The notes beneath the pieces were generated by a model. That model was not told where the DNA came from. It saw nothing but the letters and a program-made list of their open reading frames with translations, and did not search any database. Positions 1 through 64,000 of a stretch of DNA of 64,000 nt are shown piece by piece. Position numbers and translations under genes: made by a program. Numbering within the stretch: the first letter of the stretch is position 1; every line of letters begins with the position of its first letter. The stretch is from Hyphomicrobium sp. (GTDB lineage Bacteria; Pseudomonadota; Alphaproteobacteria; Rhizobiales; Hyphomicrobiaceae), in the NCBI GenBank assembly GCA_022841965.1, contig JALHQM010000001.1:5868-69867 (forward strand), written 5' to 3'.

Positions 1-77
1 TGCGCAGGCGCGTATGGGGCTTGATACTGGCCCACACTGCGCAGGCGCGTGTGGGGCTCTCTGTAGTGGCCCACACT
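1..77. repeat. Two imperfect tandem copies of a ~38-nt unit
   Basis: Unit 1 (1-37) and unit 2 (38-77) share a 21-nt core with one mismatch (1-21 versus 38-58), and both end in ggcccacac (29-37 and 69-77). The cccacac at 31-37 is complementary to gtgtggg at 50-56, so the junction can form a hairpin. The array reaches the left edge and may extend beyond it. No gene is visible here. Function unknown. Confidence 0.6.
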
Positions 78-85
78 CTGGAAAT

Positions 86-117
86 GGGGTCAGACCCCTG
101 AGTAGGGGTCTGACCCC
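86..117. repeat. Intergenic palindrome, copy 1
   Basis: Perfect inverted repeat with 14-nt arms (86-99 and 104-117) around a 4-nt loop (gagt). A near-identical copy lies at 4761-4792, so this is a dispersed palindrome rather than a one-off terminator. It sits in the leader upstream of the RidA gene. REP/BIME-like in form; the family is not recognised. Confidence 0.7.
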
Positions 118-240
118 GATTTACCGACCCCGATCACCGGTGTGGGGTGCTGGTCCTCTCGGTGACGGGCTGATAAAGACGCTCGCGCAACGGTTGGCAC
201 AGGGGTGCCGGGCCACTTTTTCGCGAGGAGTTTCACGTCC

Positions 241-588
241 ATGCAGATTGTTCGTCACGAAGCCAATGCCGTCTATTCGAAGGCCGTCGAGGCCAACGGC
301 TTCGTTTTTACAGCTGGCATCGTTCCAGCCAAGCTCGATGCAGATGCGAAAGCCCAGGCTGCGGAAGTGCTGGCGGAGATCGACCGTTTGCTGGCGCTGG
401 CGGGCACATCCAAAGCAAAGGTGGTGTTCGCCAACTTGTGGCTGGCGGACGTACGGCATCGCGAAGCCGTCAATGAAGCTTGGTCGGTGTGGATGGGGGG
501 CAAGGATGCGCCCGCACGCGCCACCGTCGAGGCCAAGCTGGTCGATCCGCGGATGTTGGTGGAAATCGGTGTGATCGCGGTCAAGTAG
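241..588 (+). CDS. RidA family reactive-intermediate deaminase
   Basis: A 115-residue protein of the RidA/YjgF/UK114 family, trimeric cytosolic enzymes that hydrolyse reactive enamine/imine intermediates released by PLP enzymes. The C-terminal part carries PARATVEAKL followed by LVEIGVIAV, which matches the family's arginine-containing active-site strand. Length is typical. The ATG at 241 was chosen over an upstream in-frame start at 205 because GAGGAG lies at a normal distance before it and homologues begin near this MQIVRHEANAVYS segment. It stands alone, with no operon partner. RidA members act on several substrates, so the exact substrate is open. Confidence 0.85.
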   Translation: MQIVRHEANAVYSKAVEANGFVFTAGIVPAKLDADAKAQAAEVLAEIDRLLALAGTSKAKVVFANLWLADVRHREAVNEAWSVWMGGKDAPARATVEAKLVDPRMLVEIGVIAVK

Positions 589-766
589 CCGTTTGGACAG
601 CAGAGATTGGCGAAATTATAGGCAGATGCAACTTGTGTTGCCGGTTTGCCGCGGCGTGGTCATTTTTGAAAACAGTGCGGAGAGGGGCTCGAAGCGGCGG
701 GGTGAATCTGTCACGCTTTAGTTTCAAGACTGACTTTTCCACCGGTTTCGAAGGCGCGGTGATACA

Positions 767-1108
767 ATGTTGAAATACTTCGCCATTCTAATGACCGCCT
801 GTGGATTGTTGGCGGGGACCGGGGTTCCGGCCGTCGCCGACGACAACGGAATGGCCGGATCGATCCACGATTTGCGCCGGGAAGGCCGCAAGCTTTGCCA
901 AGTCGATCACTGGCACTACGGAAGTGGTGTCGGATCGACGAAGAAGGCTGCCATGGTCGACGCGGTGGGATCTTGGCAGAGCTTCACAGCTCTAGAGTAT
1001 GGCTCGGACTGGGCTCGCTTCCAGAAGGCGAACAGCCGGAACGTCTCATGTGCGAATTCAGGTGGCGGCGGCGTGAGCTGCTCCATCGAAGGCCGGCCCT
1101 GCCGGTAA
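767..1108 (+). CDS. Small secreted hypothetical protein
   Basis: 113 residues with a clear Sec signal peptide (hydrophobic residues about 5-22, likely cleavage after AVA near residue 24). The mature part has four cysteines (CQVDHWHYG, NVSCANS, VSCSI and the C-terminal PCR), which suggests two disulfides in the periplasm. The central segment TKKAAMVDAVGSWQSFTALE resembles a conserved small secreted family that I recall from Hyphomicrobiales but cannot name. A strong terminator follows at 1244-1276. Function unknown. Confidence 0.65.
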   Translation: MLKYFAILMTACGLLAGTGVPAVADDNGMAGSIHDLRREGRKLCQVDHWHYGSGVGSTKKAAMVDAVGSWQSFTALEYGSDWARFQKANSRNVSCANSGGGGVSCSIEGRPCR

Positions 1109-1243
1109 TCGACTTTCGTTTCTTCACGTGCCTGTCTTTTCTCTCTCTCTCTCTCTCGCCTGCTTTTTCAATCTCTCTCTGATGCTCTGACTGACGATCA
1201 CATGCACGAAAAAAATCAGCCCCAGGGGCTGACGCAAAAAGAT

Positions 1244-1280
1244 AAGAGCCGGAGCGCTGCCCACGCTCCGGCTCTTTATA
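1244..1280. terminator. Bidirectional hairpin terminator
   Basis: Perfect 13-bp stem (1244-1256 with 1264-1276) and a 7-nt loop, followed by a T-rich stretch on the plus strand (tttatatttt). It lies between the convergent genes ending at 1108 (+) and 1359 (-), so it can serve both. Confidence 0.8.
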
Positions 1281-1358
1281 TTTTGCGCAGGGCGACACGC
1301 CTGCGGCGCTGGCTATAGCGCCTGCCGGCAGCTGGCCGCCGTGCGCGAAGTCGATCGA

Positions 1359-2177
1359 CTACCGGCCTGTCAGCAGGCGGCGCAGGATGGATTGGACGAA
1401 GCTCCAGCCCCAGCGGACGACAAAGTAGCGGATGATCCAGCCGATGACCCCCTTCGACTGGAAACCGGCGATGCCGCCTAAGAGATCGCGAATGACGGTA
1501 TCGAGGCTGCCGCCACCGGGGGGAAGCTGAATGCCGCCACCGTTGTTATCCGAGGGTGCGCGGGGGGCGCGTGGTTTTCCGCCGCCGGGAATGCTTTTGC
1601 CGCCGCGCCGGATAATGTCGGACAGATCTCCATATGGATTGTTGGCGCGGCCGATGCCTGGGCGGTCGCCGGGGACGGGCAGGGGGCGCTGATCGCCGAT
1701 ATCGATGTCGGCTGCTTTGGCGATCGGCGCGCCGACTTCGTTGCCGATCGTCGCCAGTGCGCCGCGCGCTTTGCTGTCGATGCCGCCCATGACGATGGCC
1801 GCGATGGCGGGGAGCATCTCTTTGATCAGGTTTTCGTCGACGCCGCTCTCGCGGGCGGCGCGGTGGGCCACTGTTCGGCTGCGGTCCTTGGACCAGAGGA
1901 CTGTGTCGAGGGCTTCGATGCCGGCTTCCTTGATGCCGGGGGAGGTCAAGGGCGCGTTGGGGGCGAGGGCCTTTTCGTAGTTGGCTTTGCCGAGTGCTGC
2001 GATGAGATCGGCGAGGCCGCCACGGTTGAAGGATTGGCGCTCCATGTTGCGGGAGAGCTCGGGGATGACGGCTTCCAGAACGCCGGCGGCCTGCTGGCGG
2101 TCGATGCCGAAACTCTTTGCGAGGTTGCCGACGACCTGGCCGCCCTGGCCTGCCGTCAGAATTTCCAGGATGTTCAC
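1359..2177 (-). CDS. DUF937 domain protein
   Basis: 272 residues from a GTG start at 2177, chosen because AAGGAGAA lies just upstream; the longer reading frame adds 40 residues of unlikely sequence. The N-terminal half (VNILEILTAGQGG, then alternating small and hydrophobic helices) matches the DUF937/YidB-like fold, whose function is not established. A Gly/Pro-rich linker (about residues 170-225) leads to a C-terminal segment with amphipathic or membrane-like helices (GVIGWIIRYFVVRWGWSFV). It is divergent from the pyrophosphatase gene. Confidence 0.75.
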   Translation of the reverse strand: MNILEILTAGQGGQVVGNLAKSFGIDRQQAAGVLEAVIPELSRNMERQSFNRGGLADLIAALGKANYEKALAPNAPLTSPGIKEAGIEALDTVLWSKDRSRTVAHRAARESGVDENLIKEMLPAIAAIVMGGIDSKARGALATIGNEVGAPIAKAADIDIGDQRPLPVPGDRPGIGRANNPYGDLSDIIRRGGKSIPGGGKPRAPRAPSDNNGGGIQLPPGGGSLDTVIRDLLGGIAGFQSKGVIGWIIRYFVVRWGWSFVQSILRRLLTGR

Positions 2178-2505
2178 CGTGTTCTCCTTCGGTGGCTGGC
2201 GTCCGGGACGCAAATCCCGCAGACGGCACGTAGCCTTGCCGCTCCCGTATAGCAACCCTGACAGGGGTTTCACCGGGGGGCGTGTTGAAATCCTCAAAAA
2301 TTGAGCGGGATTTACGACTTAAGTCGGCTGATTAACGCCTGTGCCTCAGTTGCACCGGCGCGTCACTTTTGGCATGGTCCGGCCGCGACTCGGGGGGCTA
2401 GCCCTCCGCAGACTCAAAAAATGCCGGGGGAGGCCCGGGCGCGGTTCGCGTCCGGCGCGAACTTTCGGAAAGTCATCGGCTCACCGCCGAAGGGGAGAAA
2501 CACTA

Positions 2506-4659
2506 ATGACGGAAATTCTTTGGGCGATCATCGCCTGCGGACTTCTGGCGTGCGTCTACGCCGCCGTGACGGCCCGCAACGTGATGGCGGCCGACGCGGG
2601 CAACGCCCGCATGCAGGAAATTGCAGCGGCCGTGCGCGAAGGCGCACAGGCCTATCTCGATCGCCAATACAAGACGATCGCGATTGTGGGTGTGTTGATC
2701 TTTGCGCTGGCGTGGATGCTGCTCGGTGCGGCTGTCGCCATGGGCTTTCTGATCGGCGCGGTGCTGTCGGGGCTCGCCGGCTACATCGGCATGAACGTTT
2801 CGGTGCGCGCCAACGTGCGCACGGCGCAGGCGGCGACGCAGTCGCTGGCCGCCGGTCTCGACATCGCCTTCAAGGCCGGTGCGGTGACGGGCATGCTCGT
2901 CGCCGGTCTCGCCCTTCTGGGCGTGGCGGTTTACTTCTACATTCTCACGGTCGTGATGGGCTTTGAGCCGGCCAGCCGCACCGTCATCGACGCGCTGGTG
3001 GCGCTGGGCTTTGGCGCCTCGCTGATCTCGATCTTCGCACGTCTGGGCGGCGGCATCTTCACCAAGGGTGCTGATGTCGGCGGCGACCTCGTCGGCAAGG
3101 TTGAAGCGGGCATTCCAGAAGACGACCCGCGCAACCCGGCAACAATCGCCGACAACGTCGGTGACAACGTCGGCGACTGCGCAGGCATGGCGGCTGACTT
3201 GTTCGAGACCTACGCGGTGACCGTGGTGGCCACGATGGTTCTGGCGGCGATCCTGTTTGCCGGCCAGCCGAACTTGTTGGCGCTCATGGTGTACCCGCTC
3301 GCGATCTGCGCGGCGTGCATCGTGACGTCGATCATCGGCATGTATTTCGTGAAGCTCGGGCCTAACGGCTCGATCATGGGCGCGCTGTACAAGGGCTTCA
3401 TTGCTTCGGCCGTGCTTTCTGTGGGTGGCCTCTGGGTTGCCACGCAGTATGTGCTCGGCGGGTATGAACTCGTCGGCAACGCCAAGGGCGTCGACATCAC
3501 GGGCATGAACCTCATGCTGTGCGGTCTCGTTGGTCTCGGCGTCACGGGCCTCATCATCTGGATCACGGAGTACTACACGGGCATCGGCTACCGCCCCGTG
3601 CGTTCGATCAGCCAGGCGTCGGTGACGGGGCATGGCACAAACGTGATCCAGGGTCTGGCCGTTTCGCTGGAAGCCTGCGCGCTGCCAACGCTCGTCATCG
3701 TGGCGGGCATCTTGTCGACCTACAATCTCGCTGGCCTCTTCGGCACCGCGATTGCCACGACGACCATGCTCGGTCTCGCCGGCGTGGTGGTGGCGCTCGA
3801 CGCCTTCGGCCCGGTGACGGACAACGCGGGCGGCATCGCTGAAATGGCGGGTCTACCCAAGGAAGTTCGCCGCTCGACGGACGCACTCGACGCGGTCGGT
3901 AACACGACCAAGGCTGTCACCAAGGGTTACGCCATCGGTTCGGCGGGTCTTGGCGCGCTGGTCCTGTTTGCAGCCTACAACTACGACCTCCAGTACTTCA
4001 TCTCGGAGGCCAACAAGGACGGCTCGACGGCGTATCAGTTCTTCAAGGGTGTGGAGATCAACTTCGGTCTCGACAATCCGTATGTCGTCGTCGGCCTGCT
4101 GCTGGGTGGCTTGATCCCGTACCTGTTCGGCGGCATGGCCATGACGGCGGTTGGCCGCGCGGCGGGCTCGATCGTGGAAGAGGTGCGGCGTCAGTTTAAG
4201 TCTAAGCCCGGCATCATGAAGGGCACCGAGAAGCCAGACTATGCGGCTGCGGTCGACATTCTGACGAAGGCTGCGATCAAGGAGATGATCGTGCCGTCGC
4301 TGTTGCCCGTGCTGTCGCCGATCGTTCTGTTCATGGTCATCAGCGCGATTGGCGGCAAGGGTGCCGCGTTCTCGGCGGTCGGCGCGATGCTGCTCGGCGT
4401 GATTGTGACGGGTCTCTTCGTTGCCATCTCGATGACCTCGGGCGGTGGCGCATGGGACAACGCCAAGAAGAGCTTCGAGGACGGCTTTGTCGACAAGGAT
4501 GGAGTTAAGCACGTCAAGGGTTCGGAGGCGCACAAGGCCTCGGTGACGGGCGATACGGTCGGTGATCCCTACAAGGATACCGCTGGCCCCGCCGTGAACC
4601 CCGCGATCAAGATCACCAACATCGTGGCGCTCTTGATGCTCGCCGTGCTGGCGCATTGA
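2506..4659 (+). CDS. hppA: Membrane-bound proton-pumping pyrophosphatase
   Basis: A 717-residue integral membrane enzyme (about 16 helices in this family) that couples pyrophosphate hydrolysis to proton export. The substrate loop [13 protein letters not shown] begins at residue 190 and is followed by [20 protein letters not shown], the Mg-PPi binding signature. The GNTTKA motif has Lys at residue 469 where potassium-dependent enzymes have Ala, which by family knowledge predicts a K+-independent H+-PPase. The ATG at 2506 follows AAGGGGAG; the reading frame is open upstream to 2341 but lacks the family N-terminus there. A terminator follows at 4724. Confidence 0.97.
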
Positions 4660-4723
4660 TGTTGGCGCCCGACGACTCCCCTCGCGGGGAGCCGGCCGCC
4701 GGGCGCGATGTTAGAAGACCAAA

Positions 4724-4749
4724 CCCCGGGAGCGATCCCGGGGTTTTTT
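4724..4749 (+). terminator. Rho-independent terminator after hppA
   Basis: A 7-bp GC stem (4724-4730 with 4737-4743), a 6-nt loop and six Ts at 4744-4749, 65 nt after the hppA stop codon. Confidence 0.9.
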
Positions 4750-4760
4750 GTTGGGGTTAT

Positions 4761-4792
4761 GGGGTGAGACCCCTGCTTAGGGGTCTGACCCC
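4761..4792. repeat. Intergenic palindrome, copy 2
   Basis: Inverted repeat with 14-nt arms (4761-4774 and 4779-4792, one mismatch) around gctt. It matches the element at 86-117 except for one arm base and the loop. It lies just after the hppA terminator and before a convergent gene. Confidence 0.7.
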
Positions 4793-4833
4793 GTTTCTAG
4801 CGCGATTGCTCCGGCCCCATGGCTCCTCTCGCT

Positions 4834-5181
4834 TCAGTCGAACGGCGGAAGGCTGGACTGCATCTTCTTGCTGAGCCCACTACGCACGAGCCGATAGGAT
4901 GCCGCCAGCCGGTGGCGCAACTCATCGCCTGGCGTGTTGAAGGGAAGGTTGATCCATGAGCGATGAAAGTAGGGCGCTCGTGCGCCGATGCCGGCGGCAA
5001 TCAACATCTCGGCCATTTCGATGCTTTCGGTCTTGACCGACACTCCGGGCATGGTGGCGCCGATGCAGGCGAACATCTTGCCGCCAATCTTCCACGCATC
5101 GTGACCGCCGCCGCCCCAGGGGTCGGAGACCTCGGCGCCGGGGAAGCTCTTGCAGATCGCGTTCACTCGCTTGCGACTCAT
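4834..5181 (-). CDS. MmcQ/YjbR family protein
   Basis: 115 residues beginning MSRKRVNAICKSFPGAE. The segments DPWGGGGHDAWKIGGKMFAC and APYFHRSWINLPFN match the MmcQ/YjbR (CyaY-like fold) family; some members are described as DNA-binding but no precise role is established. The start at 5181 fits family length; the frame is open for about 150 codons upstream without family similarity. It lies 71 nt downstream of bamE on the same strand and may be co-transcribed. Confidence 0.8.
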   Translation of the reverse strand: MSRKRVNAICKSFPGAEVSDPWGGGGHDAWKIGGKMFACIGATMPGVSVKTESIEMAEMLIAAGIGARAPYFHRSWINLPFNTPGDELRHRLAASYRLVRSGLSKKMQSSLPPFD

Positions 5182-5252
5182 GGGGTCCAATCCGCGATTG
5201 GCGACCTCACTCGACGACAGAGCTCGATTGCCAGTCCGCGAGGCCTTAGACG

Positions 5253-5735
5253 CTAACCGCCACCGAAGAGTTGTTGCTGGCCGAGGTTGCGGAAGAGCTG
5301 TTTGAGGATGCCGTCTTCGGAGCCGCCGGGGGCGGGCGTGGTGCGCGAGACGAAGTCGAAGACCTTGCCGTCTTTCAGGCCGTAGTTGGCGACGCGGTCG
5401 ACCATGCCGGTCTGATTGAAATAGACGGCGACGACTTTGCGGTCTTTCTCTTGCGGTTCGAAGAAGGCCTTCTGCGCCATGGTGCTGGAAATGTAATAGT
5501 AGACTTGGCCGGAGCCGGTGGTCGTCGTCGTGGTCGGCGTGCCAAGCGAGAGCTTGACCTGCTCCTGCATCATGCCCGGCTGGATCTGCTGGAGATCTGA
5601 ATCGCGGAAGAGCTGGCCGTGCTTGGTGACCGTTTCCGAGCAACCGCCCGCAAGGAGGAGACCGGCCGCCAGCATCGCGCCCGCAACGAGACGGGGCAGA
5701 CCATTCAGGGGCGGGATTGAGGGTTTGCGGGTCAC
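5253..5735 (-). CDS. bamE: Outer membrane assembly factor BamE (SmpA/OmlA)
   Basis: A lipoprotein subunit of the BAM complex that inserts beta-barrel proteins in the outer membrane. A lipobox LAGGC places the lipidated Cys at residue 32 when the GTG at 5735 is used (AGGA lies 6 nt upstream); an ATG at 5798 would add 21 residues. The mature part has the BamE core: FRDSDLQQIQPGMMQEQVKL, then a strand-rich region with YYYISSTMAQKAFF and VVAVYFNQTGMV. It is divergent from the CBP3 chaperone gene, the usual alphaproteobacterial arrangement. Confidence 0.88.
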   Translation of the reverse strand: MTRKPSIPPLNGLPRLVAGAMLAAGLLLAGGCSETVTKHGQLFRDSDLQQIQPGMMQEQVKLSLGTPTTTTTTGSGQVYYYISSTMAQKAFFEPQEKDRKVVAVYFNQTGMVDRVANYGLKDGKVFDFVSRTTPAPGGSEDGILKQLFRNLGQQQLFGGG

Positions 5736-5954
5736 GGCGGTCCTGGGTGAGATCTGAGATGGGGAGAGATCTGGGGAATCATGCGGCCCGTTTGTCAATC
5801 GAAGCGCTTATCCGGTGGCGTGCCTGCTGGCAACGCGGCGGACATGAGGTTTACACGCCTATTTGCCGTCGCCGCCGTGGGCGGCTAGGACTGCGGCGCG
5901 ATCCCGACCTCGCAGCACACCCAACAAACGCGAACCCGAACTGGACTAACCCCC

Positions 5955-6473
5955 ATGCTGACTTGGCTTTTCAACCGTTCCGACAGCAGACGTAGAGCAA
6001 CCGAGCTTTATGGCGCGGTCGTGACCTTGGCGCGTCGGCCGGAGCTTTATGCTCAGATGGGGGTGGCGGATACCCCGGAGGGGCGGTACGAAGCGCTTGT
6101 TCTGTCGCTGTTTTTGGTGTTGGAGCGGTTGCGGGGTGAGGGCGAAGCGGCCACGGGTCATGCGCAGGCGCTGATTGAGGCGTTCGTGACCGACATGGAC
6201 GACAACATGCGGGAAATGGGTGTCGGCGACCTCACCGTGCCGAAGAAAGTGAAGAAGGCGGCCGGTGCGCTGTACGACCGGGCGGAGGCGTATCGGGCGG
6301 CCATGGCTGTCGCGGGCAATGGGGAACTGGCGGCCGTGCTGTCGCGTCTCATCCCAGCGGCGGAGGGGGCGACACTGGATGGCGAGGCTCTAGCGGGGGA
6401 TATGAGATCGCGGGCCACGCTGCTGGCGGCACAGCCGCTGACGAAATTGATCGCCGGGGACTTGCCGGCTTAA
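5955..6473 (+). CDS. Ubiquinol-cytochrome c chaperone (CBP3 family)
   Basis: 172 residues of the ubiquinol-cytochrome c chaperone (CBP3/UQCC1-like) family, thought to assist cytochrome bc1 assembly. Recognised from the N-terminal TELYGAVVTLARRPELYAQM, the GRYEALVLSLFLVLERL helix and the DNMREMGVGDLTVPKKVKK segment. First gene of a + strand cluster continuing with YceD, plsX, fabH, ihfA and a MerR-type gene, a gene order typical of Hyphomicrobiales. Confidence 0.85.
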   Translation: MLTWLFNRSDSRRRATELYGAVVTLARRPELYAQMGVADTPEGRYEALVLSLFLVLERLRGEGEAATGHAQALIEAFVTDMDDNMREMGVGDLTVPKKVKKAAGALYDRAEAYRAAMAVAGNGELAAVLSRLIPAAEGATLDGEALAGDMRSRATLLAAQPLTKLIAGDLPA

Positions 6474-6534
6474 CGAAGCGCTTGGGGCGCGGTCTGACCT
6501 TTCTATATTCAGCTCTTGGCGATGAGGCCCCGCG

Positions 6535-7059
6535 ATGATCGACCTGTCCGAAGCACTGCCTCTCGATTGGACGATCGAGACAACGGCCGTTCCCGATCGC
6601 GGACTGAAGGGAACGCGCGCGGCGACTGAACCGGAGCGCGTGGCGCTGGCGGCGGCGCTGGGCCTTCTGTCGTGCGATGCGCTGGAGGCGACGTATCAGA
6701 TCCGTGCCGTGGGCGACGGGGCGTACCGGCTCGAAGGCGGGATCGATGCGGCGGTGACGCAGGCGTGCGTCATTTCGTTGGAGCCCATCGCAGGGCGGGT
6801 TGCGGAGGCTTTCAGCGTCGAGTTCCGGCGGGAGGTTACAACCGAGCCCGTGGAGGGGGAGGCGGAGATTTTGTCGGCAGCCGACGTGGAGCCGATCGAG
6901 AACGACAGAATCGCGGTGGGGCGGATCGTGTACGAGGCTTTGTCGGCGGGGCTTGATCCTTATCCGCGTAAGGATGATGCGGCGTTCGAGTGGACCGACC
7001 CGAAGCTGGCTGAGGGGGCGGGCAACCCGTTCGCGGTCTTGAAGAAGCTGAAGGACTAG
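6535..7059 (+). CDS. YceD/DUF177 family protein
   Basis: 174 residues. YceD/DUF177 proteins are linked to 23S rRNA maturation in other bacteria and usually sit next to rpmF or plsX. The features seen are a beta-rich core with TQACVISLEPIAGRVAEAFS, an acidic stretch (EPVEGEAEILSAADVEPIEN) and a C-terminal LDPYPRKDDAAFEW. The family's C-x(n)-C type motif is reduced to a single Cys in QACV here. It lies 61 nt after the CBP3 gene and 202 nt before plsX. Confidence 0.82.
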   Translation: MIDLSEALPLDWTIETTAVPDRGLKGTRAATEPERVALAAALGLLSCDALEATYQIRAVGDGAYRLEGGIDAAVTQACVISLEPIAGRVAEAFSVEFRREVTTEPVEGEAEILSAADVEPIENDRIAVGRIVYEALSAGLDPYPRKDDAAFEWTDPKLAEGAGNPFAVLKKLKD

Positions 7060-7261
7060 GTTTGCAGGCTCACGTGTCGGAGCGGCATTTCAGGGGATCA
7101 CGGACACCGCGACCGAATTAGCGGTTGTCAGGTGACGGCTTAAGGCTATTTTCCGGCTCTCAATCCGCCGTCGCACAGGGACTGTTGGGGCCATTCCGGC
7201 TCTGGCGGGCCGGCTCTGGCGGGGTGGCGGCCCTCAGCATCACAGAAGCGAACCTCTCACC

Positions 7262-8317
7262 ATGGTGGAACCTCGAACGCTGGCTCTCGATGCCATGGGC
7301 GGCGACCATGGGCCGGAGGTTGTTGTTCCGGGGGCGGCGATTTCGCTCGTCCGGCATCCGCAGCTGTCGTTTATTTTCTACGGCGATGAAGCGCGCATTT
7401 CTCCGGTGCTGGATCAGCATCCGGCGTTGAAGGCGCGGTCGCGCGTGGTGCATACGGCGCTGACCGTCAGCATGGACGACAAGCCGAGCCAAGCGTTGCG
7501 GCGGGGTAAGGGGTCCAGCATGTGGCTGGCGCTCGACGCGGTGAAGACGGGTGAGGCGCACGCGGCGGTGTCGGCTGGAAACACGGGCGCGCTGATGGCG
7601 ATGGCGCGGCTGATCTTGCGGCCGATGACGGGTATTGAACGGCCGGCGATCGCGGCGCTGTGGCCGACGGTCAAATCGGAATGCATCGTGCTCGATGTGG
7701 GGGCGAACATCGGTGCATCGGGGCAGCAGCTGGCGGAGTTCGCGTTGATGGGGGCTGCGATGGCGCGGTCACTGTTTCATGTCGAGCGGCCGACGGTGGG
7801 ATTGCTCAATGTGGGCGTGGAAGAGATCAAGGGCGGGGACGAGGTCAAGGACGCGCATGCGATCCTCAAGGGGGGCGATTTACCGCTCGACTACCGGGGA
7901 TATATCGAGGGCGACGAGATTGGCCAGGGCCGGGTCGATGTGGTGGTCGTGGAAGGTTTTGCCGGGAACATCGCCTTGAAAACGGCGGAGGGGACGGCTC
8001 GGCAGATCGGGCAGTATCTCAAGGACGCGATGACGCGGTCGTGGGCGTCCAAGATGGGCGCGCTGATGGCGCGGGGCGGGTTCAAGGTGTTGAAACACAA
8101 GATGGACCCGCGCCGGGTCAACGGGGGAACGTTCCTCGGACTGAACGGAATCGCGGTGAAGAGCCACGGTGGCATCGATGCGCTGGGCTTTGCGAGCGCG
8201 GTTGATCTCGGCTACGAGATGGCTCAGAGCGGGCTCTTGAAGCGCCTCGGGAGCGATCTCGACGGGTTTCATCATACGTTGGACAAATCTACACAGGCAG
8301 CCGCGCCCGGGACTTAA
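7262..8317 (+). CDS. plsX: Phosphate acyltransferase PlsX
   Basis: 351 residues, full length. PlsX converts acyl-ACP to acyl-phosphate, the acyl donor for PlsY in phospholipid synthesis, at the inner face of the membrane. The N-terminus [19 protein letters not shown] is the family signature; [31 protein letters not shown] and the C-terminal [14 protein letters not shown] are also present. It is followed after 74 nt by fabH, the usual pairing, and is probably in one operon. Confidence 0.95.
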
Positions 8318-8391
8318 GTTCCAGCGGGTCAGTCCTGCAACCCTTCCGTACCGCTCGGCACGGCGGGGCAAAACCCAGAAGAGGCACGAGC

Positions 8392-9369
8392 GTGGCAGTC
8401 ATCCGATCGGTCATTCGCGGTGTGGGCGCGCATCTCCCCAAGCGCGTTGTCACCAATGATGATTTGGCCAAGATCGTGGATACGACGGACGAATGGATCG
8501 TCGAGCGGTCGGGCATTCGTTCGCGGCACATTGCGGGCGATGATGAGCTGACGTCGGACCTGGGGATTGGCGCGGCGAAGCAGGCGCTCGTGCGGGCCGG
8601 CATCGATCCCGTGGAGATTGATCTCGTCATCTGCGCGACGGCGACGCCGGACCGGACGTTTCCGGCAACGGCGGTGCGCATTCAACACGCGCTGGGTATC
8701 ACGAAGGGCGCTGCATTTGATGTGCAGGCGGTGTGCTCGGGCTTCGTTTTTGCAATGACGGTGGCGGATAACTTTCTCAAGACCGGCCAGTTCAAGCGGG
8801 CTCTGGTGATCGGTGCGGAAACGTTTTCGCGCATTCTCGATTGGAGCGATCGTTCAACCTGCGTGTTGTTCGGAGATGGCGCGGGCGCGGTGGTGCTGGA
8901 AGCGCAACCACAGCATGGAGGCCGCGACGACCGGGGCATTTTGTCGACGATCATCCGGTCGGATGGGCGGTTTGAGGATCTCCTTTATGTCGATGGCGGG
9001 CCGGGATCGACCAAGACGGTCGGGCATCTGAGGATGAACGGGCGGGAGGTGTTCCGGAACGCCGTTCAAAAGATTTCAGGGGTGATCGAGGAGACGCTGG
9101 TGGCCACCGGCTACACGGCCGACGAGATCGATCTGTTCGTGCCCCATCAAGCGAACGCGCGCATTTTGGATGGGATTGCCAAGAAGCTCGGGGTCGATCC
9201 GGCGAAGATCATGATGACGCTTTCCCGGCACGGCAACACGTCGGCGGCTTCGATTCCACTGGCTTTGGCTGCCGCGGTCGATGAGCACCGGGTCAAGGAA
9301 GGGCAACTTGTGCTCATGGAGGCCATGGGCGGAGGATTTACCTGGGGTGCGGTGCTCGTGCGTTGGTAA
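8392..9369 (+). CDS. fabH: 3-oxoacyl-ACP synthase III
   Basis: 325 residues from a GTG start. FabH condenses acetyl-CoA with malonyl-ACP to start type II fatty acid synthesis in the cytosol. The catalytic triad is visible: Cys115 (VQAVCSGF), His252 (VPHQANARI) and Asn282 ([10 protein letters not shown]). The C-terminus [16 protein letters not shown] is typical. It follows plsX and precedes ihfA. Confidence 0.95.
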
Positions 9370-9544
9370 ATTTTCCCGTTTCGAGCCCATGATTTGTTGC
9401 AGTGCGGTAAGGACGTTTGGGATAAGTGTTTAGTTTCAGCATGTTGCACGCTGCTCCTCGTTGACCGGAGACGTTGCCGCCGCTAGCATTGTTTTGCACC
9501 ACGATAAGAAGAGTGCGGACAATTGCGGGGAGGCGCGATTTTAC

Positions 9545-9862
9545 ATGGCTGGGAAAACATTGACGCGAGCGGATCTTGCTGAGGCAGTGGTCAAAAAGGT
9601 CGGACTGCCGCGCAACGAGTCGCAAGATCTTGTCGAGCTTGTGTTAGCTGAGATTTCGGGAAGCCTCGCGAAGGGTGACAGCGTGAAGCTGTCGTCGTTT
9701 GGATCATTCGGCATCCGGCAGAAGGGCCAGCGCGTTGGCCGCAATCCAAAGACGGGCAAGGAAGTCCCGATTACGCCGCGCCGTGTTTTGGTGTTTCGTC
9801 CGAGCAATATTATGAAGGACCGGATTAACTCCGGCCGCATGCGGCGCAAGGCTGCAGAATAG
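9545..9862 (+). CDS. ihfA: Integration host factor subunit alpha
   Basis: 105 residues. IHF-alpha pairs with IHF-beta to bend DNA. The HU/IHF fold is clear: N-terminal helices ([16 protein letters not shown]), then [20 protein letters not shown] and the DNA-intercalating arm [11 protein letters not shown], ending in [15 protein letters not shown]. The ATG at 9545 starts the conserved N-terminus; the open frame upstream to 9461 has no family similarity. Confidence 0.93.
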
Positions 9863-10099
9863 TTCACGCGCTTTCAGCGATCATTTGATTGGGTCATTGA
9901 TTGCACGGTGACCGCGGGGATGTGGCCGTTGTGCTTGGCGCGGCGTGGAATTTTTCGAACACGCGCTTTTGTCCACACCACCGACACAGTTCCTCCCGAT
10001 CACGCGGGACGAGTGGATGCGCGTTGCGTTATGATCAGGTCTTCATGACGTTGCAGCACGTGCAGATCATCCGACACACCGGAGCGAAGGACCCTTGTT

Positions 10100-10636
10100 A
10101 TGGCGAAGGCAGTCGAGGCATTCCGCACGATCAGCGAAGTGGCGTCCGATCTTGATGTACCCAAGCACGTTCTGCGGTTCTGGGAAGCGAAGTTTCCGCA
10201 GATCCGGCCAATGAAGCGCGGCGGCGGCCGGCGCTATTACCGCCCGGAAGACATGGAACTTTTGAAGGGCATCCGGCGGCTGCTGCATGCTGAAGGCTAC
10301 ACGATCAAGGGCGTGCAGAAGATCCTTCGCGAGCAGGGCGTGGATCAGGTGAAGACCTTTGCGCATCTGGCATCGCAAGATAAATCGAAGACGCGCGGAA
10401 AAGCCAAGGCGGACGGCGTGGCTGGCGCACAGTTGAGTGCGGCGGCTGCGGCCGCGCCGGCAGGCAAGGCGCAGACTGGCAAGGCGCGCGGGGCGGAGCC
10501 GGTGGTGAGCCTGGAGTCGTTGCTGCGCAAAACGGTCGTTGAACTCGAGGCGTGCCGGCGATTGCTGCTGGGTGAGAGCGAGGCTGTGGGCACGGCTGCG
10601 CCAGCGCCGTCCGCGCGCGCGGCTCGGCGAGGCTGA
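10100..10636 (+). CDS. MerR-family transcriptional regulator
   Basis: 178 residues. The N-terminal winged helix-turn-helix is MerR-like: [40 protein letters not shown] and a second helix [20 protein letters not shown]. The rest is Ala/Lys-rich and lacks the metal-binding cysteines of metal sensors. A MerR-type gene directly after ihfA is conserved in Rhizobiales; its ligand and targets are not known to me. Confidence 0.85.
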
Positions 10637-10668
10637 GGAGTGGCGCGCGATATGCGCCAGGGCGAGCC

Positions 10669-11520
10669 GTGAGCGATCGCCCATCGAGCGGACAGCCCGC
10701 GAGCGATCGTTCATCGAGCGGGCCAACAGCGGGCGTCGAGCTTTGGCTGGCGGCGCTGGATGATCTGGCCGGGCCGCTCAGTGACATCGAGCGTGCTGAT
10801 CCTCTCGGACGTGTTGCCACTGATGACGATGGACTGACGGGCGCGCGGGGCGTGGCGCGTTCGCTGCTGCGCCGGCTGATCGCGCGGACGTTTGGGCGCG
10901 CGGTGGCGTCGCTGCCGTTCGCTGCCGGGCCGCACGGTAAACCGAAGCTGGCGGGGCTCGGTGGTGACTTTAATCTTGCGCACACGACGACTGTAGATGG
11001 CCGCTCACATGGGCTGATCGGTTTGGGGCCGGTCGCCGCGATCGGTGTTGATCTGGAGCCCCAGAGAATTGTGCGGTTGGATACGCGGCGGCGGGAGCTC
11101 ATCATTGAGGCTGCGCTGGCGGTTGCGGACGGCGTGGGACTGCCGGACAGCGATGACGCGCGGATCCTCCAGGCATGGGCGCGGTTGGAGGCGTGGGGGA
11201 AGGCGGACGGTCGCGGGATTGGCCGCACGCTGAGGCACTTTGGAATCTGGGGTGGTGGCGGCGCTGACGCACCCGTCGATTTGGGGGCACGGAAAAGCGG
11301 CGCGCTGGTGGTCCACGACGTGGATGCCGGCGCGGGGCTCTTTGCGGCTGTCGCGCTGCCGCGCGGCGTGAGCCCGCCCAAACTTCTTTTTATGCCAACG
11401 GATGTGCCGTCTTTGTTGGCGATCCTGGATGCATCGGGTCCCGGCGCCAACTCGGGCGTTGACCTTGCGCCTGGGGCGGGGCAAAAGGGCACCGTTCGGA
11501 GCGTAGCGCAGCCTGGTTAG
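10669..11520 (+). CDS. 4'-phosphopantetheinyl transferase superfamily protein
   Basis: 283 residues from a GTG start. Sfp-type enzymes move phosphopantetheine from CoA to carrier proteins. The features seen are GPHGKPKLAG, FNLAHTTT, then GPVAAIGVDLEPQR (the Mg-binding Asp/Glu of motif 2) and AWARLEAWGKADGRGIGR, a divergent form of the W-x-x-K-E-A-x-x-K motif. The first 20 residues are low complexity, so the true start may be later. The last eight codons overlap the 5' end of the tRNA-Pro gene. It follows the MerR-type gene by 32 nt. Confidence 0.75.
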   Translation: MSDRPSSGQPASDRSSSGPTAGVELWLAALDDLAGPLSDIERADPLGRVATDDDGLTGARGVARSLLRRLIARTFGRAVASLPFAAGPHGKPKLAGLGGDFNLAHTTTVDGRSHGLIGLGPVAAIGVDLEPQRIVRLDTRRRELIIEAALAVADGVGLPDSDDARILQAWARLEAWGKADGRGIGRTLRHFGIWGGGGADAPVDLGARKSGALVVHDVDAGAGLFAAVALPRGVSPPKLLFMPTDVPSLLAILDASGPGANSGVDLAPGAGQKGTVRSVAQPG

Positions 11521-11574
11521 CGCACCAGTCTGGGGGACTGGGGGTCGGAGGTTCAAATCCTCTCGCTCCGACCA
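11497..11574 (+). tRNA. tRNA-Pro (anticodon GGG)
   Basis: Complete cloverleaf. The acceptor arm CGGAGCG pairs with CGCTCCG, followed by discriminator A and an encoded CCA. The anticodon stem CCAGT/ACTGG encloses the loop CTGGGGG, giving anticodon GGG. The T-arm is GGAGG TTCAAAT CCTCT. The upstream transferase gene ends inside its D-arm. Foreign-looking genes start right after it, so the 3' half is the likely attachment site of the element to its right. Confidence 0.95.
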
Positions 11575-11833
11575 ATCAAATCAAAGGCTTAAAGCTCCTC
11601 CATCAGCTTGAACATTCGCGGGGGACGTCTGGGGGACGTAAAGTTCCCGCGTCGTTCTGCGCACGCTTGGCGCAGTATGTTTATCCCCGGCACCGCTGAA
11701 ACGCCCAAGCTAGATCCGCCTGAGGGCTTCCACCCCGTTTCCGAGGGGACCTCCCCCATCAAACCCTTTTGGGGGCATCGAGGCGAAAGGCTTCGATGGT
11801 CGAGGCCTCCCGTTTCGGAAAGGGACCAGCCTC

Positions 11834-12004
11834 ATGCTCATCATCTCACGCGATCACGCCGCCCGTTTGTCGCAGCGCGAACTTCACAGTGCTCTCAAAC
11901 GTCTCTTCAATGACCGCTCGCATTTGCAGGACCTCACCCAAAAGCGCCTGAGCGAGTCTTCGATTACGCATGTGAAGCAGGCCTTGGCCAAGCCGCGGCT
12001 GTGA
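11834..12004 (+). CDS. Small hypothetical protein (56 aa)
   Basis: A short frame starting MLIISRDHAARLSQRELHSA and ending KQALAKPRL, with AAGGGA about 10 nt before the ATG. It is helical and basic, with a spread of charged and hydrophobic residues that looks coded rather than random. It is the first possible gene inside the element, 260 nt after tRNA-Pro. The leader before it has several GC-rich inverted repeats (for example catcga near 11778 with tcgatg near 11795). No family recognised. Confidence 0.4.
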   Translation: MLIISRDHAARLSQRELHSALKRLFNDRSHLQDLTQKRLSESSITHVKQALAKPRL

Positions 12005-12028
12005 GCTCTGCGGACGATATAGCAACTC

Positions 12029-12328
12029 TTACGCTGCATTCCGCTGTTCATGGTGGTCCAGAAGTGTGACGATCGCGCTTTGCAGCTGTGGGTCTGCGGC
12101 GAGAAATCCGAGCAGAAAATCCAGACTGGCGTTCATGTCGCGTTTGCCCAGGGTCAGAGTTTTGGACTCGGCGCTCGAACTGATCGCGCTCAAAAACGTG
12201 GAGCGCAGATGGGTGGCCAAACTTTGATCACCGCAGTTCTCAGCCTCTACGGCCAGATAGGCCAGGGACGTGAGGATGGTCAGACGATGCGACCGTGCGA
12301 CGGCTGTGGAGGCAGTTGTGTGGCTCAT
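12029..12328 (-). CDS. Hypothetical protein in the luxI operon
   Basis: 99 residues with GGGAGG just before the ATG. It starts 11 nt after the luxI stop codon, so it is the last gene of the XRE-luxR-luxI operon. Helical, no signal peptide (AYLAVEAENCGDQSLATHLR, DFLLGFLAADPQLQSAIVTL). No family recognised. By position it could be a quorum-sensing modulator, which is inference only. Confidence 0.6.
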   Translation of the reverse strand: MSHTTASTAVARSHRLTILTSLAYLAVEAENCGDQSLATHLRSTFLSAISSSAESKTLTLGKRDMNASLDFLLGFLAADPQLQSAIVTLLDHHEQRNAA

Positions 12329-12339
12329 GCGCTGCCTCC

Positions 12340-12981
12340 CTATGCCGCCCGTGGGAGAGCCATAGGCTCTGCGCCAAAGGAAAGAACGGTGTGATGGAGG
12401 CCGACCGTTTTGCGGACATGCTCCAGAACGGCCGGGGTGATCCGCAAATCGCCGGCAATCATCTTGTGGCCTTCAGCGCTGCGGTGAATCTCGCCCAGCC
12501 ATTCAACATTCCAGCCTGACCGGATGAAGATATTCCGCCAATAGGCCGGGAACATCACGCCAATGATGCTGTGAATGTCATTGGCTAGAGCGAATTCGAG
12601 ATAGCCAACCACGATCTCCTGCACGATGCGTTGGCGCTGCGCGGGCGCTAGGTTTGAATCTACACAAAAGCGGCTGCCTTCCCAGACCTGCGGGGTGGTT
12701 GGGAGAGAGGTCTTGGTGACCAGATGCGGGAAAGCCTCTTGCAGCATATAGGGCCGGTCGGTGGGATAGAGGCGAGAGCATCCCAAAGCTTTGCCGTCGG
12801 TATCGCGTTTGACGAGATAATAGGCCGCCGGGTTGTCATAGGTATCGTATTCCATGCCGCGCACGGCGGGCACATCCCAGTTCTGCCGGTCGATAATGCT
12901 CTCATGGCGCAAGACATGCTGCGCGTGGATCGGATTGCCGTGGAAATTTTGCAGGGTAGATAAGGTTACGCATTCAATCAT
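12340..12981 (-). CDS. LuxI-family acyl-homoserine lactone synthase
   Basis: 213 residues. LuxI enzymes make N-acyl-homoserine lactones from SAM and acyl-ACP. The conserved residues are present in order: Arg/Trp of LRHESIIDRQNWDVP, Glu and Asp of RGMEYDTYDNP, Arg of GCSRLYPTDRPYMLQEAFP, and Glu/Arg of VWEGSRFCVD. The acyl-specificity region (IIGVMFPAYWRNIFIRSGW) cannot be read for chain length. AGGAGGAC precedes the ATG. It lies 59 nt after luxR in the same operon, inside the mobile element; the signal probably controls transfer, as TraI/TraR systems do. Confidence 0.9.
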   Translation of the reverse strand: MIECVTLSTLQNFHGNPIHAQHVLRHESIIDRQNWDVPAVRGMEYDTYDNPAAYYLVKRDTDGKALGCSRLYPTDRPYMLQEAFPHLVTKTSLPTTPQVWEGSRFCVDSNLAPAQRQRIVQEIVVGYLEFALANDIHSIIGVMFPAYWRNIFIRSGWNVEWLGEIHRSAEGHKMIAGDLRITPAVLEHVRKTVGLHHTVLSFGAEPMALPRAA

Positions 12982-13040
12982 GGATCGGGTCCTCCTGTGA
13001 TGATCACGAAGGACATGAAACCAGATGATGAATGGGGATA

Positions 13041-13808
13041 TTACCTAGCGACCCTGATAGGGTCGCGGATCGCCGCGACATAGCTCGGAAGGATGAGACC
13101 CTGACGAATGGCTTTGGCCACGGCCAGTGTTCGCTCATAGGCGTTGAGCTTGCGAAAGATGTTACTCATGTGAAAGCGCACGGTCGGATAGGAGATGCCG
13201 ACGATGTCCGCGATAACGGGATCGCTTTTGCCCTCCGCGGCCCAGAGCAAGATTTCTTTCTCGCGCGGTGTCAGGTCCGTACCGCTCAGCGGATCGCTTT
13301 GCGCGTCCTTTTCCGTGTAAGCCAGATGAAACTGATAGGCGATGGCCCGGATGGTCGAGAGGGCGTTGCGATCAATCTCTGTGCCGCCGGCGCTGCTGGC
13401 CAGTCCGACACCGGCGAGCTCGCCATTGACACCGTAGAGCGGGATGGCCATCCCATCGAGCAGTTTGGCCTCCTGCGCCTCGTTCATGACCTTTTTGGCC
13501 GAAGGCGAGAGTTCAAAACTCTTGGTTAGCCAGTCCCAGGTGAAAGGCCGCGCCGTTGAAAAGCAGTATTTGGGGACCGGATCGAGCTTTTCGTAGCCAT
13601 TCTCCATGTAGTGAGCCATCCACTCATCCGAGTAATTGCGCATCACGCCATGGCCCGCCAAAAGGCCTAGCGAGGGATGGTCGGTGATGAGTGAGTAGCA
13701 GATGCGGTCATAGCCATAGGCTGAGAGCGCTTGCGCAAAGAGTGCGAACACATCCTCGGACGTCTCCGCTGCATTGGTGTCGGCAATAAAGCGCTCGAGC
13801 AGGCTCAT
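13041..13808 (-). CDS. LuxR-family autoinducer-binding regulator
   Basis: 255 residues. The N-terminal autoinducer-binding domain (about 15-165) shows YGYDRICYSLI, NYSDEWMAHYMENGYEKLDP and RPFTWDW, the tryptophan/tyrosine/aspartate pattern of AHL pockets. The C-terminal LuxR helix-turn-helix (about 185-240) has LTPREKEILLWAAEGKSDPV and ISYPTVRFHMSNIFRKL. The ATG overlaps the stop of the upstream XRE gene (ATGA). It is the likely partner of the LuxI encoded just downstream. Confidence 0.9.
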   Translation of the reverse strand: MSLLERFIADTNAAETSEDVFALFAQALSAYGYDRICYSLITDHPSLGLLAGHGVMRNYSDEWMAHYMENGYEKLDPVPKYCFSTARPFTWDWLTKSFELSPSAKKVMNEAQEAKLLDGMAIPLYGVNGELAGVGLASSAGGTEIDRNALSTIRAIAYQFHLAYTEKDAQSDPLSGTDLTPREKEILLWAAEGKSDPVIADIVGISYPTVRFHMSNIFRKLNAYERTLAVAKAIRQGLILPSYVAAIRDPIRVAR

Positions 13809-14194
13809 AGATGTTGGGGGCGCCGTTGGGTGATGGGTTGCGGCTGAGCAAAATTGCGGATCAATGTGAGGATGGCTTTGCGCACCGCGGGCTGCGGTAT
13901 GGCTTTGAAGAGCGCAATGAGTTTAAGGGCTTCCTGGTCCAAGAGAGGCCTTCCCGGCGTAGGGCTCGCATCATTAGCGCTCAGAAAATCTTGAATATTT
14001 GTATCAAGAAAGCGCCCGATGGCCACCAGACGAGACGCGCTGATGCGGTTTGTCCCGGTTTCGTATTTCTGGATTTGCTGGAAGGTGATGCCGAGGGCCT
14101 CTGCCAGGCGAGACTGGCTGATATTGCGGTATTTGCGGATCCGCTGGAGGTTTTGGCCGATTTGAATATCGAGATCACGTAAACTGTCTTGCAT
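13805..14194 (-). CDS. XRE-family helix-turn-helix regulator
   Basis: 129 residues. The HTH (about 10-65) reads IGQNLQRIRKYRNISQSRLA, EALGITFQQIQKYETGTNRI, typical of cI/Cro-like repressors, with a helical tail. First gene of the quorum-sensing operon; its stop overlaps the luxR start by 4 nt. A perfect 19-nt palindrome (14209-14227) sits 15 nt before its start codon and is probably its own operator. It likely adds a repressor layer to LuxR control. Confidence 0.85.
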   Translation of the reverse strand: MQDSLRDLDIQIGQNLQRIRKYRNISQSRLAEALGITFQQIQKYETGTNRISASRLVAIGRFLDTNIQDFLSANDASPTPGRPLLDQEALKLIALFKAIPQPAVRKAILTLIRNFAQPQPITQRRPQHL

Positions 14195-14208
14195 AATTTA
14201 GAATATAT

Positions 14209-14227
14209 GAATATAAGCGTTATATTC
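14209..14227. promoter_or_regulatory. Palindromic operator before the XRE-luxR-luxI operon
   Basis: Perfect dyad with arms gaatataa and ttatattc around gcg. Partial copies lie beside it (gaatat at 14201, atattc near 14251). It sits between the divergent XRE gene and a small + strand reading frame, so it could govern both directions. Confidence 0.6.
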
Positions 14228-14247
14228 AACTTATAGACGAACTCAGT

Positions 14248-14391
14248 ATGATATTCAACCGCAATCGTGTGCATGCACGGCTCAAAGCCCATGGGTATTT
14301 TGCCTGTGCTCCCGCTAATGATAATTATCCATTGACCTTTATCGATGAAGAGTTCTGGTCAGAGGATTGGGGCGGCGCATCCGGCCCCTGA
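14248..14391 (+). CDS. Possible 47-aa peptide
   Basis: A short frame starting MIFNRNRVHARLKAHGYFAC and ending FWSEDWGGASGP, divergent from the XRE gene and 61 nt before the H-NS-like gene. No strong ribosome binding site is visible (only ttatagacgaactc). It could be a leader peptide or a chance frame. Confidence 0.3.
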   Translation: MIFNRNRVHARLKAHGYFACAPANDNYPLTFIDEEFWSEDWGGASGP

Positions 14392-14452
14392 TCGGCAGAA
14401 ATATAGCGGATGGGTCCAGTGGGCCTGATTCCTTCAACAACGGAGATCTTTC

Positions 14453-14821
14453 ATGGCACGCAAGAGCGATGTGGAGAAGCTGTCCTATGATGAGCTGATC
14501 GCGCTCAAGGCGAAGGTGGAGAAAGCCCTCGAATCCAAGAAATCCGAGCATGTCGGGCAGGTGCGCGCCCAGATCCATGCGCAGCTCGAGAAAGCCGGTT
14601 TGTCGGTGGCCGACGTGCTGGGGCACGCGGGCCCATCCTTTGCAAGCCAGGCGTCCCTCAAACAGCGCGGGCCGGCCAAAGGATCAAAAGTGGCCCCCAA
14701 ATTTCGAAATCCCAAGAACCCCGAGCAGACCTGGAGCGGCCGGGGACTGAAGCCCCGCTGGTTGCAAGAGGCGCTGGACCGCGGTCAGAAGCTTGAGAGC
14801 TTTAAAATCAAGGGCGCTTGA
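14453..14821 (+). CDS. H-NS family nucleoid protein
   Basis: 122 residues. The N-terminal oligomerisation helices (SYDELIALKAKVEKALESKK) are followed by a linker and the C-terminal DNA-binding signature FRNPKNPEQTWSGRGLKPRW, typical of H-NS/HvrA/MvaT-like silencers. Such proteins on mobile elements often silence transferred AT-rich DNA or their own transfer genes (inference). GGAG precedes the ATG; a terminator follows at 14831. Confidence 0.88.
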   Translation: MARKSDVEKLSYDELIALKAKVEKALESKKSEHVGQVRAQIHAQLEKAGLSVADVLGHAGPSFASQASLKQRGPAKGSKVAPKFRNPKNPEQTWSGRGLKPRWLQEALDRGQKLESFKIKGA

Positions 14822-14830
14822 GGCGTGGTA

Positions 14831-14860
14831 AAGACCCGGTCTCACAGGCCGGGTTCTTTA
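14831..14860 (+). terminator. Hairpin terminator after the H-NS-like gene
   Basis: Stem aagacccgg (14831-14839) with ccgggttctt (14849-14858, one bulged base), then ta. It lies ten nt after the stop codon. Confidence 0.65.
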
Positions 14861-14924
14861 ATGGCTGGCCGCGCGGTTATTAAAATCTGTTACAATTATC
14901 GGCTGCAGGCTTTATACTGAACTT

Positions 14925-15428
14925 GTGAGTTTTGTCGTTTATGCGATGATCGATCCTGTGACGGACGCCCCGTTTTATATTGGGCGCTCAGCCCAGTATG
15001 CTCGTCGCAAAGCGCAGCATCTAAAGCCCAAGCAGAGTTTGGCGGGATTACGGATCGCAGGTCTGCTTCAGACAGGGCAGGCGCCGCGATTTGTCGTGCT
15101 GGAGCGCTGCCCGGATGAGGCCGCCTCGATGCGTGCCGAGATCTTTTGGATCGAGCTTTGGCGCATGCGTGGTGCAGAGCTCGAGAATGCACAATGCACG
15201 AGCGGATATGTGGAGCGATCCGAGCGAAGGCGCGCGGCGCTCCAGCGCTTGTCCAATGGTCGTCCTCTTCGCCCGGGCCGGCGCTGGCGGCCTTCAGAGT
15301 TGGCCCAGTTAGAGGAGATGCGGCGCGCGGGACTGAGCCTGGCCGCTATGGCGGATGCCCTGGACCGGTCGATGGGGGCCATTCGCGATCGCCTGGCCAA
15401 AGCCCCAGCCGAGCCTCCATGTGGATAA
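14925..15428 (+). CDS. GIY-YIG nuclease-like protein with C-terminal HTH
   Basis: 167 residues. The N-terminal half resembles the GIY-YIG nuclease fold: FVVYAMIDPVTDAPFYIGRS gives the two-strand motif (VVY at 4-6, YIG at 18-20), with Arg27/Arg28 and Glu72 as candidates for the catalytic Arg and Glu. Residues about 118-158 (RRWRPSELAQLEEMRRAGLS, then AAMADALDRSMGAIRDRLAK) look like a Myb/SANT-like or resolvase-type DNA-binding helix-turn-helix. This is a nuclease-plus-DNA-reader architecture. It lies 84 nt before a DprA-like gene; the function may be defence or element maintenance (inference). Confidence 0.65.
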   Translation: MSFVVYAMIDPVTDAPFYIGRSAQYARRKAQHLKPKQSLAGLRIAGLLQTGQAPRFVVLERCPDEAASMRAEIFWIELWRMRGAELENAQCTSGYVERSERRRAALQRLSNGRPLRPGRRWRPSELAQLEEMRRAGLSLAAMADALDRSMGAIRDRLAKAPAEPPCG

Positions 15429-15512
15429 CAGCAGATTGTCCATGACAAACCGCATGCACGAGTTCGTGTTTCGTTCTACGATGATTGTATGAGTCATAAA
15501 TGACTCTGCCCT

Positions 15513-16418
15513 GTGAACACCATGTCAAACGCACCGCAGACCAACGATCTCATCGAAGCTGTCTCCCCGTTTCGGGAGCTTGGCGCTTATGAAGCGCTTT
15601 GGGAGCAGCCTCAGACCAGCTTCAAATCGCTGGCCAGCTTGTTCCGGAAGGAGCCAAGCCGGCTGCCGTCATCCTTTGTGCCAGCGACGATTGCAGATCG
15701 CGCAGCGGCCTATGTCCGCGAGCGTTTCCAGTCCTCCGGCATGGAGGGCTTTGGGGTGCGGGTTCATGGCTGCGCCGAATATCCCGAAAAGCTGCGCGAC
15801 GCGCAGTTTCCCGTTGAAGTGCTCTATTACAGGGGGCTTTGGGATCTGGTCTATTCCCGCTCGGTCGCGGTCGTTGGGACACGAAAGCCGAGCGAGGAGG
15901 GGCTGGCCCGGACACGCAAGCTTGTGCGCGCGCTGGTGCAGGACGATATCACGGTAGTCTCCGGCCTGGCCGAGGGGATCGACACAGAGGCGCATCGCAC
16001 GGCGATGGCAGAGGGTGGCCGCACCATTGCGGTGATAGGAACGCCGCTCTCGGAGGTCTATCCGCGCTTTAACAGCGAGTTGCAGCGCCACATCGCGCGG
16101 CGCTATCTGGTGATCAGCCAGGTGCCGCTCAAGCGGTGGGAGCAGCAGGATTATCGCCTCAATCGGCTCTTTTTCCCCGAGCGCAATGCCACCATGTCGG
16201 CGCTAACGGAGGCGACGGTGATTGTCGAGGCATCCGAGACATCGGGGACACTGATCCAGGCCAAGGCGGCTTTGCATCAGGGCCGCAAACTCTTCATCCT
16301 GGAAAGCAATTTTAACAACCGCGCAATCAGCTGGCCGCAGAAATTCGCTGAATTGGGGGCGCTGCGCGTGCGTGATTACGAGGAGATCCGGTCGCATTTG
16401 TCCCGCCCGTCTCACTAA
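15513..16418 (+). CDS. DprA-like (SLOG superfamily) protein
   Basis: 301 residues. The Rossmann core matches DprA/Smf: SVAVVGTRKPSEEG (118-130), VVSGLAEGIDTEAHRTAM (148-165), TIAVIGTPLSEVYPRFN, FPERNATMSALTEATVIVEA and SETSGTLIQAKAALHQGRK. True DprA loads RecA on incoming single-stranded DNA; this copy has an unrelated N-terminus of about 100 residues, no C-terminal DML1-like domain, and is coupled to a phosphoribosyltransferase, so a role in a conflict or defence module is more likely than competence (inference). It overlaps the next gene by 47 nt. Confidence 0.8.
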   Translation: MNTMSNAPQTNDLIEAVSPFRELGAYEALWEQPQTSFKSLASLFRKEPSRLPSSFVPATIADRAAAYVRERFQSSGMEGFGVRVHGCAEYPEKLRDAQFPVEVLYYRGLWDLVYSRSVAVVGTRKPSEEGLARTRKLVRALVQDDITVVSGLAEGIDTEAHRTAMAEGGRTIAVIGTPLSEVYPRFNSELQRHIARRYLVISQVPLKRWEQQDYRLNRLFFPERNATMSALTEATVIVEASETSGTLIQAKAALHQGRKLFILESNFNNRAISWPQKFAELGALRVRDYEEIRSHLSRPSH

Positions 16419-17055
16419 AATCGATGATCTGACGCGCCCCGACCATCTCTATCTGGATGGTGCGGATGAATGCTTTTATTTCGGCGATTATTGCGCCCGG
16501 CAGGGCTTCGGTTATAGCCCGATGAACCGGCTGATTTATAATTTCAAAAAACCCATGGACCGGCGCGGTCAGCCGGATTGGTTTTATAAGGAGCAGGCGA
16601 TCGAAAGTGCCGCGGCGGCCTTCTCTGAGGCGTTGCCGCAGGATTTCTGTGACCGGGCTGTGTTTGTTGCCATGCCGCCCTCCAAGGCGCGCGATGATGC
16701 CGGGTATGATGACCGCGTGTTTCGCCTTGTGCAGCGTCTGGGCGCGCTCAAACCCTGCAACGTTCACGATCTGCTCCGTCAGGAGGGCTCGCGCGATGTG
16801 GCTGCCCATCAAGGCCAACGCTTGAATCCCGATACGCTGGCCGGGATGCTGCGTGTGGACGCGCTGCCGGGTGGCGCCGCTCCGTCCATTATCGGGCTGT
16901 TCGACGATGTTCTGGTCACGGGGGCCAGTTTTAAGGCCGCCAAAGCCGTGTTGAGCGCCTCCTATCCCGGCGTGCGGGTCGTGGGGCTGTATATTGCCCG
17001 CCGGGTTTTCCCGCTTGTGGAAGAGAATTTCGTCGTGATCGGCGAGGACGTTTAG
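16372..17055 (+). CDS. Phosphoribosyltransferase-like protein
   Basis: Up to 227 residues. Residues 173-194 (IIGLFDDVLVTGASFKAAKA) form the PRPP-binding loop of type I phosphoribosyltransferases, preceded by VFVAMPPSKARDD, the usual PPi loop position. The start is uncertain: the GTG at 16372 lies inside the DprA-like gene and no later ATG exists before residue 51, so translational coupling is likely. It resembles ComF-type enzymes in fold but lacks their zinc finger. Its substrate is unknown. Confidence 0.7.
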   Translation: MITRRSGRICPARLTKIDDLTRPDHLYLDGADECFYFGDYCARQGFGYSPMNRLIYNFKKPMDRRGQPDWFYKEQAIESAAAAFSEALPQDFCDRAVFVAMPPSKARDDAGYDDRVFRLVQRLGALKPCNVHDLLRQEGSRDVAAHQGQRLNPDTLAGMLRVDALPGGAAPSIIGLFDDVLVTGASFKAAKAVLSASYPGVRVVGLYIARRVFPLVEENFVVIGEDV

Positions 17056-17091
17056 CGGGTCTCAGTTCGCTTTAATTGCGAATCGTCCCGT

Positions 17092-17322
17092 CTATAAACC
17101 CTCGCGGGCCTGGACGTAGCCTTGATCATATCCGGCTGCGTAGGCCTCTTGCAGCGTGGTGCGTTCCGCTGCGACAACATCCAGCAAATAACCAAGGCCC
17201 TTCGCCGTGACAAAGAGTGTGGCGTTGTCATTCCGGTCTAAAAATCCAAGGCGCTGACAGTCGAGATCGCCAAACTGAGCCAAGAGTGTTGCAATAATTT
17301 TGTGATCATTCGGGTCGTACAT
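17092..17322 (-). CDS. Small hypothetical protein
   Basis: 76 residues, acidic, starting MYDPNDHKIIATLLAQFGDL and ending AGYDQGYVQAREGL. GGAGAG sits just before the ATG. It lies downstream of the relaxase gene on the same strand (72 nt gap to the relaxase stop), on the far side from oriT. No family recognised. Confidence 0.5.
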   Translation of the reverse strand: MYDPNDHKIIATLLAQFGDLDCQRLGFLDRNDNATLFVTAKGLGYLLDVVAAERTTLQEAYAAGYDQGYVQAREGL

Positions 17323-17393
17323 CTCTCCATGCTGACGGAAACGCAGGTCTGGTTCAAGAGCCGTGATGACAGCGCTGGGCGTTTGCTCTCAGC

Positions 17394-18803
17394 CTAGCGC
17401 TCGCGCTCCTGATCCCGCTCATTATCCTGCTCTGGCGCCTTCTCCGGAGCCCGCCGCGCCCCGCTCTGATCTTTGAGCCGCTCCAGCAACGACCGGCCCT
17501 CGCTTTTCTGCACAAACGCCCTCTTCCCTTCCAGGGAGGCCTGCAAGGCCTTGGTCTGCGCTATCTGTTGGCTGGACAGCGTGCGCCATTCGTGCCGCAG
17601 AGCATTGCGCTCGGCTTTTTGCACTTCGATCAGCGTCATCCGCTCAACCATGTAGCGCTCCGCCATTTTGCGCTGCGCGAGCTGGTGATGGGTGTGAAGC
17701 GGGATGAGGGTTTCGCGGATTGCGCGGCGTTGCTGTGCAGCCAAAGCGTGGCGCTCACGCAGGATCTGTCGCTCATGCTGCGCTGTGCGGTCCGAGGCCG
17801 AGGTGAGCGTGCGCCAGAGTTGCGAGACGATATTGGGTTTTGGGCCTTCCAGTACGGAGTGGTTGGTGCTGATGGACTTGAACGCATTGCGCAGACGCCC
17901 GAACTGGGTTTTCTCCCGCTCCTGAAACACGGCGCGCTCAATGTCTTCGCGCGCACGCAGATCGCGCCAAAGCGGGCGGTAGCGCTCGATAAGGGTCTGG
18001 CGGGCTTGTGTGAGGGCGCTGGCCATCTGCTGCTCCAAACGCAGGCGGAGCGCGCGGTCTGTCGCATGCAGCTGCTGCCATGACTCTGCGTGAGCGCGTT
18101 TGAGGGCGCGCGTGCGGGCTCCCAGTGTCCGGATTTGCTGGCGCTGGGCGTCTTTGAGCTGGGTGAGGCGATCGGGATTGTCATTGGAGGCCGCGCGCAA
18201 GACTTTTGCGGCCTCGACAATCTGCCGGGGCACAGGGCGAAGGCCGCGCGTAAAGTCACCGCGCTTGCGGGCATCGTTGTTATGGACGCGCTCCTCACAA
18301 TAAATTTTCCCGCGCGTGCGCTCATAGGTTTGTGCCCAGTGAGAGAGTTTCAGCTTCTCATTGGAGGAGGGCAGAATGCGGCCCGTCGCCGGGCAGTGCC
18401 GGTTGAGCAGAATATGAATATGGGGGTGCGGGCTATCGTTATGCCCGATGATCAGTGCTTGCCGGTCCGATCCGCCCAAGGCGCTTATCGCACTCTCGGC
18501 TGCAGCGCTCATCTCCTCGCGCGTGAGATTTTGCTTTTCCTCAGGGTGCCACGAGAGCACGAGATGAAGAACGCTGTGCTGGGCTTTGCGCCCGGTGGTC
18601 TTAATGCCGGCCTCGGCTTTGAGTTGCTCGGCGTTGAGGGCCGTCGCCGCCATCACCTTCCAGGCAGTATCAGGATTGCGAGTGGCGAGATTAAGGGTCT
18701 GGGTCCAGGTCACGCGCTCGGCCGTGCCATGGTCATGGGTATCGTGCAGGAGATAGGCGGCCGCTCCTTTGAAGGAGCGGCCCTTCATCACTTTAGGGAT
18801 CAT
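17394..18803 (-). CDS. MobP-type relaxase
   Basis: 469 residues. Relaxases nick oriT and lead the transferred strand. The N-terminal domain (about 1-150) has Tyr17 in KGAAAYLLHD as candidate nucleophile and the metal-binding histidines in HNDSPHPHIHILLN (121-134), the three-histidine motif of the MobA/VirD2-like Relaxase family. The rest (about 200-469) is a long, Arg/Gln-rich helical, coiled-coil tail with no primase or helicase motif. Its start overlaps the end of mobC by 11 nt. It acts with the coupling protein encoded at 24085. Confidence 0.9.
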   Translation of the reverse strand: MIPKVMKGRSFKGAAAYLLHDTHDHGTAERVTWTQTLNLATRNPDTAWKVMAATALNAEQLKAEAGIKTTGRKAQHSVLHLVLSWHPEEKQNLTREEMSAAAESAISALGGSDRQALIIGHNDSPHPHIHILLNRHCPATGRILPSSNEKLKLSHWAQTYERTRGKIYCEERVHNNDARKRGDFTRGLRPVPRQIVEAAKVLRAASNDNPDRLTQLKDAQRQQIRTLGARTRALKRAHAESWQQLHATDRALRLRLEQQMASALTQARQTLIERYRPLWRDLRAREDIERAVFQEREKTQFGRLRNAFKSISTNHSVLEGPKPNIVSQLWRTLTSASDRTAQHERQILRERHALAAQQRRAIRETLIPLHTHHQLAQRKMAERYMVERMTLIEVQKAERNALRHEWRTLSSQQIAQTKALQASLEGKRAFVQKSEGRSLLERLKDQSGARRAPEKAPEQDNERDQERER

Positions 18804-19164
18804 AGTCTTGCGCGAGTTTGTCCATCGTTGCGTTCAGTTTCAAAAAGGCCTCCTCAATGTAAGGCGGGCATTCACGGCCTCGGTTCAGGGCCCGGGCGAT
18901 CTGATTAATATTGATGCCGATGCGGTTGAGCTCAGCCATGGCCTCTCGCGGCACAGAGGCGCGCGGCGGTTTGATTACAATCTTCAGCGCGGCCCGGCGA
19001 ATATATTCCGATACAGTAAGCCCCGCGTAATGAGCCATCTGGGCGATATAATCCAATTCAGCGCGGGTATAGCGCTGCTTATTCTGCATGGAGCGCTGCT
19101 CCAGGGCCTGCTTGCGCGGTCGTCCCGGTGCACGCGGGATCGGGGTGGTGTTGAATGCGGTCAT
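18793..19164 (-). CDS. mobC: MobC-like relaxosome accessory protein
   Basis: 123 residues. MobC proteins bind oriT and help the relaxase melt the nick region. The family core is visible: YTRAELDYIAQMAHYAGLTV with SEYIRRAAL (a ribbon-helix-helix-like start) and ELNRIGININQIARALNRG. AGGAGGAC precedes the ATG at 19164. It is first in the mobC-relaxase operon, with oriT expected directly upstream. Confidence 0.85.
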   Translation of the reverse strand: MTAFNTTPIPRAPGRPRKQALEQRSMQNKQRYTRAELDYIAQMAHYAGLTVSEYIRRAALKIVIKPPRASVPREAMAELNRIGININQIARALNRGRECPPYIEEAFLKLNATMDKLAQDYDP

Positions 19165-19874
19165 AGAAAAAAGTCCTCCTATACTATGCACGCGTCTCGA
19201 TAGGAGACTGCGGGACCGAAACTCGTGCTGCGCAGGATGAGGCCGCCGCGCCGCCTCTAAGGCGTGCGCGGGCGTGCGCTCTCCTGCGCCTGGCTTTCGG
19301 GTGAAAGCAGAGTCTCGTGCTCTGGATGATTTACGGAAATAGAACGCAGCGCCGCGAAGACAAGAGCGCGAGTGCGCCTCTCTTGGGGTCCAGGGGCTCG
19401 TCCCCTGGTCTGGGAGGGTTGAGGGGGGCGCGATGCGCCTCCCCACCAGATGCGGCCTTATCGGTGCAGGAAACCGCGTGCCATCCCCTCTGGGATGGCC
19501 GCGGATTTCTGCCCGATAGGCCGGTTTTTGGGTACCAAAAACACATCTGGCTCCTCGCTTACGCTCGGAGTTTTCAGCCTGAAAGTGGTTTTGAGAATAA
19601 AAGGCGGCTTTAAAGGCTGCGCTCTAACTCACGCGCGTGAAAAAGTTCGCTTGGCGCGAGTGTAAAAACGGAATCGAAGGCCTGGGCAAGGGGTCATTTG
19701 TGCAAATGACCGAATATCAGCGCATTTGTTTTATGTCGAAATATTCCTGAGCGTTTCAAATTCGCCGCGCATACCGGCCATAAATGCCGTTATGCGATTT
19801 AAAGGTTTGTTAATCCCAACACTTGTACTCTGAATACCATATACAACCAAGAGTGTTATGAAAGGAGTGGGGGT
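19165..19874. other. Non-coding region with candidate oriT
   Basis: 710 nt without a supported gene, between divergent mobC and a putative RHH gene. On the minus strand ATCCTGC (19232-19238) matches the IncP/MobP nic core ATCCTG|C. Other structures are an IR at 19390-19408 (ccagggg/cccctgg), a hairpin at 19480-19499 (gccatccc/gggatggc) and a perfect 9-bp dyad at 19692-19711 (ggtcatttg/caaatgacc), the last a likely operator for the gene at 19875. The position upstream of mobC and the relaxase is where oriT normally lies. Confidence 0.5.
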
Positions 19875-20363
19875 ATGTGGAAACCAGTACAAACGAGGGA
19901 GACAGTGAGCTGGTCGCTCATTGTGTGCCCAACGATCGATTCCATGGTGCGTCATGCGATGGAGAGTAAGGCCAAAGGCAAGGCGCTCAGCCGGAGCCAG
20001 TTCGTGCAAAGGGCCGTCGTGGCAAAGCTCGAGCGTGATGAGGCGCATCTGGCCAGAGGGTTGGCCTTCAATGACTGGATGGGCCTTTCTGACCGGCTGA
20101 CAGAGCGGCGCATGGTGGAAAAGCGCAAGGAGCGCAAAAGCGTGCGCTGGTGCGTGGTCCTGGATGCCAGCGTGGATGAGCGCGTGCGGATGTTCCTGAT
20201 GGAATATGGCGCGCGTCACGGTGCGTTTGTCCGGTTTGTCGAGGATGCTGTGCGCGAAGCCTTGGCCGCGGGCTTGCCGGTGGCCTCGCGCGTTGCGCGG
20301 AGCAGACTCGAGGGGGTGCCGCCCGCCTTTATGATCGGGGCCGGCACCGAATTGCGCGTTTAA
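19875..20363 (+). CDS. Putative tandem ribbon-helix-helix protein
   Basis: 162 residues with AAGGAG before the ATG. Two halves show the same pattern: strand, Asp-containing turn, helix, loop, helix. The first is WSLIVCPTIDSMVRHAMESK, then RSQFVQRAVVAKL (about 13-55); the second is WCVVLDASVDERVRMFLMEY, then FVRFVEDAVREAL (about 92-133). This suggests two fused RHH-like units giving a single-chain dimer. It is divergent from mobC across the candidate oriT, so it may be a relaxosome or regulatory DNA-binding protein (inference). Confidence 0.6.
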   Translation: MWKPVQTRETVSWSLIVCPTIDSMVRHAMESKAKGKALSRSQFVQRAVVAKLERDEAHLARGLAFNDWMGLSDRLTERRMVEKRKERKSVRWCVVLDASVDERVRMFLMEYGARHGAFVRFVEDAVREALAAGLPVASRVARSRLEGVPPAFMIGAGTELRV

Positions 20364-20371
20364 CCGCAAGC

Positions 20372-20402
20372 CTCCCGGTAAAGCCCTCAGGCTTTCCGGG
20401 AG
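20372..20402. terminator. Hairpin between convergent genes
   Basis: Stem ctcccgg-aaagcc (20372-20385, one bulged T) with ggctttccgggag (20390-20402), loop ctca. It contains the stop codon of the minus-strand gene at 20387. There is no T-run, so it is only a probable bidirectional terminator. Confidence 0.55.
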
Positions 20403-21253
20403 AGGTGGTTTGTGTGACCAAAGGCGAGTGGGTTGAGCAGGTGATTTTGCGCGGCCTCCGGCAAGCGGTCGTGCTGGTCCGGGTAGATGGGGCTGTCATC
20501 TTCGGGATAGGGCATGTTGCAGAGTGTGATGGAAGTCAGGTGCCGGTTGTGCTGGCGCGCCGATCCCAGCCCCGTGCCGTTGAGGGCGACAATCTTGGAC
20601 TTACCCCCATCGATCCTGGCAATATCGTTGAAGACGGTGAAGAAGGGGAAGTCGTAGCCGGGGACGCGCGAAAACGTATAGATGTTCTTGGAGGCATCCG
20701 ACCAGGCAATGCCTTCATAGGTTATCGAGGCGGCTGTGGAGCGTGTTTTGCGGATGGTGTTGGTGACGGGCGCGTAGTGCAAATCCGTGAAGGGCGCGAA
20801 GGTGAACCGGCCGATGATGATCGCCGAGGGATCCATGTTGGAATATTGATAGCTGACATAGGTGGCGGGGCGTCCGGCGTGATTGATGACATCCCGCATC
20901 GCTTCCATGGCGGCGTTTTCGAAGCCGTCGAAGAAGGCCGGCAGCCTGTGAAGGCAACGGTCGATATCGTCGCCTGCGGGCCAAAACCCTAGTTTGGCCA
21001 TGCCCTCGGCAATGCGCTCGGCCGTTGATTGACTCGGATAGTCAGCCCCTTTGAGCGCTTCTTCACGTTCGTCCTTCAGGCGGTCCAGGACGCCTTTACT
21101 GGTTCCAATGCCCAAATCCTGCAGTTTCGCGACAAGGCTTTTGCCGCCCTCGCCAGAAACGGTCGCGCCCGGCAGGCGGAGATAATCTTGAATCGCCAAC
21201 GCCAGGAGCCTGCGGTGGCCGTGATTGTCCCGTGCAAATTTCTTGTCTCGCAT
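20387..21253 (-). CDS. Hypothetical protein
   Basis: 288 residues starting MRDKKFARDNHGHRRLLALA, with GGGGGA before the ATG. The N-terminal third is helical and could bind DNA (SLVAKLQDLGIGTSKGVLDRL); the C-terminal part is rich in aromatic residues and strands (YVSYQYSNMDPSAIIIGRFT, ITYEGIAWSDASKNIYTFSR), like a small sensory or ligand-binding domain. No family recognised. It is divergent from the next gene. Confidence 0.6.
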   Translation of the reverse strand: MRDKKFARDNHGHRRLLALAIQDYLRLPGATVSGEGGKSLVAKLQDLGIGTSKGVLDRLKDEREEALKGADYPSQSTAERIAEGMAKLGFWPAGDDIDRCLHRLPAFFDGFENAAMEAMRDVINHAGRPATYVSYQYSNMDPSAIIIGRFTFAPFTDLHYAPVTNTIRKTRSTAASITYEGIAWSDASKNIYTFSRVPGYDFPFFTVFNDIARIDGGKSKIVALNGTGLGSARQHNRHLTSITLCNMPYPEDDSPIYPDQHDRLPEAAQNHLLNPLAFGHTNHLSRKA

Positions 21254-21392
21254 GAATATCCCCCCGCCCAATGCCGCCCTGCGCGGTCAAATGCAGTCCG
21301 CTCCGGGTCAAACGCAGATAACTGGCTCTCGGATGGAGGTGAAAGGGGACAATTGCAAGAGGGCGCGGGGATAGAAATCGCGACCGTTGTGC

Positions 21393-21803
21393 ATGAGCTT
21401 CAGTCTCACGACCCGTGCCGAATTTTTCGGCGGTCTGGAGACTGGTCCCATGCCGAAATTTTCCCCCAACGCCATCCCGATCGAGTGGCAGCTGCGCGCC
21501 CTGCGCGAAGGTGCCCTTGTGACAACCCTCATCGGGGAGGGCATTTCCACGACGCGTGAGAAGGTCCGGCGCGGCTTGCCCGTGCGCGATCTGCTCGAGT
21601 TCGACGCCTTTAAGGCCTTCACCTCGCTGGAGACGCCGATCGAGCGTCTGGAACAATACGCCTATGAGGTGGGTGACACCTTCGCTTATGGCCGCCTCGG
21701 CAAAGTGATCCTGCTGAAGGGTCATACGGAAGAGCTGCGCAGCGTTAGGAGCATGCTGCGCGATGTGCAGCGCGGCCTGCGCGATGACACGCTGAAATTC
21801 TGA
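21393..21803 (+). CDS. Hypothetical protein
   Basis: 136 residues from the ATG at 21393 (a TTG two codons earlier is possible). It is helical with many charged residues, including IPIEWQLRALREGALVTTLI and LEQYAYEVGDTFAYGRLGK. No signal peptide. It precedes a membrane protein gene by 75 nt and is likely in the same transfer-region operon. No family recognised. Confidence 0.55.
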   Translation: MSFSLTTRAEFFGGLETGPMPKFSPNAIPIEWQLRALREGALVTTLIGEGISTTREKVRRGLPVRDLLEFDAFKAFTSLETPIERLEQYAYEVGDTFAYGRLGKVILLKGHTEELRSVRSMLRDVQRGLRDDTLKF

Positions 21804-21878
21804 ACACGAGTGCGGGCTGCGGGCTGAAAAGCCCCGCGGCCCGCCTGCGCTTGAGCCTCAAGGAGAAGGATTTTCGAC

Positions 21879-23291
21879 ATGATGGAACTGATGGCGATGG
21901 GTCTGGCGGCGCTCGGTTTGGTGGGCGCCATGGTGCCCTGGCCTTTGGCACGCAAGAGCGTGCCCAAGGAGCTGGTGCTCCTCGATCACAGCTTCAATAC
22001 GACAGCCGATAAGGACAAGGAAGCGGCGCTAGACAAGAAGCGCTCGTTCCTGCGCGTTACCTCGGAGTTCGGCTACGGTATGGCCGTCTTTGCCACGACG
22101 CTGCTCTCACTCAAGATGCTCTTTCACGGCCTCAATCTTGATGCTGTGCGTGAGAACGGACCGAGCCTCAGCGCCTCTCTGACGGCGCTCGGCTACGCCA
22201 TGGGTCTGACTTTCTGCATCTTCGTGACCTTCGCCATCATCATGAAGACGATGCCGACCATGAAGACGCGGGCGGCTTCTAGCCTTGCCTCACTCCTCAC
22301 GCTCGTCTTCTGCGTTTTCACCGTCTCCACGAGCGCGTGGTTCTCGTTCTGCGGCATGATCGGCCTGCAGGCTGTCTCCATGAACACCAAGACCTATGTG
22401 GCGCGCGTGGCGGATGCGGCCAAGGCGGCGACCGCCGAAATCAAGGTTGCGCGCGGCATCCCGGATGCGCTCGAAGCCAAGGCACAAGGCTTCCGCGCGC
22501 AATCGGGCAATGAAGTCTCCAAGGGCGGTGCCACCGGCTCGGCGGGATCGGGTCTCGTCTCGCAGACTCTGGAGGCGGCGGCTGTGGTGCTTTCGACCGG
22601 CGCCTCATCCATGCGCGAGGCCTTGGCCAAGGCGGATATGGATGCGGGCCTTCTGCGCGGCAAGCTACAGGCTATGCGTGAGATGGCGGAAGATCGCAGC
22701 CGTCCGGTGCTGGAGCGTGAGCAGGCCGTCACCAAGCTGGGCGCCGAAGTGCTCTCGATCCTCTCGGTCATCGCCGATGCGGGTCTGAAGGAGCGCGTCG
22801 ATGCCACGTTGGTGGCGGTACGCTCCAGCGTGGCTGAGCTCGATGGTGGCAGCTCGGCCTTCGGCCTGCGTCAGCGCGACGCCATCGCCCGTATTCGCGC
22901 GGACATGGAGGACGTAGCCAGCCGGCTGGAGGCGTTCTCGCAGCGTCTGGTCACGGCGGAAGGCGCGAATATCCCCTCTATGGCGGGCTCGTTGCCGGAG
23001 ATTGCCTGGACCTACAAGCATCACTTCATTCCGATGCTCCTTATCGCGCTTGGCATCGAGCTCTTCGCGCCCTTCGCGCTGGCCTGGATGGCGGTCTACG
23101 GCATGGAAGGCCGCGCGCGCCGCAAGGCGGCCCGCTACGAGCGGGCGCTCAAGGTCGAAGAGGCCGCCAACACGCTCCTCCCGACGCAGGCCCTGCTGGA
23201 GATGCCCGCCGTGGCAGCGATCAAGGCCGAGCCTGCGGCCTCGGCGGAGAAATCTGCGCGCAAGCCCAAGGGCCCGCCGCCGCGCGCATGA
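21879..23291 (+). CDS. Multi-spanning membrane protein, transfer region
   Basis: 470 residues with AAGGAGAAGG before the ATG. Probable membrane segments are about 4-22, 66-86, 97-121, 133-160 and 383-405; between the fourth and fifth lies a long, Ala-rich helical soluble domain (about 165-375) with coiled-coil character. The C-terminal tail is Lys/Ala/Pro-rich. It stands in line with the next membrane protein and the coupling protein. No known T4SS subunit recognised; a role in the transfer apparatus is inferred from position only. Confidence 0.7.
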   Translation: MMELMAMGLAALGLVGAMVPWPLARKSVPKELVLLDHSFNTTADKDKEAALDKKRSFLRVTSEFGYGMAVFATTLLSLKMLFHGLNLDAVRENGPSLSASLTALGYAMGLTFCIFVTFAIIMKTMPTMKTRAASSLASLLTLVFCVFTVSTSAWFSFCGMIGLQAVSMNTKTYVARVADAAKAATAEIKVARGIPDALEAKAQGFRAQSGNEVSKGGATGSAGSGLVSQTLEAAAVVLSTGASSMREALAKADMDAGLLRGKLQAMREMAEDRSRPVLEREQAVTKLGAEVLSILSVIADAGLKERVDATLVAVRSSVAELDGGSSAFGLRQRDAIARIRADMEDVASRLEAFSQRLVTAEGANIPSMAGSLPEIAWTYKHHFIPMLLIALGIELFAPFALAWMAVYGMEGRARRKAARYERALKVEEAANTLLPTQALLEMPAVAAIKAEPAASAEKSARKPKGPPPRA

Positions 23292-23372
23292 CGAGAGATA
23301 TCCGGGAGCGCCATGGCGCTCCCGGCTGCCAAAGACACGACATCGCAGACATGCTTTTGCCAGGAGATATCG

Positions 23373-24020
23373 ATGACAGGCTTGAAGATGATCGGACAGG
23401 TATCGGCCTTTGCGGTGAGCGCCGCGATGGGGACGGTTGTGGTGGGTTCGATTGGCGTGATCGTGGCGTACTCGGTTTTGACCGCGATGATCCCGGCGGA
23501 TGACAAACTTTGGGGCGATGCGCGCTGCTATCTTGGTGTTCCGCTTCAGACGGATAGCGCGTGCATTCAGGATCAGCTCAACCGGGCCTTGAAGGAGCAG
23601 GACGCTGCGCATGAGCAGCGCGAGCAGGAGATGGTCCAGAAGATCAGCGCCCTTGAAACAGAGAAAGGCCATCTGGAGACGGCGCGGCGCGGGTTCGAGG
23701 AGAAGCTCGACAAGCTGGGAAGCATGGAGGCCAAGGTGAGCACCTTCACGCTCTTCACGCGCAAGACCTGGCGTCAGTATGAGGTGACCAGCGGCGTCAA
23801 CTACACCTCCTTCGTGAAGGACCAGGCCTGGTCGAAGGCGTGGTGCTACGTCTCGATCACGACGCCGCGCGGTTTGCCTTTGCATATCCAGCTGGCCACG
23901 CAGGAGCGCGGCAAGCTTCCCGATGCGTCCGATCCTGAGGCGGCCGTCCGTGAGGAGGCTGGCTTCTCGGTCAGCGACATCGCCGAAGCGCGCGGTTATT
24001 GCCAGTGGCCCTCCCCGTAG
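23373..24020 (+). CDS. Membrane-anchored coiled-coil protein
   Basis: 215 residues from the ATG at 23373 (AGGAGA 6 nt upstream; an earlier in-frame ATG at 23313 lacks one). One N-terminal membrane anchor (about 7-40) is followed by a coiled coil (about 72-125, rich in Glu/Gln/Lys) and a Cys-containing C-terminal domain (AWCYVSITTPRGLPLHIQLA). Probably periplasmic. It lies between the large membrane protein and the coupling protein. No family recognised. Confidence 0.65.
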   Translation: MTGLKMIGQVSAFAVSAAMGTVVVGSIGVIVAYSVLTAMIPADDKLWGDARCYLGVPLQTDSACIQDQLNRALKEQDAAHEQREQEMVQKISALETEKGHLETARRGFEEKLDKLGSMEAKVSTFTLFTRKTWRQYEVTSGVNYTSFVKDQAWSKAWCYVSITTPRGLPLHIQLATQERGKLPDASDPEAAVREEAGFSVSDIAEARGYCQWPSP

Positions 24021-24084
24021 AGATCCGGTTGTCGCATGAGAGATCCCGCCGTCGCATGCGACGGCGGGACTGAAGGAGAAGGTC

Positions 24085-25746
24085 ATGGTCGAGCAGCACA
24101 AACAGTCTCCGCCCGTACAGATCGGGGGATGGTTCTGGCAGGCCGTGATGCTGGGCTCGCTGTTCTATTCAGCCAGCCAGGGCTGGATCCCGGGCCCTGT
24201 GCCCGCGCCCGCTGCGCAATATGTGATCTGGGCGTCTATCGCGCTGGGCGCGGTTTTGGTCTGGTACCTGAGTGGCGTTGCCCTGCGGGCCTGGGCCGCG
24301 CTGGACAGGATTATTCAATCTTACAAGCCCTCCATCGTGCATGGTTCGGCCCGTTTTGCCGATCGCCACGATCTTATGAAAGCCGGGCTCCATAAGGAGC
24401 AGGAGGGGCTTTGGGTCGGGGTCTATGACGATCTCATTCTCCGCTACAAAAATGAAACCCACACGTTGGTGATTGCATCGGCCGGATCAGGCAAGACGGT
24501 TGATGATGTCATCATGCAGCTCGGCACAGTCAATATGCCGATGATCATCACCGACATGAAAGGCGAGCTCTACTGGGTCACGTCTCGCTGGCGTGAGACG
24601 CGCTTTGGGCACCGTATCGTGCTGATCAACCCGCCGGTTGGCGCCCCTCATGCCGGCGATGCGTACAATGTGTGCGATTTGGTGCGCGAAGCCCTGCAGC
24701 ATAATCCGCAGGATGCGCTGTTGGATGCTGCGGGCATCGCCTATCAGCTGCATCCGGAGCCGGCCAGATCCGATGCCAATGCGTTCTTCCGCAATGGTGC
24801 GCGCGAGATTGTCAGCTTCACGATTCTAGCCACGGCGATCCTGTCGCCCGAAGAATGCTGTCTGCCCCTCGTGCAGAAGATCATCACAGACACGCCCGTG
24901 CTGATCGAGCTCTGCCGGACCATGAAAAATCATCCCGCTCTGGGCGGCGATGTGGCCGCCCTGGCGCAGTCGCTTCTGAGCGTTGCGGAGGATACGCCCA
25001 AAATGTTTGGCGATTTTCGCACGGGCGCGATGCAAGCCTTGAGCGGGTTTGCGCCGTCGGGCCGGCTCGCCGCGATGACGACTCGTTCGACCTTCCGCTT
25101 CCGGGACCTCAAGACACAGGGCAATGTGAGCATCTACGTCAATTTTGACATGACGCGGATGCAGCAATTCAAAAAGCTCGCTTCGCTCTTCAACTGGGCG
25201 GCGATGATCGAGCTTCAGCGCTGCGGCGTGCCGCGCCGCGTCCTCGTGATGATGGATGAAGCGTCCAACTTTCCGGTATTGGAATTACCGAACTACCTCA
25301 CGGCGCTGCGCGGCTACGGCATTTCCGTGTTCATGGTGTTCCAGGAGATTGAAGAGATCAGGCGCGTTTATGGTGATGCCGCAGTCGCCACGCTGTTGGG
25401 CCAGTCGGATATGATCAAAGCCTATGGGATCAAATCGCAGGAATCGCTTCGCAAGTTCTCAGAGATGTGCGGGAAGGCGACCTGGGAAACAGGCGGTTTC
25501 AATTTTGGCCAAACCCCTGGAGATGTCAGCAATCAAAGCCGCTCATTCGTCTCGCGCGACTTGATGACCCCGGGCGAGGTCCGGCTGATGAAGGACCATG
25601 AGCAATTGGTCTTTATCAAAGGTTTGAATCCGCTGCTCTGCGGCCGGGTCGGCTATCACGAGGTGGAGCCCCTGCGCTCGGGTCTGGAGGGCAATCCCGT
25701 GCATGGCGGCGCGCCCTATCGGGGCACAGTGATGGTGGAGCTCTGA
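24085..25746 (+). CDS. VirD4/TraG-type coupling protein
   Basis: 553 residues. T4CPs are inner-membrane ATPases that hand the relaxase-DNA complex to a type IV secretion channel. Two N-terminal membrane helices (about 17-33 and 44-66) precede the ATPase; Walker A is ASAGSGKT (about 131-138) and Walker B is VLVMMDEASNF (Asp391, Glu392). TraG signatures such as VHGSARFAD, NPQDALLD and ALRGYGISVFMVFQ are present. AAGGAGAAGG lies before the ATG. Its presence without other mating-pair genes implies use of a partner element's channel, or that those genes lie outside the window. Confidence 0.93.
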   Translation: MVEQHKQSPPVQIGGWFWQAVMLGSLFYSASQGWIPGPVPAPAAQYVIWASIALGAVLVWYLSGVALRAWAALDRIIQSYKPSIVHGSARFADRHDLMKAGLHKEQEGLWVGVYDDLILRYKNETHTLVIASAGSGKTVDDVIMQLGTVNMPMIITDMKGELYWVTSRWRETRFGHRIVLINPPVGAPHAGDAYNVCDLVREALQHNPQDALLDAAGIAYQLHPEPARSDANAFFRNGAREIVSFTILATAILSPEECCLPLVQKIITDTPVLIELCRTMKNHPALGGDVAALAQSLLSVAEDTPKMFGDFRTGAMQALSGFAPSGRLAAMTTRSTFRFRDLKTQGNVSIYVNFDMTRMQQFKKLASLFNWAAMIELQRCGVPRRVLVMMDEASNFPVLELPNYLTALRGYGISVFMVFQEIEEIRRVYGDAAVATLLGQSDMIKAYGIKSQESLRKFSEMCGKATWETGGFNFGQTPGDVSNQSRSFVSRDLMTPGEVRLMKDHEQLVFIKGLNPLLCGRVGYHEVEPLRSGLEGNPVHGGAPYRGTVMVEL

Positions 25747-25748
25747 GC

Positions 25749-26141
25749 ATGGCCCGCGTCGTCAAACCCATCAAAGTTACTCATGTGCTGCGGCCGCCGC
25801 GGGTCTGGCCCCGCGTTCTCTGGACGCTGCTCCTCAAATTCTGGGGCCGTATTCCGACGCCCACACCGCCGCCCATCGCGGTCGTGCTCAGCTATATCCC
25901 CGTGCGGCTGGTCCTCGTGCTCGGCTTTGCGGCGATGATCTGGTTCTGGGGGACTCCGCAGCCGCTAGTGGAACAAAGACCGCAAATGGGCCAGCTGATG
26001 CAATGCCGCTATATGGGCTGGGATCTGGAGCCGCGCCGGGAGGCGCGGCTGGGCGCCTGCGCCTGGGTGCGTTTTGAGCCCGTGCCGGATTGGGTGTGGG
26101 AGGCGCTGGGCCTCACAGACTGGCGGCGAGATTACTCGTAG
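25749..26141 (+). CDS. Small membrane protein
   Basis: 130 residues starting 2 nt after the coupling protein stop, so co-translated with it. One or two membrane segments (about 20-34 and 49-67, the latter PVRLVLVLGFAAMIWFWG), then a Trp/Arg-rich soluble tail. No family recognised; probably a coupling-protein partner (inference). Confidence 0.6.
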   Translation: MARVVKPIKVTHVLRPPRVWPRVLWTLLLKFWGRIPTPTPPPIAVVLSYIPVRLVLVLGFAAMIWFWGTPQPLVEQRPQMGQLMQCRYMGWDLEPRREARLGACAWVRFEPVPDWVWEALGLTDWRRDYS

Positions 26142-26377
26142 AGAAGATCGCTCTCCAATGAATGCGCGTGGTAGTGCGCGCAGAGCGCCCGCGCTTGCTG
26201 GTGGATGAGAACCAGATCTTCGAAGAGGTCCGTCAAGGAGGCGGCCTCCGGGTGCGGGTCGGCAGCGTTTCCACGCTTGAGGGAGGCTGCGGCGCGGTGA
26301 ACGGCTTGATCCAGGTGGTCTTCGAGGCAGTGAAGGTGGGTTGTAAAGAGAGCGGCAGCAAGCGGGCGTTGGGTCAT
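26132..26377 (-). CDS. Small hypothetical protein
   Basis: 81 residues, helical and His-rich (TTHLHCLEDHLDQAVHRAAA, CAHYHAHSLESDL). AGGA precedes the ATG. It overlaps the end of the + strand gene by 10 nt. A 10-bp stem hairpin (26417-26426 with 26435-26444) separates it from the next minus-strand gene. No family recognised. Confidence 0.55.
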   Translation of the reverse strand: MTQRPLAAALFTTHLHCLEDHLDQAVHRAAASLKRGNAADPHPEAASLTDLFEDLVLIHQQARALCAHYHAHSLESDLLYE

Positions 26378-26459
26378 GGGCGTGTCCTGTCAAAGGTTGG
26401 TGGCGATCTTCGGAGAAGCCCGCCCCTTCGGAGAGGGGCGGGCTGGCCGAGCGGCCTGG

Positions 26460-26744
26460 TTAGAAGGCGGGAGCCGCATAGTCGGGGGCGTCTGCGGGGC
26501 CTTCTTCGGTGGGAGCCGATTTCTCCTCGTAGCGCTGGAGGAAGGTGACGCCGGCGGAGCTCATATTGGCGATGTCGAAATCGTAGCGGATCACCGGAGG
26601 TTTGCTCGGGTCCTGACGTTCCCAGACACTGCCCACATCGCGGCCGGGGCCGAGGATTTCTTTGCCGTATTGGTCTGTTCCGACTTTCGGGCAGAAGATA
26701 ATGCGGAAGAGGGGTTTTTTCTTTTGGGATTGTTGTTCGCTCAT
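26460..26744 (-). CDS. Small hypothetical protein
   Basis: 94 residues starting MSEQQSQKKKPLFRIIFCPK. The ATG at 26744 was preferred over one 15 nt upstream because AAGGAC lies 7 nt before it. Polar, no membrane segment; strands around VIRYDFDIANMSSAGVTFLQ. No family recognised. Confidence 0.55.
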   Translation of the reverse strand: MSEQQSQKKKPLFRIIFCPKVGTDQYGKEILGPGRDVGSVWERQDPSKPPVIRYDFDIANMSSAGVTFLQRYEEKSAPTEEGPADAPDYAAPAF

Positions 26745-27506
26745 GTGATGTCCTTTCATTCACTGTTTTGCACCTGGCTGAACCATCCAGCCATGCGCTT
26801 TTGGCTCATGCCCAAGTGCGGGACTGCAATACCCAACACGGCCCCGCGCAGGCCTTGGCCGGAGCGGGGGTGGAGCGGGCCGGTATTGCAGCAGGCGGTC
26901 CGACATATTCGAGGACAAAGACCGCCGGGCCCAAACGGGTATGAGAGTGCGCGTGGGTGAAGGCTGGATGGGATAAGCCGGGTTATGCGGAGCAGTGGAT
27001 GAACCGGGCGCGCGCCTTGGCGAATATCAACCCAAAGGAAATCTCAGCGCATTCTCCAGCACCCACGACTGTCCGGGATCGGTGTCGATCACGCGGTTGA
27101 CGAGGCTCTGTGCTCGCGTGTGCTGTGGCACGTCTGAGAACGCCGAGCGACCGTTAAAGGGTGATTTGCGGGGGATTTCGACCGCATGTGGGCTCTGCTG
27201 GGGCTTCTCACTCTGGTTGCGAGAGTATGTGGCGCTCGAAAAGTCCCCGTCGATGTTGCGAGAAATGGCCTCGTCATTTCAAACCGGCCCCCGGCCACCC
27301 CGAATTGACATAGCGGGGTTTGAAGAAATTTTCACATGACGGCAATTCCGGACATTTGCACAAAGCCAGTGCTCTCCCTGGGATGGCAGCGCGCTCCTTA
27401 CATGCGTCGGCAGTGAAGTTGGCATGATGGCATTTACCGGCGTTGCGAGAGACCCCCTCGTGTCGCCAGTATATTTCCATATTGCAAACAACAAGGAGAA
27501 ATCATT
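26745..27506. other. Intergenic region without supported genes
   Basis: 762 nt. The reading frame 26995-27339 (+) has no recognisable product, and its composition (many Arg/Cys/Ser) looks like a shadow. The stretch from about 27100 to 27320 resembles a decayed leftover of a mobile element, but I cannot name one. The last 80 nt are AT-richer and carry the ribosome binding site (AAGGAG) of the gene at 27507. Confidence 0.4.
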
Positions 27507-28589
27507 ATGACTAAACATATTACTGTGACGATGGGTGATGGGCAGAGCCGCGAATTAGCGGTGAGCGGAATCAAATATCTCAAAATTATTCCCGGCGCCG
27601 GCAAGGGCGATCATCCGGGCGGCTTTCAGACAAAGGTGATCCTGGCTGGTGAACGCGACGCGCTCTATGCCAGGGAATCGATCAAGGAGCTCCGCTCGGT
27701 CGATTGCCCGCTCGTCTATGTCGGTGGCGGTCTCTATGCCCCGCGGCCTAATATTGCGAGGTTAGAGCCACTCGGGGAAGAGGAACGCACCCGCTTCGCC
27801 GAACAGAAGAACGCCAAGGTGGATCACTTCCGCACCCGGGTTGTGCTCACGGGCCAGCTCGGATCGTTCTGGGGCACGAAGACCATTCCGGAGCTCAATG
27901 AACGCGGTACCCGCTTTATCGGGCTCGGGGATGGAAGCTTCGTCCATATCCAGAATATGCGCAAAATCGTCGAGCTCAGCGATGAGGAGCGGCGCAAGAT
28001 TGCGGAGCGATACGAGTGCGATGCCAGCGGCTTCCGCACGCAGGTCTCCTTGCAGGGCTCTGAAAAAGCCAAGCTCGCGCGGGTGAGCATGGCGGAGTTT
28101 CGGGCGGCTGGCCTCGCGCTGGTCGAGAGCGGACCTGGTGAGGCTGTGGTGGCCAGTAACATCAAGTTTGTGGGGCCCTTTGGGACGGAAGACCAGGAGC
28201 GACTGGCAGCCGCGCGAGAGGGGATCGATGCCGAGAAATTCGTCTCGAAAATCACGCTCGCCTGGGGCCTCGCACCGGTCTTGTCCGTGCGGTCGCTGGA
28301 TGCGCTTCGGGCCAGCTTGCGCAGCGTCAATATCGGCTATGACCGCCATGTGCCGGCCGATCATGTGGTGGCGGAGAAGGTTGAGGCTTTCACCAAGGAC
28401 GATAAATCGTCTCTCGCTGAGGCGGGCTATGCCGTCGAGCGGGCGTGGAAGTCGAGTGTCGGCTTGATCAACGGCTTGGTGCTCTCACCGGCGACGCCGG
28501 AGCAGATTCGTCAGCGCTGTGAAAAGGCCAAGCAGGGTGCGGGGCTTCTCCCGTCAGGGGAAACGGCGCCGGATGTGGCGATGGGCTAG
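27507..28589 (+). CDS. Protein with four 68-residue tandem repeats
   Basis: 360 residues, AAGGAG before the ATG. Four repeats start at Phe40, Phe108, Phe176 and Phe245, a period of 68, 68 and 69. Each has F-x-T-x-V-x-L, then a Ser/Thr-Ile-x-Glu-Leu helix, a gly-rich turn (YVGGGLYAP, GLGDGSFVH, ESGPGEAVV), an Asn-Ile/Met strand and a Glu-rich helix. Single related modules occur in the proteins at 28658 and 30923. No signal peptide. The family is not recognised; the module could be a small strand-helix binding unit. Confidence 0.65.
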   Translation: MTKHITVTMGDGQSRELAVSGIKYLKIIPGAGKGDHPGGFQTKVILAGERDALYARESIKELRSVDCPLVYVGGGLYAPRPNIARLEPLGEEERTRFAEQKNAKVDHFRTRVVLTGQLGSFWGTKTIPELNERGTRFIGLGDGSFVHIQNMRKIVELSDEERRKIAERYECDASGFRTQVSLQGSEKAKLARVSMAEFRAAGLALVESGPGEAVVASNIKFVGPFGTEDQERLAAAREGIDAEKFVSKITLAWGLAPVLSVRSLDALRASLRSVNIGYDRHVPADHVVAEKVEAFTKDDKSSLAEAGYAVERAWKSSVGLINGLVLSPATPEQIRQRCEKAKQGAGLLPSGETAPDVAMG

Positions 28590-28657
28590 GGGCGTGTGTG
28601 GGCGGGACGCGCCAGCGCGGCCCGCCTTCCACGCGCAAGCGAATAAGGAGAGCTATC

Positions 28658-29173
28658 ATGAATCAAGACTATCTGAACTTTGACCGCGTTTTCCATGTCC
28701 ATCGGTCGGACATTACGTACATCCGCAAGGCGCGCCATTTGGAAGTGGTGCCGGTGGAGGGCGATATCGGCATGTTTGAGCCGGTCAATCCGCACGCGGC
28801 GGTCATCATCTTCGCCGATGCGCGCAAGCGCCGCTTTATCACGGACATGACCCTTCACGATCTGGTGCGGGGATCGCTGCCCTTGGTGGATTTGGGAGGA
28901 GGGCGCTTTGTGCCCGCCGCCAATATCCGTGAAATCTGCGAAGCGCCAGAAAATGCGCGCGAGCAGGGCACAGAGATCTGGCTCCACGGGCGGCCCTATG
29001 CGGTGTGCCTGATGAGCGAAGTTCCCAAAGCGGTCATGGAACAACGGTGGGAAGCGGCGATGGCCCGCCTTCCTGATGCCCCCATCCCAGGCGGTATCAG
29101 CGTGCGGCTGCCGCGTGAGACGCAGCCTTTGCGTGTCCGTGGCGATGCGGCGCGCCACAAGCTAGCCGCGTGA
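28658..29173 (+). CDS. Hypothetical protein with one repeat-type module
   Basis: 171 residues; AAGGAG 7 nt before the ATG at 28658. Residues about 48-95 (AAVIIFADARKRRFI, TLHDLV, VDLGGGRFVPAANIREI) match the 68-residue repeat of the protein encoded just upstream (69 nt gap). The rest is unrecognised. The two genes are probably one operon. Confidence 0.6.
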   Translation: MNQDYLNFDRVFHVHRSDITYIRKARHLEVVPVEGDIGMFEPVNPHAAVIIFADARKRRFITDMTLHDLVRGSLPLVDLGGGRFVPAANIREICEAPENAREQGTEIWLHGRPYAVCLMSEVPKAVMEQRWEAAMARLPDAPIPGGISVRLPRETQPLRVRGDAARHKLAA

Positions 29174-29183
29174 GTGTCCACCG

Positions 29184-29318
29184 ATGACTCTGACCGAGGC
29201 GTTCCGGGCTGCACTCGCACGGGGCCAGCAGCGTGATGAGAAAGGCCGCCCCAAAAGGCGACGCCGCACGATCAGACGCAGCCGTTGGCGGACTCGCAGC
29301 GCGAGACCCAAATTCTAA
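29184..29318 (+). CDS. Possible small basic peptide (44 aa)
   Basis: Starts MTLTEAFRAALARGQQRDEK and continues into a strongly basic tail (GRPKRRRRTIRRSRWRTRS). It begins 10 nt after the previous stop, so it could be the third gene of that operon. A GC hairpin (about 29323-29353) follows. The basic composition suggests nucleic-acid binding if it is expressed. Confidence 0.4.
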   Translation: MTLTEAFRAALARGQQRDEKGRPKRRRRTIRRSRWRTRSARPKF

Positions 29319-29418
29319 ATCTGAGGTCCCTACTCGCCACGAGCAGGGGCCTCACTTTCCCTTTCGCCATAGCAAAGACAATAGCGTCATAGTTTCGGTA
29401 AAGGGCGGTTGAATACAA

Positions 29419-29652
29419 TCACGGACCAGATGGGGGTGACGCGTCAGGGTTCGACTTCGAAGCTGACCGCTCGTCAAGCAGCCGGTAGGCAATCAGGGCC
29501 AGAAGGGCGCCCCAGGCGGCCTTATAGGAGGCGTCAAGTGCTGCCAGACCGTCTTGGCCACCACCGGAAAGATACACAAAGCCACCGACCCCGACAGCAG
29601 CTGTCGCACCGGCTGCAAAAAGCGCTTTGCGATTGAAAAGATCATTATACAT
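29419..29652 (-). CDS. Small membrane protein
   Basis: 77 residues starting MYNDLFNRKALFAAGATAAV. Two short hydrophobic segments (about 10-30 and 46-60) separated by a Gly-rich turn, with a polar Ser/Pro-rich tail. It lies 46 nt downstream of the minus-strand gene at 29699. No family recognised. Confidence 0.5.
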   Translation of the reverse strand: MYNDLFNRKALFAAGATAAVGVGGFVYLSGGGQDGLAALDASYKAAWGALLALIAYRLLDERSASKSNPDASPPSGP

Positions 29653-29698
29653 AGTTGCCTCCGTTTCTTATTATATAGAAAGTTATAAAGATTGCGGA

Positions 29699-30535
29699 TT
29701 ATTTTGCAAATGAAAAGCGGTGGTAATTGGCCCAGACGGAAACGATAACGCATCCAGCAATATAGCCCCAGCCAATGATCGGAACGCAACCGACTGCCAG
29801 TCGTTGTAACATCCCGCGAGCTGCGGTATCGGCAAGTTTAGAGCGGGCTGTCACCAAGAACGCTACCATGAGCTTTAGGCAATCTTCCACTGCTGGTGCA
29901 AGATCATCCCACGATTTTGTGGTGATAGCTGATAGCGTCTTCTCTAAGGCATCCTGAATAGCGGTGTCCCGGTTCATAAACTCGACGATCAGGCTCTTGT
30001 CAGAGACGACTATTCCGAGGATCTCAAAAATTATATCGCCCAGAACTACGATGTCGCTTTCTACAACGCCAGGGACAAGAGAGGGTATTGGTGCCGGAGT
30101 GACCGCTGTAGAAGGCGGTGTGACAGGCAAATTTTCTGCCTCAAGTTCCTTGATAATCGAGATTTGAACATCGACGGTCACTGGATCGAGCCTCGCACGA
30201 TGCCAGTCGGGGACAAGCGCCGGGGCCGCTTTCACAAATGTGATAGATCGCTCAACCGTAGTGAAAATCTCCGAACTGCGCGCAGCCTCCAAAGTTTTGC
30301 GGCGTGCATAGAAATCGGACGAGAGATACGTAAAAATATTGTTGTCCGGATAGGTCATTGCGGCGTCAATCGCGCGCTTCTCGACCAAGCTTACCTCATC
30401 GAGAGCAATCGTTATCAGATCACGATCTCTGTTGCGTTGGCCAAAGGCCTGCACGGATAGCAAAGGATATAGCAAACCTGCGAGGCCAAAGGTTTGGCGT
30501 CGGGTCATCATGGAACGCGGCATTGATTGTTGCAT
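29699..30535 (-). CDS. Exported hypothetical protein
   Basis: 278 residues from the ATG at 30535, which follows a G-run; a start 39 nt further up is possible. The N-terminus has arginines (MTRRQTFGLAGLLYPLLSV) followed by a hydrophobic stretch ending in QAFGQ, a possible Tat or Sec signal. The middle is helical with a Pro/Thr linker (TPPSTAVTPAPIPSLVPG), and a hydrophobic segment near the C-terminus (IIGWGYIAGCVIVSVW) suggests membrane anchoring. GC is lower than in its neighbours. No family recognised. Confidence 0.55.
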   Translation of the reverse strand: MQQSMPRSMMTRRQTFGLAGLLYPLLSVQAFGQRNRDRDLITIALDEVSLVEKRAIDAAMTYPDNNIFTYLSSDFYARRKTLEAARSSEIFTTVERSITFVKAAPALVPDWHRARLDPVTVDVQISIIKELEAENLPVTPPSTAVTPAPIPSLVPGVVESDIVVLGDIIFEILGIVVSDKSLIVEFMNRDTAIQDALEKTLSAITTKSWDDLAPAVEDCLKLMVAFLVTARSKLADTAARGMLQRLAVGCVPIIGWGYIAGCVIVSVWANYHRFSFAK

Positions 30536-30922
30536 GCTAGCCCCCCCCTTGTGTTCGAAGTCACTCTTCGTCATGAAAGCGTCACTGAAATTTACGCGAA
30601 TATGCTATCTCTGACGGTGAGCGTCGGCAACTTCGAGTGCATCGTTTACGAGCCACGTTTGTTTGACAGTGCCGTGGCCCAATTTGTTGGTTTGACAGCG
30701 TGATCCTCTCGGAGATGAGTCTGAGCGATGCTTTTCCGGCCGTGCACGCCCAGGCTGGCGGTCTAACAGGCAAGTCCGCACAAAGAAGCGTTGCGGAAGG
30801 ATCAGACCCAACCGTCGAAGGGCGTGGTTTGCGAGACCACAATTCTAAATATGCGAGATGCCGCCCCATCAGTGGGGCGGCGTTTCGCATGGAACGAACC
30901 CTTGACAGTTGTGCGGCGCCGC
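30536..30922. other. Intergenic region with long hairpin
   Basis: 387 nt without a supported gene. A long imperfect hairpin spans 30851-30890: inner 8-bp stem gccgcccc/ggggcggc (30860-30867 and 30874-30881, loop atcagt), extended outward by atgcga/tcgcat after three mismatches. Its T-run is weak (gttt). The octamer tttgacag occurs twice upstream (about 30662 and 30692). It may be the scar of an older recombination event; nothing else recognised. Confidence 0.45.
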
Positions 30923-31453
30923 TCACTCGAAAGAGGCGAGGGCGGGCTGATGCTGGCTGGCCTCTGGACCGTACAGTCTTTTGAGCTGCTTACGGGCTTC
31001 GAGCCGGGCCGTGTCGATCGCGATGAGAAGATCGATGTCCTTCATCGGGGTAAACATTGTGCGGGACGTCACATCGCGGCATTTGAGCTCAAACCGGGTG
31101 TGCGGCGTCGGTTGGCCAGGGTTATCGCAGTGGTAGTGAAACTTCTCCGCATTGCTCAGCCGCGCTATGCTGTTGAGTTCGACGTTATCCGCGAACACCC
31201 AGCGGTCGCCGAGCTGAAGCGCGCCGAAGCCTGCGAGCTCTTCGGGTGTGTTCAACGTCATAAGCGGGCCCTTGCCCTGCGCATCCTCGAAGACGACCAG
31301 ATCAACACCGGGGCTCCCCCCTGGAAAGGCTCCGGCGCGCTCGTCGGCGGTCATCAGGCGCGCGAATAAGACGTCCTGCCGGTTGATCAGCCCGAGCTTA
31401 ATGCCGGCCATAGCAATGCGAACTTCAATATAATCTTGTGGTGAAAACTTCAT
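30923..31453 (-). CDS. Hypothetical protein with one repeat-type module
   Basis: 176 residues. Residues about 50-100 (VDLVVFEDAQGKGPLM, TPEELAGFGALQLGDRWVFA, DNVELNSIARL) follow the same strand-helix-turn-strand plan as the repeats of the 27507 protein. The flanks are unrecognised; the N-terminus is MKFSPQDYIEVRIAMAGIKL. AT-rich sequence lies upstream. Confidence 0.55.
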   Translation of the reverse strand: MKFSPQDYIEVRIAMAGIKLGLINRQDVLFARLMTADERAGAFPGGSPGVDLVVFEDAQGKGPLMTLNTPEELAGFGALQLGDRWVFADNVELNSIARLSNAEKFHYHCDNPGQPTPHTRFELKCRDVTSRTMFTPMKDIDLLIAIDTARLEARKQLKRLYGPEASQHQPALASFE

Positions 31454-31645
31454 CTAAAACCTCATGCGTTATGAAAACAATGAGGTGTTTATGCATTGCA
31501 ATGGTATTTAATTGCAAATATTATTTATAGGAACATATTCTCATGCGTGGATTTTTTGATTTCTTTGTTTGTGATCGCGCATGCAATTTGACCGAATAGG
31601 CGGTAGTGCGTTATAATATTCATAATAAAAGGTGCGTGAAGTATA

Positions 31646-32452
31646 GTGAGACCGATTTTCGATAATTTGCCGGATTTGGATGAAGCCTTTGAGGCGGTGA
31701 AGGGTCAACTGTTCGGTCCTCTCGATCCGGCGCTGGTCAAGCTCAAGCACAAAGAAATCGTTCAGGAGGCCAAGGAAAGGCGTGAACAGGACATCGATCC
31801 GCGCGGAAGGCTTAGCCTTATGCGCGACGATCTCGCGGAGCGGGATCGTAAAGATCGCGATGCGCACACCAGAACGCTCACCTGGATGCTGGCGAATGAC
31901 CGTGCCTACCGGCAATCCCATGAGCGGGCACTGGCGTCCTTCACAAATGCTGGCAACGCCATCGACCGCGCCATCATGGCTGGTGAAAAGGCGCTGGATA
32001 AGACTCGCCAGCAGATCGACGATTATCTGCGGTCAACCGCGCGCCTCAGCGATGGCCGCTACGTCATGATTGACGAGGACGGAACCTACCGGGATGAGGC
32101 AGGCACTGAAATCAACGCCGAAGATGTCGCCGAATTGGACGGCCAGCCGATCAAGGCCTTCAAGCCCTATGAGGTGCTAAACGGTCGCAAAACGGAGTTT
32201 CAAGGTGATCTTGCCGAACTGCGCGGCTGGAGCGTGGAGGTTGGCGACATGCACAACAGGGCGGCTGACGGGGAAAGCCCTGCCAGCCGCGAGGAACTGG
32301 ACGGCATGAAGGAACGCGCCGATCAGATCACGATTGATGCCGATAGGATGACGCGCAGCTTTGAAGAATCCTCTCCATTATACAACTCCGCGCAGGACAA
32401 GGTCGAAGACAAAGTGACCCTCACCTCGGCTATTGCAGTGCCCCGGATTTAG
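31646..32452 (+). CDS. Hypothetical helical protein
   Basis: 268 residues from a GTG start; no strong ribosome binding site, so the start is uncertain. Highly charged and helical (LVKLKHKEIVQEAKERREQD, LMRDDLAERDRKDRDAH), with a central strand-rich part (SDGRYVMIDEDGTYRDEAGT). No membrane segment. It overlaps the end of the convergent gene at 32430 by 23 nt. Possibly structural or regulatory for the element; no family recognised. Confidence 0.55.
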   Translation: MRPIFDNLPDLDEAFEAVKGQLFGPLDPALVKLKHKEIVQEAKERREQDIDPRGRLSLMRDDLAERDRKDRDAHTRTLTWMLANDRAYRQSHERALASFTNAGNAIDRAIMAGEKALDKTRQQIDDYLRSTARLSDGRYVMIDEDGTYRDEAGTEINAEDVAELDGQPIKAFKPYEVLNGRKTEFQGDLAELRGWSVEVGDMHNRAADGESPASREELDGMKERADQITIDADRMTRSFEESSPLYNSAQDKVEDKVTLTSAIAVPRI

Positions 32453-32786
32453 GCGCGTATTCGAAGCTCCCACAGGCCTTCTGCATAACCGCGATTGTCA
32501 CTGCCATCGGGTGATAGTCCGGGAGCTTTTCCATCGCCTCGATCACGGGTTGATAGCCGCCCTCGCGATAATTAGCTCCCCAATCATCGATGCACTTGGC
32601 CTGACCCGCGCGGTTCAGGTTGGCAATAACGCCTGCTGCCGTGGCCGCTGCTGTAATGTAGCCACGCTGGTTCTCAGTCCCCCACGCCAGAAAATCGGAA
32701 CTCTTGAAAGCCTCCTCGGCGACGCTTGCCTGCGCGCATACGATGGTAGTCAGGGTTGCAAGCGCTAGTGCTTTTCTGCTCAACAT
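32430..32786 (-). CDS. Secreted small protein
   Basis: 118 residues with a Sec signal peptide (about 1-23, cleavage likely after SVA). The mature part has two cysteines (AKCIDDW and KACGSF) and the pattern FLAWGTENQRGYI then YREGGYQPVIEAMEKLPDYH. This resembles small periplasmic proteins seen on plasmids, loosely like Rap1a/Tai immunity proteins, but I cannot assign it. GC and codon use match the element. Confidence 0.55.
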   Translation of the reverse strand: MLSRKALALATLTTIVCAQASVAEEAFKSSDFLAWGTENQRGYITAAATAAGVIANLNRAGQAKCIDDWGANYREGGYQPVIEAMEKLPDYHPMAVTIAVMQKACGSFEYAPKSGALQ

Positions 32787-32896
32787 AAACGATCATTATT
32801 GAACAGGAGGGAAAACTAGCACGAGAATGACACGGCACACTTCAAGAAGCAGAGGGTTTCCGCCAATATGCGGCGCTAGCACTAGCACTCACAGCG

Positions 32897-32926
32897 CCTC
32901 GTCAGAAAGGATCGATTTTGACGAGG
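32897..32926. promoter_or_regulatory. Inverted repeat before the resolvase gene, candidate res subsite
   Basis: Arms cctcgtca (32897-32904) and tgacgagg (32919-32926) separated by 14 nt, ending 8 nt before the resolvase ATG. Serine resolvases usually bind such dyads next to their own gene, both to recombine and to self-repress. The flank also contains repeats of gctagcac (about 32874-32888). Confidence 0.45.
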
Positions 32927-32933
32927 GTGAGTC

Positions 32934-33545
32934 ATGACCAGCTACTTTTTCCCAAGCATCGAAGTGACCGGTCGGCGCATTGGATACGCGCGGGTTTCCA
33001 CGGCAGACCAGAAGCTTCACATGCAACTCGACGGCCTCAAGGCCGCGCAGTGCGACAAGATTTTCAACGACCACGGCATTAGCGGCGGCAAGGTCAGTAG
33101 ACCCGGGCTGGACAAGGCACTCAAGACACTTAAGCGTGGTGATGCCCTCGTGGTCCTCAAGCTCGACCGGCTAGGGCGATCCGTTCAGCATTTGTCAGAG
33201 CTGCTCGTGCATTTTGAGAATGAGGGTATCCATTTCTGCTCCCTAGCTGAGGGTATCAACACGACAACGCCAGGCGGCAAGCTTGTGTATCATCTGTTTG
33301 CCGCCTTTGCCGAGTTCCAGCGCGATATCATTCGTGAGAACACGTCACTAGGTTTAGAAGCTGCCAAGCAGCGCGGCGTAGAGCTCGGACGACCGCGGTT
33401 GCTCTCGACCGACATAATCTTAGCTGGGCACCGCGCCGTCACAGTGGAAGGGATGAGCATCAGTTCTGTAGCTCGGCTGTACAACGTTTCCCCGGCTACC
33501 ATCACGCGTAGTTTTAAGCGCGCTGGTATGGATTTGATCCACTAA
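32934..33545 (+). CDS. Serine recombinase (resolvase/invertase family)
   Basis: 203 residues. The catalytic domain starts at RIGYARVSTADQ with nucleophile Ser22 and the conserved Arg20; LKRGDALVVLKLDRLGRSVQ supplies the other active-site arginines. The C-terminal helix-turn-helix is ISSVARLYNVSPATITRSFK. The size is that of small resolvases/invertases, not of a large integrase, so it more likely resolves dimers or inverts a segment than integrates the element. Confidence 0.9.
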   Translation: MTSYFFPSIEVTGRRIGYARVSTADQKLHMQLDGLKAAQCDKIFNDHGISGGKVSRPGLDKALKTLKRGDALVVLKLDRLGRSVQHLSELLVHFENEGIHFCSLAEGINTTTPGGKLVYHLFAAFAEFQRDIIRENTSLGLEAAKQRGVELGRPRLLSTDIILAGHRAVTVEGMSISSVARLYNVSPATITRSFKRAGMDLIH

Positions 33546-33579
33546 CTTGCGGTCGAACCGCGCGGTGTGGACCAGAGGT

Positions 33580-34149
33580 TTACAGCCCGACCTCCTGTCG
33601 CTCTGGTGCGGGTTCAGCGCGGCTGATTTGGGCGCGGGTCATCAGATAGACCTGGCCCGTCGTGAGGTCTTCCACGCGCGCGCCGCGGCGGGGGACTTTC
33701 GCTAGGATTTTATACGGGACGCCTTGAAACTGAATTCTGTCCCCAGGTGATAAGGCTTTGGCGGCTGCGCGCTTGGCGTAGACCGCGCGGCAGCGCGCCC
33801 GCCATTCGGCCCCATACTGGCCGTCCGGCACAGGGATCAGTCGCTCCAGTACATGAAAGAAGGATTCCGGCGGGATGGCATTGGGCCCGCAGGCTTCGGT
33901 CATGTCCTTGAATCCGAAATTATAGTGATCGCGGACATGATCGGTCAGGCAGACCAGGCAAAAGAGCAGAGGGGAGCTCGTCTCTTGGGGCGTGCGCTCG
34001 ACGATCGCAAAATACTCGCGGAGCGTGGCGGTGTCGTGGAGGACGCGGAAGCCATCCTTCTCGCCTGCCATAAAAGGCTGCTCAAAGCGCTCGCGCATGA
34101 AGTCTCGCACTTTCGTGCCTGGTGGTTTGTGAGTGTAAGTCCAGCCCAT
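33580..34149 (-). CDS. DUF6927-type protein
   Basis: 189 residues starting MGWTYTHKPPGTKVRDFMRE, a signature I associate with DUF6927 proteins of alphaproteobacterial plasmids. A Cys pair (LFCLVCLTDH) and a C-terminal strand-rich part (SPGDRIQFQGVPYKILAKV) are visible. CAGGAG before the ATG. Last gene of a minus-strand plasmid-maintenance block. Function not established. Confidence 0.7.
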   Translation of the reverse strand: MGWTYTHKPPGTKVRDFMRERFEQPFMAGEKDGFRVLHDTATLREYFAIVERTPQETSSPLLFCLVCLTDHVRDHYNFGFKDMTEACGPNAIPPESFFHVLERLIPVPDGQYGAEWRARCRAVYAKRAAAKALSPGDRIQFQGVPYKILAKVPRRGARVEDLTTGQVYLMTRAQISRAEPAPERQEVGL

Positions 34150-34232
34150 AATGGTCTCCTGTCGGTTTGCGGTTGTGACAACAAAACGGGCCTGCGAAGG
34201 CCCGGTCTAATCGAGGGAAAATGGCGTGCCGC

Positions 34233-34592
34233 TTAGCGTGCCGGCGGGGCGTCGCCGATGTCATGCAGGGGGACCGCCCGGCCCATCCAGGATTCGGGAC
34301 GGATGGCGCGGGCCCAATCTGCGAAGGAGGGGATCCGACCCAGATCTTCCCGGACATGCTGCTCGCCGACCCAGCGTGTGGGAATGATGCGGCCGCTGGA
34401 GAGAGTCAGCGTCGCGCCGAAGATCGTTTCGAGCATGAAGATGCCCTCGGCGTGATGGCGCAACGCGCGGTGGCGATAGTCGGCCAGGATCGATTTCGAT
34501 TCATCGAACCAGTGATGCAGCCGGATGTAATCGTCAGGGACGCCGCCCCATGTCCGGACGGAGGAGAGGGCGTGGTGGTAGGGATGTGCCAT
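34233..34592 (-). CDS. DUF6915-type protein
   Basis: 119 residues from the ATG at 34592 (AAGGAC upstream). The sequence MAHPYHHALSSVRTWGGVPD, HHWFDESKSILADYRHRALR and HHAEGIFMLETIFG matches DUF6915. The many histidines in the HALRHHAEGI region could bind metal. Common on plasmids next to ParB, DUF2958 and DUF6927. Function not established. Confidence 0.7.
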   Translation of the reverse strand: MAHPYHHALSSVRTWGGVPDDYIRLHHWFDESKSILADYRHRALRHHAEGIFMLETIFGATLTLSSGRIIPTRWVGEQHVREDLGRIPSFADWARAIRPESWMGRAVPLHDIGDAPPAR

Positions 34593-34668
34593 GAAGGGTC
34601 CTTTCTCTGCGCAAGCAGGCTTTGCCCCCGGCACTCCTCCACCCTCTGCCTCTTGTCATGCAGAATTC

Positions 34669-34986
34669 TCAGGCGTGGGAGAGATCGATTGGGTCCTGCC
34701 AAGCCTCGTGGGCATGTCTGATGCGAATGATCAACGGGCGGCGGCTCTCGTCCAGCGTATACAGGACGACATGCGATTTATGGGGATGGACCCGGACATG
34801 TGGCTCAATATCCGTGCGCAGTCGGCCGAGTTCGGGGTTTTCAGCTAGAATGTCGAAGAGCCAGTTGAGTCCGTCGATATAATGGTCCGATTGGGTGAGG
34901 CCGAATAAGCGGCGACTTTCAACCCTGATCGCAGCAAGATCCCGCGCTGCGGCTTTAGTGAGCCGGTAGGCTTTGCTGGTTGTCAT
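34669..34986 (-). CDS. parE: ParE/RelE-family toxin
   Basis: 105 residues with the ParE fold: YRLTKAAARDLAAIRVESRR, the central helix QSDHYIDGLNWLFDILAENP, then LGRLRTDIEPHVRVHPHKSH and VVLYTLD. ParE toxins usually inhibit DNA gyrase, RelE toxins cleave mRNA; the ParD-type partner favours ParE. It overlaps parD by 32 nt, as is usual. Confidence 0.85.
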   Translation of the reverse strand: MTTSKAYRLTKAAARDLAAIRVESRRLFGLTQSDHYIDGLNWLFDILAENPELGRLRTDIEPHVRVHPHKSHVVLYTLDESRRPLIIRIRHAHEAWQDPIDLSHA

Positions 34987-35215
34987 AAGCTTGATCGGCT
35001 TGGGCGATGACGTCTTGAACGGACAGATCGCTCAAGCCGCTTTGCAGCCCTTCTGTGATAAGCGCTTGTAAATGTGCAAGGCGGGTTGCGCGTTCTTGAT
35101 CGCGGCGAATGAGCTCTCGCACATAGTCGCTGGCGTTGCTGTACTTACCGCTCGATTCCTGGGCAATGACCCAGCTCTTTAAAGGGGCTGGAAGTGAGAT
35201 GTTCATAGTGGCCAT
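34955..35215 (-). CDS. parD: ParD-family antitoxin
   Basis: 86 residues: MATMNISLPAPLKSWVIAQE is the ribbon-helix-helix DNA-binding segment with SSGKYSNASDYVRELIRRDQ, followed by the flexible toxin-binding C-terminus. AAAGGAG precedes the ATG. A consensus promoter and a perfect 19-nt palindrome lie directly upstream, fitting ParD autoregulation. It stabilises the element by killing cells that lose it (family knowledge). Confidence 0.88.
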   Translation of the reverse strand: MATMNISLPAPLKSWVIAQESSGKYSNASDYVRELIRRDQERATRLAHLQALITEGLQSGLSDLSVQDVIAQADQAYDNQQSLPAH

Positions 35216-35234
35216 GTGTAATACTCCTTTTATA

Positions 35235-35264
35235 ATAATAGGTCCTTTGACAAAATTTGTCAAA
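35235..35264 (-). promoter_or_regulatory. parDE promoter with palindromic operator
   Basis: Read on the minus strand: -35 TTGACA (35263-35258), a 17-nt spacer, -10 TATTAT (35240-35235). The plus strand 35246-35264 is a perfect dyad (tttgacaaa, a, tttgtcaaa) that covers the -35 box. This is the expected layout for autorepression by ParD with ParE. Confidence 0.75.
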
Positions 35265-35324
35265 ATATCGAGTGCATTCGTCAATTATAATATGTGGCGA
35301 CCTAAGCCTATCAATCGAGGCCTT

Positions 35325-35600
35325 TCAATAGACATATTCCGGGTGGTCGGCGGCCTCGCCGTCCCAGTGGTGAAGACAGCGAACATACCCAAGGCGATTG
35401 ACGAAGCTAAACCCAGCGGTCAGGTACAGACGTCCGGTCATCGGATCGAGCACAGTCCACCATTCTCGCATATTGGGGTCGCGTGGCACGGTATGCAGCG
35501 GCCAGATGAAAGAGCCATCGTCGAAGGGTATGGGCGCGTAGCGCCTCTCGAACACGCGCCACGATAGGGCGCGCTTCAAGGGTGTGGGAGGGGGTTGCAC
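35325..35600 (-). CDS. Hypothetical protein
   Basis: 91 residues, aromatic-rich (FDDGSFIWPLHTVPRDPNMR, EWWTVLDPMTGRLYLTAGFS). No signal peptide or membrane segment. It lies between the parDE promoter and the DUF6878 gene on the same strand. No family recognised. Confidence 0.5.
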   Translation of the reverse strand: MQPPPTPLKRALSWRVFERRYAPIPFDDGSFIWPLHTVPRDPNMREWWTVLDPMTGRLYLTAGFSFVNRLGYVRCLHHWDGEAADHPEYVY

Positions 35601-35641
35601 AAGGCAAGGTCTTGCGGACTGGCAGCCGGTCAGTGGCCTCC

Positions 35642-36085
35642 CTACAGCTCTCGGGTGGATGATTCGAATGACATGAAGCGATCGGCGTGTTCGAGCGTGA
35701 CGGTTTGCGGCGCGACGTTGATAGTCAGCGTTCCATAGCCGCCGTCGTTGTTCTCGAAGCCGTCATGATAGGCATTGAGCACCTCCCAGAGAAATTCATC
35801 GAGGTGCTCGCGCAAGGGTTTGGCTTCGCTGTCGGTGGTCCCATCAACGGCGACAAGCGTGTCAACCTGCGTGAGCGGGACGCTTTCGCAGCTAAAATTG
35901 ATCGCTTCGATGCTCTCGGTCTGGCCGCCATCGCCTTCGCCGTCATAGGTGATGGTGACGCGCTTGATGGAGGCTTTGCGCAGGGCCCGGAGGAGGGCGG
36001 CTTTGTGGTGGGTGAGCGCCTGTTGGCGGCGCTCTTGATCCGCGCGATAGCGGGCCATCCAATCATCGGTGGCAGGGTCAGTCAT
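35642..36085 (-). CDS. DUF6878-type protein
   Basis: 147 residues. ALLRALRKASIKRVTITYDG, EGDGGQTESIEAINF and GFENNDGGYGTLTINVA match the DUF6878 pattern of plasmid accessory proteins. Acidic and strand-rich. GAAAGGAC sits before the ATG, as for most genes in this block. Function not established. Confidence 0.7.
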   Translation of the reverse strand: MTDPATDDWMARYRADQERRQQALTHHKAALLRALRKASIKRVTITYDGEGDGGQTESIEAINFSCESVPLTQVDTLVAVDGTTDSEAKPLREHLDEFLWEVLNAYHDGFENNDGGYGTLTINVAPQTVTLEHADRFMSFESSTREL

Positions 36086-36124
36086 AAGTTGGTCCTTTCG
36101 AAATAGGGTTGAGGCAGAAACAGG

Positions 36125-36295
36125 CTAAAAGCAGCGCTCAAACTGCGCTGTGCGCTGGGTGATAGCGGCGAAAGGCGGATGATTGCGTGTGCGCCCCAGG
36201 ATCCAGCGCCGGAAGGCTGCCTGCGTTCCGGCAAACCAGACCGTATAGCTACCGCCGAAATTGCGGGTGACGACGTAAAGCGTGCGCGTTCTCAT
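36125..36295 (-). CDS. Small hypothetical protein (56 aa)
   Basis: A short frame starting MRTRTLYVVTRNFGGSYTVW; its ATG overlaps the stop of the upstream gene (ATGA), indicating translational coupling. Basic and aromatic, possibly a small strand-helix domain. No family recognised. Confidence 0.55.
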   Translation of the reverse strand: MRTRTLYVVTRNFGGSYTVWFAGTQAAFRRWILGRTRNHPPFAAITQRTAQFERCF

Positions 36296-36531
36296 GCGCA
36301 GCCTCCCACTTCGATGTGGTCGGTGACCTCGCTGTGATCGAGGCCTTCTCCGGTGATCAGAAAATTGTCGCGGCCGCGCTCGTGATACTCGCGCTCGGCC
36401 GCTTCAATGGCCTCCGCGCGGCTGGGCGCAAAAACCCAGCGTGTGGCTTCGGTCCAGAAAATCGTCTTCACCCGAAAGAGATGGGCGCAATGAAGGGGAG
36501 GAGAGGACGTAAGTTTTTGGGGCTCGGTCAT
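36292..36531 (-). CDS. Small hypothetical protein (79 aa)
   Basis: Starts MTEPQKLTSSPPLHCAHLFR. The ATG at 36531 was chosen because the longer frame runs into the parB coding region. The core FRVKTIFWTEATRWVFAPSR, AEAIEAAEREYHERG looks like a small alpha-beta domain. It lies 80 nt downstream of parB and is coupled to the next gene. No family recognised. Confidence 0.55.
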   Translation of the reverse strand: MTEPQKLTSSPPLHCAHLFRVKTIFWTEATRWVFAPSRAEAIEAAEREYHERGRDNFLITGEGLDHSEVTDHIEVGGCA

Positions 36532-36610
36532 TATGTTCTCATCGGTTCGGGGTTCTACAAAGCCGTGCGGCCCCCGAAGGGGCCGCAGGCACACACGCAA
36601 GCGTTTACCC

Positions 36611-38674
36611 TCAAGCCGCCGCACTCTCACTCGCCGGGTCCATCAGGAAGGGCGGTAGCGCAGCCGGCGGCGTCTCGGGTTCAGAGGAACTCTCAGGGTG
36701 AGGCTCAGTCTCACCGCGCAGGATCGGCGGTAGCCAGCCAGTTCCCTGCACAAGCCGTGCAGCTTCCTTGGCCATATCCGGCTTCTTCAGATGATCAATG
36801 AGCTGGGCCGTGCTGGAGCCCCGCGCTTCACGGACACTCTCGATGATCTGGGCCTTGGTGATGCGCCCAAAGTAATTCTCAACCGTCGGCTCAAACCCGG
36901 CGGCGCCCATGTCGAGAGTCAGGGTCGAGGCCAGTTGGTCGGCCTGCATCAGAGAACGCTGCGCACCATAGGCGTGGGGCTCCCGCACGGCTTTGATGCT
37001 GCGGGCCGCGCAATAGGCCAAGAGCGCCGCGCGATCATCCGCCGTGGTCGTGAGAAGATGGCTCCAGAGCTTGGCAGGGTGATCCGGAAGCTGGGCTTCA
37101 AACGCATCATGCGCGGTTTGGAGGGCGGATGTCGGTTTCCAATCATCGAGCCCCGGCACCAGACGGCTGGTGTACGGCGTGATGCTCAGTTGCAGGCAGG
37201 TAGCGCCGCGTCCGGAATAGAAGACGGAGAGCACCATGGCGTGAAGCACAGCGACGAGCGCAATCTCGGGCTCCTCGGAGAGGCGCTGTTGCAGGGCCGT
37301 TGTGCGGTAGGCTGTCAGGTCATGGATCAATTTGGGAGAGACGCGGTCATCCTCGTCCGGGGCAGGGGATGAGGAGCCGTTTGAGTCTATGTTCTCCTCC
37401 CGGCTGTCACACATTCCGTTGCCGCCCTCATGCTCCGAGTCGGCGCTCTCATCTTCAGTCGCAGTGTCGTCTTCGGGCCTCAGAAGCCCGTAATCAATCG
37501 AGAGCCTGCCCTCATGACTGATGGAGAGCAGCACGCCCGCGCGGGCTTTATCGGCCTCGTCAAACAGGGGACGGCGGTCATCGATGGCCGCAATCTGCGC
37601 TTCAACAGACTCCAGCTGCCCGCGCTGCTCATCGCCATTCTCGGCATCTTCATCGAAGTCTTCGATTAGGGCGTCGTACTGCGCGCTGAGCACATCATAG
37701 GCTGTCTGCTCGTCTTCCGCCAGAGGCGGCTGTTCGGCGGGGAGCCGGCGCAATCGAGACCGGATAGCATAGGGGGATTCCAGTGTGCTCTCGGCCCATT
37801 TCCAGCCCTCAGAGAGAAGCGCGGAACAGGCAGCCGCCAGCTTTTCAGAGGCAAGGGCATTCAGCAGCGCCGGGTCATCAAAATATCCCCCATCCTCCTC
37901 ATCGAAGAGATCACGGGAGATGGTGCCGCCGGCCGCGATATAAGCCTCCTGGCCCACGAACAGCGCGCGTTTGTCATCCGCCTCCACCTTGTCCTCGGTG
38001 AGCAGGCGCTTGATGGCATAAGGCTGAACGCCGAGCTGCCCGGCCTGGATCATGCCCCAGAGCTGCTCCTGGCGAGCATGATCCTCGCTCAAACAAAAGG
38101 CCATCAAGGCCTCCAAACGCAGTGCGTCCTGGGCATAGGCCTCGAGCAGAACGGGACTGGCGGCGGCGAGCCGCAGGCGCTGCCGCACCACGGCCGGTGT
38201 CACGGCATAGGCGGCGGCAATCTCGTCTTCGGAGAGGCCGCGCTCCCGCAGCACCTGAAAAGCGCGGAACTGATCGAGCGGGTGCAAAGCTTCTCGGTCA
38301 GTATTCTCGGCGAGACTGTCATCTTCAGCGAGGCCGCTGGTCTTGATGATGCAGGGAATGGGGGCATCAGGATCGAGACGCTTCTGCGCTACAAGGAGCT
38401 GCAACGCGCGGTAGCGCCTTCCGCCCGCCTGGATCTCGTAGCGGCCGCTCTCAGCACCCGACTCGTCCAGAACAGGCCGCACGCTTAGCGATTGCAGCAA
38501 AGAGCGCCGCGCGATGCTATCGGCTAAGGCTTCGATGGAGAGCGCGGCCTTGGTCTGGCGCACATTGGCAGGGCTTAAGGCGAGCCGGCTGAGCGGAATG
38601 CTGGTCGCGGCGGCCAGATTGAGAGTGGGGGCAGGGGATTTGCGGGATGATTTGGGTTTGGAGGATTTAGCCAT
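36611..38674 (-). CDS. Plasmid-type ParB/RepB/Spo0J family protein
   Basis: 687 residues, AAGGAG before the ATG at 38674. The N-terminal ParB domain has IPLSRLALSPANVRQ (about 27-41), RYEIQAGGRRYRALQLL (the arginine box, GGRR instead of GERR) and LAENTDREALHPLDQFRAF; a KorB-like HTH follows (LSEDEIAAAYAVTPAVVRQR). The remaining about 450 residues are an acidic, helical extension. No ParA ATPase gene is near, so the role in partition is uncertain; such long ParB proteins are typical of mobile-element backbones. Confidence 0.82.
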   Translation of the reverse strand: MAKSSKPKSSRKSPAPTLNLAAATSIPLSRLALSPANVRQTKAALSIEALADSIARRSLLQSLSVRPVLDESGAESGRYEIQAGGRRYRALQLLVAQKRLDPDAPIPCIIKTSGLAEDDSLAENTDREALHPLDQFRAFQVLRERGLSEDEIAAAYAVTPAVVRQRLRLAAASPVLLEAYAQDALRLEALMAFCLSEDHARQEQLWGMIQAGQLGVQPYAIKRLLTEDKVEADDKRALFVGQEAYIAAGGTISRDLFDEEDGGYFDDPALLNALASEKLAAACSALLSEGWKWAESTLESPYAIRSRLRRLPAEQPPLAEDEQTAYDVLSAQYDALIEDFDEDAENGDEQRGQLESVEAQIAAIDDRRPLFDEADKARAGVLLSISHEGRLSIDYGLLRPEDDTATEDESADSEHEGGNGMCDSREENIDSNGSSSPAPDEDDRVSPKLIHDLTAYRTTALQQRLSEEPEIALVAVLHAMVLSVFYSGRGATCLQLSITPYTSRLVPGLDDWKPTSALQTAHDAFEAQLPDHPAKLWSHLLTTTADDRAALLAYCAARSIKAVREPHAYGAQRSLMQADQLASTLTLDMGAAGFEPTVENYFGRITKAQIIESVREARGSSTAQLIDHLKKPDMAKEAARLVQGTGWLPPILRGETEPHPESSSEPETPPAALPPFLMDPASESAAA

Positions 38675-38818
38675 GAGCTGGCTCCTTTCAAAGAGGTTTG
38701 AGTTTGCATCGGTCAGAGTGGGTGGCCCCACAACGAGGCGCGCTTTTGCAGCATTTGGCCACGATGGCTCTCACTGCCCCTCGCCAAGCGCCACAGGGCG
38801 CGAAGCCACCCTCTTGCT

Positions 38819-39235
38819 CTATGGCCGGCCGTGACAGGCGCGCTGGAAGTCGGGCTGGGAGGTCGCCGCGTGGCGCGGTAGATCGACAATGCGGCCCGCG
38901 TCATCAGCGGCCGCGATATAAGCCGAAATCGGACCATGGGCGGTCCAGTGACGGTCGCGCTCAATCCCGAGGCCGAAGCGGCCGCGGAACGACGCCAGTT
39001 CCGAGAGTCGCACGGTGCCGAATTCAGCGCAGCCCATGCCGAGATCGCACAGACCCCAGGCGATATCAGGATCCTCGGGATCAAGCTCTGTGAGGAGCCA
39101 CGTGGCCGCGCCAGCCGGATAGAAGAGTTTCACGACGGGCGGAAAATCAATTTCGGCATCGGTGCCGCGAACGGCCTCCTGACGCTGGCCATTGGCGAGT
39201 AGGGTTTCGTGTTGCGCTTTGGTTAGAAGTTTCAT
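38819..39235 (-). CDS. DUF2958 family protein
   Basis: 138 residues: MKLLTKAQHETLLANGQRQE, PVVKLFYPAGAATWLLTELD, PEDPDIAWGLCDLGMGCAEF and VRLSELASFRGRFGLGIERD match DUF2958, a family of plasmid and phage proteins of unknown function. GAAAGGAC upstream. It lies 144 nt before parB and probably leads the minus-strand block. Confidence 0.85.
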   Translation of the reverse strand: MKLLTKAQHETLLANGQRQEAVRGTDAEIDFPPVVKLFYPAGAATWLLTELDPEDPDIAWGLCDLGMGCAEFGTVRLSELASFRGRFGLGIERDRHWTAHGPISAYIAAADDAGRIVDLPRHAATSQPDFQRACHGRP

Positions 39236-39429
39236 GAGGGGAGGTCCTTTCAGACGTGGAGGTTGATGGACCCACTCTCACTTTGGAGGCGCGTGTCCTC
39301 CCTTCCCTTCCAGCCCTCTGCCTCTGATCGGTAACCCGCATGCGTGGAGGAATACGTTTGAAAGCTTTGAAGAATGTCGCCCTCTGGACACCTCGGCTTC
39401 AATTGATACTCTCAAGCTCATACTAAGTA

Positions 39430-40638
39430 GTGGTTGCGGGGGATGGGTCGGCGATGCTTGCCGAAGGGAGCCGGTTGACAAAGGTCTTGCTGAATGTGCC
39501 GCGCCGCATCCTCGGTGCGATTTTGGATATTCTGACAAAGCCTTCAGCCTTCGCGTTGGCACGCATTGAAAGCTCACCCGCCAGCACACGGCGGGCGCTG
39601 GTCTTCTACGTCAACGTCTTCGGCGTTCTCTTCATCGCAACGGCGGTGACATCGCATTTCTACTACTACTCGGGCGCATCTGAGGTTCGGCAGATTGCCT
39701 TGCTCGCCGTCCAAGTCGGCCTCGCCATCCCCGTTCTATGGCTGCTCAATCGCCTGCAAGCGGCTGCCAAGCGGCCCACGATGCCCGGTATTCTGCAAGG
39801 TGTGCTCTATATCGATGCCGTCTTCCTGATCTTCGTCACGGCCGTCGGCATTGCGCTTGGCTTCTTCACATACCCCGGCAAGGTCGATGAGATCGACATT
39901 ATCGCGACTGAGTGGGAACGATGCCTCGCCTCAAAATCGTTTATGTATTGGCTCGTTCGCGGCGAGCTGGAATTCCTCTACGAACCCCCGGAGGCTGAAC
40001 ACGCCCGAACACTGCGCCAGTGGGGCGAACTTGCGCAATTTGTAATCATCATCCCCTTTGCCCATCTGTTCGCACGCATGATGAAGGCACGGTATGGGGC
40101 CAATTATTGGCTCAATCTGATCGGTGCCGTGGTGACCTTCGCCTTCGTCGTGATTTCCACCACCTTTGCCCTTGAGGAATACCAGTTCCATCTGGCGCGA
40201 AAGGCCGACTGCGCGACCGACTTCATGAGGGCATCGGTCGCCAAGCATAACCGCGAGCGCCTTGCGGCGCAGGTCATCAAGCGAGCTAATACCGAGTTCG
40301 GCGCGGTCACCAACAAGAAAGGCGATTACATGCGATTTGATGACAGTGCGATAGTCCTCACAGTCAACTATCCACTGGCGGGCGAGGCCTTCGATAATGC
40401 CGCAAGCGGCTTCCAGAGCGTCATGACCGACTGGTACTGCAATCCCGATACCGAACTCGCAAAGCTGAGGTTTTTGGAGCTGCCGCTGCGATTGACGATG
40501 ACATCTTCCGATGGACGTGCGCTACAGCCCGTCATCGATGACAAACTCTGCTACGACCGTCCGCATTTCTCGCTTGGCAGCAGTTTGGGCGCGCATTTCA
40601 AATCAGCAAAGCCAGTTTTACCGAATGGGTTGCGCTAG
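39430..40638 (+). CDS. Multi-spanning membrane protein, unknown
   Basis: 402 residues from a GTG start. Probable membrane helices are about 59-79, 87-107, 125-146, 203-218 and 227-248, followed by a soluble C-terminal domain (about 255-402). No transporter or channel signature recognised. It is the first of a + strand pair with the frameshifted metallopeptidase at 40766, which also ends in a membrane helix. Possibly a membrane-based defence or immunity pair (inference). Confidence 0.6.
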   Translation: MVAGDGSAMLAEGSRLTKVLLNVPRRILGAILDILTKPSAFALARIESSPASTRRALVFYVNVFGVLFIATAVTSHFYYYSGASEVRQIALLAVQVGLAIPVLWLLNRLQAAAKRPTMPGILQGVLYIDAVFLIFVTAVGIALGFFTYPGKVDEIDIIATEWERCLASKSFMYWLVRGELEFLYEPPEAEHARTLRQWGELAQFVIIIPFAHLFARMMKARYGANYWLNLIGAVVTFAFVVISTTFALEEYQFHLARKADCATDFMRASVAKHNRERLAAQVIKRANTEFGAVTNKKGDYMRFDDSAIVLTVNYPLAGEAFDNAASGFQSVMTDWYCNPDTELAKLRFLELPLRLTMTSSDGRALQPVIDDKLCYDRPHFSLGSSLGAHFKSAKPVLPNGLR

Positions 40639-40765
40639 ATTTTTGTGTCCTCCGCACACAGGCATCTGTTGAGAAACCCGCTCAACCGCACTTGTCCGCA
40701 CTAGATGTCAATTGCGAAGCCCATTAGACAGAGCCGGGCATATCATCTCGGGGGCCAACAATTAC

Positions 40766-41583
40766 ATGAGCGCCGTTCTCGCCCATCAAGAACCGCCATC
40801 CCCCGCGCCGCGCAAGGGCGATGAAATCCGCGCGCGCATTGAAGCCAACCGCCTTAAGCGCCTCGCTATCGCCGAAGCCATGAAGCAAGAGGCCGGCGTC
40901 ACCGGCCATGAAATCAACGGGGAGAATTTTGGCGGCCTTGCCTATATCGGCACGGGCAAGATTCTCTCTCGCCCGAAGGCCAGAACATGCGCCAGCTCTA
41001 TACAGTGGCGCATGAATGCGGGCACATCTTCCTGCACAATGCCCCGCCAGGAATCACCCTGCCCAGCCATGTCATGGAGCTGGAGGCCGAAAGCTATGCG
41101 CATCAAGCTTTCCGCGAGCATGGCATGGAATTGCCGCGCTTTCTCTCCCGATGGGGCCGCTCTTATGTCGGGTCATGGGTTGAGAAAGACCGCGCGGCGG
41201 GCATCGCCATCGATCCGCGTGCCGAGGCCTATGCGAACGGCACGCGCAGCCCCTATGAAATGCTGCGCAAGGTTCCCAGAACATGGCTCATTCACAAAGC
41301 CGATCCGAATGCGCCGAGAATTGCGATCCCCCACCCCAAGCAGGGCAGCATGCGCACGCTGCTGGATGAGTCGGGTGATATTCTGAAGTCTGTCGCGTCC
41401 AGCTTCATCTACGGCAGTGCGGCCGCCTATATCGGGCTCAAGATTCTCAATATCTGGGTGCCGATGCCGGGCCTGTTCGAAGGAGCTAGGGCAGATCCCC
41501 GCTGGGCCCTTTTGCCGATCGTCATCACAGCGGGTTTGTTATGGGCGAACGCTGTGATGCTCTGGCGCACGATTAGGCGATGA
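40766..41583 (+). pseudogene. Frameshifted HExxH metallopeptidase (ImmA/IrrE-like)
   Basis: Two overlapping frames together give one protein. The first (from the ATG at 40766, MSAVLAHQEPPSPAPRKGDE) runs to YIGTGKI; the second carries LSPEGQNMRQLYTVAHECGH, with the zinc motif HECGH, then a membrane helix pair near the C-terminus. The break is at a TCTCTCTC tract (40963-40970): one TC unit fewer would read KILSPEGQNM without interruption. It may be a real inactivation, a switchable repeat or a sequencing error. The intact protein would be about 271 residues. Confidence 0.7.
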
Positions 41584-41610
41584 TGCCTGTGTTTCGCTGG
41601 GGCGCTATCG

Positions 41611-41949
41611 CTATTGTGTCCCCTCACGCGCAGCAAAAAGATCGCGATCCATGCGGCGCTGGACCAGCCGGGCCAGCTTTTCGCGCTCCGGCGAATCTGC
41701 CGGGAGGTTTATCGCGTAAGACCGCAGAGCTGAAAGCGCGTTGGCCGTAGAAGTTTGGATAAGGCTATTCCACGTCCAAGTGGAAGCTCGCAGGCGCGCG
41801 ATGAGCCAGCGGATAAGCAAACTATCCATGCTGTAGGTCGGCAGGCTGGGGCAAAGCCGCAGAACCTCGGTTACAGTGATCGTGGGATCATACAAGCGGG
41901 CGATCCGGTGTCCGAGCCGGATCTTGCGGGCAATAGCGTCGGTGGCCAT
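41611..41949 (-). CDS. Hypothetical protein
   Basis: 112 residues from the ATG at 41949 (start chosen after an AT-rich leader). Helical, basic: MATDAIARKIRLGHRIARLY, LIRWLIARLRASTWTW. It could be a small DNA-binding protein. No family recognised. Confidence 0.5.
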   Translation of the reverse strand: MATDAIARKIRLGHRIARLYDPTITVTEVLRLCPSLPTYSMDSLLIRWLIARLRASTWTWNSLIQTSTANALSALRSYAINLPADSPEREKLARLVQRRMDRDLFAAREGTQ

Positions 41950-42102
41950 AATATACCAGTATAAAATGTTCAATCTTAATAAACTAGAAAATTCAGTGTA
42001 ATTGTATTCTCGGCATCTTTGCACCCATTGCAGCGTGCTCGAAATCACTCCCAGAAACATAGAAAAATGCCGGCCATCCGACAGGATGGCTGGCTGGTAA
42101 CC

Positions 42103-43068
42103 TCAGCGCTGGGGCGCTTTGGGTTTCCGGAAATCTGAGACCGGGAGACGCATCTTGCGGGCTTTGTCGGCAAGATTATCGGTGATGCCTGAGCCGGGGA
42201 AGACCATGACGCCAATCGGCATGATCTCGAGCATACGGTCATTGCGCTTGAAGGGGGCCGCTTTGCCATCGCGAGTCCATTCCGGCTTGAAAGCAATCTG
42301 TGGAACCTTGCGGCTATCGGCCCAGCAAGAGGCGATCTTCTCCGCGCCCCGCGGGCTGCCGCCATGGACGAGCACCATGGTGGGGTGACGCGTATGAACT
42401 CCATCGAGCTGCTTCCAGATCGCGGCGTGATCGTTGCACTCCAGGCCGCCGCTGAAGAGGACCTTCGGGCCGGGCGGCAGATGAATCTCAGTCTCCGCTT
42501 TGCGCTTGGCCGCAATGAAATCGCGGCTGTCGATCATAGCGGCGGTCATGGTCTTGTGATTGACCATGGAGCCGGTCTTAGGACGCCAGGCTGAACCCGT
42601 ATGGGCTTCGTAGTGCTCAGCGGCGCGGTCCCGCAGCATCTCGAAGGCGGCACGGCGTTCCAGGATCGTACCGCCCTGCAAGATCAGCTTTTCGAGTTCG
42701 ACAGAGCGGACTTCCGACCCATCCTGATCGTCCTGCGCGGCGCGCTGACGCTGCTCGTTTTGATCGAGCTGAGTCTGGACGCGCTCGGCTTTGCGATGAA
42801 ACACATTGGTGAGGGACCATAGCAGATCGGAAAGGTCCGGCTCGAGGCGCGTATCCTGGAGTGTTTCGGCCAAGGTCTCAAACAGCGCTTCGATGGCGTT
42901 GTCGAGGGCCGAGGCTTCGGGCAGACCGCGCGGATCCGGCTCATCGTCATGGGGGTGATAGCCGTAGAGCTCCAGCTCTTCGAGGACACGGGCGGTGGAT
43001 GAATGCGCGCCGCCGCTGAGGCTGGTTTCAGAGTTGGCGGCTTCTGCGTGTGAGTGTGCGTGTGACAT
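42103..43068 (-). CDS. DUF2493 (SLOG/YspA-like) family protein
   Basis: 321 residues, AAAGGAG before the ATG. The C-terminal third is a DUF2493 domain: KVLFSGGLECNDHAAIWKQL, MVLVHGGSPRGAEKIASCWA and VMVFPGSGITDNLADKARKM, a Rossmann-like SLOG fold that binds nucleotides. The N-terminal two thirds are helical and acidic. Widespread on alphaproteobacterial plasmids; function not established. A second SLOG protein (DprA-like, 15513) occurs in the same element. Confidence 0.8.
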   Translation of the reverse strand: MSHAHSHAEAANSETSLSGGAHSSTARVLEELELYGYHPHDDEPDPRGLPEASALDNAIEALFETLAETLQDTRLEPDLSDLLWSLTNVFHRKAERVQTQLDQNEQRQRAAQDDQDGSEVRSVELEKLILQGGTILERRAAFEMLRDRAAEHYEAHTGSAWRPKTGSMVNHKTMTAAMIDSRDFIAAKRKAETEIHLPPGPKVLFSGGLECNDHAAIWKQLDGVHTRHPTMVLVHGGSPRGAEKIASCWADSRKVPQIAFKPEWTRDGKAAPFKRNDRMLEIMPIGVMVFPGSGITDNLADKARKMRLPVSDFRKPKAPQR

Positions 43069-43442
43069 AGGGATCTCCTTTCGAGGGTTTCAGCCGCGAC
43101 CCGCCGCGGCCTTTATGGCGATCCCCTTGCCAGGGTCCGGGCTGGGCCTGCACCGCCAGAGGCCCTCTTGGCCGGAGGCGGCCGTAGCGAAAGCGAAGGA
43201 CGGCGCAGAGCCGCTATTTTGTTTCGCGATGCAAAGCGGCTCCTCTTTGAGCCGCGGCGGAAAATAGCGGCCTCGAAGCCGTTGCGGACCGGGCCGGACT
43301 CTGGCCTGATCGCACGCATAAGGCCCTGGCGGGCGCGGTAATGCGAAGAAAGGACGGATCAGACAGGCGCCGTCTCACGCTGGCCGGCGATGATGCGGAA
43401 ATGGTGCGGCGCCTATCGCAAGCCCTGCTGACCTGCGCTCCA
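43069..43442. other. Intergenic region with nested inverted repeats
   Basis: 374 nt without a supported gene. Outer arms gccgctatttt (43210-43220) and aaaatagcggc (43261-43271) enclose an inner hairpin gcggctc/gagccgc (43236-43242 and 43249-43255). This compound structure between the Toprim and DUF2493 genes could be a replication or transfer site, or a strong terminator. No iterons seen. Confidence 0.5.
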
Positions 43443-44450
43443 TCAGCTCTGTGCGAGCCAGCCTGTGAGCCGCGCGCGCAAAGCCTCCGCCCCGACCGCC
43501 GCAAGCTCGGTGTTCCAGTCCTTGGTCTCCGGGATCCAGATGGTAGCGGAGAGGTTTTGCGCGTGGGCCCTCATCAGAAGCTTGAGTGCCGCTCTGAGGC
43601 CGGGCTCATCGTGATCGGCCGCGATGATGAGGCGGGTGAAGGAGGTCGGCAGGTTAAAAGCGGGGAGGTGGCTTGCGGCGAGCGTGGCGACACAAGGAAT
43701 GGTGGGAAGAACCGTGCGAAGCGCCAGCATGGTTTCAAGGCCCTCACCAACGATGATGGTCTCCGAACGGCGCGAGCCGAGCCAGACGCCATGTCCATGA
43801 ATGAGACCAAGCGCCCGTTTCGGGTCGTGGGTCGGTGCTTTACCGGAACCATCGGAGGCTAGATAAATTCGCTGCACGCCCGTGATCGTGCCTGTGAGAT
43901 CCGTGACGGCTGCAATAACCGCCGGGCATCGTGTAGGGGCCGATGGGTCCTCCAATTTAAGATGGCATCGAGCATGAAACCGCAGGGATGGTTCACACTC
44001 CTGCAATTCGATATTGCGCGTCGCGAAATAAGTCTGCGCCAGTGCCCCCTCATACGGAACGCTGGCCGCAAACAAACGCTGCGCGGCCGTTATGCGCTGC
44101 TCCATATTCCGATACGTGTCGCATCGTTTAGGAAATTGAGAGTATGTCTCAGAGAGGAAACGCCGCGCTTCGGCCAGCGTTTGAGCCATCGAGTGATGGG
44201 CCTGGTTGAGCGCCAAAAGATCGAGCAGGTCGCCATGCTCGCCGGTGGCCGCATCGCTCCAGCGGCCGCGTGCGCCCAGTCCGCTTTGGGCGCCGAAAAT
44301 CTTCACATACAGGCTGCGGCCCGGTGTGCCACGTACATCGCCGACCACCCAGTAGGCCCCTTTGCGTTGGCCGTTGCCTATATACACGCGGCAGAAATCC
44401 TCCGCGCGGTCCGCAAGCCGCGCCGAGAGGTCTGTAATGTCGTCATGCAT
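43443..44450 (-). CDS. Toprim/DUF7146 primase-like protein
   Basis: 335 residues from the ATG at 44450. The N-terminal part (YWVVGDVRGTPGRSLYVKIF, RWSDAATGEHGDLLDLLALN) matches DUF7146 of plasmid Toprim proteins; the C-terminal Toprim core shows TIIVGEGLETMLAL (catalytic Glu) and LIIAADHDEPG (DxD). Such proteins are thought to prime the transferred strand after conjugation. No helicase domain. A long non-coding leader (to 44734) separates it from the divergent operon at 44735. Confidence 0.82.
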   Translation of the reverse strand: MHDDITDLSARLADRAEDFCRVYIGNGQRKGAYWVVGDVRGTPGRSLYVKIFGAQSGLGARGRWSDAATGEHGDLLDLLALNQAHHSMAQTLAEARRFLSETYSQFPKRCDTYRNMEQRITAAQRLFAASVPYEGALAQTYFATRNIELQECEPSLRFHARCHLKLEDPSAPTRCPAVIAAVTDLTGTITGVQRIYLASDGSGKAPTHDPKRALGLIHGHGVWLGSRRSETIIVGEGLETMLALRTVLPTIPCVATLAASHLPAFNLPTSFTRLIIAADHDEPGLRAALKLLMRAHAQNLSATIWIPETKDWNTELAAVGAEALRARLTGWLAQS

Positions 44451-44734
44451 GGCGCTTTTCCCCCTTAAGCCGCACGGCCTGGACAAGCCGATCGGCTTTG
44501 TCACCCGCGCACGGGTGAGGTTTGAGAGAGGAGGAGGAAGGTGGATAGGGCTGTGTGCTGGCTGTGATGCGCATCGGAACCTCGGGGGAAGAGACGTTGA
44601 AGGGAATGAGTCGCTGGCACTCGCGCGCCTTCGGCGACCTCGCCCGGGCTCCTCCCGCCCTCACCCTTTCCCCCGCTGCTGTTCTAATTTGACATTGTCA
44701 GACGTTTTTGTTCAATTGTGCGACATGGAGATTG

Positions 44735-45334
44735 ATGATGAGCGATGGACCGTTCAAAAGCCCTTTGACTAAAAGATGTTGGCAGCCTGTCGCTGACCGG
44801 GCCGTAAATGACAATTTCTCCGCTGAGGAGGTGCGGGTGGTTGTCCCGGTCGCCCTTGCCGGCGAATTTGGGTCGCTGCCGACTGGGCTGAAGCGTGCAT
44901 TGGAGCGTGTCTTCCTGGCGGGCGGTGAGGACGGTTTTCTGGACCCGCGGGAGACGGGCGAGTTGGAATGCTTGCGCGAGGAAGCGGCCGGTCACAGCCA
45001 GGGAATGCTGGCTGTGGATTGCATTGAAGATGCGCTAGGCCGGGGATTGCGCGGCTCAGACGCACTGATCGACGCGACGGCAGTCCTACTGGAGCAATGC
45101 TACGCCGACAATGCACGCGCGATTGAAGAGCATGCTCAGCGGGACCGTCTGGAGGAGGCTATCACGCAGACTCTGCGGCAGCGTCTGGCGGACTGTGCAC
45201 TCTCATTATCGGATCTGGATGCTCTGGCGCGCAGTCTCTGGAAGCTTTCGGACGAACCCGTTGCACGCTCGGTCCCAAAACATCGCGAATTGGATAAGGG
45301 GGGGCCGCCGATCGGGGGCGAGAACGATGACTGA
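44735..45334 (+). CDS. Helical protein, first gene of the QueC-ImmA-PIN operon
   Basis: 199 residues from the ATG at 44735 (GGAG upstream; a second ATG follows immediately). Mostly helical and acidic (PTGLKRALERVFLAGG, SDALIDATAVLLEQCYADNA). No catalytic motif, signal or membrane segment seen, and no family recognised. Its stop overlaps the start of the QueC-like gene by 8 nt, so the two are translationally coupled. It may be a structural partner or the substrate protein of the system (inference). Confidence 0.6.
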   Translation: MMSDGPFKSPLTKRCWQPVADRAVNDNFSAEEVRVVVPVALAGEFGSLPTGLKRALERVFLAGGEDGFLDPRETGELECLREEAAGHSQGMLAVDCIEDALGRGLRGSDALIDATAVLLEQCYADNARAIEEHAQRDRLEEAITQTLRQRLADCALSLSDLDALARSLWKLSDEPVARSVPKHRELDKGGPPIGGENDD

Positions 45335-46685
45335 GGAAGCCATTTTGCCGTTAAGATTTGTGGAGGCGGTGGAGGTCAGTCTTCAGCCGCGGGAGGGTTT
45401 TGAACCCTGTGCGATCGGGGAGGACGTGGCGCTCGATCCGCGCGGTTTGGCGTCGTACTGTGCGGGAAGCTGGGAGCCGGTTCTGTACGATGCGTTATTG
45501 GTTTCGGCCATCGCAGAATATTGCGACCGTATGTGCAAGCGTCCAGCGCGCGGGTGGGGCCGCGCATTCGATGTTATCATTCCCGTCGATGATCCCCGGC
45601 GTTGGGAAGATCCATCCGTAAAATCGGCGCTTATGGATGCGCTCCGAACGCTGACCGGTGATCGCTGGATGATGACCTTCATCGCGCGGCGAACGCCGTA
45701 TCCAGAGCTTGGTCAAACCAATCTGCAGTGGCCACAGCCATCCTCGATCATCATGCCCTTTAGCGACGGTATGGATTCGCGCGCAGTCGCAACGCTGATG
45801 CAGAATGAGCCGCTGGTTCTCGTGCGGCTTGGCGTTAAACAGATTGATCGTCCGAAGATTGGAAGGCGCCGTCTCGCTTTCACCACCGTCCCCTACAAGG
45901 TTCCAGGTCGGGATTTTCCTGAGACGAGCGGGCGTTCGCGTGGCTTTAAGTTCGCGACGGTCAGCGCACTCGCGGCGTATTTGTCCCGGGCCAAGCGCAT
46001 CGTGGTCCCCGAAAGCGGCCAGGGTGCTTTGGGTCCGGTTTTGGTGCCGCATCACGCTGGAGGGGATTATCGATCGCATCCCGTGTTCCTGCGCAAGATG
46101 GAGCGTTTCGTGCGCGCTCTGCTGCACTGGGACGTCTCCTATGAATTCCCGCGGCTGTGGTTCACCAAAGGGCAGACGTTGCAGGCTGCGATTGCGGCCG
46201 CCCCTGAGACGCCCTGGCGGAAGACCCGTTCGTGCTGGCAACCGAGCACGCAGATGTCATTGGACAAAGAGCGTCGGCAATGCGGGTTTTGTGCGGCTTG
46301 CATGCTGCGCCGGCTCAGTGTGCATGCGGCTGGCGAATGCGAAGAGGTCGGGACCTATATGCTGGAAGATCTCTCAGCCGCCTCGCTCGCCGCTGGCGTG
46401 CCATCTGAGTATGGACTGAGCAAATTGGGTGCCGCCCAGCAGAATTATGCGGTTGCGGGCCCCCTGCATTTGGACCACTTGGCGGAGATCGCGCACAGGC
46501 GCGAGAAGCCCCGCAGCTATAGACGGCTGATGCGTGAGCTCGCCCGCGCGTTGGACGCTGACGAGGCTGATGTACAACATCGGACCGGAGCAATGCTTGA
46601 GCGGCATGCTGCCGAGTGGAGCGCGTTCCTTGGCTCGCTGCCGACCTCGTCGTTTATTCGGCAGCGAAGCATGGTGACGGCATGA
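45327..46685 (+). CDS. QueC-like PP-loop protein
   Basis: 452 residues. An N-terminal domain of about 135 residues (GWGRAFDVIIPVDDPRRWED, TLTGDRWMMTFIARR) precedes a QueC-like ATP-pyrophosphatase domain. The PP-loop reads FSDGMDS (145-151); ESGQGALGP follows at 229-237, and Cys303, Cys319, Cys322 and Cys325 (SCW, CGFCAAC) reproduce the zinc site of QueC. QueC makes the 7-cyano-7-deazaguanine precursor of queuosine. Here no other preQ pathway gene is near and the PP-loop has Asp for the usual second Gly, so a defence-type relative (as in Qat or type IV CBASS) is more likely. Overlaps neighbours on both sides. Confidence 0.78.
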   Translation: MTEEAILPLRFVEAVEVSLQPREGFEPCAIGEDVALDPRGLASYCAGSWEPVLYDALLVSAIAEYCDRMCKRPARGWGRAFDVIIPVDDPRRWEDPSVKSALMDALRTLTGDRWMMTFIARRTPYPELGQTNLQWPQPSSIIMPFSDGMDSRAVATLMQNEPLVLVRLGVKQIDRPKIGRRRLAFTTVPYKVPGRDFPETSGRSRGFKFATVSALAAYLSRAKRIVVPESGQGALGPVLVPHHAGGDYRSHPVFLRKMERFVRALLHWDVSYEFPRLWFTKGQTLQAAIAAAPETPWRKTRSCWQPSTQMSLDKERRQCGFCAACMLRRLSVHAAGECEEVGTYMLEDLSAASLAAGVPSEYGLSKLGAAQQNYAVAGPLHLDHLAEIAHRREKPRSYRRLMRELARALDADEADVQHRTGAMLERHAAEWSAFLGSLPTSSFIRQRSMVTA

Positions 46686-47863
46686 CTTCGGTGCTCGATA
46701 CGCTGAGCCCCCAGCACGTGGGGGAACGCCTCAGGATCGCTCGTGAAGCGGTGAAACTGAAACAGCAGCAAGCTGCCGACGCGATTGGTGTCGCCCGGAC
46801 GACGCTGGTGGCGATCGAGCAGGGGCAGCGCAAAGTGAAGCTGGAGGAAGTGCGCGCCCTGGCGCAAATCTATCGTACGAGCGTCAATGCCCTGCTGCGG
46901 CAGGAAGCGGTGCATGCCGACTTGCTTCCGCGGTTTCGGAAACTTGGGAGAAGCTATCCAGAGGCTGTCGATCGGGCGGCTGCTTTGCTGAATCATCTGG
47001 CACAGGGCGAGTGCGAACTCGAGAACGTGCTCGGTTTGAAGAGAACCCAGAACTATCCTCCGGAGCGCATGATCCTGCCGGGCGATGTCCGTATCCAGGC
47101 GGAGCAGGACGCGTTGGAATTACGCCAATGGCTCGGTTTGGGGATGGGACCGATCCGGGATGTAGTCGCGATCCTGGAGATGCAGATTGGCATGCGGGTT
47201 TATATCCGGCCATTGCCCTCAGAGGTCTCTGGATTATTCGCGTATGATGAGGCGATGGGCGCCTGCATGCTGATCAATGCCGCTCACCGGCGCACGCGGC
47301 GCAACGCAACGGCGGCGCATGAATTGGCGCATTTGGTGACGCGCCAGACCGCCGAGGTCTTCGACAAGACCACCAATGACGATGTCCGGGAAGAACGCTA
47401 CGCCCATGCCTTCTCGCGCAGCTTTTTGATGCCGGCGCGAACGGCCATGGAGCAGTTCAAGGAATTGACCGCCGGCGCGAAGAATTTGACCAGACGGCAT
47501 GTCATTGAGTTGGCGCATCTCTTCGGGGTCTCGCGGGAATTCGCGGTGCGGCGGCTGGAGGAGCTCCAGCTCGTTCGGGCAGGCGCCTGGGATTGGTTTG
47601 AAAAGAACGGGAGTATTACCGACGAGCAGGAGCGAGAAGTCTTGGGAGACCGGCTCCCTCTGGACGACGATGGGGAAAGTGCGCGCCAGCCCACGACGGT
47701 CCGACTCGCCTTGTTGGCGTCGGCTGCCTGGAAACAGGGCCTGCTCAGTGAGGGGCAGTTAGCCGAATTGCTTAAGATTGATCGCGTGGAACTACGCCGC
47801 CTGCTGCAGGACGGGGACGCAGAAGGGAGCACCGGCAATGACGCCCCCGAGCTCCTGGCCTGA
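46682..47863 (+). CDS. XRE-HTH fused to ImmA/IrrE metallopeptidase
   Basis: 393 residues; the ATG overlaps the QueC-like stop (ATGA). The N-terminal HTH (about 12-72) reads VGERLRIAREAVKLKQQQAA, IGVARTTLVAIEQGQRKVKL. The central ImmA/IrrE zinc peptidase has HELAH at 213-217, with Glu238 of EERYAHAFSRSFLMP as probable third ligand. A C-terminal helical domain follows. Such proteins cleave or sense a regulator and derepress toxins or phage genes. It overlaps the PIN gene by 26 nt, so it probably controls that protein (inference). Confidence 0.85.
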   Translation: MTSVLDTLSPQHVGERLRIAREAVKLKQQQAADAIGVARTTLVAIEQGQRKVKLEEVRALAQIYRTSVNALLRQEAVHADLLPRFRKLGRSYPEAVDRAAALLNHLAQGECELENVLGLKRTQNYPPERMILPGDVRIQAEQDALELRQWLGLGMGPIRDVVAILEMQIGMRVYIRPLPSEVSGLFAYDEAMGACMLINAAHRRTRRNATAAHELAHLVTRQTAEVFDKTTNDDVREERYAHAFSRSFLMPARTAMEQFKELTAGAKNLTRRHVIELAHLFGVSREFAVRRLEELQLVRAGAWDWFEKNGSITDEQEREVLGDRLPLDDDGESARQPTTVRLALLASAAWKQGLLSEGQLAELLKIDRVELRRLLQDGDAEGSTGNDAPELLA

Positions 47864-48446
47864 TGTAGACGGTCCTCTCATTCTAGACGCAAGCGCCGTC
47901 ATCAATTTGAACGGCTCTGGCGCGGCGCAAGTTATCTTGGAGGCCTTGGAGGGACCTGTCGTCGTTGCTGACGACGTGATTGGAGAGCTGGAACGCGGCA
48001 TTGCGAATGGGCGTCGTGATGCCGATTTGCTCCACGATTTGATAGCGGCAGGCTTTGTAGGCCGCCGGGCCCTGGGGCAAGTCGGTTTGCAGATTTTCGA
48101 GCGCTTGACCATCGGGTCATCGGCCGAAACGCTGGAGGACGGTGAGGCGGCTTCTATAGGATTGGCGCTGGAAATTGGGGGAGTGGCTGTCATCGACGAG
48201 ACGAAAGGTCGGAGACTTGCGGTACTAACGGCTCCGGCCGTCCCGCTCGTGGGGAGTATCGATCTCTTTGGTCATCCGCGTGTGCGAAAAGCGCTGGGCG
48301 ACGATATTGCCGAGGTGGTTTTCAGGGCTTTGCAAGAGGCTCGTATGCAGGTGCTCGCAACGCATCATGATTGGGTCGCGTCCCTGGTCGGTCCAGAGAG
48401 GCTGAAGCTGTGTGATAGTCTCCCGCGATCCATCCGTGGCGGCTGA
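47838..48446 (+). CDS. PIN-like ribonuclease domain protein
   Basis: 202 residues. PIN-domain signature: LILDASAVINLNG (Asp17), VVVADDVIGELERG (Glu50), LEDGEAASIGLALEIGG (Asp101/Glu103) and VAVIDETKGRRLAVLTA (Asp120), so all four acidic positions are kept. PIN proteins are Mg-dependent RNases and common toxins. The C-terminal 50 residues are helical. No VapB-type antitoxin gene is adjacent; the upstream XRE-ImmA protein may play that part. Last gene of the operon. Confidence 0.8.
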   Translation: MTPPSSWPDVDGPLILDASAVINLNGSGAAQVILEALEGPVVVADDVIGELERGIANGRRDADLLHDLIAAGFVGRRALGQVGLQIFERLTIGSSAETLEDGEAASIGLALEIGGVAVIDETKGRRLAVLTAPAVPLVGSIDLFGHPRVRKALGDDIAEVVFRALQEARMQVLATHHDWVASLVGPERLKLCDSLPRSIRGG

Positions 48447-48571
48447 AAGCGGCCACCTGGATTTATTCGGGCTACAACGCCCTCAGGCGCTTGTAGAGCT
48501 CCGGAGACATTATGACAGCCAAATCCTTACCATTGCGACGGATCAAAACGGGTCCCGTTTGCAATGGAAGG

Positions 48572-48817
48572 ATGAATTCCGACGTTGAAAACATTGTGCT
48601 GGAGATAATGAAAGATTTGCAAAGGCGAAGCGGCGAGCATACACGCGAGATACGCTTCTTGCGTGACGATATGCGTGAAGGCTTTGCTTCGGTGCGGGCG
48701 GCTCTCCAAGCTCAACAACATGATATAAATCTGTTAGAGCGCCGCATGGAGCGGGTCGAAGATGACGTTCGGTTGATTAAGCGTGCGACAGAGTTTGCAG
48801 ATAATGCGGATGTCTAG
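48572..48817 (+). CDS. Small coiled-coil protein
   Basis: 81 residues from the ATG at 48572 (GGAAGG directly upstream); an ATG at 48512 would add 20 residues and also has a GGAG. MNSDVENIVLEIMKDLQRRS, then a heptad-rich helix to LLERRMERVEDDVRLIKRA. It resembles short coiled-coil proteins common on alphaproteobacterial plasmids. It is 125 nt after the PIN gene. Function unknown. Confidence 0.55.
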   Translation: MNSDVENIVLEIMKDLQRRSGEHTREIRFLRDDMREGFASVRAALQAQQHDINLLERRMERVEDDVRLIKRATEFADNADV

Positions 48818-49516
48818 GGCATCTCCAACATACTATTTTCCATAAGATACATTATCCGACATCAGGCCGATGAGTGTGGTGCGTTATGTCGCCTAGCCGA
48901 GGAATGGGCGCGCTACCAGAACTCCCAATTCCCGGTTCGAGTGTTGTGCCGCATATATATGCGGGGCTTGCTTGGCCGTTCTCGGGGGCCTCGGGCACGT
49001 GTAAACGGCGCTCTCGATCAAGGACGGCCTGCTCGGCCGGTGAGTGGTAACGGTTCAGAGTTGTCGAAATCGAGTGCTGGTGCTTTTTTCTAGAACAGCG
49101 TCTTGGCCTCGGTGCGTTGTCGCGGGCAATGTCATGGCAACCTTACAAAACACCCCCTGGAGGCATGTTGCTTGACACCTAAACCCGGTACGGGTACACA
49201 GTGAGTGTGTAATGAGAGGGCGAGAGCTTTTTGCTTCACAGCTTGACTAGACGAAAAATCGGTTCCGCGGTTCTGCCCGCGTGGTGAGAACGAGCGCTAC
49301 AGCATTGATGTTGTAATGTGGATCCTGACGTCCGGGCAGCATTATGCAAAAAATCGGAGGCATTGTCATGAAACCGTCACTTAGTGGTAGCGGCCCGGAC
49401 AGCGCAAAAAAGGTGTTGCTGAGCTAATGTTGGTTCTGGCAAGCTCAAAGAGGAATTGCGATACTGTGCATAAGTAGACACGAAAAAGTACTACACAAAG
49501 TCAGTGTGGGCATAAA
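48818..49516. other. Intergenic region between the element and the metal island
   Basis: 699 nt without a supported gene. It contains a perfect 16-nt palindrome (ccgcatatatatgcgg, 48949-48964) and a MerR-type promoter-like dyad near 49172-49200. A 12-codon frame (49212-49250) after that promoter ends at once, so a gene may have been lost here. This is a plausible recombination junction. Confidence 0.5.
49172..49200 (+). promoter_or_regulatory. MerR-type promoter-like site
   Basis: TTGACA (49172-49177) is followed by a spacer containing the dyad acccg-gta-cgggt (49183-49195); a weak -10 (tacaca) starts at 49195. A dyad inside the -35/-10 spacer is the layout bound by MerR-family metal sensors. 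No MerR gene is adjacent and only a very short frame follows. Confidence 0.4.
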
Positions 49517-49987
49517 TTGAAGGGACGATCTGTGGGCCTGAGCCAGGCAATTAAGGGATTTATTGTTGTGATCGCCGTTTTCTTCGGCATCACGTCGAAT
49601 GCCTTTGCCCATGCCGGCCACGCTCACGGGCAAATCTTAGCTGGACGGGTCGCGTCGACTACAGGCCCGGCAGTTTTGATGATCAGAGCGGATGTTTCAT
49701 CAACCGCAAGTTCGAAACGTTCATCCATCCAGCTCCACCTTCGTGATTTCGATCTGTTGGCGCAACCCGAACCAGCGCACACCAAAGGGACAATCTGTCA
49801 GCTTGGCGCGTGCTGCTGCCAGACTTCCTCCTCGTGCGGGATGGGCGCTCATTGTTGCGCTTCCATGATGCCCGATCAGGCCAACTGGACCTCGGATCTC
49901 AGCAATCACGTGCGCTATCATATGGCGCGCCTAGGCTGGGCTTATCCCGACATCGTCAACTGTCTCGATCGGCCGCCCAAGGCCTGA
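49517..49987 (+). CDS. Secreted Cys/His-rich protein, metal island
   Basis: 156 residues from a TTG (GTG at 49532 is an alternative). A signal peptide (GFIVVIAVFFGITSNAFAHA) is followed by HAGHAHGQ and a Cys-rich segment (QLGACCCQTSSSCGMGAHCC), both suited to binding copper or other thiophilic metals in the periplasm. No family recognised. First gene of the metal-resistance region. Confidence 0.6.
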   Translation: MKGRSVGLSQAIKGFIVVIAVFFGITSNAFAHAGHAHGQILAGRVASTTGPAVLMIRADVSSTASSKRSSIQLHLRDFDLLAQPEPAHTKGTICQLGACCCQTSSSCGMGAHCCASMMPDQANWTSDLSNHVRYHMARLGWAYPDIVNCLDRPPKA

Positions 49988-50358
49988 TCACTGCTCTGCT
50001 GCGGCAGAGATTAGGCGCCGTGTAAGCCGCTGTCAGCGGCTCCTGGTGCGCTGTCTTTCTCCAAGTTAAACCCCCGGCGTGGCGATTGCGATCGCTGACC
50101 GCCACTCAGGCCTCGGCTCACGTCATGCCGTGGTGTGATGGAGTCTCGCGGCAGACGGGCTTTGGAACCTGCGGCAAAGGACCGTGCCTCAGGCGGACAG
50201 ATTTCAGTCCAACCGTTCCGCACGGCCATCTCGCCATCAACGGGCGAGAGACCGTCGTGCTGTGCACAGGGCTGAGACGCAAACCCAGTGCGTGCTCCGC
50301 AAGCACGCAACGCCGGTAACAGCAATAACTCAACTTAACCCTATCTCGAAAGGACACT
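49988..50358. other. Intergenic region with 17-nt dyad
   Basis: 371 nt without a convincing gene. A perfect dyad agccgctg-t-cagcggct lies at 50025-50041, 38 nt after the previous stop; it may be an operator or part of a terminator. The + frame at 50086-50319 has no recognisable features and no ribosome binding site. Confidence 0.45.
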
Positions 50359-50763
50359 ATGATGAAAACGACAACTCTTTTCCTTGCTGCGGCCCTGCTG
50401 TTCATGCCTGGCCTCACCCATGCCGACGACGGCAAAGGCAAGCATGACATGGGCGATATGAAGGGCATGCACGACATGCATGACATGAAGCCTGCAGCCG
50501 CACCGAAGAACGAAGCCGCTGCAGCGTTCGAAGCCGTAAACGCCAAGATGCACAAGGACATGACTATGGAGATGACTGGCGATGCCGATATCGATTTCAT
50601 GATGGGCATGATCCCGCACCATCAGGGCGCGATCGACATGGCCAACGTGCTTCTGAAATACGGCAAGGACCCGGTCACCCGGAAGCTTGCCGAGGACATC
50701 ATCAAGGCACAGGAGAGCGAGATCGCCTTGATGAAGGACTGGCTCGCGAAGCGTCAGAAATAA
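50359..50763 (+). CDS. DUF305 family metal-related periplasmic protein
   Basis: 134 residues with a signal peptide (about 1-22). The linker is a Met/His/Asp repeat (GKHDMGDMKGMHDMHDMKP), a likely copper-binding stretch. The DUF305 core follows: DADIDFMMGMIPHHQGAIDM, then AQESEIALMKDWL. DUF305 proteins such as CopM bind copper outside the cytoplasm. AAAGGACAC precedes the first ATG. It lies 29 nt before the RND adaptor gene, so probably co-transcribed. Confidence 0.85.
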   Translation: MMKTTTLFLAAALLFMPGLTHADDGKGKHDMGDMKGMHDMHDMKPAAAPKNEAAAAFEAVNAKMHKDMTMEMTGDADIDFMMGMIPHHQGAIDMANVLLKYGKDPVTRKLAEDIIKAQESEIALMKDWLAKRQK

Positions 50764-50792
50764 CGCGGAAGGGCGAGAGCGAGGATACGGCC

Positions 50793-52541
50793 ATGATGAA
50801 ACACCTGAACATTCGCACGCTCGGTCGCCGTGCACTAAAAGCACTGGCCGCAGCGTGGCTCGTTGCGGCTGTATCCTTCGCTCCGTCCGTCGCGTTGGCG
50901 CATGGCGGCGAGGATCACGGCGATGAGAAGCCTACTGTAACCTCATCATCTGGGCCGCGCATCGATGCTCATTCGAAGGATTTTGAACTGGTCGGGATTC
51001 CGAGCGCGCAAGATGGCGGGAAGCTCGTTGTCTACTTGAATAAATTCTGGTCGAACGAGGCCGTAACCGGGGCTGCGATCGAGCTGACGCGCGGCGATCA
51101 AACGGTTGCGGCGACGGAAGCCAAGGGTGTGTATGCGGTCAAGGCTCCCTGGGTCACAACGCCGGGCCATTACGATCTGACATTCTCGATTACGGCAGGT
51201 GATCAGTCAGATCTCTTGATCGGTCGTCTTGATATTCCGGCGCCGCTTCCGGCCGAACCGGCTCACGACAGCCTTTGGGATCACATCATCCCGCACGGAA
51301 CGGCACTGCCCCGTGTGCCTGTTTGGATGCTCGCCGGCACTTTGGGTCTTGCCGTGCTGCTGTCGCTGTTGGCGATCAAGGGCCCTCGCGCTGTTCGCAC
51401 GGCATTCGTTTTGGCCGCGGCTGTATCGGGTCTCAGTACCGTCGCCATGGCTGCTGTCGTGCTGAGCAACGGCGCGCGGGAAGCTGAAGAGATGGCGGTG
51501 ATGGGTCGAGCCGTCCTGGATTTGCCCGAGACGTCGCGGCGACTTGAGGACGGGGCGGTGTTCGTTCCAAAGCCGACGCAGCGGTTGCTGGGTATTGCGA
51601 CGGTCGAAAGCGCCAAGGCGGCGACCGTTCAGAAGACCATCCGGCTTATTGGCCAGGTCATCGCGGACCCGAACAAGAGCGGTGTCGTGCAGTCGTTGCT
51701 GGCGGGACGTATTGAACCGCCCGAAGGAGGCTTTCCGGCGATCGGCGCAACGGTGAAAAAAGGCGACGTGCTGGGCTATCTGGTTCCTGCTGTCGCCGTT
51801 GTTGACCAAAGCGACATCGCCCAGACGCAGGGTGATCTAGATAAGCAGATCGCTCTGCTTGAAGCGAGATTGAAGCGCATCGAGCCGTTAAGTGGTGCTG
51901 CAGTACCGGCCGGCCAGATAACAGATACGAAGATTGAACTCGACATCCTGCGCAAGCGGCGCGCGGTCATCAAGCCGGTGTTGAAGGACCGCGAAGATTT
52001 GCGCGCACCGGCCGATGGGGTTTTGGCGCAGGCCAATGTCACGGCCGGGCAGGTCGTCGAGGCGCAGTCCATTCTGTTTCAGATCGTCGACCCGGCCAAT
52101 CTCTGGATTGAGGCTCTGGCCTTCGACGCAGCCTCCGCGGATCGCATTGCTCAATCGGGAAAGGATGCTCTCGCCCAGACGGCGGACGGACGCAAGGTGG
52201 CAGTGTCGTTTGCCGGGCGTTCACCGTCGCTCCGCCAGCAGGCCGTGCCGTTGCGTTTTCAGATCAAGCGTGACGGCCCGGCACTTAACGTTGGTGAGTC
52301 CGTAACCGTTCATGCCGCGACCGATGAACCTGTCGAAGCCATCACGCTCCCGCGCGCAAGTGTTGTGCGGTCATCAAACGGCCAGCCGGTGGTTTGGGCC
52401 CACGTCGAGGCAGAGCGGTTTGAGGCGCGGGTCGTCAAGACCTCGCCGATCGATGCCGAGCGGCTGGGCGTTACGGCGGGTATTGATCCTGGAACGCGCG
52501 TTGTGACGCGCGGCGCCGAACTCATCAATCAGGTCCGGTGA
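50793..52541 (+). CDS. CusB/CzcB-type RND periplasmic adaptor
   Basis: 582 residues, longer than usual (about 380-500). After a signal peptide and HGGEDHGDE (37-45) comes an extra periplasmic beta domain (about 60-150, like YtkA/FixH-type domains), then two membrane segments (175-195 and 203-225) and only then the adaptor: barrel-sandwich pieces around [20 protein letters not shown] and [18 protein letters not shown] flanking a helical hairpin (about 345-405). Adaptors link the RND pump to a TolC channel and can deliver metal. It lies 10 nt before the pump gene. Confidence 0.88.
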
Positions 52542-52551
52542 GGATTTAAAC

Positions 52552-55500
52552 ATGTTCAATTTCCTCGTCAGATCCAGCCTCAACAACCGGCTCATCGTGC
52601 TGGCGGCAGCGGCACTACTTGTTGTTTGGGGTTCGCTCGCGCTGCGCACGCTGCCGGTCGATGTGTTTCCCGATCTTAACAAGCCGACGGTCACGATCAT
52701 GACTGAAGCCGAAGGTCTTGCGCCGCCTGAAGTGGAGCAGCTCGTCGGCTATCCGATTGAGACGGCGCTTAACGGCATTCCTGGCGTCACGCGCGTGCGA
52801 TCGGTCGCAGGGATTGGGCTTTCCATCGTCTATGCCGAGTTCGATTGGGGCACCGACATCTACCGAAACCGCCAGCAGGTTGCTGAACGGCTGGCGAGTA
52901 TCGCTGCGCAGCTTCCGGCCAGCATCACTCCGCAAATGGGCCCGGTGTCCTCGATCATGGGCGAGATTATGCTGATCGCCGTGACGGGCGGTGACAAAGC
53001 TGACGCGATGACGGTGCGCGAGACCGCGGACTTCGTCATCCGGCCGCGACTTCTATCGATTTCCGGCATCAGTCAGGTCATTCCAATCGGCGGTCAAGTC
53101 AGACAATTCCGCGTCACGCCCAACATTGCCGCGCTGGCGTCGCTCGGCGTCGGTGTCGAGGACATCGAGCGTGCCATCCGTGCTTTCGGCGCCAACACAG
53201 GCGGCGGATTCGTCGATCAGCACGACCGCGAATATCTAATCCGCAATCTCGGCCGCACGACCGACCTCGAAGATCTGCGCAACGTGGTTGTCGCGACGAA
53301 GCTTGAACAGCCCGTATTCCTGCGCCAGGTGGCGGAAGTCGCTTACGCTGCCCGCGTCAAGCGCGGCGATGCTGGCTTCAATGGCACGCCGGCCGTGATT
53401 ATTTCGGTCCAAAAGCAGCCTGGTGCTGACACTGTCAAACTGACAGGAGAGGTCGAGGCGGCGCTTGCCGAACTTGGCAAAAACCTCACCAATGGCGTCA
53501 AGGTCGATCAAGTCCTGTTCCGGCAGGCGGATTTCATCTCGACATCGATAGGCAATGTCAAAAACGTTCTCATGGAAGCGGCCGTCGTTGTTGCCGTCAT
53601 CCTGTTCATGTTCTTGCTAAATGTCAGGACGACGTTGATCTCGCTGACGGCTATCCCGCTTTCACTTCTGGTTACGGTTCTCATCTTCAAAGCTTTCGGT
53701 CTATCGATCAACACGATGACGCTCGGTGGCTTGGCCATTGCCATCGGCGAACTGGTCGACGACGCGGTTGTCGATGTCGAGAACATCTTCCGGCGGCTGA
53801 GAGAGAACCGGGCCAAGACCAATCCTAGACCCCTGCTCCAGGTTGTCGCCGACGCCAGCATCGAGGTCCGCTCCGGCATCGTCTATGCGACCTTTATCAT
53901 TGTGCTGGTGTTCATCCCGTTGTTCGCCTTGTCGGGCATCGAGGGGCGTCTGTTTGCACCGCTTGGGATCGCCTATATCGTCTCCATCCTTGCAAGCCTG
54001 CTCGTGTCGATCACCGTGACGCCGGTGCTCGCGTCCTATCTTCTGGGCAATGCCAAGCAGCTGGACCATCACGACGGGGTGATGGTGCGTGTGCTCAAGC
54101 TCGGAAACGAGCGTCTATTGCATTGGGCCTTTCGACATTCCAGGGCGATCATCGCGGTGATTGCGGTCGCTATCGCAATTGCCGGCATTGCGGCAACCGC
54201 CTTGCCGCGTGCATTCTTGCCGTCGTTCAACGAAGGCACGCTTACGATCAGCATGACCTTCAATCCTGGCATTTCGCTTGAGGAGAGCGACCGGATTGGG
54301 CTCATCGCAGAGAAACTGTTGACCGAGGTGCCTGAAGTCAAAACCGCCGGGCGGCGCACGGGCCGCGCCGAACTCGACGAGCATGCAGAAGGTGTGCATT
54401 CGAGTGAAATCGACGTCGACTTGGAAAAGTCGGACCGGACGCGCGAAGACATCCTTGCCGATGTCCGCGCCAAGCTCGCCGTGCTGCCGGCGACGATCAA
54501 TGTCGGCCAGCCGATTTCGCACCGTCTCGACCATCTGCTTTCGGGGGTCCGGGCTGAAATCGCGCTCAAGATCTACGGCGACGACCTCGATACCCTGCGC
54601 AGTCTTGCGGAGACTTTGAGGTCTAAGCTGTCGAGTGTTCAGGGGCTCGTTGACCTGCAGACTGAAAAGCAGGTTCTGATCCCGCAACTGGAAATCCGCG
54701 TCGATCCCGACCGAGCGGCACTGTTCGGCGTTACGCCCGCAGCTGTGACCGAGGCACTCGAAAGCCTCTCCAATGGACGGACGGTTTCAACTGTCATCGA
54801 CGGGGCCAAGCGTTTCGACGTCGTCATGCGGCTCTCAGAAGCCGACCGGACCACAGCTGGCCTGAGCGAACTCTTGATTGAAACGCCCAAGGGTCGCGTG
54901 CCGCTGAACCGCATTGCGACCGTCGAAGAGACGGAAGGTCCGAACCAGATCGCGCGCGAGAACGGCCGGCGGCGAATCGTGGTGCTCGCCAATACCGACG
55001 GCTTAGATATGGCGGGTGTTGTCGAGCGGATTCGCGACGTTGTCAGAGCCACGCCCTTGCCAAGCGGGTATTCGACAAGTCTCGAAGGCACGTTCCAGGC
55101 GCAGGAAGAAGCAGCGCGGTTGATCCTGGGCCTGTCGCTGATCTCGCTCGCCTCGATCTTCATCGTGCTTTACAGCCGCTATCGCTCGGGCGTGCTTGCG
55201 CTCATCATCATGGGCAACGTTCCGCTGGCCTTTATAGGTAGTGTGATTGCGCTGTGGCTGGCGGGTCAGCCGCTGTCGGTCGCCTCGATGATCGGGTTCA
55301 TCACGCTGACCGGCATCAGCGCGCGCAACGGCATCCTGAAGATCAGCCACTACATCAATCTGGTGCTGCACGAGAACGAGAGTTTCGGGGAGAAGCTCGT
55401 TGTGCGCGGCAGCTTGGAGCGCCTCACTCCTGTATTAATGACGGCACTTTCGGCCGGAATGGCGCTCGTTCCGTTGCTCTATGGGGCGGACGCACCGGGC

Positions 55501-55674
55501 AAGGAAATCCTGCATCCGGTGGCAGTGACGATCTTCGGCGGGCTCATCAGCGCGACGCTGCTCGATACGATCCTCACTCCGATCCTGTTCCTGAAATTTG
55601 GCGCGCCCGCAGTGAAGCGGCTCGCCGATAGCCGTCCGCCGGTGGCGAGCGGTCAGACCGTTGAAGCATTCTAA
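52552..55674 (+). CDS. CusA/CzcA-type heavy-metal RND efflux pump
   Basis: 1040 residues, full length. Inner-membrane trimeric proton/metal antiporter of the HME-RND group. The N-terminus ([40 protein letters not shown]) and pore domains are typical; TM4 carries [13 protein letters not shown] with Asp403/Asp404 as the proton-relay acids. This TM4 sequence differs from the classical CzcA and CusA forms, so the metal cannot be assigned from it. The neighbouring copper proteins suggest copper or silver (inference). A TolC-type partner is encoded at the right edge. Confidence 0.93.
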
Positions 55675-55693
55675 CCAAACCAGGAGAAAAGAC

Positions 55694-56086
55694 ATGACGA
55701 CGAAATCAAAACTCAAACGACTAGTATTTGCTGCAGCACTAGCTATTGCAGTCCCACTCGGCGCGGTGGCGCATGAGGCCACCAAAGGGCCAAATGGGGG
55801 CACCTTGGTCGATGTCGAAGGCCATCATGTCGAGTTCGTGCCGTCGGCCGAAGAACTGACGTTCTATCTAACGGGTGAAAAGGATGCACCGATCGCTTCA
55901 GCCGGCGCGAAGGTAAAGGCGATCGTTCAGAATAATGGCAAAACAGCGCAAATCGATCTTTTGGCCGTCGAGCCAAATAAACTGATCGGCAAGCTCCCTG
56001 CACCGTTATCAACAGAAGCAAGAGTCGTCATGACCGGAACACTAGCAGATGGTCACAGCTTGCTGGCACGATTTGAAACTCCATAA
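55694..56086 (+). CDS. Small periplasmic protein of the efflux operon
   Basis: 130 residues from the ATG at 55694 (GGAG upstream). A signal peptide (about 1-26) is followed by HEATKGPNGGTLVDVEGHHV, which begins the mature protein with a His, and a beta-rich remainder. Such small proteins often accompany CusCBA/CzcCBA operons; role unknown, perhaps metal binding. It lies 19 nt after the pump gene. Confidence 0.7.
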   Translation: MTTKSKLKRLVFAAALAIAVPLGAVAHEATKGPNGGTLVDVEGHHVEFVPSAEELTFYLTGEKDAPIASAGAKVKAIVQNNGKTAQIDLLAVEPNKLIGKLPAPLSTEARVVMTGTLADGHSLLARFETP

Positions 56087-56292
56087 TTGCCCGCGGTGCG
56101 CGCGGATCAAATTTTAGTGGAGCCGTCAAAGGTTGGATATTTTGACAAGGGGGAGTTCGCTTAATCGCGCATAGTTCATAATGCCTATGCTGTGGAACTC
56201 TATTTGGTAGCATCGGCTTTAGGCGTCGCTGCAGTGTTCGCGTACGCAGGCAGCAGGAGGCTTAGCAAGTAAAACAACTAGGAGACCAAGCA

Positions 56293-57582
56293 ATGACCAG
56301 ACTTGTTTGTAGCTCCACCGCGGGCCGTGGAAAAATGAAGGCATTTTTTCGGCAAATATTGGTGGTCTGCGTATCGTTTATCAGCGCGCAGAGCGTTGAG
56401 GCTGCTTATTCAGGAGTGGCGGTGGCTGCCACCGAAGACTTCATAGCCAACAGGACGATGGTGCCGGGTCGCAACGAAAAAAATGCCGAAGCGCAGCAAC
56501 TTGCTGATGCGGGTCGATCTGCCTATCTCGCTGGACGCTACGACATGGCGGTTGCAAGCTACAGTGCCCTCATCAAGCTCATGCCAGAGGATTCGCGCGC
56601 GTATTACAACAGAGGCAATGCGCATACTCGATTGAAGGAACTGGACAAGGCATTGGCTGATTTCAACGCAGCACTGAAAATTTCTCCAGGTTTGTATTTG
56701 GCTTTGATGAACAGAGCCAATATCTACTCGCAAAAGAGACTTTTTACGGACGCGATATCTGATTACGATCGCGCAATTGCCCTCAAGCCTGATGATTTCT
56801 TGATCTTCTACAACCGCGGCATAGCCTTCTTTCGTTCGGGGAACGACGTTCGGGCAATCGGAGATTTCACTGAAGCTATCCGGCTCAACGCTCGCGACGC
56901 TCCGTCTTACACTTCACGCGGCAATGTGTACTTTCAGCAGCGGGATTTTGAGAGTGCGCGTCGCGATTACAGAATGGCCGTCAAATTGGATTCGTCGCAA
57001 ACGCATGCGGCCCAGAGGCTGCGTGAATTGGCGAGTGAGCCATCACAACAGGCGGCAGGAGCGTCATTGGATGAGAGCTCGATCAAAACCAAGATCTCTA
57101 ATCAGGACCTAGTTGAAAGCCTTGCGCAAATCGCCGCAGATGCTTGCTTCGATAGGGGAGACGATGAGCAAGCTCTGGAGGATTTTGCAGCCGTGAGCAA
57201 ATGGTCTGCTGTGGTTGGTGACGCACATAACAGAAGCTTGGTGGCTGACACGAACTCTGTGAATGCTTGGTTGTTTAGTCATGCGACTGGCGCCGTTACG
57301 GTCTCGCACTCCAAGGCGAAGGGCGCCCCTGGGCGATTTATCTGCTCGATGACAACCAGTCTCGTATTGCCAGGTATGCTAAATGACTTTCAAAAGGCTT
57401 TTGAGAGTCTATTTCGGCGAAAGCTGGAGAGGCCCATCGAGAAGACCCCTGGCACCTCCATCCGCTATTGGCTCATCCACAGGCCCACCTGTGACGTCAA
57501 CGCATCCATTTATTTCTCTCCAGAGAGCGGCACTACGACCGTGCGAATGATACACGGCCGCAGACTTCTCGGTGAAAACTGA
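56293..57582 (+). CDS. TPR-repeat exported protein
   Basis: 429 residues with an N-terminal hydrophobic signal (about 19-38; a start at the second Met is possible). Five or so tetratricopeptide repeats span about 65-250 (AYYNRGNAHTRLKELDKALA, DFNAALKISPG, AISDYDRAIALKPDDFLIFY). The C-terminal 160 residues (AVSKWSAVVGDAHNRSLVAD onward) form a separate domain with two Cys. Protein-protein interaction role expected; no direct metal link seen. Confidence 0.75.
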   Translation: MTRLVCSSTAGRGKMKAFFRQILVVCVSFISAQSVEAAYSGVAVAATEDFIANRTMVPGRNEKNAEAQQLADAGRSAYLAGRYDMAVASYSALIKLMPEDSRAYYNRGNAHTRLKELDKALADFNAALKISPGLYLALMNRANIYSQKRLFTDAISDYDRAIALKPDDFLIFYNRGIAFFRSGNDVRAIGDFTEAIRLNARDAPSYTSRGNVYFQQRDFESARRDYRMAVKLDSSQTHAAQRLRELASEPSQQAAGASLDESSIKTKISNQDLVESLAQIAADACFDRGDDEQALEDFAAVSKWSAVVGDAHNRSLVADTNSVNAWLFSHATGAVTVSHSKAKGAPGRFICSMTTSLVLPGMLNDFQKAFESLFRRKLERPIEKTPGTSIRYWLIHRPTCDVNASIYFSPESGTTTVRMIHGRRLLGEN

Positions 57583-57897
57583 TGATCGGAAGGCGAGCCC
57601 AGCTGGACGCCGGAATCCGCACGCAACTTCCAGGCGCCGATCAGGATTTGCCGTGTCAGGTGTAAACATCGATCTAGCGTGGGGCTGGCGCTGACCCGCT
57701 CTTCGTGGGGTACATGGTGCAACTTTACATGAAAAGCGCTGTGGACGGCTCCCACGATGCGCAATTTCTGAAACTGTTTCAAGGCTGATGCTACAGGTGT
57801 GCGGGTCCATTCGGGGTTCTTGCTCTGGCGACGCAAGTGTTCGAGCGTCACATGGTTCAAGCGCCACATGAGTACGGGGGAGGTCGCAATGCTCTCG
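57583..57897. other. Intergenic region between convergent genes
   Basis: 315 nt. A minus-strand frame (57510-57968) covers it but runs antisense into both neighbouring genes and shows no family features, so it is not called. No terminator hairpin with a T-run seen. Confidence 0.4.
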
Positions 57898-59223
57898 TCA
57901 CGTGGGAAACAGAATTGTAGCCGACAATCCACCATTCGGTCGGTTGGCAAGCCGTAGCGATCCTCCATGGCTCGTTATGATGCTCTGAGCAATTGTTAAG
58001 CCAAGTCCAGACCCCCCTGTCTCGCGGCTGCGAGATGTCTCGATGCGGTAGAATGGGGCGTAGACCTGATGGAGTTTGTGCTCCGGGATGCCCGGACCTT
58101 CATCTTCGATGGAAATTGTGATGCTGTTTTCGGTGGCAACCACTCTTACTCTGGCCAAATTGCCATACTTGATGGCGTTGCCGATTAGATTTGTGAGGGC
58201 GCGTTTAAGGGCTAGTCGCCGGCCACTGAACACCGCCTTTCCTTGGCGCTCTACTGAAACAGTGAAACCACGATCACTAAAGTCATCGCAGATTGTGTCG
58301 ATGATGGCGCCGATATCGAGGCGCTGCTTCTTTTCTCCGGTATGGTCGCTCCGTAGGAACTCGAGTGACGAGTCGATCATCTGAAGCATTTCATCGAGAT
58401 CGGCTTCAAGGTCGCGGCGCCGGTCGTCGCTCTCCAACTCCTCGATCCGGAGCCGTAGTCGAGCCAAGGGTGATTTTAGGTCATGGGATACGGCCGCTAA
58501 CATCAGCGTGCGTTCATCGACGAGTTTCTTCACGCGCTGCTGCATTTCATTAAACGCGGTTGCAAGTTCACGGACTTCTTTTGGCCCCGCGACCGGCAAT
58601 GGCTGCGACTCGCTTGCTGCATAGACTAACTTGGCCTTATCGGCACAATTTCTAATCGGTCGGGTGACGCTGCTGGCCATGCCGAACGCGATGCCTAAGA
58701 CACCAACAGCCATGAATCCCGTCGAAATAACAATTGCGCGCAACGATGAATGCGGCCCTTCGAATAGTGCGATGTTGGTATTCACCCAACCACCGTCGGC
58801 GAGTTTAATCGACACAAGCGTCAGATGAGGGTCGGCCCGCTTGGCCGACCCTTCTGGTGGTGCGCCAACGATCACCTCCCCTTCCCTTCGGTCATTTATT
58901 CGCTTGACGAGCTCAGAGCGGAGATCGAAGGGCAAACCTTCCAAAACAGCCGGTGCAACGGCCAGAGGCACTAAACTGTAGTGAACTTCGAGCGCGCCAC
59001 CAGAGAGAGTATGTGCAGCGGCCTCCCGGTCGGCTGGCGGCAATCGACTAAGTGTTGATTCAATTGCCATAAGTCGTTCTGCCGTGCGTGCGGCATTGGT
59101 GAGATTGACTTCGGAATTGAGCCCAAACTGGTAGGCCCAGATGCTCGCCAAGTGCAGAGCGATGAGCCCCCCAACAAGGATCGCGACCGTACGTCCAGCG
59201 ATTGTATCTGGAATCAGCCTCAT
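57898..59223 (-). CDS. Sensor histidine kinase
   Basis: 441 residues. TM1 (about 13-31), a periplasmic sensor of about 130 residues (35-163), TM2 (about 164-184), HAMP (SVTRPIRNCADKAKLVY), HisKA with His247 (MLAAVSHDLKSPLARLR) and HATPase boxes (NLIGNAIKYGN, DEGPGIPE, GGSGLGLTIAQ). The sensor region has no obvious metal-binding cluster. Its start lies 84 nt after the regulator stop, so regulator and kinase form one operon. Likely controls the metal genes (inference). Confidence 0.9.
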   Translation of the reverse strand: MRLIPDTIAGRTVAILVGGLIALHLASIWAYQFGLNSEVNLTNAARTAERLMAIESTLSRLPPADREAAAHTLSGGALEVHYSLVPLAVAPAVLEGLPFDLRSELVKRINDRREGEVIVGAPPEGSAKRADPHLTLVSIKLADGGWVNTNIALFEGPHSSLRAIVISTGFMAVGVLGIAFGMASSVTRPIRNCADKAKLVYAASESQPLPVAGPKEVRELATAFNEMQQRVKKLVDERTLMLAAVSHDLKSPLARLRLRIEELESDDRRRDLEADLDEMLQMIDSSLEFLRSDHTGEKKQRLDIGAIIDTICDDFSDRGFTVSVERQGKAVFSGRRLALKRALTNLIGNAIKYGNLARVRVVATENSITISIEDEGPGIPEHKLHQVYAPFYRIETSRSRETGGSGLGLTIAQSIITSHGGSLRLANRPNGGLSATILFPT

Positions 59224-59307
59224 ACTGCCTCACTTCGGGTATGACATTGCTTGGGAGAGTAGCGGGTACCCAGTAAGTTGTCAGTACGGCCTCATCGGTG
59301 GGATTGG

Positions 59308-60081
59308 TCATACCCGCCTGACGGTTGGCACAAACATGTAGCCGGCTCCTCGCACCGTTTTAATCATCGCGTTTTGGCCGTCGCTTTCAAGCTTTCGCCG
59401 AAGGCGACTGATCTGGACATCGATACTTCGGTCGAAACCGGTCGCCACGCGATTGCGAGAGAGATCAAGCAACTGTTCTCGCGTCAGTACGCGCTGCGGG
59501 CTTTCGACAAAAGCCAACAACATGTCGTATTCGCCTGTGCTGAGGTCTATGACGACGCCGTCAGGATTTGAAAGTTCGCGCTTGCGAGTGTTGAGTACCC
59601 AATTTTCAAACTGATATGCGTTGCCGCTTAGCGGCTGGACCAGATTTGGCGAAAGCGCAGCGCGGCGCAACAGCGCGCGGACGCGAGCAAGAAGTTCGCG
59701 CGTGCTAAAGGGCTTGAGGAGATAGTCGTCAGCGCCCATCTCCAATCCGACGACGCGATCCGTTTCATCGCCCTTGGCGGTCAGCATCATGATCGGCGTC
59801 GAGGATGTTTTGCGCAACTCGCGGCAGAGGTCCAGGCCTGACGGCCCTGGTAGCATGACGTCTAGAATGATCAAGTCAAACACGACGAGTTTTAGTGTGT
59901 CATTCATCTCACGGCCGTCGCGCGCACCCGTTACCCGGTAGCCTTGCCCCCGGAGAAATTTTGCGACGAGCTGGCGCAGCTGACCGTCATCATCCACGAT
60001 CAGTATGTGCGCATCCGTACTCGATGGCGGGGGACTGCCGCTCTCGCGTTCTGCGTGGGGGTCGACGGCGGATGCGGACAT
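59308..60081 (-). CDS. OmpR-family response regulator
   Basis: 257 residues. The receiver domain has the acidic pair IVDDD (28-32), phospho-acceptor Asp74 (IILDVMLPG), Thr101 and Lys123 (LLKPFS). The C-terminal winged helix is DLSTGEYDMLLAFVESPQRV, then FDRSIDVQISRLRRKLE and VRGAGYMFVP. Paired with the kinase downstream. Confidence 0.92.
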   Translation of the reverse strand: MSASAVDPHAERESGSPPPSSTDAHILIVDDDGQLRQLVAKFLRGQGYRVTGARDGREMNDTLKLVVFDLIILDVMLPGPSGLDLCRELRKTSSTPIMMLTAKGDETDRVVGLEMGADDYLLKPFSTRELLARVRALLRRAALSPNLVQPLSGNAYQFENWVLNTRKRELSNPDGVVIDLSTGEYDMLLAFVESPQRVLTREQLLDLSRNRVATGFDRSIDVQISRLRRKLESDGQNAMIKTVRGAGYMFVPTVRRV

Positions 60082-60171
60082 GGGAGCCGATGCTGGGCTG
60101 ACATTGAAGTTGGTTAGCGCAAAGTTCTGCCTACGTCGCCCTTCACGTTAACGCAGCCAGATTTGTGGGGC

Positions 60172-60546
60172 TCATTTGCCCTTCTTAAGCGTCATGACCG
60201 TCAACTGACCGTTCACTTTGTCGGCCGTGAAGGTCACGGAGTCACCTGGCTTGGCCGCTTTCAGCAATGCTGGATCGGCCGCCTTGAATACCATCGTCAT
60301 CGCATCCATAGACAGGTTCGGGATCGCCTGGTGATCAATGCTGATCTTGCCAGCCGCTTCGTCGACTTTGGTTACTGTCCCGCTCACGGATGGCAGCGTC
60401 GCAGCGTCCTTCTCGCCGGCCTCTTGTGCGGCCCCACCTTGCGTGGCGGGCTCCATCGGCTTATCCGATGCGGCGCCCGCCATGGCCACGCTGCTCAGAA
60501 AAGTTAGCGTCAGCGCCGCGGTCGAAACGGCAAATGTACGATTCAT
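60172..60546 (-). CDS. CusF-like periplasmic copper chaperone
   Basis: 124 residues with a signal peptide (about 1-24). The CusF core is GTVTKVDEAAGKISIDHQAI, PNLSMDAMTMVF. Spacing matches E. coli CusF exactly: His72, residue 80, Met83 and Met85 stand for H36, W44, M47 and M49, but position 80 is Met instead of Trp. CusF delivers Cu(I)/Ag(I) to the Cus pump. It lies 40 nt downstream of the cupredoxin gene. Confidence 0.82.
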   Translation of the reverse strand: MNRTFAVSTAALTLTFLSSVAMAGAASDKPMEPATQGGAAQEAGEKDAATLPSVSGTVTKVDEAAGKISIDHQAIPNLSMDAMTMVFKAADPALLKAAKPGDSVTFTADKVNGQLTVMTLKKGK

Positions 60547-60586
60547 GCTCCATTACTCCTAGTAATATCAGCAATGATTGTGCCAG

Positions 60587-61093
60587 CTACTTGGCTGTGA
60601 CGGTGACGACACCCTTCATTCCGGCTTCCGAGTGACCTGGTATGAGGCAGGCAAACTCAAAGGTTCCCGTCTTCGAGAATCTCCATAAGATTTCGCTTGT
60701 TTCCGCTGGGTTCACGCGACGGCCGTTCGGCTCATCGTGCTCCATCTCAGGATTCTGCTTCATGGCCTCGCTATGCTTCGCGTTTTTCTCAACGCTGTCG
60801 AGCATGAACTCGTGGTCAAGTGCGCCCTTGTTCAGAAGAATGAACTTCACTTGATCGCCAACTTTTACGCTAATGGAGGCAGGATCGTAGGCCATCGTGC
60901 CGTCACCCTCTGTCATCGCGACATCAATGACCCGAAACGGCTTGGTAGCATCACCGGGTTCTCCGGCGGCAAATACCCGGTGGGTGTGACCGTTCATGCC
61001 GGGTTCGGCCGAGGCCCGGGCGACAAGCAGTCCGGTTAAAAGACCAGAGGCGAGCAAATACGCTGTACCTCGTTGAACGAATACACTCGTCAT
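60587..61093 (-). CDS. Cupredoxin-family copper protein
   Basis: 168 residues with a signal peptide (about 1-29). Type 1 copper ligands are visible: His94 (ALDHEFML) and the C-terminal loop Cys149, His154, Met159 (FACLIPGHSEAGM). An insertion between them (about 100-135) is Glu/Met/His-rich. Probably a periplasmic electron carrier or copper store acting with the multicopper oxidase. It belongs with the CusF-like gene downstream. Confidence 0.88.
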   Translation of the reverse strand: MTSVFVQRGTAYLLASGLLTGLLVARASAEPGMNGHTHRVFAAGEPGDATKPFRVIDVAMTEGDGTMAYDPASISVKVGDQVKFILLNKGALDHEFMLDSVEKNAKHSEAMKQNPEMEHDEPNGRRVNPAETSEILWRFSKTGTFEFACLIPGHSEAGMKGVVTVTAK

Positions 61094-61321
61094 GGGAGCA
61101 CCCTCACTAAGCGCAGACTACCCTGCGCATAAGGATTGATCATTAGGCGCCCACACCTTCGGAATCATTGCGCAATTGTTACAAGTTTTTTCAGAGCGCG
61201 TGTTCAAACGAAGCAAACACTATTGGTCGCGGTCGTGCAGTCGCGAGATCTGCTGCTCCTCCGACGGCGTGCGGAGCTGTCCAGCGCGATTCGCGCCTGC
61301 CCTTGTGAACCGAGTAATGCC

Positions 61322-62372
61322 TAGAGTCTTTCCGACTTGAATTGAATCACGGGGGATTCCCAAATCGGTCGCGATCTGATTCAAACTGCATGCTGGATAC
61401 GGAGGCCAGCATGCATGGCTCGACCTTACTCAATCGACCTGCGTGAGCGTGTGGTGGCGACGGTAGCGGGCGGTCAACCCTGCCGGGCGGTTGCAGAACT
61501 GTTCGATGTGTCTGTGGCCAGCGTTGTGAAGTGGTCGCAGCGGGCCCGGGCGACGGGAAGTGCTGCGGCCAAGCCGATGGGCGGCAAGCGCCCGTATCTG
61601 CTCGAGGGCCAGCGCGACTGGCTGCTGGGACGGCTCAGCGAGAAGCCCGATCTAACGCTTCACGCGCTTCTGGCCGAACTCGCGGGCCGGGGCGTCGAGG
61701 TCTCGTGCGACACGCTCTGGCGCTTCTTGAAGCGCGAGGGCATCAGCTTCAAAAAAAACCGTCTTCGCGGCCGAGCAGAACCGTCCTGACATCGCGCGCC
61801 GCCGCGCGTGGTGGAAGCGGCACCAGTCGAAAATTGACCCTGGCCGCCTCGTCTTTATCGACGAGACCTGGGCCAAGACCAACATGGCGCGCACGCATGG
61901 CTGGTGGAGGCGCGGGACACCGCTCAGAGCCCATGTTCCGCACGGCCACTGGCGGACGATGACCTTCCTTGCCGCGCTCAGGTGCGATGGAATTACCGCG
62001 CCCTGCGTGTTCGACGGCCCCATCAACGGCGAGAGCTTCCGCGCCTACGTCGAGCAGCTTCTTGTCCCCACACTCAGGCGCGGCGACATCGTCGTCATGG
62101 ACAATCTCGGTTCACACAAGAGCGGTGCAATCCGAAAGGCGATCAGGGCTGCCGGCGCGCGCCTCTTCTACCTTCCGCCCTACTCGCCCGACTTGAACCC
62201 CATCGAGCAGGTCTTCGCCAAGCTGAAGACCCTGCTGCGAAAGGCTGACGAACGCACCATGGAGGCCGTGTGGAAGAGGATCGGAGCCCTCCTCGGATGC
62301 TTCACGCCCAACGAATGCGCCAACTACTTCCGCAACAGCGGTTACGCTTCAATCTGAGTCAGAAAGGCTCTA
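61322..62372. mobile_element. IS630-family insertion sequence
   Basis: About 1.05 kb. Terminal inverted repeats tagagtctttccgactt (from 61322) and, reversed at the right end, tagagcctttctgactc (from 62372) match 20 of 25 positions over the full 25 nt. Both ends start with TA, as expected for the TA target duplication of IS630/mariner elements. It carries one transposase gene in two frames and lies between the cupredoxin gene and the multicopper oxidase gene. Confidence 0.88.
61415..62357 (+). CDS. IS630 transposase, two frames (orfA/orfB)
   Basis: OrfA (61415-61789, 124 residues) is the DNA-binding part: [35 protein letters not shown]. OrfB continues in the +1 frame from the A8 tract at 61751-61758 to 62357 and carries the DDE triad: [20 protein letters not shown] and [11 protein letters not shown]. 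Some IS630 members fuse the two by programmed frameshifting; alternatively one extra A has broken the gene, since A7 would give a single frame. Confidence 0.85.
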
Positions 62373-63773
62373 GTGGCCGGAATGTCCACTCGGCTTGATC
62401 GCTTTGACCTCAATTTCGGTCGGTGGCGAGGCGGATGCCGGTGCCGCGGGTGCACGAACTGGGTCGGCGAGCTTCGCCGGATCGCCGGTCCACTTGTAGG
62501 CCACGGTTCCTTCCGGATTTTTGTACCACCCTGGATCTCTGTAATCGTTGCGATCGAGCCCGTCGCGGACTTTGACAACCGAAAACATTCCGCCCATTTC
62601 GACTGGGCCGAACTGTGCGAATCCGGTCATCATTGGTAGTGTGTTGTCAGGCAGCGGCATTTCCATTTCGCCCATGTCCGCCATGCCTGCCCCGCCCATC
62701 GGCATGTAGCCTTTGACCATTCCGCTCATGCGCTTCTTCAGCTCAGATTGATCGACGCCGATAAACGTTCTCAAATCGTGCCCCATGGTATTCATCGTGT
62801 GATGTGACTTGTGGCAGTGTATCGCCCAATCCCCCTCATAGATGGCGTCGAATTCATAGGCGCGCATCTGCCCGACCGCGCAGTCGATCGTGACCTCAGG
62901 CCAGCGCGATTCAGGCCGTGTCCATCCGCCGTCCGTGCATGTCACCTCGAAGTGATAGCCGTGCATGTGGATTGGATGATTTGTCATCGTCAGGTTTCCG
63001 AAACGTACGCGTACCCGATCGCCCTTGCCCACGACCAGCGGATCAATGCCAGGAAACACGCGACTGTTCCAACTCCACAAGTTGAAGTTCAACATCTGCG
63101 CGATGCGCGGGACGTATGAGCCTGGATCGATATCATAGGCGTTGAGCAGAAACACGAAGTCGCGATCGACGCGCATGAACTTAGGGTCTTTAGGATGAAC
63201 GACGAAAAAGCCCATCATGCCCATCGCCATCTGGACCATTTCATCGGCGTGTGGGTGGTACATGAAGGTGCCGGACTTGGCGATCTGCCACTCGTAAACG
63301 TACGTTTCTCCAGGCTTGATGTGCGGCTGGTTGAGCCCGCCAACACCGTCCATGCCGCTTGGCAAGATCTGTCCGTGCCAGTGGATTGTCGTATGCTCGG
63401 GTAGATTGTTGGTGACAAAGATGCGAACCTTGTCGCCTTCGACAACCTCAATCGTCGGGCCGGGTGATTGCCCATTGTAGCCCCACAAATGCGCTTTCAT
63501 GCCCGGCGCCATTTCGCGCACGACGGGTTCGGCGACGAGATGGAACTCTTTCCATTCGCCATTGATCCTCGGCGCCAGCGTCCAGCCGTTTAGCGTCACG
63601 ACAGGCTGATAATCATGTCCGGTCGTTGGAGCGACCGGCGGTTGGGTTGCCGCAGATGTCTGGAACTGTGCTTCGGGAACAGCTGCGTGAGCCGGGCGGC
63701 CGGTCACTTTGGCAGCCCCCAGCAGCGCAAGACCGCCAGTGGCCGCCATCATATCTCTGCGCGTAACAAGCAT
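62370..63773 (-). CDS. Multicopper oxidase (CopA/CueO-like)
   Basis: 467 residues from the ATG at 63773 (AAAGGAC upstream). A Tat signal (VTRRDMMAATGGLALLGAAK) exports it folded. Copper motifs are TTIHWHGQ (128-135), MYHPHADE (171-178), NHPIHMHGYHFEV and the T1/T3 motif WAIHCHKSHHTMNTMG. A Met-rich segment near the C-terminus (GYMPMGGAGMADMGEMEM) is typical of copper-resistance oxidases that oxidise Cu(I). Its stop codon coincides with the TA target of the IS630 insertion. It is 19 nt downstream of the TolC-like gene. Confidence 0.93.
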   Translation of the reverse strand: MLVTRRDMMAATGGLALLGAAKVTGRPAHAAVPEAQFQTSAATQPPVAPTTGHDYQPVVTLNGWTLAPRINGEWKEFHLVAEPVVREMAPGMKAHLWGYNGQSPGPTIEVVEGDKVRIFVTNNLPEHTTIHWHGQILPSGMDGVGGLNQPHIKPGETYVYEWQIAKSGTFMYHPHADEMVQMAMGMMGFFVVHPKDPKFMRVDRDFVFLLNAYDIDPGSYVPRIAQMLNFNLWSWNSRVFPGIDPLVVGKGDRVRVRFGNLTMTNHPIHMHGYHFEVTCTDGGWTRPESRWPEVTIDCAVGQMRAYEFDAIYEGDWAIHCHKSHHTMNTMGHDLRTFIGVDQSELKKRMSGMVKGYMPMGGAGMADMGEMEMPLPDNTLPMMTGFAQFGPVEMGGMFSVVKVRDGLDRNDYRDPGWYKNPEGTVAYKWTGDPAKLADPVRAPAAPASASPPTEIEVKAIKPSGHSGH

Positions 63774-63792
63774 ATCTTGGGTCCTTTCGTCA

Positions 63793-64000
63793 TTATCCAC
63801 CACCGGCGCCGGGCGCTATGGCTTGAGCTGACGCTGTCTCTCGTCCACCGACCACTGCGGTGTGGAGATCAACCTTGGCCAACCAGAAATCCCGCCGGGC
63901 ATTGACCGCCAGTATGTTCGCATCGATGCGCGCTCTTGCGTCAGTCAGCAGCGCAAACACATCGACAAGCATGCCATTGTAATTGAGAAGCGTCTGTTCG
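63793..64000 (-). CDS. TolC-family outer membrane protein, C-terminus only
   Basis: The last 68 codons of a gene that runs off the right edge. EQTLLNYNGMLVDVFALLTD, then RDFWLAKVDLHTAVVGG is the conserved C-terminal helix pattern of CusC/CzcC-type channels. It would complete a tripartite efflux system with the adaptor (50793) and pump (52552), although it is encoded on the other strand. It precedes the multicopper oxidase in the same direction. Confidence 0.75.
   Translation of the reverse strand, partial: EQTLLNYNGMLVDVFALLTDARARIDANILAVNARRDFWLAKVDLHTAVVGGRETASAQAIAPGAGGG

Follow-up and report, generated by a model that had tools for sequence, protein, structure and literature searches.

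Chains of two or five units with a predicted RemA/LytTR-type fold are encoded beside the coupling protein of a conjugative element

A conjugative element whose host bacterium is related to Hyphomicrobium encodes, in a conserved gene order downstream of its coupling protein, a 360-residue protein that consists of five repeated units and a homologous 171-residue protein that consists of two. According to structure models of the longer protein and of a two-unit relative, the units possess the known fold type of RemA and LytTR, in a variant in which two or five of them are chained. We lean towards the view that these are covalently chained, multivalent DNA-binding (perhaps DNA-wrapping) proteins that serve conjugative elements as accessory or regulatory factors. 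The window, i.e. the whole stretch of DNA that was analysed, comprises 64,000 nucleotides; its features are listed in Table 1.

Results

Repeat architecture of the 360-residue protein

The translation contains Phe at positions 40, 108, 176 and 245, which open repeats with a period of 68, 68 and 69 residues, as stated in the initial annotation. When the protein was compared with itself at lags of 10 to 199 residues, the highest mean residue-similarity score was obtained at lag 68, followed by lag 136 (2 x 68). The score at lag 68 is 0.00, compared to a maximum of -0.41 over lags 66-70 in 2000 shuffled sequences. The repeat had been counted as four copies. Since the residues preceding Phe40 and those following the fourth copy each form half of a real unit, count and phase have to be corrected: the phase was off by half a unit, the protein consists of five units of about 68 residues, and the proteins regarded as single-copy consist of two. 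(The name single-copy is retained below for the short relatives and their profiles.) Similarly, the x-Ile/Leu-x-Glu-Leu helix, the glycine turn and the Asn-Ile/Val strand of the proposed pattern are present, but not the proposed order of elements; the natural order is strand-strand(NI)-strand-helix-strand-strand-helix. The sequence AAGGAG is located 9-14 bases 5' of the ATG of this gene.

In a tree of individual units, the last units cluster together, with unit 5 among them. The ancestral form may have had two units; since support within this tree ranges from 0.02 to 0.97, we state this as a possibility.

Table 1. Features of the window discussed in the text
Feature	Position	Strand	Evidence or remark
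470-residue protein, cluster c14; membrane segments by eye	21879..23291	+	kept in 9/9 five-unit loci; no Pfam family
216-residue protein, cluster c13; membrane segment and coiled coil by eye	23370..24020	+	kept in 9/9 five-unit loci; no Pfam family at E below 0.01
Coupling protein, VirD4/TraG type	24085..25746	+	Pfam PF02534, E 1.8e-50
Small protein directly 3' of coupling protein	25749..26141	+	no Pfam family
Relaxase, MobA/VirD2 type, same element	17394..18803	-	PF03432, E 4.9e-21
NikA/MobC-type mobilisation protein	18793..19230	-	PF21983, E 2.5e-14
360-residue protein, five units of predicted RemA/LytTR type	27507..28589	+	translation; model (five repeats, same secondary structure); fold matches
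Unit 1, residues 1-67	27507..27707	+	with unit 2 matches AgrA LytTR, Z 9.6-9.9
Unit 2, residues 68-135	27708..27911	+	with unit 1 matches AgrA LytTR
Unit 3, residues 136-203	27912..28115	+	repeat in structure model
Unit 4, residues 204-271	28116..28319	+	sole acidic unit, pI 4.9
Unit 5, residues 272-345	28320..28541	+	most RemA-like unit
171-residue two-unit protein, next gene, same strand as 360-residue gene	28658..29173	+	profile comparison; dN/dS 0.096
176-residue protein, probable divergent two-unit member, pI 5.8	30923..31453	-	profile scores above controls

Homology of the shorter proteins

The 171-residue protein is homologous to the 360-residue protein (profile-profile probability 96%, E 3e-9), and it was recovered at E 7e-4 by a whole-genome search with the profile of the single-copy relatives alone. 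Its assignment to the family was correct, but it contains two units and not one. The ATG of its gene is at 28658; the mechanical ORF begins at GTG 28598.

For the 176-residue protein, which has two close orthologues among 103 genomes of the family, homology is probable. Its three-sequence profile scored 38.5 versus the 360-residue family (maxima of 23.1 for 60 column shuffles and 23.3 for 80 unrelated gene clusters) and 26.1 versus the single-copy family (controls 22.5). The score of 19.1 versus the 171-residue family is below the 25.4 of the controls, a unit-level profile yielded no match, and the genome search with the single-copy profile missed the protein at E<=10. Here, too, the claimed kinship probably stands, but the protein probably has two units instead of a single copy. 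Altogether, the proposal of a single family that is encoded by mobile elements and occurs both as tandem arrays and in shorter versions is supported. In profile-profile comparison, similarity was detected for the 171-residue protein and, above controls, between the 176-residue protein and the 360-residue family.

Predicted fold

Two proteins were modelled, namely the 360-residue protein and a two-unit relative, and the same fold was predicted for both. It resembles RemA and the halves of LytTR; at the level of the fold, these models do not support the earlier supposition that the module is new. For the model of the two-unit relative (pLDDT 82), the best Foldseek match was RemA (E 7e-3, probability 1.0), followed by the LytTR domain of AgrA (0.056) and by ComE. 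VIA-align yielded Z values of 9.1 for ComE, 8.6-8.8 for AgrA, 7.9 for LytTR 3d6w and 5.2-5.4 for RemA (66-69 residues); the next row reached 4.0. In the model of the 360-residue protein (pLDDT 75.5), the same elements are repeated five times. For its units 1-2 the alignment contained practically no relatives; these units match AgrA with the Z values given in Table 1 and an rmsd of 2.4-2.5 over 97-100 residues. Unit 5 matches RemA over residues 270-340, approximately, with a Z of 4.8-4.9 and 23-25% identity, where an unrelated row ties at 4.7. Foldseek found no match below E 0.001 for either model. Matches to PH-domain and Sso7d/Sac7d folds (Z 4.7 or less) were among unrelated rows and were set aside.

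The alignment used for the 360-residue model combined window sequences and related loci, and the orthologues from the genome search were left out. The fragments of the relatives were chosen after several trials, until no large gap extended across units 4-5. Four residues per row are misplaced near 164-167, and most rows contain a stray residue at position 1. We regard the RemA/LytTR-type fold of these proteins as well supported by prediction.

Family-profile and sequence searches

In Pfam, NCBIfam and PHROGs, no family names the three window proteins at E below 0.1. The Pfam profiles of RemA (PF04025, DUF370) and LytTR (PF04397) matched neither these proteins (E<=1) nor 15 relatives (E<=10), and a sequence search of solved structures gave no convincing match, the best one being a designed protein (E 0.02). 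PF04025 exceeded its cut-off in 0/103 genomes of the family (3/14 control genomes were above it) and in 0/150 genomes of the phylum.

A profile of the last units scored 25.2 over 67 columns versus 11 RemA-family proteins, with maxima of 15.5 for 40 shuffles and 19.2 for 100 unrelated clusters; unit 5 scored 24.7. Profiles of first units gave no signal (7.2), a profile restricted to the last units of short relatives was barely above its shuffles (16.9 versus 16.1), and the full single-copy profile was inside its controls (16.8 versus 18.3). The profile match to RemA is weak and extends end-to-end; only for the last unit does it exceed the controls. The profile of FlbD/SwrD (PF06289), which are phage and flagellar proteins of 60-75 residues, scored 22.7 with the single-copy last units (maximum of 60 shuffles 14.1) and at or inside the shuffle range with units 1 to 5 of the long proteins (unit 1: 13.2 versus 13.1). 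Phage "flagellar and swarming motility" proteins also match one unit structurally (target TM 0.55-0.66, none below E 0.001). With most of the profile scores inside controls, FlbD/SwrD was not adopted as sequence parent.

For the three window proteins, plasmid collections yielded no relatives, and viral contigs contained none of the 360-residue protein or of the single-copy profile. One single-copy relative had no match in plasmids or phages, and a two-unit protein from a distant genome (G599, see below) had none in plasmids. Chained RemA or LytTR units appeared in no title or abstract opening among the matches listed, which covered few subscription papers, and a literature search for conjugative elements of Hyphomicrobium returned nothing related.

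Distribution and genomic neighbourhood

Nine five-unit proteins were found in seven genomes. Two different profiles were used on overlapping samples, and matches occurred in 20/103 genomes at the family level (the source genome among them, and one match consisting only of a 29-position fragment), 8/297 at the order level (again counting the source genome and that fragment), 2/385 at the class level (counting the source genome) and 1/349 at the phylum level (the source genome).

In all nine loci the coupling-protein gene lies 444-2655 bases upstream of the five-unit gene on the same strand. Besides c13 and c14, these loci contain NikA/MobC (8/9) and the relaxase (7/9), and a two-unit protein follows the five-unit protein in 8/9. 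The surroundings of two-unit relatives include plasmid-type ParA in 12/19 loci and Rep3 replication genes in 9/19. In G599, which belongs to another alphaproteobacterial family, two of the four two-unit genes are located downstream of coupling-protein genes; in G253, NikA/MobC and relaxase follow the two-unit gene and share its strand. The suggestion that the module is specific to these elements fits the sampled loci, judged where the flanking DNA sufficed.

Selection, charge and candidate DNA sites

Comparison of the 360-residue gene with its G083 orthologue gave a dN/dS of 0.093, which, like the value for the 171-residue gene, indicates purifying selection. The pI is 8.6-9.5 in 9/9 five-unit proteins and 8.9-10.1 in 15/15 single-copy relatives; in the 360-residue protein of the window, the excess of basic residues is small (50 Lys/Arg, 47 Asp/Glu). 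RemA forms an octameric ring and binds DNA on its outer side through arginines 50/51. In the strand aligned with these arginines, the register of which is uncertain by one, two positions are basic in 46/91 and 48/91 units.

A palindrome occurs upstream of four of the nine five-unit genes, and in each of these four 0/60 shuffles reached it. It was rejected as a shared operator, given this limited occurrence and its absence from the window. Iterons or LytTR-like direct repeats were likewise discarded, as the region of 25.7-31.7 kb contains two-copy repeats only.

Discussion

RemA has an 80-residue monomer. According to PMC8481266, it forms rings of eight, which have been proposed to wrap DNA, and a RemA dimer resembles one LytTR domain, the evolutionary relation being unclear. 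With RemA, a biofilm-matrix gene regulator, the proteins studied here share a unit of about 70-80 residues, the order strand, strand, strand, helix, strand, strand, helix, and the predicted one-unit monomer fold; in the alignment, the last units share V-N-I-G..V.A..I and L-S-.A-.-P-E-x-I/V..R. In contrast, RemA has one unit per chain and not two or five, and its Pfam profile does not recognise the chains. Two units side by side resemble LytTR (Z 7.9-9.9 over 93-109 residues), whose ten-strand fold with two pseudo-symmetric halves is matched by both models. The differences are the absence of a detectable receiver domain and of a PF04397 match, the presence of up to five units per chain, and an identity of only 7-14%. 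Head-to-tail fusion of RemA units, as read by eye, is also seen in WP_207530800 from a Pontibacillus plasmid. That protein, however, is named RemA family in its record, has three units, stems from Bacillota and is encoded on a plasmid typed as non-mobilizable.

Relaxosome accessory proteins such as TrwA and TraM are small DNA-binding proteins that are encoded beside the coupling protein and possess a ribbon-helix-helix or helical fold. The proteins described here resemble them in the proposed mode of working and in adjoining genes for coupling protein or relaxase, as in all five-unit loci, G599 and G253; they differ in the predicted fold, and the element already has its NikA/MobC protein. DNA is the likeliest ligand because of fold and basic charge, and it is in this form that the earlier term "modular binding domain" appears plausible. 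We infer from this that these proteins bind DNA, and from gene order that they play a role in transfer. Repeat number, homology and conserved gene order are shown here, and the fold is predicted. The unit that is linked covalently, five times in the 360-residue protein and twice in the 171-residue protein and the shorter relatives, would be a minimal one of DNA-binding type, which serves RemA as its monomer and which LytTR domains resemble in pairs. Such a chain may bind double-stranded DNA of the element multivalently, which would curve or wrap along its outer edge as proposed for RemA. It would act at the transfer origin and/or at promoters of transfer genes, and would so assist or regulate the processing of DNA in conjugation next to the coupling protein. 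Counting against this reading are the missing Pfam matches to RemA and LytTR, the restriction of the RemA profile signal to last units, the middling Z values for RemA, the small basic excess of the 360-residue protein with its acidic unit 4, and the fact that no DNA site was found.

An assignment as transcription factor only, which would bind promoters like LytTR regulators or RemA, control transfer and maintenance operons and take no part in the relaxosome, seems rather doubtful to us. AgrA and RemA are described as transcription regulators in PMC8481266, and the ParA and Rep3 genes near two-unit genes as well as the palindrome would agree with this function; it is opposed by the missing palindrome in the window, by the position of the five-unit gene, which in all nine loci is downstream of the coupling-protein gene and shares its strand, and by the finding that the members scanned by Pfam have no receiver or sensor domain. 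The gene order is also what one would expect if the fold had been recruited for protein contacts, e.g. for docking the coupling protein or c13/c14, and DNA binding had been lost. The near-neutral charge of the window members, the acidic unit 4 and the strand aligned with the RemA arginines, which is basic in only about half of the units at each of the two positions, point in the same direction. Given the high pI of the five-unit proteins and single-copy relatives, and given that the standout fold matches (LytTR) are DNA-binding domains, we judge such a scaffold improbable.

It is highly improbable that the likeness to RemA and LytTR merely reflects convergence of a small beta-rich unit with an unrelated function. 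Although no recognised family profile matches, and a best Z of 7-8, little below the 7.9-9.9 found here, is typical of models that lack a clear match, two models agree over the whole domain and place LytTR about four or more Z units above unrelated rows. Moreover, the in-phase match of the last unit to RemA exceeds all shuffles and unrelated clusters. The chained, multivalent DNA-binding protein is the explanation that we prefer.

One may speculate further, albeit tentatively, that conjugative elements of Alphaproteobacteria fused copies of the minimal RemA/LytTR unit in fixed numbers, either two or five, that the resulting covalent arc (or ring with partners) wraps DNA beside the coupling protein in a nucleosome-like manner, and that the family is a present-day intermediate linking RemA, with its one unit, and LytTR, with its two. 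The combination of LytTR-like pairs, a RemA-like last unit and two- or five-unit chains makes a duplication route between RemA and LytTR testable. The findings point to a component of conjugative elements that has had no name until now and probably binds DNA, and the chained-unit proteins may offer a way into studying the kinship of the RemA and LytTR families of DNA binders.

Units of the repeat proteins

The repetition described in the initial annotation of the 360-aa protein was confirmed. Phe recurs at positions 40, 108, 176 and 245; lag 68 gave the highest self-similarity among lags 10–199, followed by lag 136, and none of 2000 shuffles matched the observed lag-68 value (lags 66–70). The phase and the number of copies had to be revised. 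AlphaFold modelling of a two-unit relative from locus L042 (14 sequences; pLDDT 82, core ten-residue blocks mostly 85–95) gave the element succession E E E H E E H twice. The module as originally delimited starts half-way through this natural unit, and the end pieces of each protein are therefore half modules of complete units. The 360-aa protein contains five units (residues 1–67, 68–135, 136–203, 204–271 and 272–345) instead of four copies, and the 171-aa and, probably, the 176-aa protein contain two units instead of one copy. The in-phase alignment comprised 97 units from 35 proteins. In eight re-examined genomes, whose sequences partly built the unit profile, this profile gave five adjacent matches per five-unit protein and two per shorter one.

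Features of the window and of two further loci
Feature	Position	Strand	Remarks
360-aa protein	27507-28589	+	five units
171-aa protein	28658-29173	+	two units; ATG 68 bases after the 360-aa gene
291-aa protein	29699-30574	-	twin-arginine-like signal RRQTFGLAG (read by eye); no known family above cut-off
176-aa protein	30923-31453	-	probably two units; strand opposite to the 360-aa gene
706-aa protein	36611-38731	-	ParB-like N-terminal domain (E 1.9e-6); within 10 kb of 5/9 five-unit genes
Candidate defence cargo of the element	45111-48446		QatC-like protein (PADLOC E 1.7e-28), then HTH + IrrE-type peptidase protein (RmrA-like, E 1.9e-24); also PDC-S70-like protein (E 1.9e-8)
Probable metal-resistance cargo	50793-63803		HlyD-type membrane fusion protein, 1040-aa ORF, histidine kinase, multicopper oxidase
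Two-unit relative, L042	10001-10492		modelled with AlphaFold
248-aa RemA-family protein, L132 (Pontibacillus plasmid NZ_CP062975.1)	123-869	-	annotated RemA family

Similarity to RemA and LytTR

The fold of the module is a known one: the module represents a new variant of the RemA/LytTR unit that is chained and borne by the elements. Foldseek searches with the two-unit model listed RemA, an 80-aa DNA-binding ring protein, at the top (E 7e-3), followed by the LytTR domains of AgrA and ComE; no match fell below E 0.001. A structural aligner gave Z-scores of 9.1 for ComE, 8.6–8.8 for AgrA, 7.9 for LytTR 3d6w and 5.2–5.4 for RemA, the next, unrelated row being at 4.0. Since models without a clear match typically peak at a best Z of 7–8 in this aligner, the LytTR matches exceed that level, but not by far. 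In the model of the entire 360-aa protein (pLDDT 75.5; 45–80 for ten-residue blocks of units 1–2, mostly 77–94 for those of units 3–5), five units with the E E E H E E H-type order are seen. Units 1–2, for which the model input held essentially no aligned relatives, matched LytTR with Z 9.6–9.9 (rmsd 2.4–3.2, 97–109 residues). Unit 5 matched RemA with Z 4.8–4.9 at 23–25% identity; an unrelated row reached 4.7 there. A passage of PMC8481266 likens the RemA dimer to one AgrA LytTR domain and calls their evolutionary relation unclear. In BFVD, several phage proteins of 60–80 aa, some annotated as flagellar and swarming motility, are structurally similar to one unit of the 360-aa model (highest target TM 0.8; none below E 0.001). 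It is possible that they are further one-unit relatives.

A sequence link to RemA is suggestive, not proven. The RemA profile was built from eleven RemA-family proteins of named plasmids; a twelfth, cut from the 248-aa protein, was excluded. The last-unit profile, which combined unit 5 with the last units of the short relatives, aligned with it end-to-end over 67 columns with a score of 25.2, compared to 15.5 for the best of 40 shuffles and 19.2 for the best of 100 unrelated clusters. Unit 5 alone scored 24.7 (shuffles 16.5) and all units 22.1 (shuffles 12.3). The last units of the short relatives alone yielded 16.9 versus 16.1 for shuffles, and their first units gave no signal (7.2). RemA scored 21.5 with the whole five-unit profile and 16.8 with the whole short-relative profile; the best unrelated cluster reached 18.3. 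Pfam's own profiles give no link between the repeat proteins and RemA. The Pontibacillus protein reads as three tandem RemA units; fusion of such units has therefore occurred elsewhere, too.

In a tree of units, the last units of the short proteins and of the 171-aa family group with unit 5, the first units are separate, and units 2–4 are intermediate. Because support is mixed, it is only a suggestion that three inner units were added by duplication to a two-unit ancestor.

Family and distribution

Among 103 genomes of the family, the 360-aa protein has eight further full-length relatives (46–93% identity) and 18 shorter ones. That one family spans all three proteins held for the 171-aa protein, whose family matched the short relatives with a probability of 96% (E 3e-9) in a profile-profile comparison. 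For the 176-aa protein, with close orthologues in two other of these genomes, membership is probable: its profile scored 38.5 against the 360-aa family (control maxima 23.1 for 60 shuffles, 23.3 for 80 unrelated clusters) and 26.1 against the short relatives (control 22.5), but 19.1 against the 171-aa family, below the control of 25.4.

A profile of 15 short relatives matched 20 of the 103 family genomes (own genome counted, G015 by 29 positions only) and, at the level of the order, 8 of 297 (again with G015 and the own genome), and the unit profile matched 2 of 385 class genomes (one being the own genome) and 1 of 349 phylum genomes (the own genome); the samples overlap and the counts cannot be summed. 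A profile scan of genome contigs led to 15 loci (8 Hyphomicrobium sp., 4 Alphaproteobacteria bacterium, and one each of Rhizobiales bacterium, Hyphomicrobiaceae bacterium and Filomicrobium). Named plasmids contained no match to the three window proteins, one two-unit relative and one protein of G599, a genome from a different family of the same class; phages contained none to the one two-unit relative queried.

Gene neighbourhood

In all nine loci, a same-strand coupling-protein gene precedes the five-unit gene by 444–2655 bases and is itself preceded by c14 and c13, two conserved protein clusters. NikA/MobC is found within 10 kb of the five-unit gene in eight loci and a relaxase in seven. Eight of the nine loci carry a 171-aa-like gene behind the five-unit gene, at a distance of no more than 90 bases or, if its longest reading frame is taken, overlapping with it.

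For the short proteins, 19 distinct loci were compared after eight between-collection duplicates had been dropped; three whose upstream flank is shorter than 1 kb were retained. A ParA/VirC1-type ATPase is encoded upstream on the same strand in 12, a Rep3 initiator in nine and a relaxase in two of them. In G253, the short gene stands ahead of NikA/MobC and relaxase genes on the same strand. In G599, coupling-protein genes stand upstream of two of the four short genes, separated from them by other small genes (the coupling-protein gene of L148 reads as two neighbouring ORFs; for L149 the scan covered one matching ORF). Downstream of the two-unit gene, L044, L049, L052 and L053 contain long, varied ORFs (1619, 1102, 1071 and 1008 aa); conservation is higher on the upstream side, a pattern like that of a cargo-exchange site.

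Selection and possible function

Compared to their G083 orthologues, the 360-aa and 171-aa proteins have dN/dS values of 0.093 and 0.096, reflecting strong purifying selection; the 176-aa protein has 0.46, with few changes. Isoelectric points are 8.6–9.5 for five-unit and 8.9–10.1 for short relatives, and 7.9 and 5.8 for the 171-aa and 176-aa proteins of the window. The strand aligned with the arginine cluster of RemA reads F-[RK]-[ST]-[RK]-[VI] in many units, its two [RK] positions being basic in 46 and 48 of 91 units. The repeat proteins quite likely bind DNA; no binding site for them was found.

About 20–60 bases upstream of the five-unit gene, the palindrome TTATTATGAAA-N13-TTTCATAATAA or a close variant is present in L005, L006, L020 and L026, reached by none of 60 shuffles in each; it is absent from the window and the other four five-unit upstream regions. 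That the proteins serve in promoter regulation alone appears rather unlikely to us. A direct action in transfer is somewhat easier to envisage, but still less likely than not. We favour a reading in which the chains of units bind element DNA through multivalent contacts and the proteins act as an accessory or regulator of conjugation.
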